Shown here: positions 1-64,000 of the stretch, piece by piece
How positions within the stretch are numbered: the stretch's first letter is position 1
Layout: every line of letters starts with the position of its first letter
DNA from: Polytrichum commune
Lineage: Eukaryota > Streptophyta > Polytrichopsida > Polytrichales > Polytrichaceae
Assembly (NCBI GenBank): GCA_950295325.1
Contig: OX485809.1
Span: forward strand, 14,508,001-14,572,000
DNA: 64,000 bases
Reading direction: 5' to 3'
Notes under the pieces: generated by a model
What the model was told of the DNA's origin: nothing
Seen by the model: only the letters and a program-made list of their open reading frames with translations
The model's database searches: none
Translations under genes and position numbers: made by a program

Positions 1-1460
1 CAACAAACAATGAGAACATGAGACAAAGAGAGACATGGATGTTAGGGGTAAGGCAACATATTGGAATCAAGTCATGTGTGTGTATTCCTTGAACAAATTA
101 CGATGACCATCAAAACCAAATTGAAGGACACATTGCACGATCCAAAGCCTTCAATGTAATATTTAATTAATCATGCTAAATTCATGTCTTTTGTTTTCCT
201 TGGTTATTTCATTGCTTCTTGCATGCTTGTATTTCTTTCCATTGCAATAAATAGTCATGATCTTGGAGGTTACTGTCCCTTACATGAGCATAATACATAA
301 AGAGCAACAGAAGCTCCAAGGAATATTTTTACATGTGGGAGAGGGAGAGAGACCCTAAACCTTTGTTTTGTGGGACTATATATAGTGATATTCCCAATAA
401 TGTGGCACCTCTAGGAATTAGTCATTCCACATATTTATGGGATGATTTCTCTAAATAACCAAGGTTGTTGTGATTGATTGGATATAGATCGTGCACAAAG
501 TGAGGGCCACTTTAGATTATGGCTCAGGGCTGTGATCATGAGATTGCGAGGGCCTTGAAACTCATCTGAAGTCACTACAATGAAAATTTGGATTTTGTAA
601 TATTGAATAAATATGATCGTTGGCCTTCAAGTGTAAGATATGCAATCCTTATCAGCGGTAAAGCTTAGCCGTGCAGTTTTGACTGCTAGATGATGAGTGA
701 AATCAATGATCTGAATGACTTTTTCCCAAAAAGTTCTGATGTGATCCACGGCGGACAATCACACCGTGTGAGGCACCCGCCTTTTACACATGAAAATTCA
801 ATTTGTGGCATGGATTTATGACTTGCATATTAAAGCTCACGCAACTAAGTTGTTTGTTCTTTGTTGGCAGATGCAGAATTATAACCAACAGTCACCGGCC
901 ACCTTGAAATTCGACGGAGCTTCTACAGGATCAATCTAGATATAAGGACCCGAAAATCCTCTGGCACTTTACGTGCAACAAAGCCCTCAAATGGAATGGC
1001 TCCCGCCCTCGGAGTAGGCCCTTACTCACACAACGCCCGGGCCCTAGGGCATTATCTACCAGTGTCTGGGGAGAATTTTGGGCATAATCGGTAAGCGTCT
1101 CGGGCTTTCAAGCCACAGGTTGTCATCTTTAGCCTTTTCTTTATTAATTTGAGATGTATTCCACAGATTCTTCAAAAATGCTGCGTAATTCTCCTGAAGG
1201 TCTTGAACATGAACCCGTCATTTCTCAAACTCAACTGGTTCGTCTGTAACAAGCAGTCGGTTCTCCATTAATCTACCACTTACCACTGGTGCAATTGTAA
1301 AGACAAGCAACCGGGTCGCCGAGTCGCAATAGAAAGGAAATGTTATTTCATGACCATCCCATGCATGGGGGCCCTTCTATACATTAAATAAATTCGACTA
1401 AATCCCCTTCCTTTCGCTTTGCCACTCTTCCCCACTCTTCCCCTCTCTGTCGCTGAAGTT
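1..1460. other. Non-coding leader of U1, upstream of gene copy 1
   Basis: No gene seen. Bases 1-300 recur at the start of each unit. Bases about 300-1000 recur only in U4 (38620-39260) and U5 (62060-62970), so U2 and U3 share a different leader history. Bases about 940-1460, ending in a CCCACTCTTCCCCTCTCTG pyrimidine tract, are the conserved upstream region of all four genes. Confidence 0.7.
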
Positions 1461-1472
1461 ACTCGCACGCCT

Positions 1473-1479
1473 TATAAGC
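1473..1479 (+). promoter_or_regulatory. TATA-like box of AP2-like gene copy 1
   Basis: TTATAAG lies 117 bp before the ATG and just downstream of a CT-rich tract. The same motif in the same setting precedes the three other gene copies. Assignment as a TATA box is an inference from position and conservation. Confidence 0.45.
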
Positions 1480-1589
1480 AAATCCACGCCTCCACTGCGT
1501 CACCAAGTTACGCTTCCACATCGCGCTATTGCTGCTTCATACATTCACGTTGCTTCGGAGATTAGTTGACTGTGTTGCTACTTGTGGAA

Positions 1590-2960
1590 ATGGAGGGTTT
1601 TGATAGTGGCCCTTATGGAGATGAGAGGCGTCTTATCGATCTTTTATTTGAGCTGCAGGACAAGTGTATGCGGGCCTTCCAGTCGAGGAGCTATGCTCAG
1701 CGACGTGATCTTTTAAAGTTGCGAGAACAGACTCTTCAAGGCGTTTTGGGAAACGTCCTGGACTCTCCTCATATATGTAATCTTATCGATTCTATATACT
1801 CCCTCCTAATGCAAAATTCCGAGTTGGAACGAGATGTCCTATTAAACGGAATCAGAGAATGCTTTTACGAGATCGAGAAAATCATTGCAACTTTAGTAAA
1901 TGATGTACGCGAAGCATACGCCGTGGTAGTGGCGGCAGTTGTCCTGCTCTCTTATGTATACCTCTATCTCACAGGCTGTGGCGGGTGGGATGCTTCCAGA
2001 GCAGAGTCGTCTGGGTCGTTAGATTATAGAGACACTTACATCGCCATAGTTCTCTTCCGAGGCGCCTACGTTTGGATCAAGTTCAGAGACGTTGCTTCTA
2101 CTAGACGTATTCCCGCGGGAGCAGTACAACAAATAAGAACCTCGTGCAAAGATGGTAGAATCAAAGAGAAGTACGAGCCGCGGTTCAAACCTCGTAAGGA
2201 GAATGGCGTGTCCTTCAACTGGATCTACCTTGGTCGTTTTGATTCGTCTGTTGATGCAGAAGTCGTGTATCGGATGGCTGCCTCGTGTTACGATTACGGC
2301 AAGGGTTACGGTACTCCTCTGGATCTTGCAGGAGATGGCCGCGAGTTCTTCACCATTATTCCAGAGTTCACTCCGGCAGAGAAAACCCTGTCGGGCAGGG
2401 CGAAGCAAGAATTTGTGAAGGAGCGAGTGCAGGAGCTTTACAAACGCTACAAAACAAAGAAGGATGCCCTAAACCTGCCGCCGACCTTACTTGGAGCGAA
2501 TTTGGAGCAGGAGCTTCAAAATCGCCGTCTCCAATCGGAGATTATGAGTGAGCAACAGCAGAAGGAAGATCTCGCGCGTCAGTTACAACAGTCCCAGAAT
2601 CTTCAGCAAGCCCAGATGTTCCAAACTCAAAACTTACAGCGCCAAGTCCAAGATCAGCAAGCACAACAGTTCCAAATTCAAAACTTACAGCTCCAGGTTG
2701 AAGATTTACAGCGCCAAGTCCAAGATCAGCAAGCGCAGCAGAATCTCCAGCAACCACAGCAGTTCCTAGTCCCAAACTTACAGCCCCAACCCCAACTCCC
2801 ACATCTTGAGCAACAACAACGTGAGGAGGAGCCGTTGACTATTGAGGAGATTTGGGACGAGTTGTTGGGCACGGAGCCATCTCCAGAGGAGGCCGGGTTT
2901 GGGGCGGACTCCACAAACTTTTGGAGGGATATCCAAGTCATGGATGAAACCACAACGTAG
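1590..2960 (+). CDS. AP2-like domain, Gln-rich coiled-coil protein, copy 1
   Basis: Single-exon 456-codon gene. The ATG at 1590 has G at -3 and +4 and is preferred over near-cognate codons upstream. Visible parts: a helical, charged N-terminus (1-108); a hydrophobic segment (about 110-128) able to span a membrane; an AP2/ERF-like domain (about 150-246) with FRGAYVWIKFRD matching strands 1-2 and WIYLGRFDSS..AEVVYRMAA matching strand 3 and the helix; a Gln-rich coiled coil (about 312-412); and an acidic Leu/Trp tail with EEPLTIEEIWDELLG, like an activation domain. Known AP2 domains are about 60 residues; here about 43 residues separate strands 2 and 3. DNA binding, transcription activation and membrane tethering are inferences. 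The four paralogues in the array stay open throughout, which argues for function. Confidence 0.8.
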   Translation: MEGFDSGPYGDERRLIDLLFELQDKCMRAFQSRSYAQRRDLLKLREQTLQGVLGNVLDSPHICNLIDSIYSLLMQNSELERDVLLNGIRECFYEIEKIIATLVNDVREAYAVVVAAVVLLSYVYLYLTGCGGWDASRAESSGSLDYRDTYIAIVLFRGAYVWIKFRDVASTRRIPAGAVQQIRTSCKDGRIKEKYEPRFKPRKENGVSFNWIYLGRFDSSVDAEVVYRMAASCYDYGKGYGTPLDLAGDGREFFTIIPEFTPAEKTLSGRAKQEFVKERVQELYKRYKTKKDALNLPPTLLGANLEQELQNRRLQSEIMSEQQQKEDLARQLQQSQNLQQAQMFQTQNLQRQVQDQQAQQFQIQNLQLQVEDLQRQVQDQQAQQNLQQPQQFLVPNLQPQPQLPHLEQQQREEEPLTIEEIWDELLGTEPSPEEAGFGADSTNFWRDIQVMDETTT

Positions 2961-3054
2961 GAAGTCAGCAGCTGATTTCGGAGACAATGTCCATTCCTGG
3001 GCACTGAATTTGCGTTGCTTATTGCCCCAGATTTCAAGTGGTGTACATATGAAA

Positions 3055-4108
3055 CAGGGTTCGGGAGATTTTTGAGCTCAACCAGCTAAAATCCGCCCCT
3101 TCACAACTTCTACCGGTTTTTTGCAGGATTTGACCAGTTGCAAACTTGTTGCCATTAATTTGGACCGGCCAATATCCTATATATTTTTTGAAGTGCCAGC
3201 TAATTTCCTCTTCATTGTAATAACAACCGGCCAAAAGCTTGGGCATTTTGATAAGTAAGCCGGTTTCCAATGTAGCAAAATTATATCTACAAACAACATA
3301 CATCATTCAACAACAACGTCCAAAGAACATATCAACATACAACAATAATATGTAATGATATCAATAACCAACAACAATGATCAACAATTCATTACATACA
3401 AGAAACGACAACAATGATCAACAATTTACCCATAGCAGGAGTTGAATCGGAAATAACCCATCAACCGGTTGATGGCCATGGATTTACTCTTCTATCATAG
3501 CTAGGTCTTAAACCCTCATATTAGATTTGAGGCCACAACATGATAAAAGAGTAACCTAACATACCATACTATATATAAAAATAAAATTCATCAATTGTTA
3601 GAGTCAAAATCAGCAGTATCATCTTCACCTTCAAGAGGATAACGCCCTAAAAGGTATTTATGTGGATGTGAAAACAACCATCTAAACTTTGTAGAGTTCC
3701 TCCATAAAGCTATGGCTTCCATGAGTACATTATCAAGATCACCACGAAGATCTTTAATAGACACACGGATAATACACTCTAAACGCTAGCCATCAACAAT
3801 GAAATGCAATAATGAAGCAAAAGCTTCGCCTATCCGCCATTCACCAAATCGCTACAAGCCTACAATGAGCACATAGCCTAAACCCTATAACCACATGATA
3901 TCCAACCCTAGATGAATCAAACCGGATGAAATCATCTTATTTCACAATTCATCTGGATAAAAATCCTCCTCCTCAAAATGGTTGCCGGTTGAAATCCGTT
4001 TTTTTTAAAAGCACCGGTTTCACATCCTCCACTTTCCCAATTCAACCGGACTTTTCACAAAACCAACCGGCCGCCATTACACTAAATACCGGTTCTCCCC
4101 GGACATTG
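3055..4108. mobile_element. hAT-like non-autonomous element, 1054 bp
   Basis: It is flanked by ATATGAAA at 3047-3054 and 4109-4116, an 8-bp TSD, and is absent from U2, U3 and U4, where ACATATGAATTAGGG is uninterrupted. It starts CAGGGTTCGGGAGA and its other end reads CAATGTCCGGGGAGA in reverse complement, so the terminal inverted repeats are weak. It has many ACCGG motifs and no credible ORF. hAT assignment rests on TSD length and the CAGGG start. Confidence 0.6.
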
Positions 4109-4116
4109 ATATGAAA

Positions 4117-5784
4117 GAGCACTAAGCGTAAAGTAGAAGGAGGAATTGAGGAGGATTTAGGGTAGCATATATAGGTGGATTACCCCGTTTGGAGTGTAGT
4201 CTAATTAATAATAAAATGTAGTTACTCAAATTAATTATGACTTACTGGAATTAAATCCAGTAAATGTAATTTATAATTAATTAGGCTTCATTAATTTGGT
4301 AAGCAATTTTCTGATGTAATTGAGCTTAATTAGGATTAATCAGAATTAATTAGACTTACTTACATTCAATCACACTTAATTATTTTAAATGCATATGTAT
4401 ACTTTGTGAAAGTAGAAGGTATTAATTAACTAGACTAAAATGTTAAAGATTTTTAAAATAACTCACTTATTTTAGTTCCATTTTAGAATGACAAAGACCC
4501 TTTCAGTGGTAAGTCACAAAAATTATAACCTTAGTGCTAATGAGGATTTTGTAAAAAATTTGACTTCCAACTTAAGTACAAGCTTTATTGGCGGTGTCAC
4601 TTTGAAAATGAAATCCCAGTCAATTGCTTACTTACTCAATGGAAGTGAACATTTATATTGGATTTGGGACCTTGGAGATGTAGTGCACTCAATATGGGAT
4701 TTGTGGATAAGTGGCCTTCAAGAATGCACGGGCAAAGGTTTTTTCGAAGTCAGGTGGGCAAGCAACAATTTTCAGTCTAGTTTAGAAGATCTTGATTTTT
4801 TGGATGGGTGGCTGCCCCGTCCCAAATGTTCCTCCCCCAAATGGTGGGGGGAGCTTAACATCCTCCCACATAAATTGGGGTTAAGTGTAAAGTAGAAGGA
4901 TGGATTGAGGAGGATTTGGGTAGCATACATGTGGATTACCCCGTTTGGAGTGTAACCGGAAAGTTTTAGAGGGTTCCTTTTAGTTTAGATGCCAACGTGT
5001 TTCTTTACTATACATATATGTATAGTAAATTGACGGTTTTGGTCCCCACTTTTGGTGACTTTATGGTTTATGGTTGGCTTACTAACGCTTAGAAGTTAAG
5101 GTTTAGTTGACATTTTTAGATTGTTACATGATGTTCATATGCAACGAACATTGTGTTGTGGGCATTTGTTTGGCATAGCAATATTAAAAGACCGAATGGT
5201 TGTAGGTTTATGGTTTTATGGGGTTGATGCCTAAGTGGATGTATATATGTATTCAAAAAAGTGTTGCAAGCTACGATAGTGTGATTGCTTCCTTCACAAC
5301 GAATGCAGTATATTAGGTTGCTTCAATTCCCAGGTGGTTGTTGGATTCATGGTGGTTTAACTTGTGATGCCATTCACGTTTGTGATTGATGTTTATTAGA
5401 AGTCAATAGGACTAGAGATGAGAATGCACAAGCATATTTGAGAGTCTTGGAAATTAATTAAACTAATAGGGAAACTTCTATCTTGGAATTCATTCAAGAT
5501 ATCAAGGAGGTTTCAAGAACTAATTTGATTAACCAAGGAGAAATAAACCATGAAGAACATTAAGTGTTCTAATTAAAGAATAGTTGAGCTTGGAGCAGTT
5601 CAAAGTATACATGAAAGACGATACTTCTCCTCACCCTCAGAACCAAAGGGAAGTTAGGTTCTGATACTAACATACTAATTCCACTTTCACATCACTTTAA
5701 GCCCTTAGAAACTTTTTTAAGGACTAATTCATATAGGAATGATGTTCATGTAACCGGTCAATTAGTGAGTTACGCAATCTACAG
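4117..5784. other. Non-coding 3' region of U1 with an internal duplication
   Basis: A stretch of about 77 bp ending in TTACCCCGTTTGGAGTGTA occurs twice (4121-4199 and 4881-4955) around an AT-rich dispersed repeat (4200-4880). The same AT-rich repeat is found at 13957-14600 in U2 at a different place. Bases 4956-5784 match the 3' flank of the other genes. The longest open stretch (4488-4895) is not conserved in U2 and looks accidental. Confidence 0.6.
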
Positions 5785-5792
5785 TTGAGGAT

Positions 5793-7804
5793 CAGGGTTG
5801 TCTATTGTGTCGTGACGGAGGGTAATCCCGGCATAATGTCGTGCCGTCACGACACGTATCCGTCACGACATTATGCCGGATGCTGTCTTTATCCTGACGG
5901 ACTTGAATTTTACCGATTTTTTTGTGTAATTACATTAACCCAATTCAGACACGTAGGATTTACAATGTCCACGTGTGATGACATGTCAGCAAAGTAAAGG
6001 TAAAGTGGGGAAAAATTTACTAGAGCCCATCCGTCCCCCCGTCCGCCCCTGTTCCCGACCCCGTCCGCTCCGTTCCCAACCCCGTACGCCCCGTTCCCCC
6101 CCCGTCCGCGCCCTGTTCCCCCCCCCCCCCCGTCCGCCCCTCCGTCCGCTCCCCCGTCCGCCCCAATTTTTTTTTTTTTTCCCCCCCCCACCCCCCCCCC
6201 TTCCCCGTCCGCCCCATTTTAAAAAAAAAATTTCCCCCCCCTCCGTCCGCCCCGTTCCCCCCCGTCCGCGCCCCGTTCCCCCCCCGTCCGCGCCCCGTTC
6301 CCCCCCCGTCCGCGCCCCGTTCCCCCCCGTCCGCCCCTCCGTCCGCTCCCCCGTCCGCCCCAGTTTTTTTTTTTTTTTTTTTTTTTCCCCTTCCCCGTCC
6401 GCCCCATTTTTAAAAAAAAAAAATTCCCCCCCCCCTCCGTCCGCGCCCCGTTCCCCCCCGTCCGCCCCAGTTTTTTTTTTCCCCCCCCCCCCCCCCTTCC
6501 CCGTCCGCCCCATTTTTTAAAAAAAAAATTTCCCCCCCCTCCGTCCGCTCCCGTTCCCCCCCGTCCGCCCCGTTCCCAACCCCGTCCGCCCCGTTCCCCC
6601 CCGTCCGCGCCCCGTTCCCCCCCCGTCCGCGCCCCGTTCCCCCCCGTCCGCCCCTCCGTCCGCTCCCCCGTCCGCCCCAGTTTTTTTTTTTTTTTTTTTT
6701 TTTCCCCCCCTTCCCCGTCCGCCCCATTTTTTTAAAAAAAAATTCCCCCCCCCCTCCGTCCGCGCCCCGTTCCCCCCCGTCCGCCCCAGTTTTTTTTTTT
6801 TTTTTTTTCCCCCCCCCCCCCTTCCCCGTCCACCCCATTTTTATAAAAAAAAAATTCCCCCCCCCCCGTCCGCCCCGTTCCGAACCCCGTCCGCCCCGTT
6901 CCCCCCCGTCCGCGCCCCGTTCCCCCCCCCCCGTCCGCCCCAGTTTTTTTTTTTTTCCCCCCCCCCCCCCTTCCCCGTCCGCCCCATTTAAAAAAAAAAA
7001 ATTCCCCCCCCCCCTCCGTCCGCTCCCGTTCCCCCCCGTCCGCCCCAACTTTTTTTTTTTTCCCTTCCCCATCCGCCCCATTTTTTAAAAAAAAAATTCC
7101 CCCCCCTCCGTCCGCTCCCGTTCCCCCCCGTCCGCCCCATTTTTTAAAAAAAAAATTCCCCCCCCCTCCGTCCGCCCCGTTCCCCCCCGTTCCCCCCCCC
7201 GTCCGCGCCCCGTTCCCCCCCGTCCGCCCCTCCGTCCGCTCCCCCATCCGCCCCATTTTTTTTAAAAAAAATTTCCCCCCCCCCCGTCCGCGCCCCGTTC
7301 CCCCCCGTCCGCCCCCGTTCCCCCCCCGTCCGCTCCGTTCCCCCCCCCCCCCGTCCGCTCCCGTTCCCCCCGTCCGCCCCCGTTCCCGACTCCGTCCGCT
7401 CCGTTCCCCCCCCCCCCGTCCGCTCCGTTCCCGCCCCCGTTCCCGCCCCCGTTCCCGCCCCCGTTCCCGACCCCGTTCCCGACCCCGTCCGCTCCGTTCC
7501 CCCCCCCCCCACCCCCGTCCGCCCCACACCCTCCTTAGTCGTTTTTTACTACTTTGATTTTAACAAAATGGTAAACAAAATGGCAAAATGATTTACCTGG
7601 CGCTAGGCATATCCACGACCACGTCGGCATTTTCTGCCACATAGGACGCCACCTTGGCAAGAAGGTAAGTATTTTACCCACCCTAGTCCGTTCCCCCTAT
7701 GTTGACCCTACGTGGACCCTATTGTGTCGTGACGGAGGGGTCCGTCACGACACGACACGACATGACGGCACGACACCGTCATGACGTCGCGATAGACAAC
7801 CCTG
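5793..7804. mobile_element. hAT-type element carrying a poly-C/T/A satellite
   Basis: An exact 8-bp TSD, TTGAGGAT, flanks it (5785-5792 and 7805-7812). It has classic hAT ends, CAGGGTTGTCTAT at the 5' end and ATAGACAACCCTG at the 3' end. Other units have the empty site. Both subterminal regions are packed with TGTCGTGACGG-type motifs in both orientations, as expected for transposase-binding repeats. A perfect 16-bp inverted repeat (5828-5843 with 5864-5879) can form a hairpin. No transposase is encoded; the interior is the satellite listed separately. Confidence 0.88.
6013..7527. repeat. Homopolymer-rich satellite (poly-C, poly-T, poly-A with GTCCGC)
   Basis: About 1.5 kb built from a few short modules: GTCCGCCCC, runs of 7-14 C, runs of up to about 26 T, and T6A9-type blocks, reiterated dozens of times with length variation. 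The last 150 bp are mostly CCCGTTCCCG-type repeats. The complementary strand is an almost continuous series of G-runs. It has no codon structure; open frames on the minus strand are Gly/Arg/Lys low complexity. It lies wholly inside the hAT-type element. Confidence 0.92.
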
Positions 7805-7812
7805 TTGAGGAT

Positions 7813-8589
7813 TAAAGGTGACCTCAACAAAGATGACAAACATGAATGAATGGGTATCTTTCAATTAAATACAAATTAAGCACAAATCTTGAGAAACACC
7901 ACTTTGATGCACAAACAATGCAATCACTAAATTCTAATATACCTAATATATGGGAAACCACATTTAACCCAAAAAAACACTAGAAATGAGAAAAAGAAAA
8001 AAACCATCTAGGGTTGGTTTGACATCGCACCCAATACTTAAATTGCACAATATGCCCAAACAATACAATCCACCTTCCTCTAAACATATTCCTCGATTTG
8101 CACCTCTTATCCTTCCTTTGCACTTGTTTCCGTTATTTCTTTTGGTCCCACAAGAAAGGGTTAGTTAATTCTTACGTAAGAATTTGCTAAGGCATGCACA
8201 TGCACCATGAGCTAAACTAGTGTAAAAGTTGGCAAACCAACTAGTACCCCGCATGTGGCTCCGCCCATGGTTGGTTTTTGGATTTTTGTTGTATAATATA
8301 TCAAGACAAATAGAAATGGGATATAAAGCCTCAATCTCCAATAAGGACCTTGGAGTGGATATGACTGAACTCAATTGAAACAAATCTAGAATGTTACCCT
8401 AGGGATCTAAGAGCCAATAAATGGATTTGTAAATTTGTTTGTTATAAACAACAACAGAAATAGATGGATGGAAAATATCGAGACTATTTTGCGCAATTCA
8501 AAGGGGTTAGAGCAAGAAGCTAAGCATGTTTTAGGGAATGTACATCTACTTTGAACCACATTCTTACATTATGTGCTTGAATTGAATAA
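7813..8589. other. Non-coding spacer before RT relic, U1
   Basis: AT-rich block shared with 18110-18900, 31380-32160 and 55840-56630. It contains a well-conserved segment (about 8190-8290, with ACTAGTACCCCGCATGTGGC). No gene seen. Confidence 0.55.
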
Positions 8590-9842
8590 GAAGTATTTAT
8601 AGGTCCATGTTTATACTCTTGTTTTATTGATTTCAAAAAAACTTTTTGACATAGTTCCACGTGACAAGCTTTGGGAATGCCTCCAACATTTAGGCATACC
8701 AATACATTTACAACAAGTTGTAAATGCAATGTATACCACAGTCTATGTGAAGGTACAAATCAAAGGGGATACACATTCCGAAGTAATGTCCGACTTGGGG
8801 TTAATCAAGGATGTCCCCTTTCCCCCACACTATTCGGCTTATACATTGATGAACATGAAAGATATTTTGGATGACACAAACAAAGATTCTATGTGTTTAT
8901 TTTATACGGTGGTTGCCATCCTTCTCTATGTTCAAGATGTTGTTTTGCAGTCTAAATCAAGATCAAGCTTACAATGACTTCTTAACAAACTATTTGAATT
9001 TTGCACTTCTTCTAGTCTTGATGTCAATTTATCTATGATCGAGATCATGATCTTTGGTTGCAATGAAAGGAAATTAAACCAAAAAATATTTTACCTAGGC
9101 AAGGACCAAATTGAGATAACCCATGATTATAAATACCTTGGGACTACTCACATGGCCACTTTGAACCATCAAGTAAAAGGCAAAGGATTGTATGAAAGCC
9201 TTGATGGGCACCTGAAGGGAGCAGTTGTTTGAGTCACATGTTGGGAACTCAAATCACATCAATTCAAGACTTTGGTGCTCCCAACTTTCACATATGGCAC
9301 AAAAATTTGGGGAGGTGACTTGAACAACTTCCCATGCAATTATATGCTCTTAAGCCAACTATGAGCTTTCAACAACGGCTTGCCCACCTATCCTCCTCTT
9401 GGCTAGTCAGTCAAGCAAAATCATTCTCCCAACACCTTGCCAAAGAAGGGGCTATCATTTGGCACAAAGTGACAACCAAGTTGAAGGCACCATGGGGTGT
9501 AAGTCAATGGGAAACCCATGCCACCCCAACATCAAAAATCATATTTGATGATATCAAGAAGGTTTTTTCTCGCTAAAGAGGGGAACTCTTTCCCCTCTCT
9601 TGCGGAAGAAACTAAATTATCTCCACCTCAAGGATTCTTTCAAATAAGAATGTGAATTCCACTTGAAGCAATAACTAACACCACCACAACGCAAGATCAT
9701 TATTACTTACCGCACACCGAATCATAGACTTGCCATCAAAACTTAATGGTGGACGGTGGAAAGCAGTGACTTGCCTTCATGCATGTCAACTTTCAAAAAT
9801 AGACACCGCCTTCCAAAGGCATGCCTCACAACAAAGATGTAA
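8590..9842 (+). pseudogene. Non-LTR reverse transcriptase relic, copy 1
   Basis: Pieces of a LINE polyprotein lie in successive frames. At 8627-8800 a PRDKLWECLQHLG stretch matches RT palm/finger sequence. In another frame at about 8800-8860 there is QGCPLSPTLFGLYIDE. The catalytic YADD is replaced by YVQD at about 8929. Further on come DYKYLGTTHM (about 9127), FTYGTKIWGG (about 9290) and a C-terminal segment ending at a TAA at 9842. Frame changes and the lost aspartate mean it is dead. The motif spelling differs from the RT of the giant LINE in U4, so this is another family. Confidence 0.75.
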
Positions 9843-11923
9843 CCGCGGAACATAATATAATAACCAAAACCTTCTAGAGAAGCCGCACCCAAATACGTGT
9901 ACCCAGCCATCACCTTCAAATCAAGGCCATCCAAGGGTGGACCACTTGCTAGTCTCCAAATTTCTTCCAAGAGTAAATAATCAACATGTTTAGCACTGCT
10001 AATCAGCGCCTCCACACACTTCTTATTCACATGTGTGGGTACTTAATTACCAATCCTAGTTGGTAGCTTACTTGGCATGAATTAAGTATGGTGACACTAA
10101 CTAACTTTGCTGATCTAGCATGCGCCCTTTGAGATGTAGCCCAATTTTTTGGTACTTAGGCTTTCACTAGAGGGATGTTGCTCATTTGGCTTGGAGCTGG
10201 CAAATCTTGCTATTCCATAGTGCCGGCAATTGCCCTCCATTGCATTAGAACATAGAGTAATTTCTTTAAGAAATTTTGTTGTTAGGATGGTAACTTTGAA
10301 AGTGGTCAAGAAATTTGGGATTTCTTATCGTCTTGGAATTTTAAAATTTCGTGAACGAGGGTTTCTACCATAATTCTCAAATTGTGCTATTATGCATTGC
10401 TTCAGCTAAAGAATTGAAGCATGAAGGATGAAGGCAAGTGAGTCTTAAATGGTGTGAAACATGTAATTAGTGTGAGATAATTAGCAATCCCTGATTGTCC
10501 CCGTAGCCACTTCCCTTGTAATTTTCGGAGTGCGTATGAAAATCCTAGTCTTTGTGAAAGTGAAGATTCTCAAAGTTATTGAATCCTTATCATATGTGTC
10601 CCCCAAATCACTCAAACAAAGGTGTCCATCTAAGATCAACCAATGAATTAGTCACATTTACCTTAAAAGGGAAGAAAGTTTTGACATTAACACAACCTCA
10701 TACATATATAAGTAAGGTAGATATGTGTAATTCCAACATAGCAACACCATGAGGGGAGCATTCACCATTGGGGAGGGTTGTATATCATGTGCAACCGAGG
10801 GGTATTTTTGTAGGGGATATTTTGATGGCATGGACTAATTATATGGACCGTTCTATTAGTTAATTATCTAATCCATGATGCTTTGAGGGTCCATATAATT
10901 ATTTACAAATTATGAAAGAGGGCAATTTCCAACCCCTTAATATATTATAACAAATCGAGGTGAATTAGAAAAGTGAATTCCATAGATTAAGGATATAGAT
11001 ACTTCTAACCATTTGAGTGCCAACACATAGACTAAGTAATCAAGGAATGGCACTAGGAAACATTGAGTCCAAATGGCAGGTGCTCTTGTATTGACGACCA
11101 TAATTTCTAAACTTCAATATCTTTAGGTTTTGCAATGTTGCCATTACACACTCAATGGCACCACTAATACACAAATGCTCCATTATCAACATGAAAATGA
11201 TTTATCCCACACAGTATACCATATCTAAAAAACTTAGATGGGATATGTTGTAAAGGACATTATATTAGATATAATCTAGCATGGCATATTTTTTTCATCA
11301 TGTATGTGACCCCCAAAAAATTTCAAACCTTTAGGTACAAATCATAAACTACGCTTTATTTTTCTAAGTCACGCCTAGCCAAAGCAATAATGTGGACACC
11401 CATATTTGAGTGGTATGTTGCTAGATGTTGATCTAAAAACGGACACAATAGACAAGTGTTTAAAAGAGATTGGTCTACATGCTCAAAATATGCTAACCAT
11501 TTGAGGCTCAATAGCCAACATGATTGGGGGAAGCTATATGACCACTTAATGAGCACAAGAATCTTCACGTTTCAAATGGATAAGATATTTATACGAACTC
11601 CCAAAATTATGAGACAAATGGCTACATGCACAACTTGGCTTTGGTAGTCATCTCGCACTAATTGCATGTTTCATAGGCTCTACGAGAAGTGGGACCAAAG
11701 AGAAAAAGTATCCAAGTAACACACACATCTACCTTAGCAACTAGCAAAGTGTGAAGGCATTTGGGTATGCTTTACAAGCTATCCAACATATGTTTGCTTG
11801 CTAGATAAAACGATTACTATGTGTGAAAGTTGCTTAGCTAAAGCCCGCTCAAAAATCTCCATAGCATATTCTTGTAGTTCTACGAGAAGTGGGACCAAAG
11901 AGAAAAAAGTATCCAAAAAACAC
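9843..11923. other. Non-coding U1 block after RT relic
   Basis: Shared with 20161-22398, 33421-35620 and 57862-59960. It may include the untranslated tail of the RT relic. An antisense open frame (9743-10030) overlaps the relic and is kept in all units. Near 11393-11465 lies a weak zinc-knuckle-like stretch that is better preserved in U2 to U4. Nothing else recognised. Confidence 0.5.
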
Positions 11924-11931
11924 GCATGTCT

Positions 11932-12520
11932 CCCGGGTACGCAACTCCCATATTATACGCAGGGGGCATCGTACTTAAAACGGCTTAAAGGACGGCTTTC
12001 GTAAAAATTATATCAAATTATATCAAATTAAAATGATCAAAAGGTTGGGTGAAGACCAAATTAAATAAAATGAGATGAAAAAAAAGTTGGGTAAAGACCA
12101 AATTAAATAAAATGAGATGAAAAAAAAGTTGGGTGAAGACCAAATTAAATAAATGAGATGAAAAAAAAGTTGGGTTGCATATTTATTAAGCCTCCCATTA
12201 AAATTATAAGCCATGAATAGTTGCCTCCCATTAAAATTATAATTCATTCACAATTTTAAAATTTTATTAAAAAGTCCAAAGAGTTGGGTAGTTTGACCTA
12301 TGGTACATGTATTAAAAAAATCATATAATTAGGTTTTTAATGCAATTATATGCTTCAAAATATATTCATTTCCTATATATAATTACAGTTTTGGATTCCT
12401 TGTTAGAAGGGCTACAAGGGTTTCCTACATTAAAACAAATTGTATCACTCAAGATTGGACTAAAACGCATTATAAGTGATTATAATCATAACCATATAAT
12501 ACGGGAGTTGCGTACCCGGG
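11932..12520. mobile_element. TIR element with 8-bp TSD, 589 bp
   Basis: Flanked by GCATGTCT at 11924-11931 and 12521-12528; U2 and U3 show the uninterrupted site. Terminal inverted repeats begin CCCGGGTACGCAACTCCC and extend, with a mismatch, into a TATTATA stretch. TSD length suggests hAT, although the termini are not the usual CAGGG. It encodes nothing credible. Confidence 0.8.
12044..12168. repeat. Three 42-bp tandem repeats inside the TIR element
   Basis: Unit starts are 12044, 12086 and 12128, each GTTGGGT(G/A)AAGACC followed by an AT-rich half and an A-run. The last unit is 41 bp. A partial fourth copy starts at 12169. Confidence 0.9.
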
Positions 12521-12528
12521 GCATGTCT

Positions 12529-13533
12529 ACCTTAGCAACTAGCAAGTGTGAAGGCATTTGGCTCCGCTTTAAACTAATTTACATACCGTTGCTTGGTAGA
12601 TAAAACAATTACCATGTGTGAAAGCCGCTTAACTAAAGCCTACTCCAAAAACTCCAGTACAAGTTCTTGTAAGTTCAATTTTCAATCCGATTATTTCTCA
12701 TACTCCATTGTAGATTTGCAGCAAATGCAACACAAGCTTTGTTGGGTGAATCTAATTGACAGAAGTTAGAGGACATGCAAATTGAGATTGAATAACATCC
12801 ACACACGTTATTCACTTGACGAGGTGTGTCGGACGCCCCCAAGTCAATCCTTTTGTCGAGGTTGCCCAAACATATTTCATTTGTAATGGAACCTAAACAT
12901 TTTATTTATTAACCCTTACATGCCACCAAGGCCCCAATGGAGGTTTGGAGACAGGAATGATGAAGTATATTGATCTACAAATGATAAGCAATTTATGTTG
13001 ACCAAAAACAATCTCAAAAGAAGGTTACATATCCCAAATATCTGGTGACCTTTAGGGCTTCAGAATGTTGTGAAATACTTAGAATTTGTAGGTGTAGAAT
13101 ATGAAATAGTCTCCACGACTTGAATGAATTCCACTGGAAATGAATTCCATTTGTAAGTTTTTTTATGATTCCCTTATATTTGTTGGAATACGGAAAGTGC
13201 CCATAATGGGTACAACAACCTTAGGTTTGAAAGGCCTCGATGGTGATTGCATTGAAGACTTCGTCCTTACAAGATGCCATAGTTGTCCATGCTTTTCCTC
13301 TGTGCAAGGCATCCCAATTGCACATTTGGCAAAGGCCGACGTAGTATGTATGATACCTATCCCATGCGCAAGGAGGCACTTCATTCATGCTTACTTGCAC
13401 AAGATTGGGCATTTATATTTATCATTTGTATATGATCTCTATTTTAAAAACGTCCCTTGAGACTTTATTATGGGTTTTATTTCATTTGCGGGTCATTAGT
13501 TTAGGGAGCTTCCATAAATGTTTAGCATTAAAT
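12529..13533. other. Non-coding end of U1
   Basis: Shared with the ends of U2 (23265-24074), U3 (35620-37052) and U4 (59960-61761). A minus-strand open frame around 13163-13384 resembles ones at 23725-23919 and 36668-36877 but shows frame changes between copies. No supported gene. Confidence 0.5.
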
Positions 13534-15130
13534 AGCAACAAGTAATGATAGCAAGGGGCAAAGAGAGGCATGGACGCTAGGGGTAAGCCAACATACTGGA
13601 ATCCAAGTTAGGTGTGCATATTCCTTGACCAGATCATGATGACCATTGAAACCAAAATGAAGGATACATTGCACGATCCAAAGCCTTCAATGTAGTATTT
13701 ATTTATGTTAAATGCATCTCCTTTATTTTCCTTGGTTATTCCATTGCTTCTTGCATGCATGTATTTCTTTCCCTTGGAATAAATAGTCATGATCTTGGAG
13801 GTTACTTTACCTTACAAGAGCACAAAACATAAGAGGCAATGGAAGATCCAAGGGAAATTACTGCATGAGAGAGATAGAGAAAGACCCTAACTTCTACGGG
13901 ATCAATCTAGATCTAACGACCAATCTATCCCCTTGAACACGAACGGAGGCCACTAGTTTAATTAATTAAATAAATGTAATTACTGGAATGAATTGGTTCA
14001 GTTAATTACTGGAAGTAATTGAATTTAATTACAGTAATTAAAAATTATAATTAATTAGTCTTACTTAATTTGGTAAGCACACTTTTCTGATTTATTTGGG
14101 CTTAAATAGGATTCATCAGAATTAATTAGACTTAATGACATTAAATCACACTTAATTGGTTTGAATATATATGAATACTTGTGAAAGTAGGCGGCGTTAC
14201 TAAAATATTATAAAATATACATACTAAATCAGCACACTAAATTTAAGTGTCATTTTAGAATGACAAAGACAATTTCAAATGGTAAGTCAAAAAAATTATA
14301 ACCTCAATGTTAATGAGGATTTTGTAATTTTATTTGACCTCCAAGTTGATTACATGCTTCATTGATGGTGTCATTTCCGGAATGAAATCCCAATGAATTG
14401 CTTATTTACTAATTGGAAGTGCACATATATATTGGATTTTAGACCTTGAAGGAGAAGTGCACTCAACATTGGATTTGTAGTCAAGCGGCCTTCAAGAATG
14501 CAAGAGCAATATTTTTTTTGAAGTTGGGCGGGGCGGGTAGCAATTTTCGGTCGGGTTCAGAAATTTCCTTGGAGGCTTGCCCCTTTCTAAGGGGGGGCTT
14601 CCCCATAAAGAAGGATGAAGTTTTCAGTGTCATCCACGAGGCCTTCATCCCCCGAGGGTACGAGTGTGGGAGTTGGTTCACCCTAGCCCCTCGGAGTAGG
14701 CCCTTCTTCACACAACGCCCCCGCCCTTGCGCATTATCTACCACAGTGTCCGGGGAGTATTTTGGGCATAATGGGTCAAACTCCTCAAGTCACATGTTGT
14801 GATCTTTCAGCTTTCCTTTTGTAGTTTGAAGTATATTCCATAGATTCTTCTAGAATGGTGGTTAATTCCCCCTAAGTCTTGAACTTGAACCGATTATTTC
14901 TCAAACTCAACTGTAAGGAGCAGCCGGTTCTCCATTAATCTACCACTAACCACGGGTGCCGTTGTAAAGACAAGCTTTTGGGTCCCCGAGTCACAATAGA
15001 AAGGAAATGCTATTTCATGACAATCGCATGCATGTGGGCCCTTTTACACATTAAATAAATTAGACTAATTGAATCCACTTGCTTTGCTTCGCCACTCTTC
15101 TCCCCACTCTTCCCCTCTCTGTCGCACGCC
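13534..15130. other. Non-coding leader of U2 with dispersed AT-rich repeat
   Basis: Bases 13534-13956 are the shared unit start. Bases 13957 to about 14690 are an insertion relative to U3; its first 640 bp are the AT-rich repeat also found at 4200-4880 in U1. Bases 14690-15130 are the conserved upstream region of the gene. No gene seen. Confidence 0.6.
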
Positions 15131-15137
15131 TTATAAG
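15131..15137 (+). promoter_or_regulatory. TATA-like box of gene copy 2
   Basis: TTATAAG, 100 bp before the ATG, in the same context as at the other copies. Confidence 0.45.
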
Positions 15138-15230
15138 CAAATCCACGCCTCCACTGCGTCACCAAGTTCCGCTTCCACATCGCGCTTTTGCTGCTTCGGA
15201 GATTAGTTGACTGTGTTGCTACTTGTGGAA

Positions 15231-16601
15231 ATGGAGGGTTGCGATAGTGGCCCTTATGGAGTTGTAAGGCGTCTTATCGATCTTTGCTTTGAGCTGCAAG
15301 ACAAGTGTATGCGGGCCTCCCAGTCGAGGAGCTATGCTCAGCGACGTGATCTTTCAAAATTGCGAGAACAGACTCTTCAAGGCGTTTTGGGAAACGTCCT
15401 GGACTCTCCTCATATATGTAATCTTATCGATTCTATATACTCCCTCCTAATGCAAAATTCCGAGTTGGAACGAGATGTCCTATTAAACGGAATCAGAGAA
15501 TGCTTTTACGAGATCGAGAAAATCATTGCAACTTTAGTAAATGATGTACGCGAAGCATACGCCCTGGTAGTGGCGGCAGTTGTCCTGCTCTCTTATGTAT
15601 ACTTGTATCTCACAGGCTGTGGCGGGTGGGATGCTTCTAGAGCAGTGTCATCTGGGTCGTTAGATTATAGGGACACTTACATCGCCATAGTTCTCTTCCG
15701 AGGCGCCTACGTTTGGATTAAGTTCAGAGACGTTGCTCCTACTAAACGTATTCCCGCAGGAGCGGTACAACAAATAAGAACCTCATGCAAAGATGGTCAA
15801 ATCAAAGAGAAGTACGAGCCGCGGTTCAAACCTCGGAAGGAGAATGGCGTATCCTTCAACTGGATCTACCTTGGCCGTTTTGATTCGTCTGCTGATGCAG
15901 AAGTCGTGTATCGGATGGCTGCCTCGTGTTATGATTACGGCAAGGGTTACGGTACTCCTCTGGACCTTGCAGGAGATGGCCGCGAGTTCTTCACCATTAT
16001 TCCAGAGTTCACTTCGGCAGAGAAAACCCTGTCGGGCAAGGCGAAGCAGGAATTGGTGAAAGAGCGAGTGCAAGAGCTTTACGAACGCTACAAAACAAAG
16101 AAGGATGCCCTAAACCTGCCGCCGACCTTACTTGGAGCGAATTTGGAGCAGGAGCTTCAAAATCGCCGTCTCCAATCGGAGATTATGAATGAGCAACAGC
16201 AAAAGGAAGATCTCACGCGTCAGCTACAACTGTCTCAGATTCTTCAGCAAGCGCAAATGATCCAAATTCAAAACTTACAGCGCCAAGTCCAAGATCAGCA
16301 AGCACAACAGTTCCAAATTCAAGGCTTACAGCTCCAGGTTGAAGACTTACAGCGCCAAGTCCAAGATCAGCAAGCGCAGCAGAATCTCCAGCAACCACAG
16401 CAGTTCCTAGTCCCAAACTTACAGCCCCAACCCCAACTCCCACATCTTGAGCAACAACAACGTGAGGAGGAGCCGTTGACTATTGAGGAGATTTGGGACG
16501 AGTTGTTGGGCACGGAGCTATCTCCAGAGGAGGCCGGGTTTGCGGCGGACTCCACAAACTTTTGGAGGGATATCCAAGTCATGGATGAAACCACAACGTA
16601 G
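15231..16601 (+). CDS. AP2-like domain, Gln-rich coiled-coil protein, copy 2
   Basis: Intact 456-codon paralogue of the gene at 1590, the same length and almost the same protein. The ATG at 15231 is in the conserved GGAAATGGAGGG context. It shares the N-terminal helical part, hydrophobic segment, split AP2-like domain (FRGAYVWIKFRD and WIYLGRFDSS), Gln-rich coiled coil and acidic tail. Differences from copy 1 are scattered substitutions, for example Cys for Phe at residue 4 and ELSPEEAGFAAD in the tail. There are no indels, so the frame has been kept despite divergence of surrounding non-coding DNA. The 3' flank resumes shared sequence at once, with a pair of U2-specific changes from 16797. 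Confidence 0.8.
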   Translation: MEGCDSGPYGVVRRLIDLCFELQDKCMRASQSRSYAQRRDLSKLREQTLQGVLGNVLDSPHICNLIDSIYSLLMQNSELERDVLLNGIRECFYEIEKIIATLVNDVREAYALVVAAVVLLSYVYLYLTGCGGWDASRAVSSGSLDYRDTYIAIVLFRGAYVWIKFRDVAPTKRIPAGAVQQIRTSCKDGQIKEKYEPRFKPRKENGVSFNWIYLGRFDSSADAEVVYRMAASCYDYGKGYGTPLDLAGDGREFFTIIPEFTSAEKTLSGKAKQELVKERVQELYERYKTKKDALNLPPTLLGANLEQELQNRRLQSEIMNEQQQKEDLTRQLQLSQILQQAQMIQIQNLQRQVQDQQAQQFQIQGLQLQVEDLQRQVQDQQAQQNLQQPQQFLVPNLQPQPQLPHLEQQQREEEPLTIEEIWDELLGTELSPEEAGFAADSTNFWRDIQVMDETTT

Positions 16602-16796
16602 GAAGTCAGCAGCCGATTTCGGAGACAATGTCCATACCTGGGCACTCAATTTGCGTTGCTTATCGCCCCAGATTTCAAGTGGTGTACATATGAATTAGGG
16701 TTAAGCGGAAAGGGAACGGAGGAATTGAGGAGGATTTAAGGTAGCATATAGGTGGATTACCCCGTTTGGAGTGTAGCCAAAAAGTTTTGGAGGGTT
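16602..16796. other. Shared 3' flank of gene copy 2
   Basis: Non-coding. It contains the GTGTACATATGAATTAGGG site that is the empty counterpart of the hAT-like insertion at 3055-4108 in U1. Confidence 0.6.
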
Positions 16797-17052
16797 TGTC
16801 ACGGTATGTGGCGTCGACAGCCGCACCTTATCCGTTGGGTTTCATCCATCTAGATTTGGATGGATGAATCTTAGTTGTGGAGAGGAAGGCTCCTAAGTGA
16901 GGAGCCTCCTCCTTGGCTTGGCATTCTTGTCAAGTCAAGTCTTGTGAGTGAGTGTGTGGAGAGAGCTTGTGTGAGGGTTTGATTGCATGTCTTTGCAATA
17001 AATCTTGAGTTCTTCTCCCCTTTCTTACAGTCTTGGATTCTCCCGTGGTGCC
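16797..17052. mobile_element. U2-specific insertion of about 256 bp, possible short LTR
   Basis: Interrupts GGAGGGTTCCTTTTAG, which is continuous in U4. It begins TGTCACGGTATGTGG and ends near CTCCCGTGGTGCC. It contains an AATAAA (about 16999) and a perfect 8-bp inverted repeat CATCCATC/GATGGATG (about 16844-16867). The TG start and poly(A) signal suggest a short LTR, but the 3' end and TSD are not clean. Confidence 0.4.
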
Positions 17053-18899
17053 TTCCTTTTAGATTCAGATGCCAACGTGTCTCTTTACTATACACATACA
17101 TATGAATACATTTTGTAAAATTTGTAAATTTGTTGGTCATCTATATATAGTACATGTTCATGACTTATTTTGGCACCCTTGGCTCCTCTCACCACTCGTG
17201 TACGCCCAACTAATTGAAGTTGTAGGCAAGAGCTCAAAACATTTTTCAGGTTTTTGTGGCTTTAGAATGGAGCACAAAGATTCCCTCTCTAATTTGGTTT
17301 AGGTCAGGGACACAAGTGTTGGGAAGTGGAGAATATTTGAAAACTCCTTCAAAATCGACGGTTTTGGTCCCCACTTTTGGTGACTTTATGGTTTATGGTT
17401 GGCTTACTAACACTTAGAAGTTAGGGTCTAGTTGACATTTTTAGGTTGTTACGTGATGTTCATATGCAACGAACATTGTGTCGTGGGCATTTTGTTTGGT
17501 GTAGCAGTATTAAAAGACCGAACGGTTGTCGGGTTTAAGGTTTTATGGGGTTGATGCCTAAGTGGAGGTATATATGTATTCAAAACAGTGTTGCAAGCTA
17601 CAATAGTGTGATTGCTTCCTTCACAACGAATGCAGTATATTAGGTTGTTTCAATTCCCAGGTGGTTGTTGGATTCATGGTGCTTCAACTTGTGATCCCAT
17701 TCATGTTTGTGATTGATGTTTATTAGAAGTTAATAAGACTAGAGATGAGAATGCACAAGCATATTTGAGAGTCTCGGAAATTAATTTGACTAATAGGGAA
17801 ACTTCTATCTTGAAATTCATTCAAGATATCAAGGAGGTTCCAAGAACGAATTTGATTAATCAAGGAGAAATAATCAATGAAGAACATCAAGTGTCCTAAT
17901 TAGAGAAAGGTTGAGCTTGGAGCCATTCAAAGTATACCTGAAAGAAGATACTTATCCTCACCCTTAGAACCAAAGGGAAGTTAGGTTCTCATACTAACAT
18001 ACTAAATCCACCTTCACGTCACTTTAAGCCCTTCATATTGTTTCAAGCACTGATTCATATAGGAATGATGTTCATGTGACCGGTTAGTAGTGGGTTACAC
18101 CATCTAAAGCTAAGGATTAAAGGTGACCTCGACAAAGATGACAAACATAATTGAATAGCTATCTTTTAAATTAATATAAATTAACCACAAATTTTGAGAA
18201 ACACCATTTTGATGCACCAAAAATGCAACCAATAAATTCTAATATAACTAATATATGGGAAACCACATTTAACCAAATAAAACTAGAAATGAGAAAATGA
18301 GAAAAAAAAAAAAAAACCATCTTTGGGTTGACATCGCACTTAAACCTAAATTGCAGAATATGCCCAAGCAATACAATCCACCTTCCTCTAAACATATTCC
18401 TTGATGTGCACCTCTTATCCTTTCTCTCCACTTGTTTCCAATACTCCTTTTGGTCCCAAGCAAGGGTTAGGTAATTCTTACCTGAAAATTTTGCTAAGGC
18501 ATGCATGCACATGCACCATGAGCTAAACTAGTGTAAAAGATGACAAACCAACTAGTACCCCGCATGTGGCTCCGCCCATGGTTGGTTTTTAGATTTTTGT
18601 TGGATAATATATCAACACAAATAGAAATGGGATATAAAGCCTCAATCTCCAATAAGGATCTTTGAATGGATATGACTAAACTCAATTGAAAGAAATCTAG
18701 AATGCTACTCTAAGGATCTAAGAGCCAATAAACGGATTTGTAAATTGGTTTGTTACGCACAACAAAAGAAATTGACTAAATGGATGGAGAATGTCCAAAC
18801 TATTTTGCGGAATTCAAAGGGGTCAAAGAAAGAAGCTAAGCATCTACTTTAGGGAATGTACATCTACTCTAAACCACATTCTTACATTACGTGCTTTAA
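17053..18899. other. Non-coding middle of U2
   Basis: Colinear with 4956-8589 of U1 (without its hAT element), 28290-32160 of U3 and 41830-56630 of U4. It shows the empty site for the hAT element of U1 and the LINE of U4 near 18085-18125. No gene seen. Confidence 0.55.
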
Positions 18900-20160
18900 T
18901 TGAATAAGAAGTATTAATAGGTCCATGTTTCTACTCTTGCTTGTTGATTCCAATTTATTTATTTTTTACACAATTCCATGTGACAAGCTTTGGGAATGCC
19001 TCCAACATTTAGGCGTACCAATACATTTACGACAAGTTGTAAAAGCAATGTCTACCATGGTCTATGCAAAAGTACAAATCAACGGGGATACAGATGACAA
19101 AGTAATGTCCGACCCGGGGTTAAACAAGGATGTCCCCTTTCCCCCACACTATTCGGCTTATACATTGATGAACATGAAAGATATTTTGGATGACACAAAC
19201 AAAGATTCTATGTGTTTAATTAATACGGTGGTTGCCATCCTTCTCTATGTCGAAGATGTTGTTTTGCAGTCTAAATCAAGATTAAGCTTAAAATGACTTC
19301 TTAAGAAACTATTTCAATTTTGCACTTCTTTTAGTCTTGATGTCAATTTATTATGCTCAAGATCATGATCTTCGGTTGCAATGAAAGGAAATCAAACCAA
19401 GAAATATTTTATCTAGGCAAGGACCAAATTGAGATAACCCATTATTATAAATACCTCGGGACTACTCACATGGCCACTTTGAACCATCAAGTAAAAGGCG
19501 AAGGATTATATGAAAGCCTTGATGGGCACCTTAAGGGAGTGGTTGTTTGAATCACATGTTGGGAACTCAAATCACATCCATTCAAGGCTTTGGTGCTCCC
19601 AACTTTTGCATATGGCACTAAAATTTGGGGAGGGGACTTGCACAACTTTCCATGCAATTATATGCTCTTAAGCCAACTATGAGCTTTCAACAACAACTTG
19701 CCCACCTATCCTTCTCTTGGTTAGTGAGTCAAGCGACATCATTCTCCCAACACCTTGTCAAAGAAGGGGCTATCATTTGGCACAAAGTGACAACCAAGTT
19801 GAAGGCACCATGGGGTCTATCTCATTGGGAAACCCATGCCACCCCAACATCAAAAATCACATTTGATGATATCAGGAAGGTTTTTTCTTGCTAAAGTGGG
19901 GAACTCTTTTCCCTCTCTTGCGGAAAAAACTAGATTACCTCCACCTTAAGGATTCTTTGAAATACGAATGTGAATTGTACTTGAAGCAACCACTAACACC
20001 ACCACAACGCAAGATCATTGTTACTTACCGCACACCGAATCATAGACTTGCCATCGAAACTGGATGGTGGACGGTGGAAGATAGTGACTTGCCTTCATGC
20101 ATGTCAACTTTCACAAATAGACACCGCCTTCCAAAGGCATGCTTCACAACAAAGAAGTAA
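18900..20160 (+). pseudogene. Non-LTR reverse transcriptase relic, copy 2
   Basis: Colinear with the relic at 8590. CDKLWECLQHLGVPIHLRQV is readable at about 18980-19040. The YADD position reads YVED (about 19248). The LINE C-terminal stretch with HRLAIETGWWTVED runs to a TAA at 20160. Frame breaks separate the pieces. Confidence 0.72.
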
Positions 20161-22398
20161 TTGCGTAACATAATATAATAACCAAAACCTTGTAGAGAAG
20201 CCACACCCGAATACCTATACCAAACCACCGCCTTCAAATCGAGGCCATCCAAGGGTCGACCACTTGCTAGTCTCCAAATTCCTTCCAAGAGTAAACAATG
20301 AACATGTTCAGCACCACTAATTGGCGCCTCCACACAATTCTTATTCACATGCGTGGGTACTTAATTACCAATCCTAGTTGGTAGCCTACGTGGCATGAAT
20401 TAAGTATGGTGACACTAACTAAGTTTGCCGATCAACCATGCGCCCTGTGAGATGTAGCCCATTTTTTTGTACTTGGGAATTCATGTGAGGGACATTGCTC
20501 ATTTGGCTTCGAGCCGGCAAATCTTAGTATTACATAGTGCCGGCAATCGCCCTCGATTACATAAGGTCATAAAGTAATTCCTTAAGAATTTTGTTGTTGT
20601 TGTGATGGTAACTTTGTAAAGTGGTCAAGAATTATGGGAATTCTTATTGTCTTGGAATTTTGATACTTTGTGAACAAGGGTTTCTACCATAATCTGCAAA
20701 TTGTGCTACTATGCATTGCTTCAACTAAAGAATTGAAGCACGAAGGACGAAGGCAAGTGGGTCTTAAATGGACATTTTTCTCATAGGATATGAAACATGT
20801 GATTAGTGTGAGATGATTAGAAAACCCTAATACTCCATGTAGCCACTTCCTTCATAATCTTCGCAGCACGTATGAAAATCCTAGTCATTGTGAAAGTGAA
20901 GATTCTCAAAGTTATTTAATTCTTATTGTATATGTCCCCCAAATTGTGTTGATTATTGCGTCTAGAATGGTTACTATGATCTCTTTTCAACACATGTTAA
21001 TTTGGTGTTTGTTCTTAGATTCACACTCTATTGTCCATCACTCATACAAAGGTGTCCATTTAAGATCAAACAATGAATTAGTCACATTTACCTTAAAAAG
21101 GAAAAAAGTTTTAGCGTCAACGCAACCTCATACATCTGTAAGTAAGGTAGATATGTGTAATTCCTACATAGCAACACCATGGGGGGAGCGTTGTATATCA
21201 TGTGCAACCCAGGGGTATTTTTGTAGGGGATATTTTTTGATGGCGTGGACTAATTATATGGACCGTTTTGTTACCTAGTTATCTAATCCATGATGCTTTA
21301 AAGGTCTATATGATTATTTACAAATTATGAAAGGGGGCAATTTCCAGCCCCTTAAGATACTATAATAAATTGAGATGAATTACAAAAGTGAACTCCAAAG
21401 ATTAGAGATATAGATACTTCTAACCATTTGAGTGCCAAACACAAAGACTAAGTTATCAAGGAATGGCACTAGGGAACATTGAGTCCAAATGGCAAGTGCT
21501 CTTGTATCGAGGACCATAAATTTTAAACTTCAAATGCTCCATTGTCAACATGAAAATGATTTATCCCATACGGTATATTATATCTAATGAAACAAGATGG
21601 GATATGTTGTAAAGGAAATTATATTAGATATTATCTAGCATGGCATATGTTTTTCATCATATATGTGACCTCTTAAAAAATTCAAACCTTTAGGTACAAA
21701 TCATAAACTACGCTTTACTTTTCTAAGTCACGCCTAGGCAAAGCAATAATGTGGACACCCATATTTGAGTAGTATGTGGCTAGATGTGGATCCAAAAACG
21801 GACACCAAAAAGACAAGTGCTTAAAAGAGGTTGGTGTACATGCTCAAAATATGCTAACCATTTGAGGCTCTATAGTCAACATGATTGGGGGAAGCTATAT
21901 GACCACTTAATGAGCACAAGAATCTTCACGTTTTAAATGGATAAGATACTCATACGAGGTCCCAAAATTATGAGACAAATGGCTACATGCATGACTTGGA
22001 TTTGCTAGTCCTCTTGCACTAATTGCATGTTTCATAGGCTCTACGAGAAGTGGGACCAAAGTGAAAAAGTATCCAAGTAACACACGTCTACCTTAGAAAC
22101 TAGCAAAGTGTGAAGGCATTTGGGTATGCTTTACAAGCTATCCAACATGCGTTTGCTTGCTGCATAAAACGATTACCATGTGTGAAAGCCCCTTAGCTAA
22201 AGCCCGCTCAAGAATCTCCATAGCATATTCTTGCAGGTCTACAAGAAGTGGGACCAAAGAGAAAAAAGTATCCAAATAACACGCATGTCTACCTTAGCAA
22301 CTACCAAGTGTGAAGGCATTTGGGTCCGCTTTAAACTAACATACGTACCATTGCTTGCTAGATAAAACAGTTACCATGTGTGAAAGCCGCTTAACTAA
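20161..22398. other. Non-coding U2 block after RT relic
   Basis: Near-identical to 33421-35610 in U3. It includes a zinc-knuckle-like stretch at about 21778-21822 (CGSKNGHQKDKC in one frame) without a surrounding ORF. No supported gene. Confidence 0.5.
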
Positions 22399-22406
22399 AG
22401 CCTACT

Positions 22407-23256
22407 CACGGGGAGGTCACTTAGTGCATTTTAAAAACGACGTGCGGCATAATATAGGGAGGATTAAAATCATTTGACATAAAAATTATAAAATAATTCC
22501 AAATAATGAAGGGTCCATTAAAAGTACATAAGCCCATTAAAAGGAAAATAGATAGGCATAAAATATGGGCCATTCCCTTTTAGTAGAAATAATATAGGGG
22601 CTGAAAATAAGGATCTTAGGATGTATGTTTAGTAGAATCAATTTCGTACGCATGCCTCACGAGGGATGGATGAAAAATTACTCATCATTCACCCAAAAAT
22701 GGATGAAATTGGAAGCCTAACTCTATGCCCGACTTCTCTTGGTGGTTTTTCTACCCTTCTCTTTTGAAATTCTTCAACCCGATTGTAGGGCGCCCGTTTG
22801 TGCACAACATTTGAGCCTCGCCGTTGTGTTTAGGGTTTAGAATTGCTTGTCGTCATCCTCTTCTCCAATCTTGTGTAGAGTTTTTTAGCCAGGCTGCGCG
22901 ATCATGTTGTGTTCCATCCTAAGTCTTCTTTTTGTATTTTCACTTTAAGTTTTTGTACTTGGTTTTTGCAATGGTACATAATTTTTATATTTTTTTGTTG
23001 CCATGCTTTTCCCATCACTTTTGCATTGCATACATTCTTAAATTTAGTTTTTTTAATTAAAAGGAATATAGACTACAAAAAATTTCAATGACATGGGCAT
23101 TATAAGTAATGGTAGGGTACAAAAAAATAGGCCATTTTAGAATATTATGTAATTATAGGGAGCTTTTAATTCGTGCCTTGGAGGTAAATAGCCCCTAAAC
23201 AAATACCCCTCCGCCGCACGTGGTACACAGAAATCCTACTGAGTGACCTCCCCGTG
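22407..23256. mobile_element. hAT-like element, 850 bp
   Basis: Eight-bp TSD AGCCTACT at 22399-22406 and 23257-23264; other units have the empty site. Its 19-bp terminal inverted repeats begin CACGGGGAGGTCACT and match with one mismatch. There is no transposase and no convincing ORF. Family call rests on TSD length and TIR form. Confidence 0.85.
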
Positions 23257-23264
23257 AGCCTACT

Positions 23265-24093
23265 CCAAAATCTCCGGTACAAGTTCTTGTAAGTTCAATT
23301 TTCAATCCGATTATTCCTCATACTCCATTGTAGATTTGCAGCAAATGCAACACAAGCTTCGTTGGGTGAATCCAATTGATAGAAGTTAGAGGACATGCAA
23401 ATCAAGATTGAATAACACCCACACACGTTATCAAGATTCACTTGACGAGGTGTGTCGGACGTCCCCAATTCAATCCTTTTGTCGAGGTTGCCCAAACACA
23501 TTTCATTTGTAATGGAACCTAAACATTTTATTTATTTACCCTTACATGCCACCAAGGCCCCAATGGAGGTTTGGAGACAAGAATGATGAAGTATTTTTTG
23601 GTTTCTTCTTGTTAATTCCATCCTTTTAGCTATTGCTTAATAAAGAAACATGTGTTTAAATAGCTTTATCCTTTTAATGAGCTTGTCCAATCATAGAAAT
23701 ATAGTGGGGGTATTACTTTCAACCCTACAACCCTAGGTATGAAAGGCCTCCATGATGAAGGTTTAAGAAGGTGTTTGTGATTGCATTGAAGACTTCGCTC
23801 CTTACATGATGCCAAAGTCGTCCATGCTTTTCATTCGTGCAAGGTATCCCAATTGCACATTTGGCAATGGCCAACGTAGTATGTATGTTATCCATCCCAT
23901 GCGCGAAGAGGCTCTTCATTCATACTTGCTCTGCACATGAGCTAGCGTTTATATTTATAATTTGTATAATATCTCTCATTTTAAAAATGTCCAGGGCTAG
24001 GGACTTCATTATGGGTCTTATTTCATTTGGGGGTCATTAGTTTAGGGACCTTCCATAAATATTTAGCATTTAATAGCAACAAACAATGAGAAC
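23265..24093. other. Non-coding junction between U2 and U3
   Basis: Shared with the ends of the other units. A 65-codon minus-strand frame (23725-23919) looks protein-like and is partly repeated in U3, but is broken in U1. Not called as a gene. Confidence 0.45.
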
Positions 24094-24585
24094 ATGAGTG
24101 TGAGGCCAAACCCACCACCCTTAAGCGTCCTAGTCCGGATGATGGGTTTGTGAATCACATGTGTAGTATCAAATTTCAATGATATAATAAGTATCCTTCA
24201 TCTCAGTGAACTCCCTAGTTCTAAGTTCATGATGTTTTATTAAGACTTGTTTCTTGAACAAATGAGGCCTTAGCCTTCTCCAAGGTCCATCCCGCGGCTT
24301 TGGCCACGCATCCCCGTAAAGACATCCCTCTAGCACCCGTAATCTTTACTTCCTTTACCTTGCCATTGCTAGGATCAACCACATTCCCCATTCCTGAACA
24401 AGTAACTTATTTTGACCAATAAGATGCAAGTGTTTAAAAACACTGTCCTTGATGATCTACCCCAATCACATTTACTAGCAAGCCACGCCTCACGCTAACT
24501 AGCCTAATAAACCTAACACTTACATACGTGCTAGAATAATCTAAAATGCATAACTTGACCTAGGCTTAGTTTTAAGCCCTTAAGC

Positions 24586-25003
24586 TGCCCCGGTAGCCAC
24601 TAATTCGGCTTGTCCCAACTGCTCCAGTAGAATTAGTTCAGTTGTCTCGGCTGCTCCAGTAGAACTAATTCGGTTGGTCCCAGCGGCTTAGTAGCCTAAT
24701 TCCGTTGGTCCCAGCTGCTCCAGTAGCACTAATTTGGTTGGTCTCGGCTGCTCCAGTAGCACTAATTCGGTTGGTCCCAGCTGCTCCAGTAGAACTAATT
24801 CGGTTGGTCCCAGCGGCTTAGTAGCCTAATTCGGTTGGTCCCAGCTGCTCCAGTAGAACTAATTCGGTTGGTCCCAGCGGCTTAGTAGCCTAATTCCGTT
24901 GGTCCCAGCTGCTCCAGTAGCACTAATTCGGTTGGTCTCGGCTGCTCCAGTAGGATTAGTTCAGTTGCCTCGGCTGCTCCAGTAGCACTAATTCGGTTCG
25001 GCC
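24586..25003. repeat. About 33-bp minisatellite inside the LTR
   Basis: More than ten units built on GGTTGGTCCCAGCTGCTCCA plus a TAGCACTAATTC half, with recurrent shorter variants containing GCGGCTTAGTAGCC. Variants alternate in a higher-order pattern. Confidence 0.9.
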
Positions 25004-25318
25004 CTTAGCTATGGTTGAACAGAAAGTTAATCAATTCTACAAACCATTCTCAACTCCTAGTATTTAATCTAACCTTCCTCTAATCTATTAACTAATACTT
25101 AATCTATCCTACTAATGTCCTCAAGTTAACCCCTAATCACAAGTGTTTATCTTAGTCATTCTAAGGGGGTCCCTCCACATGAGAGAGATTGAGAGAGAGA
25201 GCTTAACTAACTACCTTCACTACAACTAGTAATCCACCTACGTAGTTCAAGCTCTTAAGAGCTTGCTCTCTTGAGAGCGCTTGATGGAGAGAGAGGAAAA
25301 TGAGAGAGAAAACACCTT

Positions 25319-25366
25319 AAGTAGTAAAGAGGGAGAGAGGGAGAGAGGGAGAGAGAGAGAGAGAGA
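25319..25366. repeat. GA-rich microsatellite
   Basis: GAGAGAGGGAGAGAGG passing into a plain GA repeat, inside the LTR-like element. Confidence 0.9.
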
Positions 25367-25737
25367 GGTGAGGATAGGGTGAGAGGATTAGCACCTCCAA
25401 TCACAATCCCTTAACCTTCACCTCTAAAGTAGGGACTAATCCCCTTCCACCAAGCTTCCTTCTTCCTAAACTAACAACGTGGATCCAAAAGTGGGCATTT
25501 AACCCGTGGAGCTTGCCTTGCCTCACCTTACCCCTTACTCACATAATCAAGGCATTCTCTTATCGAAATCAAACCTTGAAATAATCACACAACACCACCT
25601 AATGCCTAAAGTTAAATCCACACCACACTTCACTCTTTTTATGTTTTGTGAATAATCATAATACCTCAAAGTCAAACTAAAATGGGTCTCGAAGAGTTAA
25701 TCACCACATGTGGGCACCATTTTGGGCTCACAATGAG

Positions 25738-26690
25738 ACAAAGAGAGGCATGGATGTTAGGGGCAAGCCAACATACTGGAATTCAAGTCAGGTGCGCATA
25801 TTCCTTGACCAAATTATGATGACCATTGAAACCAAATCGAAAGGTACATTGCAGGATCCAAAGCCTTCAATGTAGTATTTATTTATGTTAAATGCATCTC
25901 CTTTGTTTTCCTTGGTTATTCCATTGTTCTTGCATGCATGTATTTCTTTCCCTTGGATTAGATAGTCATGATCTTGGAGGTTACTTTACCTTACAAGAGC
26001 ATAATACATAAGAGGCAACGGAAGATCCAAGGGATATTACTGCATGAGAGAGATAGAGAAAGACCCTAAATTCTACGGGATCAATCTAGATCTAACGACC
26101 AATCTATCCCCTTGAACATGAACAGAGGCCACTAGTGCACACAAACAATGGCTCCCGCCCTCGGAGTAGGCCCTTCTTCGCATAACGTCCCCCGCCCTTG
26201 CGCATTATCTACCACAGTGTCCCGGGAGAATTTTGGGCATAATGGGTCAAACTCCTCAAGTCACATGTTGTGATCTTTTGGGCTTTCCTTTCGTAGTTCA
26301 AAGTACATTCCATAGATTCTTCTACAATGGTGGGTAATTCCCCCCAAGTCTTGAACTTGAACTGATGATTTCTCCAACTCAACTGTAACCAGCAGCCGGT
26401 TCTCCGTTAATCTACCACTTACCACGGGTGCCGTTGTAAAGACAAGCACCCGGGTCGCCGAGTCGCAATAGAAAGGAAATGTTATTTCATGACCATCCCA
26501 TGCATGGGGGCCCTTTTACACAATAAATAAATTAGGATAAATACCCTTGCTTCGCTTCGCCACTCTTATCCCCACTCTTCCCCACTCTTCCCCTCTCTGT
26601 CGCCGAATTTACTCGGACGCCTTATAAACAAATCCACCCTCCACTCCGTCACCAAGTTACGCTTCCACATTCACGCTGCTTCGGAGATTA
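25738..26690. other. Non-coding leader of U3, upstream of gene copy 3
   Basis: Continuation of the shared unit start, then the conserved gene-upstream region (about 26150-26690) with the CCCACTCTTCCCC tract. No gene seen. Confidence 0.6.
26622..26628 (+). promoter_or_regulatory. TATA-like box of gene copy 3
   Basis: TTATAAA, 94 bp before the ATG; the best TATA match of the four copies. Confidence 0.45.
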
Positions 26691-26715
26691 GTTCACTGTG
26701 TTCCTACTTGTGGAA

Positions 26716-28086
26716 ATGGAGGCTTTAGATAGTCGCCCTTTTGCATATGTGAACCGTGCTCTCGATCGTTGTTTGGAGCTGGACAAAACGTGTATACAGA
26801 TGATCCAGTTGTGGAGTTATGTCCATCGACATGATCTTTCAAAATTGCGAGATCAGGCTCGTCGGGGAATTTTGGAAAAGTACATAAACTCTTCTGATCT
26901 ATTTAAAGATATCGATTTTCTTTACCTCCTCCAACTGCAAAATTCCGAATTGAAACGAGAGGACCTAGTCAACAGAATCAGACAATGCTTGTACAAGATG
27001 GAGAAAATCCTTGCAGCTTTAGCAAATGATTTACGCGAAGCATACGCCGTGGTAGTGGCGGTAGTTGTCCTGCTCTCTTATGTATACCTGTATCTCACAG
27101 GCTGTGGCGGGTGGGATGCTTCTAGAGCAGTGTCATCTGGGTCGTTAGATTATAGAGACACTTACATCGCCATAGTTCTCTTCCGAGGCGCCTACGTTTG
27201 GATCAAGTTCAGAGACGTTGCTTCTACTAGACGTATTCCCACGGGAGCAGTACAACAAATAAGAACCTCGTGCAAAGATGGTCGAATCAAACAGAAGTAC
27301 GAGCCGCGGTTCAAACCTCGTAAGGAGAATGGCGTATCCTTCAATTGGATCTACCTTGGACGTTTTGATTCGCTTGCTGATGCAGAAGTCGTGTATCGGA
27401 TGACTGCCTCGTGTTACGATTACGGCAAGGGTTACGGTACTCCTCTGGATCTTGCAGGAGATGGCCGCGAGTTCTTTACGATTATTCCAGAATTCACTCC
27501 GGCAGAGAAAACCCTGTCGGGCAGGGCGAAGCAGGAATTGGTGAAAAAGCGAGTGCAGGAGCTTTACGAACGCTACAAAACAGAGAAGGATGCCCTAAAC
27601 CTGCTGCCGACCTTACCTGGAGCGAATTTGGAGCAGGAGCTTCAAAATCGCCGTCTCCAATCGGAGATTATGAGCGAGCAACAGCAAAAGGAAGATCTCG
27701 CGCGTCAGCTACAACTGTCTCAGATTCTTCAGCAAGCGCAGATGATCCAAGTTCAAAACTTACAGCGCCAAGTCCAAGATCAGCAAGCACAGCAGTTCCA
27801 AATTCAAGACTTACAGCTCCAGGTTGAAGATTTACAGCGCCAAGTCCAAGATCAGCAAGCGCAGCAGAATCTCCAGCAACCACAGCAGTTCCAAGTCCCA
27901 GCCTTACAGCCCCAACCCCAACTCCCACATCTTCAGCAACAACGACGTGAGGAGGAGCCGTTGACTATTGAGGAGATTTGGGACGAGTTGTTGGGCACGG
28001 AGCCATCTCCAGAGGAGGCCGGGTCTGGGGCGCAGTCCACATACTTTTGGGGGGATATCCAAGTCATGGATGAAACCACAACGTAG
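26716..28086 (+). CDS. AP2-like domain, Gln-rich coiled-coil protein, copy 3 (variant N-terminus)
   Basis: Intact 456-codon paralogue with the same length and layout. From about residue 108 onward it matches the other copies at roughly 95% by eye, including the hydrophobic segment, the split AP2-like domain, the Gln-rich coiled coil and the acidic tail. Residues 1-107 share only about 45% with copy 1 (49 matches in about 110 positions counted by eye), without indels. Conserved anchors in this part include a QNSEL motif, a Cys near residue 91 and EK/R charge patterns. The sharp change at about nucleotide 27025 suggests gene conversion of the 3' two-thirds or diversifying selection on the N-terminus. 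The N-terminal part may therefore be the specificity-determining part; that is inference. Confidence 0.8.
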   Translation: MEALDSRPFAYVNRALDRCLELDKTCIQMIQLWSYVHRHDLSKLRDQARRGILEKYINSSDLFKDIDFLYLLQLQNSELKREDLVNRIRQCLYKMEKILAALANDLREAYAVVVAVVVLLSYVYLYLTGCGGWDASRAVSSGSLDYRDTYIAIVLFRGAYVWIKFRDVASTRRIPTGAVQQIRTSCKDGRIKQKYEPRFKPRKENGVSFNWIYLGRFDSLADAEVVYRMTASCYDYGKGYGTPLDLAGDGREFFTIIPEFTPAEKTLSGRAKQELVKKRVQELYERYKTEKDALNLLPTLPGANLEQELQNRRLQSEIMSEQQQKEDLARQLQLSQILQQAQMIQVQNLQRQVQDQQAQQFQIQDLQLQVEDLQRQVQDQQAQQNLQQPQQFQVPALQPQPQLPHLQQQRREEEPLTIEEIWDELLGTEPSPEEAGSGAQSTYFWGDIQVMDETTT

Positions 28087-28833
28087 GAAGTCAGCAGCCG
28101 ATTTCGGAGACAATGTAACTTACTTATCTGGGCACTGGATTTGCGTTGCTTATCGCCCCAGATTTCAAGTGGTGTACATATGAATTAGGGTTAACCATAA
28201 AATAGAAGGAGGAATTGCGGAGGATTTAGGGTAGCATATAGATGGATTACCCCGTTTGGAGTGTAACCGGAAATTTTTGGAGAGTTCTTTTTAGATGCAG
28301 ATGCCAACGTGTCCCTTTACTATACATATACATATAAATACATTTTGTAAAATTTGTAAATTTGTTGGTCATCTATAGTATATGCTCATGGCTTATTTTG
28401 TCACCCTTGGCTCCTCTCACCACTCATGTACGCCCGTCGCCCAACTAATTGAAGTTGTAGGAAAGAGCTCAAAAAGATTTTTCAGATTTTTGTGGCTTTA
28501 GAATGGAGCACAAAGGATTCCCTCTCTAAATTTGGTTTAGGTCAGGGACACAAGTGTTGGAAGTGGAGAATATTTGAAGATTCTTTCAAGATCGACGGTT
28601 TTGGTCCCCACTTTCGGTGACTTTATGGTTTATGGTTGGGTTACTAACGCTTAGAAGTTAGGGTCTAGTTGACATTTTTATGTTGTTATGTGATGTTCAT
28701 ATGCAATGAACATTGTGTCGTGGGCATTTTATTTGGTGTAGCAATATTAAAAGACCGAACGGTTGTAGGGTTTAGGGTTTTATGGGGTTGATGCCTGAGT
28801 GGAGGTATATATATATTCAAAAGAGTGTTGCAA
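28087..28833. other. Shared 3' flank of gene copy 3
   Basis: Non-coding, colinear with 16610-17590 of U2 (lacking the 256-bp insertion) and 41670-42400 of U4. The homology stops abruptly in AGTGTTGCAAG at 28834. Confidence 0.6.
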
Positions 28834-29169
28834 GGATCTCCATATTTTAGTGCTACATCGTTTGTAGGACGCCTCCCGCGGACAGCGTTCATGCTCGGGC
28901 AGCCCGTTCTTGTCCTCCCGTCCCAACCCGTCTTACCTGCCCGACTTGGCATTCTTGCCCGTGTCCTCCATCTTGCCCGACCAGGCCTTCCGTCCGTCCA
29001 TCCGTCATATCCGTCTCTACCACCCCCACACCGAACCCGAGCTCCGTCATTCTTCCTTGCTCACGCCACTGGACAGTTCCGAAGCGAGTGAGGAAGCTGG
29101 GGAAAGGCTGTTGCATTGCTAGTTTAGGATTTAGAAAAGTTGTAACTTTGATTGATGTTGTCCTAGTCA

Positions 29170-30000
29170 CTCGCCATGGAGGTGGACATTGTGGATCTGG
29201 GAGCGAAGTATGTCTCTTTCGAAAAAGGGTTTGATTTTGTCATAGAGGAGGCCATGGAAGATCTACAGGACAAACAAGCGCTAGTTTCAAATCTGGAAAT
29301 TCCTGCAGGTACAATCGCCCAAAAAGGTTGTTGTATTGCTAATTTAGGATTTGGAAGAGTTGTAACCTTGATTAATGTTGTCCTAGTCGCTCGCCATGGA
29401 GGTGGACATTGTGGATCTGGAAGCGAAATATATCTCTTTCGAAGAAGGGTTTGATTTTGTCATAGAAGAGGCCACGGAAGATCTACAGGATGGATATACG
29501 TTAGTTTCAGATCTGGAAATTTCTGCAAGTACAATTGCCCACAAGGACACCACTGCATTGCTAGTTTAGGGTTTGGAAGAGTTGTAACTTTGATCAACGT
29601 TGTCCTAGTCGCTCACCATGGAGGTGGACATTATGGATCTGGGAGCAAAATATGTCTCTTTCGAAGAAGGGTTTGATTTTGTTATAGAGGAGGCCACGGA
29701 AGATCTACAGGACGGACATATGTTAGTTTCAGATCTGGAAATTCCTGTAGGTACAATTGCCCAAAAGGACACCGCTGCATTACTAGTTTAGGGTTTGGAA
29801 GAGTTGTAAGTTTGATCGATGTTGTCCTAGTCGCTCGCCATGAAGGTGAACATTGTGGATCTGGGAGCGAAATATGTCTCTTTCGAAGAAGGGTTTGATT
29901 TTATTATAGAGGAGGCCACGGAAGATCTATAGGATGGACATACGTTAGTTTCAGATCTGGGTTTCATGTATGTACAATCGCCCACAAGGACACCAATACG
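29170..30000 (+). repeat. Four tandem 220-222-bp repeats with exon-like start
   Basis: Corresponding ATGs lie at 29176, 29396, 29618 and 29840. Each copy begins CGCCATGGAGGTGGACATT and encodes a short acidic stretch (SFEEGFDFVIEEA) that ends near a GCAGGTACAAT, a donor-like site. The fourth copy has TAG in place of CAG inside this frame. They look like repeated copies of a 5' UTR plus first exon. Confidence 0.7.
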
Positions 30001-30003
30001 TGT

Positions 30004-30990
30004 TTGAAAGTTGGTGCACAAGAAAGGTTTAGGCTGCGGGATGTAACTCTCGAAAATCTGCGGGCGAGGTTGCAGATCCCACCCCCTGGGCCCTTTGACA
30101 GGACAAACATTCATTGGGAGGAGAAAATTAACCAAGGATGGGATAGGAGCGGGAATATATGCACAGCCATAATTCCTTGGGACATGTTCCAAGATTTTGT
30201 TGTTGGTGAACAAAGTATGCGAGATTTTCCATGCGCATTCAATGAGGTTTACAAGTTAGGGCATAAGGAAGGTATTGCGGAGAATGCAAAAAAAATAGTT
30301 TCTTGCAAAAGATTAGGTGAGTTGCACCTTGTCTTCTCAATTAAGTAACTTAAAGTTTGCATTTTCATAACAAGTGTTTAGGGTTCTAGGGATGAACGAC
30401 GATATTGGATTGTTTTGTGGTATGTTCTCATGCATTTATGGTTTATGCAATAGATTTCATTGCGAGTACGGACCAATAGATAGGACAAGTGAGGCAAACA
30501 AGGAGGTGGACAAGATATTTGTGAGCGCTTTTGAAGTCAAAGCTATCTATAAATCAAAAGAAGCCAAGAAATGGGTTGAGAAGCAAAACAAAAAGGCCGA
30601 CAATGATTATGTGAAGCAGGCTGCCCTAGACGCCAGGACAATGGAAAAACAAAATAATACAAAGACACCTCTTGTTCCACCATTAGTTGTCCCAATTGTT
30701 TCTACAACCTCTGACTCTGATACAAGCTATCCCAAAAGCCTTACAGGGCGACCACTCCCAATAGGACAGACAAAGCAGAGGAGGCAAGTAGATTGCAAGC
30801 CGGTCCAACCTCTAAGCGAGGATGCCAATGCAATTTTGTGGCGAAGCAATTGTATATGGACAACACTTTATGCGAAATTCAATACCATGAAATTAACCAT
30901 TTCAACAAAGCTGGACAAGCATGTCATAAAAGTTTAGATTATGTTAGGACGATAATGAAAACAACGGATGTTGCATACATTAATATATGA
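30004..30990 (+). pseudogene. Broken gene fragment with a 58-nt intron-like gap and a Cys/His motif
   Basis: Three protein-like stretches run in order. The first (30004-30316) contains IPWDMFQDFVVGEQ and ends at AG|GTGAGT. The second (30375 to about 30810) carries CEYGPIDRTSEANKEVDK. Removing 30317-30374 (GT...AAG) joins their frames exactly, so a 58-nt intron is plausible though short. The third (about 30810-30990, another frame) contains RGCQCNFVAKQLY followed by H and CH residues, resembling the zinc-binding N-terminal part of some plant transposase-derived proteins. The frame change near 30810 and lack of an ATG mark it as broken. Family unrecognised. Confidence 0.45.
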
Positions 30991-31137
30991 CATTGATAGG
31001 ATACATTACAATGTTATTGAATTCAATGAGGAATGCATAAAGTCTTTCCAAGACACCAATGTTGTACCTGTCCTATTATATTTTATTAAATTGTTTGTTT
31101 TCCGTGGAAAGACTTTATGCCTTCCTCGGAGTCAAGT

Positions 31138-32159
31138 AGAAATAATCAATGAGAAAAGTGTTTTAATTAGAGAATAGATGAGCTTGGAGCAGTTCAAAGT
31201 ATATATGGAAGAAGATACTTCTCCTCATCCTCAAAACCACAGGGAAGATAGGTTCTGATACTAACATACTAAATCCACGTGCACATCACTTTAAGCCCTT
31301 CGGATTGTTTCAAGCACTGATTCATATAAGAATGATGTTCATGTAACCGGTTAGTAGTGGGTTACACCATCTAAAGCTAAGGATTAAAGGTGACCTCGAC
31401 AAAGATGACAAACATAATTGAATGGCTCTCTTTCAAATTGACCTAAAATAAACCAAATTTTGAGAAACACCATTTTGATGCACCAAAAATGCAATCAATA
31501 AATTCTAATATAACCAATATATGGGAAACCACATTTAACAAAAAAAAACTAGAATTGAGAAAAAGAAAAAAAGAAAAAACCATCTTTGGGTTGACATCGC
31601 ACCCAAACCTAAATTGCAGAATATGCCCAAGCAATACAATCCACCTTCCTCTAAGCATATTCCTTGATTTACACCTCTTATTCTTCCTCTCCACTTGTTT
31701 CCAATACTCCTTTTGGTCCCAAGCACGGGTTAGTTAATTCTTACCTGAAAATTTTGCTAAGGCATGCACATGCACCATGAGCTAAACTAGTGTAAAAGTT
31801 CGCAAACCAACTAGTACCCGCATGTGGCTCCGCCCATGGTTGGTTTTTGGACTTTTGTTGTATAATATATCAAGACAAATAGAAATGGGATATAAAGCCT
31901 CAATCTCCAATAAGGACCTTTGAGTGGATATGACTGAACTCAATTGAAAGAAATCTAGAATGTTGCTCTAAGGATCTAAGAGCCAATAAACGGATTTGTA
32001 AATTGGTTTGTTATGCACAACAAAAGAAACTGACTAGATGGATGGAGAATGTCCAGACTATTTTGCGGAATTCAAACACGTCAAAGAAAGTAGCTAAGCA
32101 TCTACTTTAGGGAATGTACATCTACTTTGGACCACATTCTTACATTATGTACTATAATT
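31138..32159. other. Non-coding spacer before RT relic, U3
   Basis: Colinear with 17867-18900 of U2. No gene seen. Confidence 0.55.
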
Positions 32160-33420
32160 GAATAAGAAGTTTTATAGGTCCATGTTTCTACTCTTGCTTT
32201 GTTGATTCCAAATTTTTTTTTGACACAATTCAACGTCACAAGCTTTGGGAATGCCTCCAACATTTAGGCGTACCAATACATTTACGGCAAGCTGTAAAAG
32301 AAATGTATACCGTGGTCTATGCAAAAGTACAAATCAACGGGGATACACATGACAAAGTAATGTCCGACTCGGGGTTAAACAAGGATGTCCCCTTTCCCCC
32401 ACACTATTTGGCTTATACATTGATGAACATGAAAGATATTTTGGATGACACAAACAAAGATTCTATGTGTTTAATTAATACGGTGGTTGCCATCCTTCTC
32501 TATGTTGAAGATGTTGTTTTGCAGTCTAAATCAAGATCAAGTTTACAATGAAGTCCTTCTTAACAAACTATTTCAATTTTGCACTTATTCTAGTCTTGAT
32601 GTCAATTTATCTATGGTCAAGATCATGATCTTCAGTTGTAATGAAAGGAAATTAAACCAAAAAATATTTTACCTATGCAATGACCAAATTGAGATAACCC
32701 ATGATTATAAATACCTTGGGACTACTCACATGGCCACTTTGAACCATCAAGTAAAAGGGGAAGGAGTGTATGAAAGCCTCGATGGGCACCTTAAGGGAGT
32801 AGTTGTTTGAGTCACATGTTGGGAATTCAAATCACATCTATTCAAGGCTTTGGTGCTCCCAACTTTCACATATGGCACAAAAATTTGTGGAGGTGACTTG
32901 AACAACTTTCCATGCAATTATATGCTCTTAAGCCAACTATGAGCTTTCAACAACAACTTGCCCACCTATCCTTCTCTTGGTTAGTGAGTCAAGCAACATC
33001 ATTCTCCCAACACCTTGTCAAAGAAGGGGCTATCATTTGGCACAAAGTGACAACCAAGTTGAAGGCACCATGGGGTCTATCTCATTGGGAAACCCATGCC
33101 ACCCCAACATCAAAAATCACATTTGATGATATCAGGAAGGTTTTTTCTTGCTAAAGAGGGGAACTCTTTCCCCTCTCTTGCGGAAGAAACTAGATTACCT
33201 CCACCTCAAGGATTCTTTCAAATACGAATGTGAATTACACTTGAAGCAACCATTGACACCACCACAACACTACATCATTGTTACTTACCGCACACTAAAT
33301 AATAGACTTGCCATTGAAACTGGATGGTGGACGGTGGAAGATAGTGACTTGCCTTCATGCATGTCAACTTTCACAAATAGACACCGCCTTCCAAAGGCAT
33401 GCTTCACAACAAAGAAGTAA
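32160..33420 (+). pseudogene. Non-LTR reverse transcriptase relic, copy 3
   Basis: Colinear with the relics at 8590 and 18900. The RT stretch reads LWECLQHLGVPIHLRQAV, the YADD site is YVED (about 32506), and the C-terminal stretch with RLAIETGWWTVED ends at a TAA at 33420. Several frame changes. Confidence 0.72.
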
Positions 33421-36400
33421 TTGCGTAACATAATATAATAACCAAAACCTTGTAGAGAAGCCACACCCGAATACCTATACCAAACCACCGCCTTCAAATC
33501 GAGGCCATCCAAGGGTCGACCACTTGCTAGTCTCCAAATTCCTTCCAAGAGTAAACAATGAACATGTTCAGCACCACTAATTGGCGCCTCCACACAATTC
33601 TTATTCACATGCGTGGGTACTTAATTACCAATCCTAGTTGGTAGCCTACGTGGCATGAATTAAGTATGGTGACACTAACTAAGTTTGCCGATCAACCATG
33701 CGCCCTGTGAGATGTAGCCCATTTTTTTGTACTTGGGAATTCATGTGAGGGACATTGCTCATTTGGCTTCGAGCCGGCAAATCTTAGTATTACATAGTGC
33801 CGGCAATCGCCCTCGATTACATAAGGTCATAAAGTAATTCCTTAAGAATTTTGTTGTTGTTGTGATGGTAACTTTGTAAAGTGGTCAAGAATTATGGGAA
33901 TTCTTATTGTCTTGGAATTTTGATACTTTGTGAACAAGGGTTTCTACCATAATCTGCAAATTGTGCTACTATGCATTGCTTCAACTAAAGAATTGAAGCA
34001 CGAAGGACGAAGGCAAGTGGGTCTTAAATGGACATTTTTCTCATAGGATATGAAACATGTGATTAGTGTGAGATGATTAGAAAACCCTAATACTCCATGT
34101 AGCCACTTCCTTCATAATCTTCGCAGCACGTATGAAAATCCTAGTCATTGTGAAAGTGAAGATTCTCAAAGTTATTTAATTCTTATTGTATATGTCCCCC
34201 AAATTGTGTTGATTATTGCGTCTAGAATGGTTACTATGATCTCTTTTCAACACATGTTAATTTGGTGTTTGTTCTTAGATTCACACTCTATTGTCCATCA
34301 CTCATACAAAGGTGTCCATTTAAGATCAAACAATGAATTAGTCACATTTACCTTAAAAAGGAAAAAAGTTTTAGCGTCAACGCAACCTCATACATCTGTA
34401 AGTAAGGTAGATATGTGTAATTCCTACATAGCAACCCATGAGTATTTTTGTAGGGGATATTTTGATGGCATGGACTAATTATATGGACCGTTTTGTTACC
34501 TAGTTATCTAATCCATGATGCTTTAAAGGTCTATATGATTATTTAGAAATTGTGAAAGGGGGCAATTTCCACCCCCTTAAGATACTGTAATAAATTGAGA
34601 TGAATTACAAAAGTGAACTCCAAAGATTAGAGATATAGATACTTCTAACCATTTGAGTGCCAAACACAAAGACTAAGTTATCAAGGAATGGCACTAGGGA
34701 ACATTGAGTCCAAATGGCAAGTGCTCTTGTATCGAGGACCATAAATTTTAAACTTCAAATGCTCCATTGTCAACATGAAAATGATTTATCCCATATGGTA
34801 TATTATATGTAATGAAACAAGATGGGATATGTTGTAAAGGACATTATATTAGATATAACCTAGCATGGCATATTTTTTTCATCATATATGTGACCTCTTA
34901 AAAAATTCAAACCTTTAGGTACAAATCATAAACTACGCTTTACTTTTCTAAGTCACGCCTAGGCAAAGCAATAATGTGGACACCCATATTTGAGTAGTAT
35001 GTGGCTAGATGTGGATCTAGAAACGGACACCAAAAAGACAAGTGCTTAAAAGAGGTTGGTGTACATGCTCAAAATATGCTAACCATTTGAGGCTCTATAG
35101 TCAACATGATTGGGGGAAGCTATATGACCACTTAATGAGCACAAGAATCTTCACGTTTTAAATGGATAAGATACTCATACGAGGTCCCAAAATTATGAGA
35201 CAAATGGCTACATGCATGACTTGGATTTGCTAGTCCTCTTGCACTAATTGCATGTTTCATAGGCTCTACGAGAAGTGGGACCAAAGTGAAAAAGTATCCA
35301 AGTAACACACGTCTACCTTAGCAACTAGCAAAGTGTGAAGGCATTTGGGTATGCTTTACAAGCTATCCAACATGCGTTTGCTTGCTAGATAAAACGATTA
35401 CCATGTGTGAAAGCCGCTTAGCTAAAGCCCACTCAAGAATCTCCATAGCATATTCTTGTAGTTCTACAAGAAGTGGGACCAAAGAGAAAAAAGTATCCAA
35501 ATAACACGCATGTCTACCTTAGCAACTACCAAGTGTGAAGGCATTTGGCTCCGCTTTAAACTAACCTACATAACATTGCTTGCTAGATAAAGCAGTTACC
35601 ATGTGTGAAAGCCGCTTAATAAAGCCTACTCCAAAATCTCCGGTACAAGTTCTTGTTAGTTCTATTTTCAATCCGATTATTCCTCATACTCTATTGTAGA
35701 TTTGCAGCAAATGCAACACAAGCTTTGTTGGGTGATTCTAATTGATGGAAGTTAGAGGACATGCAAATTGAGATTGAAGAACATCCACACACGTTATCAA
35801 GATTCACTTGACGAGGTGTGTCGGACGTCCCCAAGTCAATCCTTTTGTCGAGGTTGCCCAAACATATTTCATTTGTAATGGAACCTAAACATTTTACTTA
35901 TTTACCCTTACATGCCACCAAGGCCCCAATGGAGGTTTGGAGACAGGAATGATGAAGTATTTTTTTGGTTTCTTGTTGTTAATTCCATCCTTTTAGCTAT
36001 TGCTTAATAAAGAAACATGTGTTTAAATAGCTTTATCCTTTTAGTGAGCTTGTCCAATCATAGAAATAGAGTGGAATAGGGTGAAGATGGGTGCAAGCAC
36101 GGTTTAATGGACAACTCTTGATCCTTTCGAAGGTTCAAGTGCAGGTGATTCAAAACAATATACTAATTTTGAATTTTGTGAAAAGAGGATCATGAACATG
36201 TAAAAAATATATTGATCTATAAAAGATAAGCAATTTATGTTGACAAAAAAAAATCCCGGAAAAAGTCCACATATCCCAAATATATGGTGACCTTTAGGGC
36301 TTAAGAATGTTATGAATTACTTAGAAATTGTAGGTGTAGAATATGAAATAGGCTCCACGACTTGAATGAATTCCACCTCCAAGGTGGAGATCAGTAACAA

Positions 36401-37052
36401 CCATATCATGTCCTTGATTGAGTCTAATGTGGGTACACCTAATGTGGCAATGACCTATAATGTATTATGTAACGCAAGTAGAAAATGTACCTATTTGAAA
36501 GCAAATTATTGGAATAGGTTGTCAATGAGTTTCACTTCAAGCATTTAGATGATATTCACCTTGGCTACCACCCCTCCCCGATTTTTGAGTCTTTATTTCT
36601 ATTTTAAAAATTGATGTTCCTCTTTGGCATTTGCTAATGTGTTCATGTAAGTTTTGTTATAAAACCCTTATATTTGTTGAAATGTGGAAAGTGCCCGTAA
36701 CAGGTGCAACAACCCTAGGTATGAAAGGCCTCCATGATGAAGGTTTAAGAAGGTGTTTGTGATTGCATTGAAGACTTCGCTCCTTACATGATGCCAAAGT
36801 CGTCCATACTTTTCATCCGTGCAAGGTATCCCAATTGCACATTTGGCAATGGCCAACGTAGTATGTATGTTATCCATCCCATGCGCGAAGAGGTTCTTCA
36901 GTCATACTTGCTCTACATAGGAGCTAGCGTTTATATTTATCATTTGTATATTATCTCTCATTTTAAAAATGTCCCTAGGGACTTCAATGTGGGTCTTATT
37001 TCATTTGGGGGTCATTAGTTTAGGGAGCTTCCATAAATGTTTAGCATTTAAT
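33421..37052. other. Non-coding second half of U3
   Basis: The first 1 kb is identical to U2. It contains the zinc-knuckle-like stretch near 35001-35048 and the antisense open frame at 33285-33608. Bases 36060-36600 are better preserved than in U2. No supported gene. Confidence 0.5.
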
Positions 37053-37479
37053 AGCAACAAACAATGAGGACATGAGACAAAGAGAGGCATGGATGTTAGG
37101 GGTAAGGCAACATATTGGAATCCAAGTCATGTGTGCATATTCCTTGACCAAATCATGATGACCATGGAAACCAAATCGAAGGATACATTGCACGATCCAA
37201 AGCCTTCAATGTAGTATTTATTTATGTTAAATGCATCTCCTTTGTTTTCCTTGGTTATTCCATTGTTCTTGCATGCATGTATTTCTTTCCCTTGGAATAG
37301 ATAGTCATGATCTTGGAGGTTACTTTACCTTACAAGAGCATAACACATAAGAGGCAACTGAAGATCCAAGGGATATTACTGCATGAGAGATAGAGAAAGA
37401 TCCTAACTTCTATGGGATCAATCTAGATCTAACAACCAATCTATCCCTAGGACCATGAACAGAGGCCACCAATGCACAC

Positions 37480-38445
37480 AAACAATGGCTCCCGCCCTCG
37501 GAGTAGGCCCTTCTTCACACAACACCCCCGCCCTTGCGCATTATCTACCACAATAGAGTTATCCATAAAGTAAGCTGGTGTTTTGACAGATTTTGAGTGC
37601 ACTATTCACACAAACCCATGGAAACGCAAAGTAAGGCTCTTGAATTCCGGGGCATAATACACAAGGCCAGGGTTTAGGGTCAGAACTGGTCTGCAGTCCT
37701 TTAGTTTCTCCGGATTTAGGCTGCGACAAATTTGGGGTTGTCCCCGCGGACTTCGCCCCGCCTTGTCAGTGGATCTTCTTTGTTGGCGAAACAGGAGAGG
37801 GCCCTCTGACAAAGCGACGCTAAATTCCCGGGGCGCGCTCGCAACACAGGAGCAAATTTTTTTTTCACCATTTATGGTCCCTCAAAAGATTTGTGCCTAT
37901 GTTTTTTTATAGCTACAGACACCTGCTCCACTTTTAGGGCCTGTCACACAATTTTCTCAAATCCAGGCCCAAAACCCTCTCTTCAACTCACTTTATGGAT
38001 AACTCTAATGTCCGGGGAGAATTTTGGGCATAATGGGTCAAACTCCTCAAGTCACATGTTGTGATCTTTTGCCTTTCCTTTCGTAGTTCGAAGTATATTC
38101 CATATATTTTTCTACAATGGTGGGTAATTCCCCCCAAGTCTTGAACTTGAACCGATTATTTCTTGAACTCAACTGTAACCAGCAGCCTGTTCTCCATTAT
38201 TCTACCACTTACCATGGGTGCCGTTGTAAAGACAAGCACACGGGTCGCCGAGTCACAATAGAAAGGAAATGCTATTTCATGACCAGCCCATGCATGTGGG
38301 CCCTTTTACACAATAAATAAAACTGGAATAAACCCCTTTGCTTCGCTTCGCCACTCCTCTCCCCACTCTTCCCCACTCTTCCCCTCTCTGTTGCTGAAGT
38401 TACTCGCACGCCTTACAAGCAAATCCACCCTCCACTCCGTCTCAA
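37480..38445. other. Orphan upstream region of a lost AP2-like gene
   Basis: After removal of the 452-bp MITE this matches the region before gene copy 3 (about 26150-26670), including the CCCACTCTTCCCC tract. The TATA-like box is altered to TTACAAG (38413-38419). Homology stops at about 38441 before the ATG, and the next bases (GAATCCAAAGGCTTCGATGT) match the start of a unit. The gene body is absent. Confidence 0.7.
37555..38006. mobile_element. MITE with perfect 17-bp TIRs, 452 bp
   Basis: Begins AGAGTTATCCATAAAGT and ends with its exact reverse complement. The flanks repeat AAT (37552-37554 and 38007-38009), a 3-bp TSD. U3 has the corresponding site uninterrupted (CTACCACAGTGTCC). The 3-bp TSD points to PIF/Harbinger-like, though AAT is not the usual TWA. 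No ORF. Confidence 0.8.
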
Positions 38446-39473
38446 AGTTAGAATCCAAAGGCTTCGATGTAGTATTTAATTAATTATGTTAAATTCATGT
38501 CTTTTGTTTTCCTTGATTATTTTATTGCTTCTTGCATGCCTTTGTTTCTTTCCCTTGGAACAATAAATAGTGAGTCATGATCTTGGAGGTTACATTACCT
38601 TACATGCATGAGCATAATACATATGAGATAAAGGAATATCCAAGGAATATTATTGTTTGTGTGTGAGAGAGAGGTAGAGAGATAGACCCTAAACCTTTGT
38701 TTATTGGGACTATATATAGTTATATTTCCAAAGATGTGGCACCTCTCGGAATTATTCATTCTAAATATTTATGAGATGACTTTTCTAAATAACCAAGGTT
38801 GTTGCGATTGATTGAACATAGATCATGCACAAAGTAAGGGCCACTTTAGATTATGACTTAGGACCGGGACGATGAAATTTGTGAGGGCCATTGAAACTCA
38901 TTCAAAGGCGCTACCATGAAAATTTGGATCTAAAAAAAAATATTGAATAAAATACGATCATTGCCCTTCAAGTGTTAAATATGCAATCCTTATCAATGGT
39001 AAATCTTATGGGTGCAGTTTTGACTGCTAGATGATGAGCGAAATCAACGGTTCGCCAAATTAGTCCCGATGTGATCCACGGTGGACAATCACAACGTGTA
39101 AGGCATGCACCCGCCTCTGACACATGAAAAATTCAATTTATGGCATGGGTTTATGACTTGCGTATTAAAGCTCCCGCAACTAAGTTCTTTGTTCTTTGTT
39201 GCATAATTATAACCGACAGTCACCGGCCGCCTTGAAATTTGATGGAACTTCTACAGGATCGATGTAGATCTAACGACCCGAAAAGCCTTTGGCACTTTAC
39301 ATGCAACAAAGCCCTTGAACGGAAGCTGCGAGTGCCCACAAATAATGGCCCCCGCCCTCGAGCATTATCCACTGGAGTGTCTGGGGAGATTTTTGGGTAT
39401 AATCGGTCAAACACCTCGGGTTTCCAAGTCGCGTGTTGTCATCTTTCACCTTTTCTTTAGTAATTTGAAGTGT
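38446..39473. other. Non-coding leader of gene copy 4
   Basis: Colinear with 130-1140 of U1. No gene seen. Confidence 0.55.
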
Positions 39474-39481
39474 GTTCCATG

Positions 39482-39884
39482 CAATGTTCAAGATTGAAGC
39501 CCTCACATGAGTTTCATTTTGAAGGGCTATCAAATTTCAGCTCTTCAAATAACGGAAGGGCTGGTTCAAATCCAAGACATCAATCCAAGAATATAGAATT
39601 GAAGTACAAAATTCATATTAAACTTGTGGATGAATTATATGGTACATGTTTTCACTAGTACAATGTGAAGAATTAGGAATCAACCATCGCACTCCATTTC
39701 TTGTAGTGACAATGCCCTACGCTCGCTTGTTGGTTCTTGTGGCGGGCAGATTATGGTGAGGACTTCAAGTGATGTCTTCATTTTCAATTTGGGGTTGCGT
39801 TATGAAGGGTTGTTTTGAGAGAGGTATATTTTGAAGGGCCAAATCACGTTTGAAGGGCACTGAAGACTTAGATCTTGAACACTG
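39482..39884. mobile_element. hAT-like element, about 403 bp
   Basis: Starts CAATGTTCAAGAT and ends ATCTTGAACACTG, near-perfect inverted termini. The flanks are GTTCCATG and ATTCCATA, an 8-bp TSD with two mismatches. Units 1-3 lack it. No ORF. Confidence 0.6.
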
Positions 39885-40204
39885 ATTCCATAGATTCTTC
39901 TAAGATGGTGGGTAATTCTACTGAAGGTCTTGAACTTGAACCAATTATTTCTCAAACTCAACTATAACGAGCAGCCGGTTCTCCATTAATCGACCACTTA
40001 CCATGGGTGCCGTTATAAAGACAAGCAACCGGGTCGCCGAGTCGCAATAGAAAGGGAATGCTATTTCATGACCATCCCATGCATGTGGGCCCTTTTACAC
40101 ATTAAATAAATTAGACTAATTGAATCCCCTTGCTTAGCTTCGCCACTCATGTCCCCACTCTTCCCCACTCTTCCCCTCTCTGTCGCCGAGATTACTCGCA
40201 CGCC

Positions 40205-40211
40205 TTATAAG
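40205..40211 (+). promoter_or_regulatory. TATA-like box of gene copy 4
   Basis: TTATAAG, 100 bp before the ATG, as in copy 2. Confidence 0.45.
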
Positions 40212-40304
40212 CAAATCCACGCCTCCACTCCATCACCAAGTTACGCTTCCACATCGAGCTGTTGCTGCTTCGGAGATTAGTTGACTGTGTTGCTACTTGT
40301 GGAA

Positions 40305-41666
40305 ATGGAGGGTTGTGATAGTGGCACTTATGGAGTTGTAAGGCGTCTTATCGATCTTTGCTTTGAGCTGCAGGACATGTGTATGCGGGCCTTCCAGTCG
40401 AAGAGCTATGCTCAGCGACGTGAGATTTCAAAATTGCAAGAACATACTCGTCAAGACATTTTGGGAAAGGTCCTGGACTCTATTCACATATGTAATATTA
40501 TCGATTCTATAAACTCCCTCCTACTGCAAAATTCCGAGTTGGAACGAGATGTCCCATTCAACGGAATCACAGAATGCCTTCAGGAGTTCCCGAAAAACGT
40601 TGCAACTTTAGCAAATGATGTACGCGGAGCATACGCCGCGCTAGTTGTCCTGCTCTCTTATGTATACTTGTATCTCACAGGCTGTGGCGGGTGGGATGGT
40701 TCTAGAGCAGTGTCATCTGGGTCGTTAGATTATAGGGACACTTACATCGCCATAGTTCTCTTCCGAGGCGCCTACGTTTGGATTAAGTTCAGAGACGTTG
40801 CTTCTACTAAACGTATTCCCGCAGGAGCGGTACAACAAATAAGAACCTCGTGCAAAGATGGTCGAATCAAACAGAAGTACGAGCCGCGGTTCAAACCTCG
40901 TAAGGAGAATGGCGTATCCTTCAACTGGATCTACCTTGGCCGTTTTGATTCGTCTGCTGATGCAGAAGTCGTGTATCGGATGGCTGCTTCGTGTTACGAT
41001 TACGGCAAGGGTTACGGTACTCCTCTGGATCTTGCAGGAGATGGCCGCGAGTTCTTCACCATTATTCCAGAGTTCACTCCGGCAGAGAAAACCATGTCGG
41101 GCAGGGCGAAACAGGAATTGGTGAAAGAGCGAGTGCAGGAGCTTTACGAACGCTACAAAACAAAGAAGGATGCCCTAAACCTGCCGCCGACCTTACCTGG
41201 AGCGAATTTGGAGCAGGAGCTTCAAAATCGTCGTCTCCAATCGGAGATTATGAGTGAGCAACAACAAAAGGAAGATCTCGCGCGTCAGCTACAACAGTCT
41301 CAGATTCTTCAGCAAGCGCAGATGATCCAAATTCAAAACTTACAGCGCCAAGTCCAAGATCAGCAAGCACAGCAGTTCCAAATTCAAGACTTACAGCTCC
41401 AGGTTGAAGATTTACAGCGCCAAGTCCAAGATCAGCAAGCGCAGCAGAATCTCCAGCAACCACAGCAGTTCCAAGTCCCAAACTTACAGCCCCAACCCCA
41501 ACTCCCACATCTTCAGCAACAACAACGTGAGGAGGAGCCGTTGACTATTGAGGAGATTTGGGACGAGTTGTTGGGCACGGAGCTATCTCCAGAGGAAGCC
41601 GGGTTTGCGGCGGAGTCCACAAACTTTTGGGGGGATATCCAAGTCATAGATGAAACCTCAACGTAG
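40305..41666 (+). CDS. AP2-like domain, Gln-rich coiled-coil protein, copy 4
   Basis: Intact paralogue of 453 codons. It lacks three residues just before the hydrophobic core (RGAYAALVVLL where copy 1 has REAYAVVVAAVVLL), a clean in-frame loss. N-terminal residues 40-105 carry more substitutions than the rest, including FPKNVATL near residue 95 and a different charge pattern. The AP2-like part, Gln-rich coiled coil and EIWDELLG tail are kept. It ends ETST and not ETTT. It is followed by about 1.2 kb of shared non-coding flank and then the LINE. The intact frame suggests it was functional until recently, or still is. Confidence 0.8.
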   Translation: MEGCDSGTYGVVRRLIDLCFELQDMCMRAFQSKSYAQRREISKLQEHTRQDILGKVLDSIHICNIIDSINSLLLQNSELERDVPFNGITECLQEFPKNVATLANDVRGAYAALVVLLSYVYLYLTGCGGWDGSRAVSSGSLDYRDTYIAIVLFRGAYVWIKFRDVASTKRIPAGAVQQIRTSCKDGRIKQKYEPRFKPRKENGVSFNWIYLGRFDSSADAEVVYRMAASCYDYGKGYGTPLDLAGDGREFFTIIPEFTPAEKTMSGRAKQELVKERVQELYERYKTKKDALNLPPTLPGANLEQELQNRRLQSEIMSEQQQKEDLARQLQQSQILQQAQMIQIQNLQRQVQDQQAQQFQIQDLQLQVEDLQRQVQDQQAQQNLQQPQQFQVPNLQPQPQLPHLQQQQREEEPLTIEEIWDELLGTELSPEEAGFAAESTNFWGDIQVIDETST

Positions 41667-42890
41667 GAAGTCAGCAGCCGATTTTGGAGACAATGTCCAT
41701 TCCTGGGCACTGGATTTGCGTTGCTTATGGCCCCAGATTTCAAGTGGTGTACATATGAATTAGGGTTAAGCGTAAAGTAGAAGGAGGAATTGAGGAGGAT
41801 TTAGGGTAGCATACAGGTGAATTACCCCGTTTGGAGTGTAACCGGAAAGTCTTGGAGGGTTCCTTTTAGATTTAGATGCCAACGTGTCTCTTTACTATAG
41901 ATGTACATATGACTACATTTTGTAAGTTTTGTAAATTTGTTGGTCATCTATAGTATATGCTCATGGCTTATTTTGGCACCCTTGGCTCCTCTCACCACAC
42001 GTGTACGCCCAACTAATTGAAGTTGTAGGAAAGAGCTCAAAACATTTTTCACGTTTTTGTGGCTTTACTATGGAGCACAAAGATTTCCCTCTCTAATTTT
42101 GGTTTAGGTCAGGGACACAAGTGTTGGAAGTGGAGAATATTTGAAGACTCCTTCAAAATCGACGGTTTTGGTCCCCACTTTCGGTGACTTTATGGTTTAT
42201 GGTTTGGTTACTAACGCTTAGAAGTTAGGGTCTAGTTGACATTTTTAGGTTGTTAATTACGTGATGGTCATATGCAACAAACATTGTGTTGTGGGTATTT
42301 TGTTTGGTGTAGCAATATTAAATGACCAAATGGTTGTAGAGTTTAGGGTTTTATGGGGTTGATGCCTGAGTGGAGGTATGTATGTATTCAAAAGAGTGTT
42401 GCAAGCTACGATAGTGTGATTGCTTCCTTCACAACAAATGCATTCTATTAGGTTGCTTCAATTCCCAAGTGGTTGTTGGTATCATGGTGCTTTAACTTGT
42501 GATCGCATTCATGTTTGTGATTCATGTTAATTAGAAGTCAATAGGACTAGAGATGAGAATGCACAAGCATATTTGAGAGTCTCAGAAAATAATTTAACTA
42601 ATAGGGAAACTTCTATCTTGCAATTCGTTCAAGATACCCATGAGGTTCCAAGAACTAATTTCATTAATCAAGGAGAAATAATCAATGAAGAACATCAAGT
42701 GTTCCAATTAGAGAAAGGTTGAGCTTGGAGCAATTCATAGTATACATGGAAGAAGATATTTCTCCTCACCCTCAAAACCAAAGGGAAGTTAGGTTAACAT
42801 ACTAATTCCACCTTCACATCACTTTAAGCCCTTAGAATTGTTTCAAGGACTTATTCATATAAGAATGATGTTCATGCAACTAGTTAGTAG
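41667..42890. other. Shared 3' flank of gene copy 4
   Basis: Non-coding, colinear with 16610-18090 of U2. It ends at the LINE's 5' TSD. Confidence 0.6.
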
Positions 42891-42902
42891 TGGGTTTCAT
42901 CA

Positions 42903-43322
42903 GAAGACGATTGTGAACAAGACCACTACGAGGTCTTTTCTCACAGTGACAGATGAGAGAGAGCTGCTGAGAGCTTAGCCTTCCCGGTGAGGTGTGCGAC
43001 GGTAGAGAAGCCGTTGTAGATTTATGTGCGTACTGCTAGGAGGCTGGCCTTGCAGTGACCCTGCGCTCACTAGGAAACAGACGGCCAGTGTGTTTGGAGA
43101 GGGGCTTGGCAGTGTTGAGGGGTATTGTGTATGCTCAAGTTTTAGATCTGGTGAATTAGGTATGTGGAAATGTCAGTTGAACCTTAAGAAGTAGAGCACT
43201 CTGAAGAGCTGGGACTCTGCTTAGTTATGATTAGGAGAACTGCATTGCTCCACTGACATTCGATTAGATCTAAAAACTGTGTGTATCACATTAGGGGAAG
43301 GGAAAACAAGCACCCATGACCC
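42903..43322 (+). other. LINE 5' leader
   Basis: 420 bp of mixed composition, unlike the A/C-rich body. It holds a perfect 6-bp stem, AAGACC (42919-42924) with GGTCTT (42932-42937). It presumably contains the internal promoter. No ribozyme fold was confirmed by eye. Confidence 0.5.
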
Positions 43323-45890
43323 ATGCATACTGACACTCTAGATCGCCACACTGAGCCGGGAAATACACCTTCAGAAATAGACAGAGAGTCGAACAGGAGC
43401 TCGAGGAGCCAAAGGCTCCTTTTTTCTTTCATTCACATTGCTACTACATTGTACCTGCTTCTTACACATAGTATAGATGCTTATCAACTAGGTCTAGAAA
43501 CACACTCCCAGCACAAAGTAGATCTGCAGGTAGCGACATCAGCCTTACGCGGAGGAAAATCATACAGCACCAACGAACGGAGCAGGGAGGGGGTCGAAGC
43601 GGAAGATAGGGGAGGCGGCGTTATAGGCGGGGATCCAGCGCAACATAGCTGCTCAGATCTACACCAAAGGCCTACAGAAACACAAGGAACAAGCAGCATT
43701 GGAAAAGAGACTACTCACAACTTCAACAAATCAAGATCGACAACATGTGCGAACCCACACCAGAGCTGCAGCAGGAAGATTGTAGAAACCAAAGGCGACC
43801 ATCATCATATCTACTTCAATCCTAACCTCGCAGGTCTACAGATCAAGCACCGCCCCCGTAGCGCATCATCACACTCTCAATGCCAACCCAGCAAAAACCC
43901 GCATCAGATCTACCCTAATTCTAACCCTGCAGGTCTACAGATCAAGTGCCGCCCCCGAGACTCATCGCCGCATTCTCATCGCCGATCCAGCAGGAGTTCA
44001 CCTCAAACCTGCCACGATTCTCACCCTATAGCAACACAGTGTCTAACGAATCACCGCCGCTCCCACAACACAGCACAAACCGAAATGGCCTCAACAAGGG
44101 CCCCCCTCCGGGACAGTGGCAACGGGGCAGGAAGGGAGCTGATCCCAAAGGCTCTAGCCAAAGTATTTGGGGAAGAGGATGACACCATGGAGATAGACTC
44201 CCCGTCGCTAAGTCTGAAAAAACTGCTGGCAGAGAAGGCTAAATCAAACTCGAAAGCGGCAGCCAATGGGAAGAGGTCTAGGGACCGGGCAGGAGCTTCC
44301 CCACCTTCAAACACCCAGAAGGTAATCTCCCCCCGAACCAGGACTCACACCACCGAAACTCCATTAAACCAGAAACTCAAATTGTGGTTAGGTTTTGAAA
44401 CCATGGAATACCTAGCTATAGAGCAAGGGATTGGGGAATTATTTTCAGATGAAACCATTGCTGATAGAGTTACAAGGGGCATCCCTCGTAAGGAAGCCGA
44501 GGAGCTTGAAAGCATAAGCATCTCCTACCCAAGAGTGCCACAAATTTTGTATCCAAGTGTGAGAAGTGATGGACTCCCGGGGCAGCACCTTAACCTCACC
44601 CAGCTCCCATCCGAAATTGAAATCGACCCCATTTCATGCATGTCTTTAGATTTTCAAATTGCCATTCATTTTCAGCTCCCTAACAACCCCTTATTCCACA
44701 ATCACATTAAGGAGCTTGTTAAAGAAAGGCTAATTGACATGCACATTCCACTTGGTACTAACCTCATTGAACCTATCTCAGTCTTATGCATGAGTATTAA
44801 GAGAGGAGGAGTTAAAGGAGTATGGGCTGGGATAGTTAAACTTCACCTCCTTAACCCTCAAACCGACGGAGTAGCCCTACTCACAGGTCTTAGACCCTTC
44901 ATCCTCCATCTTGAACCTCACTCCAATGTTGGGAGCCTTGGCAAGGTATGCAAGTCATACCACTCCATTGCTAGGAGCAACAATCTTTCTATCAAAATCT
45001 CAAATGATGCACTAATTGGATTGACACCTCATGCTCTCTTTCTTGACGTCCTAGAAAATAGCTTTAGAAGAGGTCACAATTTTGAGGTTGTTGAAGTTCA
45101 AAAGAGCACCGCTAACAATCATGCCTATCTTGTTGCCCCTACCCCCCTTCAAGCCAAAAAAATCCAAACTCTTCAAGTAGCTACACACCACCAAATCCTT
45201 GAAGGTCAAGTAAAGAATGGCCCCTCTCTCACACTAGAGCAAAAGGCAAAAAAAGAGGCCCTTATTCTAACCTTTTACAACCTCCCAATATTGATGAATA
45301 TTGATGACACCTCATTAGAAATTTGCAAAATACTAGGAACCAAGAATGTTGTTTCTATATGGTTCCACAAGCAAGACGGTTTGAGACATAACGGAAGTGC
45401 CAACGTGGAATGCCTCAACCCCTATGTGTATAGGAAATTTGTAGGGAAAGAGGTAAAAATCGGAACTTACCATGTTGAAATTACCCCTCACCGCCGGAGT
45501 ATTGAAGGCATAGACAAACCCTCCAAGGAATTACTAATCAAATTTGGATTTGAAGACACCAATACGTGTTTGGTAAACACTATTGAAGCCATTCAAAACC
45601 AAACTCAAGGGGAGGAAAGTGCTACAAAAGGGGATGTTTTTACCGTCATGAAAGAAGCTATTGAGGAAGGCAACAAGAAACTCAAACTTGAGCTTCATAA
45701 AGACATGAGAGAATTAAAAAATGATATTGTGAGAGAAGCACACATATATGCGTATGAAATAAATGACAAAATGAAAAAACAAATGCTAGACATCCAAAAT
45801 ACTCTAACCCTAGCACTTACCGGGATGCAACAAATTACCGGCTCGGTAAATCCTAACCTCATGCTTAAAGACCAACCAAATGTGGAGTGA
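43323..45890 (+). CDS. LINE ORF1 protein, RRM-like
   Basis: Open for 855 codons from an ATG. An in-frame ATG at residue 255 (44085, GAAATGG context) is an alternative start, since the first 250 residues are Ser/His/Pro-rich low complexity. These include a roughly 33-residue tandem repeat (about 163-228, with AGLQIK(H/C)RPR). Residues about 646-722 look like an RNA-recognition fold: LILTFYNLP as RNP2-like, GSANVEC as RNP1-like and a final IGTYHVEITPH strand. Residues about 766-825 form a charged coiled coil. Known role of such ORF1 proteins is RNA binding and nucleic-acid chaperoning. It ends in TGA, where a new frame (45887) begins with a 4-base overlap. Confidence 0.75.
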   Translation: MHTDTLDRHTEPGNTPSEIDRESNRSSRSQRLLFSFIHIATTLYLLLTHSIDAYQLGLETHSQHKVDLQVATSALRGGKSYSTNERSREGVEAEDRGGGVIGGDPAQHSCSDLHQRPTETQGTSSIGKETTHNFNKSRSTTCANPHQSCSRKIVETKGDHHHIYFNPNLAGLQIKHRPRSASSHSQCQPSKNPHQIYPNSNPAGLQIKCRPRDSSPHSHRRSSRSSPQTCHDSHPIATQCLTNHRRSHNTAQTEMASTRAPLRDSGNGAGRELIPKALAKVFGEEDDTMEIDSPSLSLKKLLAEKAKSNSKAAANGKRSRDRAGASPPSNTQKVISPRTRTHTTETPLNQKLKLWLGFETMEYLAIEQGIGELFSDETIADRVTRGIPRKEAEELESISISYPRVPQILYPSVRSDGLPGQHLNLTQLPSEIEIDPISCMSLDFQIAIHFQLPNNPLFHNHIKELVKERLIDMHIPLGTNLIEPISVLCMSIKRGGVKGVWAGIVKLHLLNPQTDGVALLTGLRPFILHLEPHSNVGSLGKVCKSYHSIARSNNLSIKISNDALIGLTPHALFLDVLENSFRRGHNFEVVEVQKSTANNHAYLVAPTPLQAKKIQTLQVATHHQILEGQVKNGPSLTLEQKAKKEALILTFYNLPILMNIDDTSLEICKILGTKNVVSIWFHKQDGLRHNGSANVECLNPYVYRKFVGKEVKIGTYHVEITPHRRSIEGIDKPSKELLIKFGFEDTNTCLVNTIEAIQNQTQGEESATKGDVFTVMKEAIEEGNKKLKLELHKDMRELKNDIVREAHIYAYEINDKMKKQMLDIQNTLTLALTGMQQITGSVNPNLMLKDQPNVE

Positions 45891-47353
45891 CCACAAACCG
45901 CCAAGCAAAAAAAAAGTATTTACTACAATACTACCCCAAATACATAGAAATATATAGCAAAATACAAATACATACTAGAATAAACATACTATACCCTAGT
46001 TGCATACAAAGTACCCTACGGTGTCAAAAGACTTATACGAAATACAATCATACTTCACCTATACCCCAATATGGTAGGCCCCAACAAACCACCCACCCAT
46101 TACATATACCAGAATACATATACATCCCGTACTACAACCTCCGTACAATATACAGTCTATGTATAAAATACAGAATACATACAAGTTACAAAGTACCCCA
46201 GCTACGTCCAAAATATAATTACCACCTAAGGCACTATCCCCACCCAACAAGCAACCTTCATACCGAGTACGGAAAGTATCCAAAACAATTACACTACCTT
46301 TATTCAAGACATAAAGTCCATCCGATACACATACTATACTCAAAATACATACCTCTCCCAAAACATAACCCACACCATAAACAAGAAACCCATCCTAACC
46401 TAACAACACACCAACAAAATAAATTACATCCTAAACATCATTCACACCCAAAGTACAAACAATACTCAACAAACAAAATGGCCCTGGCCTACCGGCTTCG
46501 CCACAATACTAACCGCAAACTCCACCTCACTAATTGGAAACCTACCCCAATAACAAACCAAATATCTAAACACTATGCAAACGCATACCCCTTAACCAAA
46601 CAACAAGAAAACATAATACCCGCCCAACATCACACTACCCCTACAATTAACCGTGCACTCGTTAAAATACCAAAAATCAAAACAACTAACCTACATAAAT
46701 ACTACCCCTCTACCTCAAGTACAACAAATGTAAACCAAATATCTATAAACAAACCAAATTACACTAACCACCCACACGACAACAACCCAAAACATACTCT
46801 CTGAACAAAACACACCACACATCCAAACTATACTTCTCATCCAAAACACAAAATACAACAGCCCCACTCACAATGTAGGCACCTCACAAGAAACGAACTT
46901 CATCCTACATCCAAACCGCATCTAAAATATAGGCTACACCCTAAACAAAGGCCACACCCACAACTAAATCCCCCCATCACATCTAAACAATCAAGTAACA
47001 TTACACACACCCCGAATTACGGAAAGTACCCAAAACACATACCACACCCAATGAACTACCTTCATCCAAGACATGGATCCCATCCAAAACACATAAGCCA
47101 CTCAACACACATATCTCATCCAAAACATAACCCACATCATGAACAAGGAACCTACCCTAACCTAAAGGCATGCCAACAAAATAGACTACATCCTAAACAT
47201 AAACCCCGACAGAAATCCGTACTCTACCCCCACTCACACCCGACCCCTACTCAAAATACAAACAACACCCAACAAACAAAATGGCCTCGGCCTACCGGCC
47301 TCGCCACAAAACTAACCGAAAAAATCACCTCACCAACTGGAAACCTACCTTAA
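45887..47353 (+). pseudogene. His/Pro/Lys/Tyr-rich repeat region, modules 1 and 2
   Basis: Open from the ORF1 stop to 46804, then interrupted and open again in the same frame at 47051-47353. The protein is dominated by a six-residue beat such as HPKH plus two variable residues, with Tyr, Asn and Thr. Module 1 ends with NKMALAYRLRH...NWKP starting at 46475. Module 2 has the equivalent at 47275 but in another frame, so the frame shifts just upstream of it. No known domain. The pattern may be a structural or nucleic-acid-binding linker. Decay is visible as TGA (46802) and TAG stops. Confidence 0.5.
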
Positions 47354-48666
47354 TGACAAATCAAGTACCTAAATACTATGTGAACTCACACCCCCTACCT
47401 AAACAACAAGAAAACATAATACCCACCCTACACCACATCCCCTCTACAACAAAACTAACATTCATCAAAAATCAAAAACCAAGTAAGACACAACCAAAAA
47501 CAACTAACCTATATAGATACTTCCCTATTATTTCAAGTACATCAAATATAAAACTTATAAATGTACCAAATCACACTAACAACTACACAAAATACAACCC
47601 CCAAACACAACACACTACGCATCCAAATTTTACCGCTCATCCGAAACAAAAAGTACAATGGCCTCTCTCACAATACAAGTACTCATCAAGAAATAGATTC
47701 CACCCTAAACTCAAATCACATCCAAAGCATAGTTTACATCCTAACCACAATACACAACCAAAACCTAAACCTCCCCTCACACCTAAACAACCTAGTAACA
47801 TCACACACACCCCACCCAACCCGATTACCATAATTAAAACCATAAACATGAAAAACCCAAAAACAAACAAAACACGCCCTTTACCCAATCAATTAGGAAA
47901 TATAACATCCCCCCCACAACAAGATTCCCCCCTAAAACAAAAAATACCCCGGTCCCACCCACAATACTATTCTCATCCAAGATATAGCCCTCACCTAAAG
48001 CACAATCTTCATCCAAGGGACAAGCTTCATCCAAATCATAGAGTCCACCTAAAACATAAACTTCATCCAAAAACCAAAATATACCCAAACAAATACCAAC
48101 AAGCGTATAGGTACCAACCAAAACAAGAAATCCAATCTAACTCAAAATCTCACAAGCCTCACCCTACATACAACTTGTACCTAAAACCCACACCTTACCC
48201 CCACTCCAAATACCACCTCCACCCTAAATACAAACCCTACCAAAAATATAAACACCCATATTCAAAATACAATCCCTACCCAAATAACAAAATGGCCTCG
48301 GCCTACCGGACTCGCCACATAAATAACACATACCACTTCATAAAAAATTGGAAACCTGACTCAGTAACAAACCCACTACCTACAAACAATGCAACGTCAC
48401 ACTTCTCACCAGAACTAGTAGAAAAAACCACACCTGCTATGCCTAACCTCTTTACCACAACCAAATTCACATTTTTGAAATATCTAAAAATAAATATGAG
48501 AAAACCAAAAATACTTCAATTCTACGGATATTACTTCATTGACATACTAGATCTACTAAAATGCGGGGACATCGAACTTAACCCGGGACCAATGCCTGAT
48601 ATTCTACGAATACACCCTATTACACAAAAAAAAGAGCCAACACGTATTTTATCCCAAATACTATAA
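47281..48666 (+). CDS. LINE segment: repeat modules 2-3 ending in a 2A peptide
   Basis: 461 codons. It begins at an NKMASAYR-type block and continues with NHLTNWKP, the six-residue HPKH beat (for example HPRYSPHLKHNLHPRD near 47970), then a third NKMASAYR block at 48286-48330. It closes with a hydrophobic helix-like FIDILDLLK and the 2A motif. After the 2A proline the frame runs only 25 codons to a TAA. The downstream APE-RT frame overlaps from 48560, and an A8 run at 48626-48633 is the probable shift point. In known 2A systems the ribosome skips the Gly-Pro bond, which here would release the upstream repeat protein from the enzyme polyprotein. Confidence 0.65.
   Translation: MASAYRPRHKTNRKNHLTNWKPTLMTNQVPKYYVNSHPLPKQQENIIPTLHHIPSTTKLTFIKNQKPSKTQPKTTNLYRYFPIISSTSNIKLINVPNHTNNYTKYNPQTQHTTHPNFTAHPKQKVQWPLSQYKYSSRNRFHPKLKSHPKHSLHPNHNTQPKPKPPLTPKQPSNITHTPPNPITIIKTINMKNPKTNKTRPLPNQLGNITSPPQQDSPLKQKIPRSHPQYYSHPRYSPHLKHNLHPRDKLHPNHRVHLKHKLHPKTKIYPNKYQQAYRYQPKQEIQSNSKSHKPHPTYNLYLKPTPYPHSKYHLHPKYKPYQKYKHPYSKYNPYPNNKMASAYRTRHINNTYHFIKNWKPDSVTNPLPTNNATSHFSPELVEKTTPAMPNLFTTTKFTFLKYLKINMRKPKILQFYGYYFIDILDLLKCGDIELNPGPMPDILRIHPITQKKEPTRILSQIL
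48532..48591 (+). other. 2A-like ribosome-skipping motif
   Basis: The reading frame ends FIDILDLLKCGDIELNPGP. The D(V/I)ExNPGP core (GDIELNPGP at 48565-48591) is complete, and the preceding residues form the expected Leu-rich helix. Skipping would fall between the Gly at 48586-48588 and the Pro at 48589-48591. 2A sequences are known in some non-LTR retrotransposons, for example trypanosome L1Tc. Confidence 0.85.
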
Positions 48667-48808
48667 ACTACAACCTGAATACCAACACCTAGCAAATACA
48701 TTCGCCCCTATCCTAAAACACACACACCTACTACACCTCCAAGCAATCACCACATACCCACATCTACACCATTATACCCAAACACAAAACCAGTCGCCAC
48801 CAACCCAT

Positions 48809-50830
48809 ATGCTATACGCCCTAATTATTACCATCCACCCCGCAATAGACATATGCAATAACATGCTAGCCCAACCCCAAAACTACCACTTTAATAACAT
48901 ATGGACCAACACGTTAATCATTAGACTAGCTAACCTCACCAACCCCCCCGAGCGACACATACTGACACCGCACCCCTACACAACGTTCATACAAAACAAT
49001 CAACATATAATACTTCCTCAAAACTCAATACACGCAAAAATATACGAATTCATCCACAACCAAGTAACCACACCTACATCAACCACCCTCAAGAAAGAAT
49101 TCCCTTTCCTCCCAAACCAGTTGATAACCGAAACACTTAGATGTTTAGAAAACATCAGCGAATACTCACACCCACCCCCACTCCCAGCCGCTCCCACACC
49201 AATCACAAGAATAAACACCAATACCGAACATGAAACGATCATAATAACTTGGAATGCGTCATCACTCAACACATCATTACCAAACCTACAAAGCTTAATA
49301 AACAACTCTCTAAACAACACAGCAATCATACATATCCAAGAAACCAAACTTACTGCAAACAAATCTACGAAATATATACAAAACCTATTCCCGGAATTCA
49401 AACTCATTTTCAACAACACACACGCACTCACAAGGTGCATCCAACAAATGATGCCTTATACCCCCGGAAGAGGTGGCCTACTTACACTTATCCATCACAA
49501 ATATGCATTCCCGGAAAATGTCACCAAAATCCCCACACCAGCAAACATCTCCTCATATCTCCAAATAATAAAAATAAATAACCACCCACTAATACCTTGG
49601 CTAATCATACACATGTATATGCCCACGCACTTAGAAGACACATGTCTTATCCCACACCTTAAGAACGAAATCACTAACGAAATCACTATACACCCCAATC
49701 ACATATATACACTTTGCGGTGACTTTAACAGAGATATTGTACTTAGGGGCAGACAAAATAACAACACTAACACCCCCCCACAAGAAGAAAACTTCCAATG
49801 GAAAAACTTCACCACATCTCTCAACTTAGAATATATTCAAACCAACACTAGTATCTCAAGACAAGGTGGCTACAACTACACATCAACAAGCCTAATAGAT
49901 GGTTTCTACATTCACTCCCCAGACAACAGTAAATTCACCTCCACTACAAACACAAACATGAATCTAAATTCAGATCACTATCCGGTCACATTACACATCC
50001 CACACAACACACTTATAGCCAGACCTCCACCCCCTACAAACACCCCACCAACTAGAATACTGAACCCGATACCACCTGAAAACCTAGAAAAATTTAACAC
50101 AACATTCTTTGAAGAAAATTCCACCCAACTTAAAGAACTTATCACACTACTAGAAAACCACCAATACTTAACACCTGATCAATGGCTAGATGCCTGTGCA
50201 TTACTGGACTACATTATAAACAAAATCTCAGAAACAATTGAAAAAACCTGCAAAGCAGACCCACTACCCAACCTTACAACCAGAACATCGCAACAAGGCG
50301 GTTTTCTATCACGCAAACAAGCTAGAGAATGGAAAAGACACCTCAACACATATCACCTCATCAGAAAAGCCATTTACATAGCACAACATGACCCAAGCTG
50401 GCTAGTGCACCCCATCCTAACCGATATCCGAAACCACCAACACGTCAACATCCCGCACCCACCTGGTACAGCAACATCCCCTGATGAATGGATTAACACA
50501 ATAGTGGCCCTCGCAAAAACTGCAAATAAAGAAGCCAGAAAAATCACCACAAAATATACTAGAGACTGCATTCTAAAAGCCGTATCGAAATACCGCCAAA
50601 TGTATGAAAAAAATCCCAAGAAAATAAACTGTAAAGTCTTCAAAACCACTGAAACTTCACCTCTTGACTCCATCATTGATAGACAAAATAACATATTAAC
50701 CAGCCCTGAAGACATTACATCAGAGATTTACGCACAACAATCCATCAGTAACCGCCCAACAGTCCTCACGTGCCACCATCAAAATACACACCTACTACAC
50801 TGTACATGTGGAGTCAGACAATACCCATGA
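48809..50830 (+). CDS. LINE ORF2 part 1: apurinic-type endonuclease
   Basis: 673 codons from the first ATG, but the same frame is open from 48560, so the real protein probably begins right after the 2A. Residues 1-140 are unrecognised. The exonuclease/endonuclease/phosphatase fold spans about 143-397, with ITWNASS (Asn149), IQETKL (Glu178), HMYMP (Tyr270), CGDFNRD (Asp305, Asn307) and SDHYPV (Asp389, His390), so all the usual catalytic positions are present. Its role is first-strand nicking of target DNA. Residues 420-670 lead into the RT. The frame stops at TGA (50828-50830) after RQYP and is open again straight after it. Confidence 0.8.
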   Translation: MLYALIITIHPAIDICNNMLAQPQNYHFNNIWTNTLIIRLANLTNPPERHILTPHPYTTFIQNNQHIILPQNSIHAKIYEFIHNQVTTPTSTTLKKEFPFLPNQLITETLRCLENISEYSHPPPLPAAPTPITRINTNTEHETIIITWNASSLNTSLPNLQSLINNSLNNTAIIHIQETKLTANKSTKYIQNLFPEFKLIFNNTHALTRCIQQMMPYTPGRGGLLTLIHHKYAFPENVTKIPTPANISSYLQIIKINNHPLIPWLIIHMYMPTHLEDTCLIPHLKNEITNEITIHPNHIYTLCGDFNRDIVLRGRQNNNTNTPPQEENFQWKNFTTSLNLEYIQTNTSISRQGGYNYTSTSLIDGFYIHSPDNSKFTSTTNTNMNLNSDHYPVTLHIPHNTLIARPPPPTNTPPTRILNPIPPENLEKFNTTFFEENSTQLKELITLLENHQYLTPDQWLDACALLDYIINKISETIEKTCKADPLPNLTTRTSQQGGFLSRKQAREWKRHLNTYHLIRKAIYIAQHDPSWLVHPILTDIRNHQHVNIPHPPGTATSPDEWINTIVALAKTANKEARKITTKYTRDCILKAVSKYRQMYEKNPKKINCKVFKTTETSPLDSIIDRQNNILTSPEDITSEIYAQQSISNRPTVLTCHHQNTHLLHCTCGVRQYP

Positions 50831-52519
50831 CACGACCTAGAAGGGTACACAATTGACAAACGAGGAGAACCCCAAATTTCCTTACACACATACTTTGATC
50901 AAGAAACCTACGACTTCTGTCTTAAAAACCTAAGTAATAACAAAGCCCCAGGCCCTGACAAAATTCCCAACTCAATTCTCAAAAATATGCCTCCGTGCTT
51001 TCATAAATTATTTTTCCTATTATTTAAGCACTGCTATAAACAAAAACAAATTCCCGCATCATGGAAAACTAGCCTAACAGTTTTATTATATAAAAAAGGC
51101 AACCCATCACAACTAACAAATCACAGACCTATTGCACTAGCTAACACCATATATAAACTTTACACAAGTACACTAACCTCTATCCTATCAGCATACGGAG
51201 AAAGATACCAAATACTACACGATAGCCAAGAAGGGTTCAGAGCAGAAAGAATCACCTCCAAACAAATTCAAATACTAATTGCAGCGCTTGAAGACGCAAG
51301 ACTCACAAACCAAAATATATATATTCTTTACATTGACTTCAAAAACGCCTTTGGCTCCATTGACCACACCAGACTCTTAGCCATAATGAAAGACTTGGGT
51401 TACCCCAATGACTCAATAAACCTCATAGGAAACATATACTCACAATCTTCAACCATATTTACTAGCGAACACTTCGGAAAAACCCTACCAATCCACATCC
51501 AGAGAGGTACAATACAAGGTGATACCCTTAGCCCATACTTATTCATCATATTTCTAGAGCCCCTACTCAGATGGCTACAACAAGGAAACAATGGATATAC
51601 TTTCGGTACGTCTAGAATCAAAATCTCATCAGCAGCATATGCAGATGATCTTGCAGCAATAGCCAACAAACTAGAGACACTACAAACACAATTACATAAA
51701 CTAGACAAATTCTGCAAATGGGCAGGAATGGATCTAGGAATACCAAAATGCGCAATAACTGGATGCCCAAACAAATCTAAACTTAACCCCACAACCTTCA
51801 AGGCCCTAATCCAATCCACCAACATAAACTATAGAAACCAACCTATACCAGTCCTAAACCAACACGAACCCTACACATACCTAGGAATAAATCTTGCACC
51901 ATCACTCAAGTGGAAAACACAAATAAATACCACTACAGCTAAAATAACCAAACAATGTCAAACCCTCGTAGCATGCCCAGCCACTATGAAACACAAAATC
52001 AACATGGCTGATACAGTCATACGCGCTGGAATAGCATATAGCTTTTATGCAGTACCATACTCCATACCAGCCATAAAAATACTTGACAAAAAGATCATCG
52101 CACTCCATAAAATAATATGCGGGATACCCAAATGCACATCTAATATTGCTACACAACTCCCCCACAACCTATTTGGAATTGAAGCATTTTCACTACAAAA
52201 TGCCTATCTACGGTGTATTGGAGAGCAACTACAAAATGCCCTTAATGACAAAGGCCGTATTGGGAAAATTTATACCGGCTTAACGCAATTTATACTTGCC
52301 AAATACGGAGGTTCTAAAGAAATTACCCGTATTAAATACCACCACTGTGTTAGATCACCTATCACTAGAACACTATTTCTGCTCAAGCATAAAGCCGGAG
52401 TCCACCTTAAAAGTACAATAAACAACTTCCTCCTAAACCCATCCTCACTCGAAAACGCATGGATGCAAGAAGCACAAATGCTACAGGGTCTAAATCCTAA
52501 CACCTCACTTAAACTATGA
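50831..52519 (+). CDS. LINE ORF2 part 2: reverse transcriptase
   Basis: Continues the preceding frame directly after the TGA at 50828. Motif NNKAPGPDKIPNSIL (about 50936) opens the RT. With residues counted from the ATG at 50987: HRPIAL (46-51), YIDFKNAFGSID with catalytic Asp117, QRGTIQGDTLSPYLF (172-186), AAYADDLA with Asp220 and Asp221, and the thumb-side TYLGINL (297-303). All three catalytic aspartates are present. QGDTLSP contrasts with the QGCPLSP of the RT relics in this window, so the two families differ. It ends at TGA (52517-52519), followed by CAC just as at the first TGA. Confidence 0.85.
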   Translation, partial: HDLEGYTIDKRGEPQISLHTYFDQETYDFCLKNLSNNKAPGPDKIPNSILKNMPPCFHKLFFLLFKHCYKQKQIPASWKTSLTVLLYKKGNPSQLTNHRPIALANTIYKLYTSTLTSILSAYGERYQILHDSQEGFRAERITSKQIQILIAALEDARLTNQNIYILYIDFKNAFGSIDHTRLLAIMKDLGYPNDSINLIGNIYSQSSTIFTSEHFGKTLPIHIQRGTIQGDTLSPYLFIIFLEPLLRWLQQGNNGYTFGTSRIKISSAAYADDLAAIANKLETLQTQLHKLDKFCKWAGMDLGIPKCAITGCPNKSKLNPTTFKALIQSTNINYRNQPIPVLNQHEPYTYLGINLAPSLKWKTQINTTTAKITKQCQTLVACPATMKHKINMADTVIRAGIAYSFYAVPYSIPAIKILDKKIIALHKIICGIPKCTSNIATQLPHNLFGIEAFSLQNAYLRCIGEQLQNALNDKGRIGKIYTGLTQFILAKYGGSKEITRIKYHHCVRSPITRTLFLLKHKAGVHLKSTINNFLLNPSSLENAWMQEAQMLQGLNPNTSLKL

Positions 52520-53637
52520 CACAAATTGCTCATACATAATATAACAACACTAGACCAAATTACCATGCCTAATGGCTCCACACTAATGAACCTAGATGAA
52601 TTCAAAATCTACCACTCCACCCCCTCCAAACTCATCCAAAGTGTACTAAACATTGCTAATCAACTATTTTACCAACCTCCCTGTAACTACGAATGCCCCC
52701 TACCATGCCAACGACACCATCTGCCCAGATCCCTCAAAGACAAATATATACTAAGACACCATAACATTCTACCTCACCTACCGACTCCCCCCGTACACCC
52801 CCAAACCCTCCCATCCCCCCTCTACCCCCTCCCCCCAACAACATACTTAAGGACCCTCGACAATATCCCATATACAAAATACTGGATCACAAACAAAAAC
52901 AATCTACCGACCATAACGGAATAAAAAGAACAGTCACGTCATACCTATGTCAATGGACTACAACAAATAACCACACATACAACAAATGGCAAACCCCAAG
53001 GGACCTATACCCCTATTGCGATGCCAACACTTGCAACCACAACACCGCCTTACTTACCCACTACTACACGGAAAGACAACACAAACACTTCTCAAACATT
53101 ATTAATGCCTACTCCTCCACAGAACAACAAAGAGACACGAGATATGTCATACCTACCACTATAATCCCACTAGCACATATCTCTATTAATGAATGCAACC
53201 TAGAAAATGACATCGAAACCAACTCCGATACAATCCAAATACAATTTGACGTCGCTCACATATACGAGGATAATGGTAGGCACCTCATTACCATCCCGAA
53301 AACTAGACTAATGTGGTTATGGAAACAATACCAATTGGCAAAAAACACCACACATGGGCTAGAACCGCCCACCCAATCTTTCGAAACCGAAATTGTCTGG
53401 TTATATCAAAGATACAAATACCGAATCCCGAAAAGTGACCCACTCAAACGTGCCCAATATACAATACCAACCCCAATATTGGATCTCCTAATAACCACAT
53501 TCAATATCAACCAGACATACTTCTCATCCCCAGTGACATGCCCCACACAACTCACCCAATTCTACTCGCCACTCTCGCGTGACATAATATTTGGATCCTT
53601 AGGGAAAGCATTTGACCACAAATGGCAAAGAATATGA
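52520..53637 (+). pseudogene. LINE ORF2 part 3: linker with frameshift, methyltransferase-like start
   Basis: The RT frame continues past the TGA to 52924, with a Cys-rich CNYECPLPCQRHH (about 52682). Within C-runs (about 52770-52845) the coding sense moves to another frame, which is then open to 53637. The latter part, WLYQRYKYRIP and FYSPLSRDIIFG...AFDHKW, resembles a methyltransferase-like segment seen by the annotator in some algal LINE polyproteins. This is recall and was not checked. The frame ends at TGA (53635-53637), again with sense on both sides. Confidence 0.5.
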
Positions 53638-55614
53638 TACGCTCACCCCCACAACGAAACAGACCTACAACAAGTCATTCACTGGGCTCGAATGGCGGCC
53701 CAAAATGATCCACATACAATCACTATATTTATATCTCCGGATACCGACTGGTACAAAAACCCAAACCCGCCCGTAGGTCCATTCCTGGACACACACATCA
53801 TTGCCCACTTTGCAGCCGATACGATTGCATATGAAGAACCCACAATACCTCCTGAACTCAATATTACAAGAAAAGAACCGTCTACCCTACAAATATTTTG
53901 TATCCACCACCAAAACAATAACATAGGTACCTATGAACAAATGAAACTACTAAAGGACATAGCAGACAATCTCCAAATACTACAAAGTCACACCCAAATT
54001 GCACCACCCACCCCTTCAAACATCACAGTGAACTCTAGTAAAAAATGGTCTAAATCAAACTACCCAAATATACCCCTAAACAATAACATCCCCACCCCAC
54101 AACTCCCAAACTACCAAACAAACCTACCACTAAAATTCCACCCCCAATTCAGCTACTACACTGATGGCTCCTTTATGAAACCCAAAGAAATAGCCCCCGG
54201 GGAATGGAGAAGAGAAAGAGTTGGATACGGTATCTACAGCCCCAAAGGGCTAAACATCGCCAATAGATTACATGGACATCAAAACATATTACGAGCAGAA
54301 ATGATTGCTATACACGAAGCACTAAGCATTATCAACGCACAGTTTCCCAACGAACCCGCATACATATTCACAGACAGTCTAAATGTATTATACCTACTTA
54401 ACACTCAAATTAAACACCCCACACTTCATAATAGTCACCCAGACCAAACCACACTAGCCTCCATGGTAAAAATTCTTCAAAAAAAGTTACAACCAATTAC
54501 ACTATACAAAGTTAGAGCACACGTCAACATTGACGGCAATGAAAAAACAGACAAACTAGCCAAAAAAGGATTAGAATTAGAGCACAGAACTGCCGCCCAC
54601 CCATACGAACATGCCCACGCCACCCCTTACTATTACCAAAAAGACGTATGGGCCTCGATGGAAGACGTTCCGGACAAAGGCCCAGTTAGATTTCTAGAAA
54701 AACAAATTAAGAAATATGATAGGGAAACGAACCTAGCAATCATGGCTACACAAACCCCCAACACCTGTAAATGGACAGAAAACATAGATATAGACAATGA
54801 GCTGTCAAACGAATTCTGGACAAATCCCGCTATCACAAACAAACAAAAATCATGCCTCATCAAATTCCACACAGGAACCTACATGGGTAATGTGAGAAAA
54901 CAAATGTTTTTTGGCCACCAAAGATTTCCCACTATCACGTGCCCCATATGCAACTCAAATGAACCAGATACATGGATACATGTATTACTTACATGTAAAC
55001 ACCAACATATACACTCACTTAGAGTTAAAAGACATAACAAAGCAGTCGGAGAAATTAGAAAGCTCCTAATCTCATCAGAAAAATCCCGATGCTTTACTCT
55101 CATGAATGTTGGCACCTTCAATAGCAATCCCCAAGAAAACACAGTCCCCAATTGGCAACTCCCCTGCACATGTAGTACACAAAGATGTCACTGTAACTCA
55201 AGATTTAGACCTGATATCCTATGTGTTAAAGGACTAACATATCAAAATGCCCCCCCCAACGATGTCAACCCTAACCTTACCATACAATTCATTGAATTCA
55301 CATATTGCAATGACAGATTCTCCCCAAAAGCAATTGAAGCAAAAAATAACAAATACAGCCCACTAATTGCCAGCATTGCTTCCAAAGGATGGAAAATCGA
55401 ACCACTTATTGTCATCAATGTTGGTGCCAGAGCGACTGCCCACACCCCATCTATGAAAGCACTAGAGACCAACTTCAAAATACCTATGGCTACCATCAAA
55501 AATACCTTCAAAAACATTAACACCATTGCAATACAATATGCTATGTCTATTCTCCTCCATAAAAGGAGAATTGAAAACCACCAACCACTCCCCCAAAATC
55601 CAGACCCCCCATAA
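53638..55614 (+). CDS. LINE ORF2 part 4: RNase H, CCHC finger, nuclease-like tail
   Basis: The same frame continues after the TGA at 53635; the first ATG is at 53692 (residue 1 below). Residues 1-80 complete the methyltransferase-like segment (IFISPDTDWY, CIHHQNNNIG) but lack a clear NPPY. RNase H spans about 152-294: YYTDGS (Asp158), AEM (Glu203), FTDSLN (Asp228), VRAHVNIDGNEKTDKLA (His277, Asp287), a full catalytic set. CPIC...H...C (417, 420, 430, 435) is a zinc finger as in R2/Dualen-type tails. After it, RPDIL (506-510), IEFT (534-537) and KNNKY (551-555) with WKIEPLIVINVG are spaced like a PD-(D/E)xK nuclease; Thr replaces the usual Lys, so activity is doubtful. Stop TAA at 55612-55614. 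Confidence 0.78.
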   Translation, partial: YAHPHNETDLQQVIHWARMAAQNDPHTITIFISPDTDWYKNPNPPVGPFLDTHIIAHFAADTIAYEEPTIPPELNITRKEPSTLQIFCIHHQNNNIGTYEQMKLLKDIADNLQILQSHTQIAPPTPSNITVNSSKKWSKSNYPNIPLNNNIPTPQLPNYQTNLPLKFHPQFSYYTDGSFMKPKEIAPGEWRRERVGYGIYSPKGLNIANRLHGHQNILRAEMIAIHEALSIINAQFPNEPAYIFTDSLNVLYLLNTQIKHPTLHNSHPDQTTLASMVKILQKKLQPITLYKVRAHVNIDGNEKTDKLAKKGLELEHRTAAHPYEHAHATPYYYQKDVWASMEDVPDKGPVRFLEKQIKKYDRETNLAIMATQTPNTCKWTENIDIDNELSNEFWTNPAITNKQKSCLIKFHTGTYMGNVRKQMFFGHQRFPTITCPICNSNEPDTWIHVLLTCKHQHIHSLRVKRHNKAVGEIRKLLISSEKSRCFTLMNVGTFNSNPQENTVPNWQLPCTCSTQRCHCNSRFRPDILCVKGLTYQNAPPNDVNPNLTIQFIEFTYCNDRFSPKAIEAKNNKYSPLIASIASKGWKIEPLIVINVGARATAHTPSMKALETNFKIPMATIKNTFKNINTIAIQYAMSILLHKRRIENHQPLPQNPDPP

Positions 55615-55822
55615 CTCAGAACTTTAAAGTTAGGGTAAGGGGCAAGAGGTATTATATTAGGCGTAGTTACATTACTGGTTTCTTGTGTCTAAAGTGTCTA
55701 CTCTCGAAAGGGGGGAGTAGATCTTCTCCTTCATACCTCTGTCCTGTGGGCTTGGGATTGAAGGTAAATCGAACAGACACTTAATTCACGTCGGTCTCCT
55801 TCGGAGACCAAAGTTGTTTCTC
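55615..55822 (+). other. LINE 3' UTR with two hairpins
   Basis: 208 bp of mixed composition. TCTACTC (55697-55703) pairs with GAGTAGA (55715-55721). GGTCTCC (55793-55799) pairs with GGAGACC (55803-55809) over a TTC loop, 13 bp from the end. No poly(A) or simple repeat precedes the TSD. The hairpins are candidate RT recognition structures. Confidence 0.7.
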
Positions 55823-55834
55823 TGGGTTTCATCA

Positions 55835-56629
55835 TCTAAAGTTGAGGATTAAAGGCGACCTCAACAAAGATGACAAACATAATTGAATGGGTCTCTTTCA
55901 ACTAAAAATATAAGAAACACCACTTCAATGCACAAACAATGCAATCACTAAATTCTAATATACCTAATATATGGGAAACCACATTCAATCAAAAAGAACA
56001 ATAAAAAGAAATGAGAAAAAGAGAAAAAGCAAAAAAAACCATCTAGGGTTGGTTTGACTTCGCACCCAACACCTAAATTGCACAATATGCCCAAGCAATA
56101 CAATCCACCTTCCTCTAAACATATTCCTCAATTTGCACCTCTTATCCTTCCTCTCCACTTATTTCTGTTACTTCTTCTGGTCCCACAAGCAAGGGTTAGT
56201 TATTTCTTACGTTAAAAATTTGCTCAGGCATGCACATGTGCCATGAGCTAAACTAATGTAAAAGTTGGCAAACCAATCAGTACCCCGCATGTGGCTCCGC
56301 CCATGGTTGGTTTTTGGATTTTTGTTGTATAATATATCAAGACAAATAGAAATGGGATATAAAGCCTCAACCTCCAATAAGGACCTTGGAATGGATATGG
56401 CTAAACTTAATTGAAAAAAATCTAGAATGATGCTCTTGGGATCTAAGAGCCAACAAACAAATTTGTAAATTTGTTTGTTACGAACAACAAAAGGAATTGA
56501 CTAGATGGATGGAGAATGTCGAGACTATATTGTGGCATTCAAATGGGTCAGAGCAAGAAGCTAAGCATGTTTTAGGTAATGTCCATCTACTTTGGACCAC
56601 ATTCTTACATTATGTACTTGAATTGAATA
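55835..56629. other. Non-coding spacer before RT relic, U4
   Basis: Colinear with 18106-18900 of U2. No gene seen. Confidence 0.55.
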
Positions 56630-57861
56630 AGAAGTATTTATAGGTCCATGTTTCTACTCTTGTTTTGTTGGTTTCCAAAAAATATTTTGACACAATTCCA
56701 TTTGACAAGCTTTGGGAATGCCTCCAACATTTAGGCGTACCGATACATTTACGACAAGCTGTAAAATCAATGTATACCACGGTCTATGCAAAAGTACAAA
56801 TCAACGGGGATACACATCACAAAGTAATGTCAGACTCGGGCTTAAACAAGGATGTCCCCTTTCCCCCACACTGTTCGGCTTATGCATTGATGAACATGAA
56901 AGATATTTTGGATGAGACAAACAAAGATTCTATGTGTTTATATCATACAGTGGTTGCCAAATGTTGTTTCGCAGTCTAAATCAAGATCAAGTTTACAATG
57001 ACTTCTTAAGAAACTATTTGAATTTTTCACTTCTTCTAGTCTTGATGTCAATTTATCTATGGTCAAGATCACGATCTTCAGTTGTAATGAAAGGAAATTA
57101 AACCAAGAAATATTTTACCTAGGCAATGACCAAATTGAGATAACCCATGATTATAAATACCTCGGGACTACTCACATGGCCACTTTGAACCATCAAGTAA
57201 AAGGGGAAGGAGTGTATGAAAGCCTTGATGGGCACCTTAAGGGAGCAGTTGTTTGAGTCACATGTTGGGAACTCAAATCACATCTATTCAAGGCTTTGGT
57301 GCTCCCAACTTTCACATATGGCACTAAAATTTGGGGAGGTGACTTGAACAACTTCCCATGCAAATTATATGCTCTTAAGCCAACTATGAGCTTTCAACAA
57401 CAGTTTGCCCACCTATCCTTCTCTTGGTTAGTCAGTCAAGCAACATCATTCTCCCAACACCTTGCCGAAGAAGGGGCTATCATTTGGCACAAAGTGACAA
57501 CCAAGTTGAAGGCATCATGGGGTCTATGTCATTGGGAAACCCATGCCACCCCAACATCAAAATCATATTTGATGATATCAAGAAGGTTTTTTCTTGCTAA
57601 AGAGGGGAACTCTTTCCCCTTTCTCGCGGAAGAAACTAGATTACCTCCACCTCAACGATTCTTTCAAATACAAATGTGAATTACACTTGTAGCAACCATT
57701 GCCACCACCACAACGCAAGATCATTGTTGCTTACGGCACACCGAATCATAGACTTGCCATCGAAATTGGACGGTGGACAGTAGAAGACAATGTCTTCATA
57801 CATGTCAGCTTTCACAAATAGACACCGCCTTCCAAAGGCATGCCTCACAACAAAGATGTAA
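56630..57861 (+). pseudogene. Non-LTR reverse transcriptase relic, copy 4
   Basis: The clearest copy in parts: FDTIPFDKLWECLQHLGVPI at about 56686, and in another frame GLKQGCPLSPTLFGLCIDE at about 56838. The YADD region is deleted or out of frame (about 56950). DYKYLGTTHM and LPTFTYGTKIWGGDL follow. It is not the same family as the giant LINE. Confidence 0.72.
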
Positions 57862-60635
57862 CCGCGTAACATAATATAATAACCAAGGCCCTGTAGAGAA
57901 GCCGCACCCGAGTACGTGTACCCAACCACCACCTTCAAATCGAGGCCATCCAAGGGTCGACCGCTTGCTAGTCTCCAAATTCCTTCCAAGAGTAAATAAT
58001 CAACATGTTTAGCACCGCTAATCGGCGCCTCAACATACTTCTTATTCACATGCATGGGTGCTATATTTCCAATCCTAGTTGGTAGCCTACGTGGCATGAA
58101 TTAAGTATGGTGACACTAACTAAGTTTGCCGATCTAGCATGTGCCCTTTGAGGTGTAGCCCATTTTTTTGGTACTTAGGAATTCATGAGAGGGGCGTTGC
58201 TCATTTGGCTTGGAGCCGGCAATTGGCCTCCTTTACATAAGGGCACAAAGTAATTCCTTTAAGAATTTTGTTGTTGTTGTGATGGTATCTTTGTAAAGTG
58301 GTCAAGAAATATGGGAATTCTTATCGTCTTGGAAGTTTAATACTTTGTGAACAAGGGTCTCTACCATAATTCGTAAATTGTGTTGCTATGCATTGCTTTA
58401 GTGGAAGAATGGAAGCACGAAGGACTAATGCAAGTGGGTCTTAAATGGACATTTTTTTTCTCATAGGATGTGAAACATGTAATTAGTGCGAAATGATTAG
58501 CAAACCCTAATTATCCATGTAGCCACTTTCGTCACAATCTTCGGAGCTTGTATGAAAATCTTAGTCATTGTCAAAGTGAAGATTTTCAAAGTTATTAAAT
58601 CCTTGTTATATGTCCCCCCAATTATGTTGAATACTGCATCTAGAATGGTTACCAAGATTCTAAACATGTAGTATGATCTCAATTCAACACATTTTTATTT
58701 GGTGTTTGTTCTTAGATTCACACTCTATAGTACACCACTCAAGTAAAGGTGTCTGTTCTAGATTAACAATGAATTAGTCACATCTACCTTAAAAGGGAAG
58801 AAAACTTTGGCGTCAAACTCAACCTCATACATCTATAAGGAAGATGTGTGTTATTCAAACATAGCAACATTGTGGGGGGAGCGTTCACTTTTGGGGAGTG
58901 TTGTATATCATGTGCGACTAAGGAGTATTTTGGTAGGGGGTATTTGATGGCATGGACAAATTAAACGGACCATTTTATTGCCTAATTATAAAATTCATGA
59001 TGTTTTGAGGGTTCTTATATTTATTTACAAATCGTGAAAGGGGGCAATTTTTCATCCCTTAATATATCATGATGAATTGAGGTAAATTAGAAAAGTGAAT
59101 TCCAAAGATTAAAGACATAGATACTTCTAAAAATTCGAGTGCCAAAACAAAGACTAAGCTATCAAGGAATGACACTATGAAACATTGAGTCCAAATGGCA
59201 ATTGCTCTTACATTGACAACCATAAATTCTATACTTAATGGCATCACCAATACACAAATGCTCCATTGTCAACATGAAAATGATATATCCCATACGGTAT
59301 ATTATATCTAAAAAAACTACATGGGATATGTTGTAAAGGACGTTATATTAGATATAATCTAACATGGCATATTTGTTTCATCATGTAGGTGACCTCTTAA
59401 AACATTCAAACCTTTAGGTACAAAAAAAAAACTACACTATATTTTTGGTCGCACCATTCAAGCTAAATTTTTTTAAGTCACGCTTGGGCAAAGCAATAAT
59501 GTGGACACCCATATTTGAGTGGTATGTGGCTAGATGTGGATCTAAAAACGGACACCAAAAAGACAAGTGCTTAAAAGAGGTTAGTCTACATGCTCAAAAT
59601 ATGCTAACCATTGGAGGCTCTATAATCAACATGATTGGGGGAAGCTATATGACCACTTAATGAGCACAAGAAACTTCATGTTTTAAATAGATAAGATATT
59701 CATACGAGCTCCCAAAATTATGAGACAAATGGCTACATGCACAACTTGGCTTTGCTAGTCATCTTGCACTAACTGGATGTTTCATAGGCTCTACGAGAAG
59801 TGGGACCAAAGTGAAAAAGTATCCAAGTGTCACACACGTCTACCTTAGCAACTAGCAAAGTGTGAAGGCATTTGGGTATGCTTTACAAACTATCCAACAT
59901 ATGTTTGCTTGCTAGATAAAACGATGACCACGTGTGAAAGCCGCTTAGCTAAAGCCTACTCAAAAAATCTCCGGTACAAGTTCTTGTAGGTTCAATTTTC
60001 ATTCCGATTATTGCTCATAGTGCATTGTATATTTGCAAATGCAACACAAGCTTCGTTTGGTAAAAGTAATTGGCAGAAGTTGGAGGACATGCAAATCGAA
60101 TTGAATAACATCCACACACCTTGTCAAGATTCACTTGACGAAGTGTGTCGGACGTCCCCAAGTCAATCATTTTGTCCACATGACCCAAAAATAATTCATT
60201 TGTAATGTAACCTAAACATGCTACTTATTAACCCTTAAAGGCCACCAAGGCCCCGATGGAGGTTTGGAGACAGGAATGATGAGTTATTTTTTGGGTTTTT
60301 GTTGTTAATTCCATTTTTAGCGATTGCTTATAGAAGTACCCCTTCTTCAAATAGCTTTATTCTTCTCATGAGCTTGTTCAATTATAGAAATAGAGTGGAA
60401 TAGGGTGCAGATGGGTGCAAGCATGGTCAAGTGGTCATAGGTTTAAGTGAAAATGATTTAAAAGAATATATCAACTTTGAATTTTGAGAAAAGAGGATCA
60501 TAAACATGTAGGAAACATATTGATCTACAAAGACAAGCAATTTATGTTGACAAAAACAATCTGAAAATGTCCCTTGAGACTTCATTATGGGTCTTGTTTC
60601 GCTTGGGGGTAATTGGTTTTGTTCAAAAGAATATA
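57862..60635. other. Non-coding end of U4
   Basis: Colinear with 9843-13000 of U1. It contains the longest version of an antisense open frame (57681-58097, minus strand, overlapping the RT relic) and a zinc-knuckle-like stretch at about 59521-59570 inside a 71-codon frame (59445-59660). Neither is supported as a gene. Confidence 0.5.
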
Positions 60636-61735
60636 CCGTAGTTTAATAGCAAGTTTGGCACAAAATAATTCTAAAAATAGAGGCCTAAAATTTTGGAATA
60701 TTATTGGCAATTTTTGCAGAATATAAAATTAATTATTTTTCAAAATTGCCAAAAAGTAAGAAATTTTTACTTCTCACTAGAGTTTTACTTACAGTGGAAG
60801 CATATGTGAATTTTTAAGGAGAGAAGGTGCTCCTTTTGTAATCAAGCTCACTTACATTAGTCCACAAAGAATATGGGTTAAGAAGTAGCAAGACTCTAGG
60901 TGAGGCTTTTCAAATGTGTTGTACACAAATTTTTGGAGTCCAATTGAGCATAGAAGATGAAGTTTTATAGAATTTTGTCCAACTAACAAAAGTTGAGAAA
61001 TCGATCCTTCTTCCACCTCCAACAAGTTTTGTGTCAAAATAAGTCTTTATGCAAAAGATATGAACAAAACATTGCAGCCGTGTAAAGATCAAAAAATTAA
61101 AATGCGTTCATAACAGTTTTTCGGAGCTCATTTGTGCATAGAAGATCAACTTTTTTGGAATTTTGTTGGTCTAAGAAAAGTTTAGAAATCAAGTAATCTT
61201 TCACCTCCAACACATTTTATGTCATTTGAAGACTCTATGAAAAAGTTATGCGTGTTATAAAAATGAAGTCTAACTAGGTGCTTCACCTCAAAGTTTACAT
61301 ATCCCATATGCATTGTTGAACACAACTCCACTCTACTTGCATAAAGCAGAGAGCATTCTCAACTCTTCACTCACATCTTACTTGTCATTCAATGCAAGAG
61401 AAATGTACAAGATATGAGCTTAAATAGAAAATTAAAAATGAATTTAAGCCAAATTTTTAAAAATTAAAAAAGAAAATTGCCGAAAATATGAATACACTAT
61501 TTTTAGGTGCCAAACCTACTTTTTGAACTTTAATTAAATATTAGGCAGCAAGTTGCCGAACCTGCTAGTAAACTACGGTATCAACTTTGAATTTTTGAGA
61601 AAAGAGGATCATAAACATGTAGGAAACATATTGATCTACAAAGACAAGCAATTTATGTTGACAAAAACAATCTGAAAATGTCCCTTGGGACTTCATTATG
61701 GGTCTTGTTTCGCTTGGGGGTAATTGGTTTTGGGA
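60459..61735. repeat. Tandem duplication of about 160 bp, second copy split by a transposon
   Basis: The stretch AAAAGAATATATCAACTTTG to GGTAATTGGTTTTG (60459-60621) is repeated at 60625-60635 plus 61579-61735, with the TIR element lying inside the second copy. The two differ at few positions. Confidence 0.8.
60636..61578. mobile_element. TA-flanked TIR element, 943 bp (Stowaway/mariner-like)
   Basis: Starts CCGTAGTTTAATAGCA and ends TGCTAGTAAACTACGG, inverted with few mismatches; the homology extends to about 25 bp. It is flanked by TA on both sides (60634-60635 and 61579-61580), with the empty site visible at 60466-60480. AT-rich, no ORF. Confidence 0.78.
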
Positions 61736-61761
61736 GCTCTCATAAATGTTTAGAATTAATT

Positions 61762-62975
61762 AGGAACAAATACTTGAGAGCAAGGGGCATAGAAAGGTAT
61801 GGACGCTAGGGGTAAACCAACAAACTGGAAATCAAGTCAGATGTGCATATTCCTTGACCAAATTATGATGACCATTGAAACCAAATTGAAAGATACGTAC
61901 ATTGCACAATCCAAAGCCTTCAATGTAGTATTTAATTATGTTAAATGCATCTCCTTTGTTTTCCTTGGTTATTTCATTGCTTCTTCCATGCATGTATTTC
62001 TTTCCCTTGGATTCCCTTGGAATAGATAGTCATGACCTTGGAGGTTACTTTACCTTACTTGAGAAAATACATAGGAGGCAATGGAAGATCCAAGGAAAAT
62101 TATTGTGTGTGTGAGAGAGAGATAGAAAGATAGACCCTAAACCTTTGTTTATTGGGACTATTTATAGTTATATTTTCAAAGATGTGACACCTCAAGGAAT
62201 GTTTCTCTCTAAATGTTTGTGGGATAATTTTTCTAAATAACTGAGGTTGTTACGATTGATTGGATATTGACCATGCACAAAGTAAGGGCCACTTTGACTT
62301 ACAGCTCAAGGCCACGACCACAAAATTGTGAGGGCCTTTGGAACTCATTTGAAGGCACTACCATGAAAAATTAAATTAAAAAGATAATGAATAGAATATG
62401 GTCAGTAGCCTTCAAGTGTAGGATATGCAACCCTTTCATAGTCATTTTTTTTAAGGAGACAACAATATCTAAGTGGTGTGTGATGATGCGTGGATCTAAG
62501 CATGGACACCAGAAAGATGTGTGTTATGAAAAGATTGGATTGCATGCTTAAATTTTGTTGATCGTTCTAAGCTCAATAATCGACATAATTTGGGTGGGGG
62601 ACCTATGTGACCCATTAATGAACTCAAGAATCTTCACTTTGATGATGTATAAGATATTCATTGCAGTTCCACAAAGTACGAGGCAAATTACCTATGAACA
62701 TGATTTGAAATTGACAATCATCTTGCACTAATTGTGTGTTAAATTGTGTGTATGCACAATGCCTCCTTTCGAGGGCCTTATCAACGATAAAGCTTTGCTA
62801 TGGAGTTTTGATTATTAGATGATGAGCAAAATCAATGATCTGAGTGACATTTCGCCAAAATAGTTCCGATGTGATCCATGGTGGACAATCACACCATATA
62901 AGGCACCCACCTCTTACACATGAAAATTCAATTTGTGGAATGGATTTAAGACATACGTATCAAAGCTCCAGCAAC
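61762..62975. other. Non-coding leader of U5
   Basis: Colinear with 1-860 of U1 except for a 340-bp insertion (about 62435-62775) that contains a diverged copy of the zinc-knuckle-like stretch (about 62501-62560, GSKHGHQKDVCYE in one frame). No gene seen. Confidence 0.5.
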
Positions 62976-62978
62976 TAA

Positions 62979-63481
62979 GGGGCGGTTTACACTATGGACC
63001 AAGAGCCATGACCAAGAAAATTAAATCATTTTCATGGTCATGGCTCTTGGCCAAGAGCCATGACGATGAAAAATAAAAAATGGATTTTTGAGTGGCTTGG
63101 TCACTCTTGTAGTGTAAAGTGGATTTGGACCGGGACAACTTTGGGCTGATTTTTTTAATATAAATACAGTAACGTCAAAAATAATCGGGAAAATAATAAT
63201 ATTAAAAACAAAATTCGGCCAATGGCTGATTTTCAGCCTTACGGCTCCCTTGATTTCCGTTGAGTCGAGCATTTTGCCTCGCCTCAACGGAAAACCCGTT
63301 GGACCATGGCACATTATCCAAATGACAGATTTTAGTAGTTTTTTGGGACCTCAAAGTTAGTGGTCATTCTCCTTTTTTCAAGGTAGTATAAAGCCAAATG
63401 GGACCAAGAGCACTTTACTCTCCAATCACAGATTTTAGAATTTCATGGTCATGGCTCTTGGTCCATAGTGTAAACCGCCCC
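62979..63481. mobile_element. PIF/Harbinger-type MITE, 503 bp, copy A
   Basis: TSD TAA at 62976-62978 and 63482-63484. Terminal inverted repeats start GGGGCGGTTTACACTATGG and run about 36 bp. The empty site GCAACTAAGTTCTTTG is seen in U4. The TAA duplication and G-rich start fit PIF/Harbinger. No ORF. Confidence 0.88.
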
Positions 63482-63484
63482 TAA

Positions 63485-63698
63485 ATTCTTTGTTCTTTGT
63501 TGCATAATTATAACCAACAGTCAACCGCCACCTTGAAATCCGATGAAACGCTATAGGATTGTAACAAACCTCCCACATGTTCGTCACCAACTTTCACAAT
63601 TATAACAATTTATCAATCAAAATGATGAGTTGAAAAACTTAATTTATTTTCTTTGTAATATCTAATTACAATCATAGACCAATTAGATCTTGGTCTAA
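63485..63698. other. Spacer between two inverted MITEs
   Basis: The first 60 bp follow the U1/U4 leader; the rest is AT-rich sequence not found elsewhere in the window. Confidence 0.5.
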
Positions 63699-64000
63699 GG
63701 GGCGGTTTACACTATGGACCAAGAGCCATGACCATGAAATTCTAAAATTTGTGATTGGAGAGTAAAGTGCTCTTGGTCCCATTTGGCTTTACACTACCTT
63801 GAAAAAAGGAGAATGACCACTAACTTTGAGGTCCCCAAAAACTACTAAAATCTGCCATTTGGATAATGTGCCATGGTCCAACGGGTTTTCCGTTGAGGTG
63901 AGGCAAAATGCTCGACTCAACGGAAATCAAGGGAGCCGTAAGGCTGAAAATCAGCCATTGGCCGATTTTTTTTTTAATATTTTTTTTTCCCGATTTTTTT
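63699..64000. mobile_element. PIF/Harbinger-type MITE, copy B, truncated by window end
   Basis: Begins with the same GGGGCGGTTTACACTATGG terminus after TAA (63696-63698). Its interior matches copy A in reverse complement, so the two are in opposite orientation with a 217-bp gap. Confidence 0.85.

Follow-up and report, generated by a model that had tools for sequence, protein, structure and literature searches.

A long LINE with two predicted endonucleases and a probable Dualen/RandI-type architecture in the land plant Polytrichum commune

Our analyses of the window, a stretch of 64,000 nucleotides of the Polytrichum commune genome (C7:14508001-14572000), indicate with good confidence that it carries a long LINE with a Dualen/RandI-type architecture, in a copy that was mobile until recently and is now broken. 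An APE-type endonuclease (EN) is found upstream of the reverse transcriptase (RT), an RNase H is present, a predicted restriction-like endonuclease (RLE) follows downstream of the RT, and the 3′ junctions end in ATT or similar repeats, so the Dualen/RandI lead of a preliminary description was upheld in domain architecture and in 3′ repeats. The assignment is made by these two kinds of features, the references in our RT tree being R2 and local L1 only. This tree held three sequences each of this family and of a second, related family, four of local L1 and two of R2, 12 in all, and the groups were separate. The parts of the insertion and its flanking duplications described below lie on the forward (+) strand.

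The insertion occupies positions 42904-55823 and represents a single event with a perfect 12-bp target-site duplication (TSD). The sequence TGGGTTTCATCA is present at 42892-42903 and again, identical over 12 bp, at 55824-55835, against a longest match of 9 in 200 shuffles. When the flanks were joined, they were continuous in two paralogous units of the window (17698-18505, 85% identity, and 31132-31769, 83% identity), which therefore represent the empty site; a third unit (5371-5792, then 7804 on) offers none because other DNA interrupts it there. A 12.9-kb LINE with this TSD and an empty site kept in paralogous units had been proposed from the letters alone, and both proposals were borne out by the flanks and the domains, as was the claim that the element is about twice the size of common plant L1s. 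The same description had fixed the ends to the base; this held for the insertion, whose coordinates had been given one base off, and failed for the 5′ end of the element, since the first 49 bp are filler. Specifically, in the 408 Mb of genome searched, all 39 other 3′ ends scored (40 scored out of 1223 candidates, the window included) stop at the equivalent of 55818-55823, and no copy extends beyond the proposed ends. At the 5′ side, other copies stop about 49 nt short: seven close ones (96-97%) start at 42951-42957, which corresponds to query position 49-55 of 42903-43902, and the element proper thus begins at about 42953 and not at 42904. We placed the LINE body at 42953-55819, with a start (GATGAGAGAG) common to the close copies and a common 3′ end, GTTGTT. 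The surroundings (1-42900 and 55836-62400) consist of tandem paralogous units of about 13 kb. These units contain four ORFs of 461-464 aa (1566-2960, 15207-16601, 26698-28086 and 40281-41666) with a YLGRFD stretch that may be AP2-like; the two ORFs that were scanned gave no Pfam match over the cut-off. A C-rich array of CCCCGTCCG-type repeats is located at 6035-7509, at a point at which one of the paralogous units is split and two others run through unbroken.

The filler (42904-42952, 49 nt) separates the 5′ TSD from the element, as judged from the 5′ ends of the close copies and a genome match. Of its region 42903-42944, one TSD base included, 41 of 42 nt match one other genomic place, C2:50387427-50387468, where the rest of the element had no match beyond chance level in 2.1 kb. 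Because this place shares only the filler with the insertion, a 5′ transduction from a source copy was set aside. Each of the 12 copies read at both ends, the window among them, had additional nucleotides separating its 5′ TSD from the start of the element, with lengths of 10-49 nt in the nine copies measured by script and of 19, 20 and 45 nt in the three read by eye from the sequence; from the ten copies chosen, C5:18.0 and C4:36.9 (the latter with no known 3′ end) are left out of this junction set. The two other fillers that were tested had no second genomic place at up to 2 mismatches, so that templating from elsewhere is supported for the window filler only. Such junctions fit template switching or filler synthesis during 5′ joining. 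The TSD measured 12-14 bp in 11 of the 12 copies and 18 bp in one, and the 12 copies presented 12 different TSD/target sequences, which argues against R2-like site specificity.

ORF1 (43323-45890) has 855 open codons from the first ATG in the ORF scan and gave no Pfam match; in three close copies, its frame has no Met until the equivalent of 44085. ORF2, which overlaps ORF1 at the 3′ edge of the latter, encodes, in this order, low-complexity repeats, a 2A (StopGo) peptide, EN, RT, a chromodomain-like stretch, a PCIF1-like domain, RNase H, a CCHC motif and the RLE. Four frame-breaking 1-nt deletions and four in-frame TGA codons disrupt ORF2 in the window, so the ‘few lesions’ noted previously hold for ORF1, which is open, and not for ORF2. 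The preliminary description also made no mention of the 2A and of the PCIF1-like domain. A 2-nt insertion near 51.5 kb was discarded as an artefact at an alignment-piece boundary, with the frame unchanged. In other copies, the frames open across the RT reach 2327, 2625 (three copies), 2663 and 2924 aa, and the three that were read (L035, L036 and L037-L038) start at the end of ORF1 and extend as far as the RLE, or to RNase H and beyond. Selection was estimated on one pair of copies: RNase H had a dN/dS of 0.05 and CCHC plus RLE one of 0.09, the stretch reaching from the 2A to the end of the PCIF1-like domain had 0.03-0.14, and the part immediately ahead of RNase H had 0.27. In the copy at C7:33.4 (L023-L024), ORF2 has no early ATG, its first Met lies about 203 codons in and, being in a different frame, it overlaps the last part of ORF1; its translation might possibly involve a frameshift or reinitiation.

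The beginning of ORF2 (45884-48540) is a low-complexity, internally repeated region under weak constraint (dN/dS 0.55). Directly behind it, the predicted 2A peptide LLKCGDIELNPGP is followed by a Met (48553-48591). Its core, D(V/I)ExNPGP, was found in nine of 11 copies, that is, the window and eight of ten others (L035 and L036 being near-identical), and was altered in two, to NLGP in C7:33.4 and to GDIK in L037, which has the open 2924-aa frame. Over the 29 codons around the 2A, the comparison of L035 with C4:34.9 gave pN 0.074, pS 0.458 and a dN/dS of 0.11, compared with 0.55 upstream, indicating that the predicted 2A is under purifying selection. LINEs with a 2A were reportedly described by Odon in 2013, namely trypanosome Ingi/L1Tc and sea-urchin elements. 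These likewise carry D(V/I)ExNPGP inside a LINE ORF; here, by comparison, the 2A is in ORF2 of a plant element, behind a long low-complexity region, and precedes a polyprotein with two endonucleases. No 2A under purifying selection was met in the literature searched, subscription papers being outside it, and the accessible text on 2A in non-LTR elements mentioned no plant element. According to the accessible text of one paper, natural StopGo is not found in plant viruses (PMC12846837), and a 2A in a plant LINE therefore bears on where plants use StopGo.

The catalytic domains follow the 2A. The EN (49241-49987) presents WNASSLN, QETKL, GDFN and NSDH motifs, which we read as APE-type, and matched PF03372 at E=0.024; in the relative L037, PF14529 was matched at E=1.3e-5 and PF03372 at 0.0014, the matches of both copies being below the curated Pfam cut-offs, and a PDB profile search of the EN region returned no APE chain. 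The RT (50945-51895, YADD) and RNase H (54151-54573) matched PF00078 (RVT_1; E=1.1e-29) and PF00075 (E=2.7e-13), respectively. In the C-terminal alignment A2 the Cys and His of the CCHC motif (54940-54996) are invariant. The RLE (55204-55611, RPD..FIEFTY..K..KY) extends to the end of ORF2, and all 11 aligned rows, from two families, keep its R-P-D, E-F-T and downstream K unchanged. We modelled the C-terminal 300 aa from an alignment with ten relatives of the two families (mean pLDDT 60). In a Foldseek comparison with the PDB, the top three matches were the R2 proteins 9nl2, 9dou and 8gh6 (E 1.3e-5 to 3.3e-5), and R2 proteins were the only matches with E <=0.001; on this model, the C-terminus of ORF2 is a predicted RLE. 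Besides this fold match, the RT scored best against R2 among solved structures (110.6 bits, with 64.7 for the named LINE-1 ORF2p), and R2 (8gh6, 9dou, 9nl2) also combines an RT with a C-terminal CCHC and RLE. These likenesses would be expected of an R2-like, RLE-clade element that gained its own APE and RNase H and came to resemble Dualen by convergence. We consider this origin improbable, because the RT is only 23-27% identical to that of R2, the 12 targets differ, and both the domain set and the 3′ repeats agree with those reported for Dualen/RandI. To our knowledge, APE, RNase H and 2A do not occur in R2, from which the present element differs in having all three. When the R2 RT was used as a genome query, 134 of 1138 candidates were scored, and no separate R2 family was recognised among the rows looked at.

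Between RT and RNase H, a weak, though strongly conserved, chromodomain-like stretch (52867-53091, YLCQW; dN/dS 0.03) comes first, ahead of the PCIF1-like domain (A3 columns 1-75). Its matches were weak, with a Pfam value of 0.079 in L049 and six CDYL rows at E 0.38-0.8. The model showed three strands and a helix with a pLDDT of about 80 in the first 40 residues, and no chromodomain appeared among the best 50 of 649 Foldseek rows. The PCIF1/CAPAM-like domain was placed in the window from its relatives, from PF12237 and Foldseek matches and from window motifs, with approximate limits (53347-53880), and is broken there by an in-frame TGA. PF12237 (PCIF1_WW) was matched by 13 of 13 members of alignment A3 at E<=0.01, and a genome scan placed 150 of 150 scored places over the cut-off (697 candidates). 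In L035 the match reached 43.5 bits (E 3.4e-11; cut-off 31.1), or 40.4 bits for the full ORF2; the full ORF of the second-family member L049 remained below the cut-off with 27.8 bits. For a low-confidence model of the domain (mean pLDDT 45), Foldseek ranked zebrafish PCIF1 (2.7e-4) first and human PCIF1 (1.9e-3) second, and a linker profile found zebrafish PCIF1 in the PDB at E=0.7 only. The one local L1 scanned alongside had no PF12237 match, and a scan of viral contigs with the PCIF1-region alignment returned 16 pattern stretches and no relative.

NPPF is the catalytic motif of human PCIF1. At the corresponding position, the 16 loci read were degenerate throughout: HPPN in L062 and L063, HPHN in L035, L036, L026, L032 and L064, YPHN in L030, HPNN in L041 and L042, and FPTD in six second-family rows. 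These replacements make it very unlikely that the domain is an active cap-adenosine methyltransferase modifying the element's own RNA, even though the PF12237 matches in all 13 members, the fold match of the model to PCIF1 and purifying selection (dN/dS 0.11, one pair of copies) would agree with such an activity. Given the degenerate motif, we take the domain to be, most likely, a non-catalytic RNA-binding module, perhaps for the capped 5′ end. It shares PF12237 and the predicted fold with the cap-specific adenosine methyltransferase PCIF1/CAPAM, and differs from it in lying inside a retrotransposon ORF and in its degenerate NPPF. A PCIF1-like domain in a retrotransposon was not met in the literature searched, subscription papers being outside it.

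At the 3′ end, a hairpin (GGTCTCC-TTC-GGAGACC, 55793-55809) precedes a pyrimidine-type tail, TCTC in the window (55820-55823) and longer TCT-like or ATT repeats in relatives. The exact hairpin occurs 48 times in the genome and its reversed control 0 times. For the 3′ end of the window copy, folding gave no clear improvement over shuffled sequences (z 0.42 and -1.66), that of L030 did fold better (z -3.99), and Rfam gave no match over the gathering score in the window. At all 12 junctions the element terminates in repeats of ATT or pyrimidine type, without poly(A). Pyrimidine tails were present in the six copies of the group with close 5′ ends, the window included, and ATT tails in the six whose 5′ ends diverge further; C4:35.2 has an ATT tail though its first bases are the same as those of the close group. 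Plants are known to have L1 elements with RNase H and APE, and this genome has zf-RVT L1s of its own (141 matches, with 150 of the 322 candidates scored), yet an origin as a plant L1 that grew by gaining further domains is scarcely credible, since the RT shares only 21-23% identity with four L1s found in the genome, the ORF2 proteins scanned had no zf-RVT match, poly(A) is absent from the 12 junctions and an RLE is predicted. RNase H in plant L1 is also mentioned in the accessible text of PMC4640811.

The family is large and young. An RT search of the genome gave 106 of 106 scored matches at 82-100% identity (2103 first-look candidates). Two pairs of RT matches had identical scores, C36 with C6:20.9 Mb and C1:70161883 with C1:70185752 (opposite strands, 24 kb apart), and are either assembly duplicates or recent segmental copies. 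The window copy diverges by 1.9-2.2% from four close copies (1.4-2.3% pairwise among the five) and has 114 private sites out of 12644, in agreement with the recent activity that the preliminary description had proposed. Among the 40 scored 3′ ends, 24 could be paired with a 5′ end lying 12.8-40 kb upstream in the same orientation; this pairing used 37 of the 45 rows of the 5′ search, the other eight being seven from internal repeats and the one of the C2 filler. The resulting 60% refers to best-matching copies, not to a random sample, and is a rough figure, as the 16 other 3′ ends may belong to copies that are truncated, have diverged or run into the end of a contig. The second, related family (L049-L055), taken from the rows of the R2 query and read from the RT onward, has long open frames, is 43-46% identical in CCHC plus RLE and shares 60-64% RT identity with the first. 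It carries TTTTC-like 3′ repeats and a structured 3′ UTR, in which eight of 37 predicted pairs showed pair-keeping changes on both sides (5 sequences, two of them near-identical).

The original description of Dualen is reportedly that of Kojima and Fujiwara in 2005. In the accessible text of later papers, Dualen/RandI elements of Chlamydomonas and other green algae likewise combine APE and PD-(D/E)xK endonucleases in one element (PMC3636483, PMC4640811), have an RNase H (PMC4640811), as here, and carry 3′ repeats in place of poly(A), tabulated for RandI as (ATT)n and (CTATTT)n (PMC3747384), which again agrees with our family. The present element is set apart by its land-plant host and its 12.9 kb and perhaps by its 2A and PCIF1-like domain. 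In line with such a host, the rbcL of this genome gave higher scores with the chains of pea and rice than with that of Chlamydomonas, the best row being 9chz. Extracts of two sources give Dualen/RandI as green-algal (PMC4438587, PMC8226300), the former as restricted to green algae; extracts of later ones annotate it in cryptophytes (PMC12747079) and Besnoitia (PMC9714946). No report of land-plant Dualen/RandI was found among the literature matches listed, subscription papers being outside their scope.

From these features, a mobilization cycle can be proposed. The ribosome would skip at the 2A, freeing the catalytic polyprotein from the low-complexity N-terminal part, and one or both endonucleases may nick the two strands with a stagger of about 12 bp. 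Recruitment of the RT would fall to the 3′ hairpin, the tail could anneal at the nick and prime target-primed reverse transcription, and the 5′ end would be closed by template switching or error-prone repair, leaving the filler. The PCIF1-like domain, having lost NPPF, may bind RNA (perhaps the capped 5′ end) without methylation. More tentatively, land-plant two-endonuclease LINEs might have captured a PCIF1/CAPAM domain that lost its catalytic motif and serves as a cap reader preferring full-length capped RNA, with the 2A splitting the polyprotein as the first natural StopGo in a plant genetic element; we regard this combined scenario as possible, and at present as rather doubtful. Dualen has been used as an argument that APE replaced RLE in LINE evolution, as the accessible text of PMC4640811 puts it. 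A large young land-plant family with open frames would make the roles of the two endonucleases testable, and with a PCIF1-like domain as part of a LINE, retrotransposition would be connected with cap biology.
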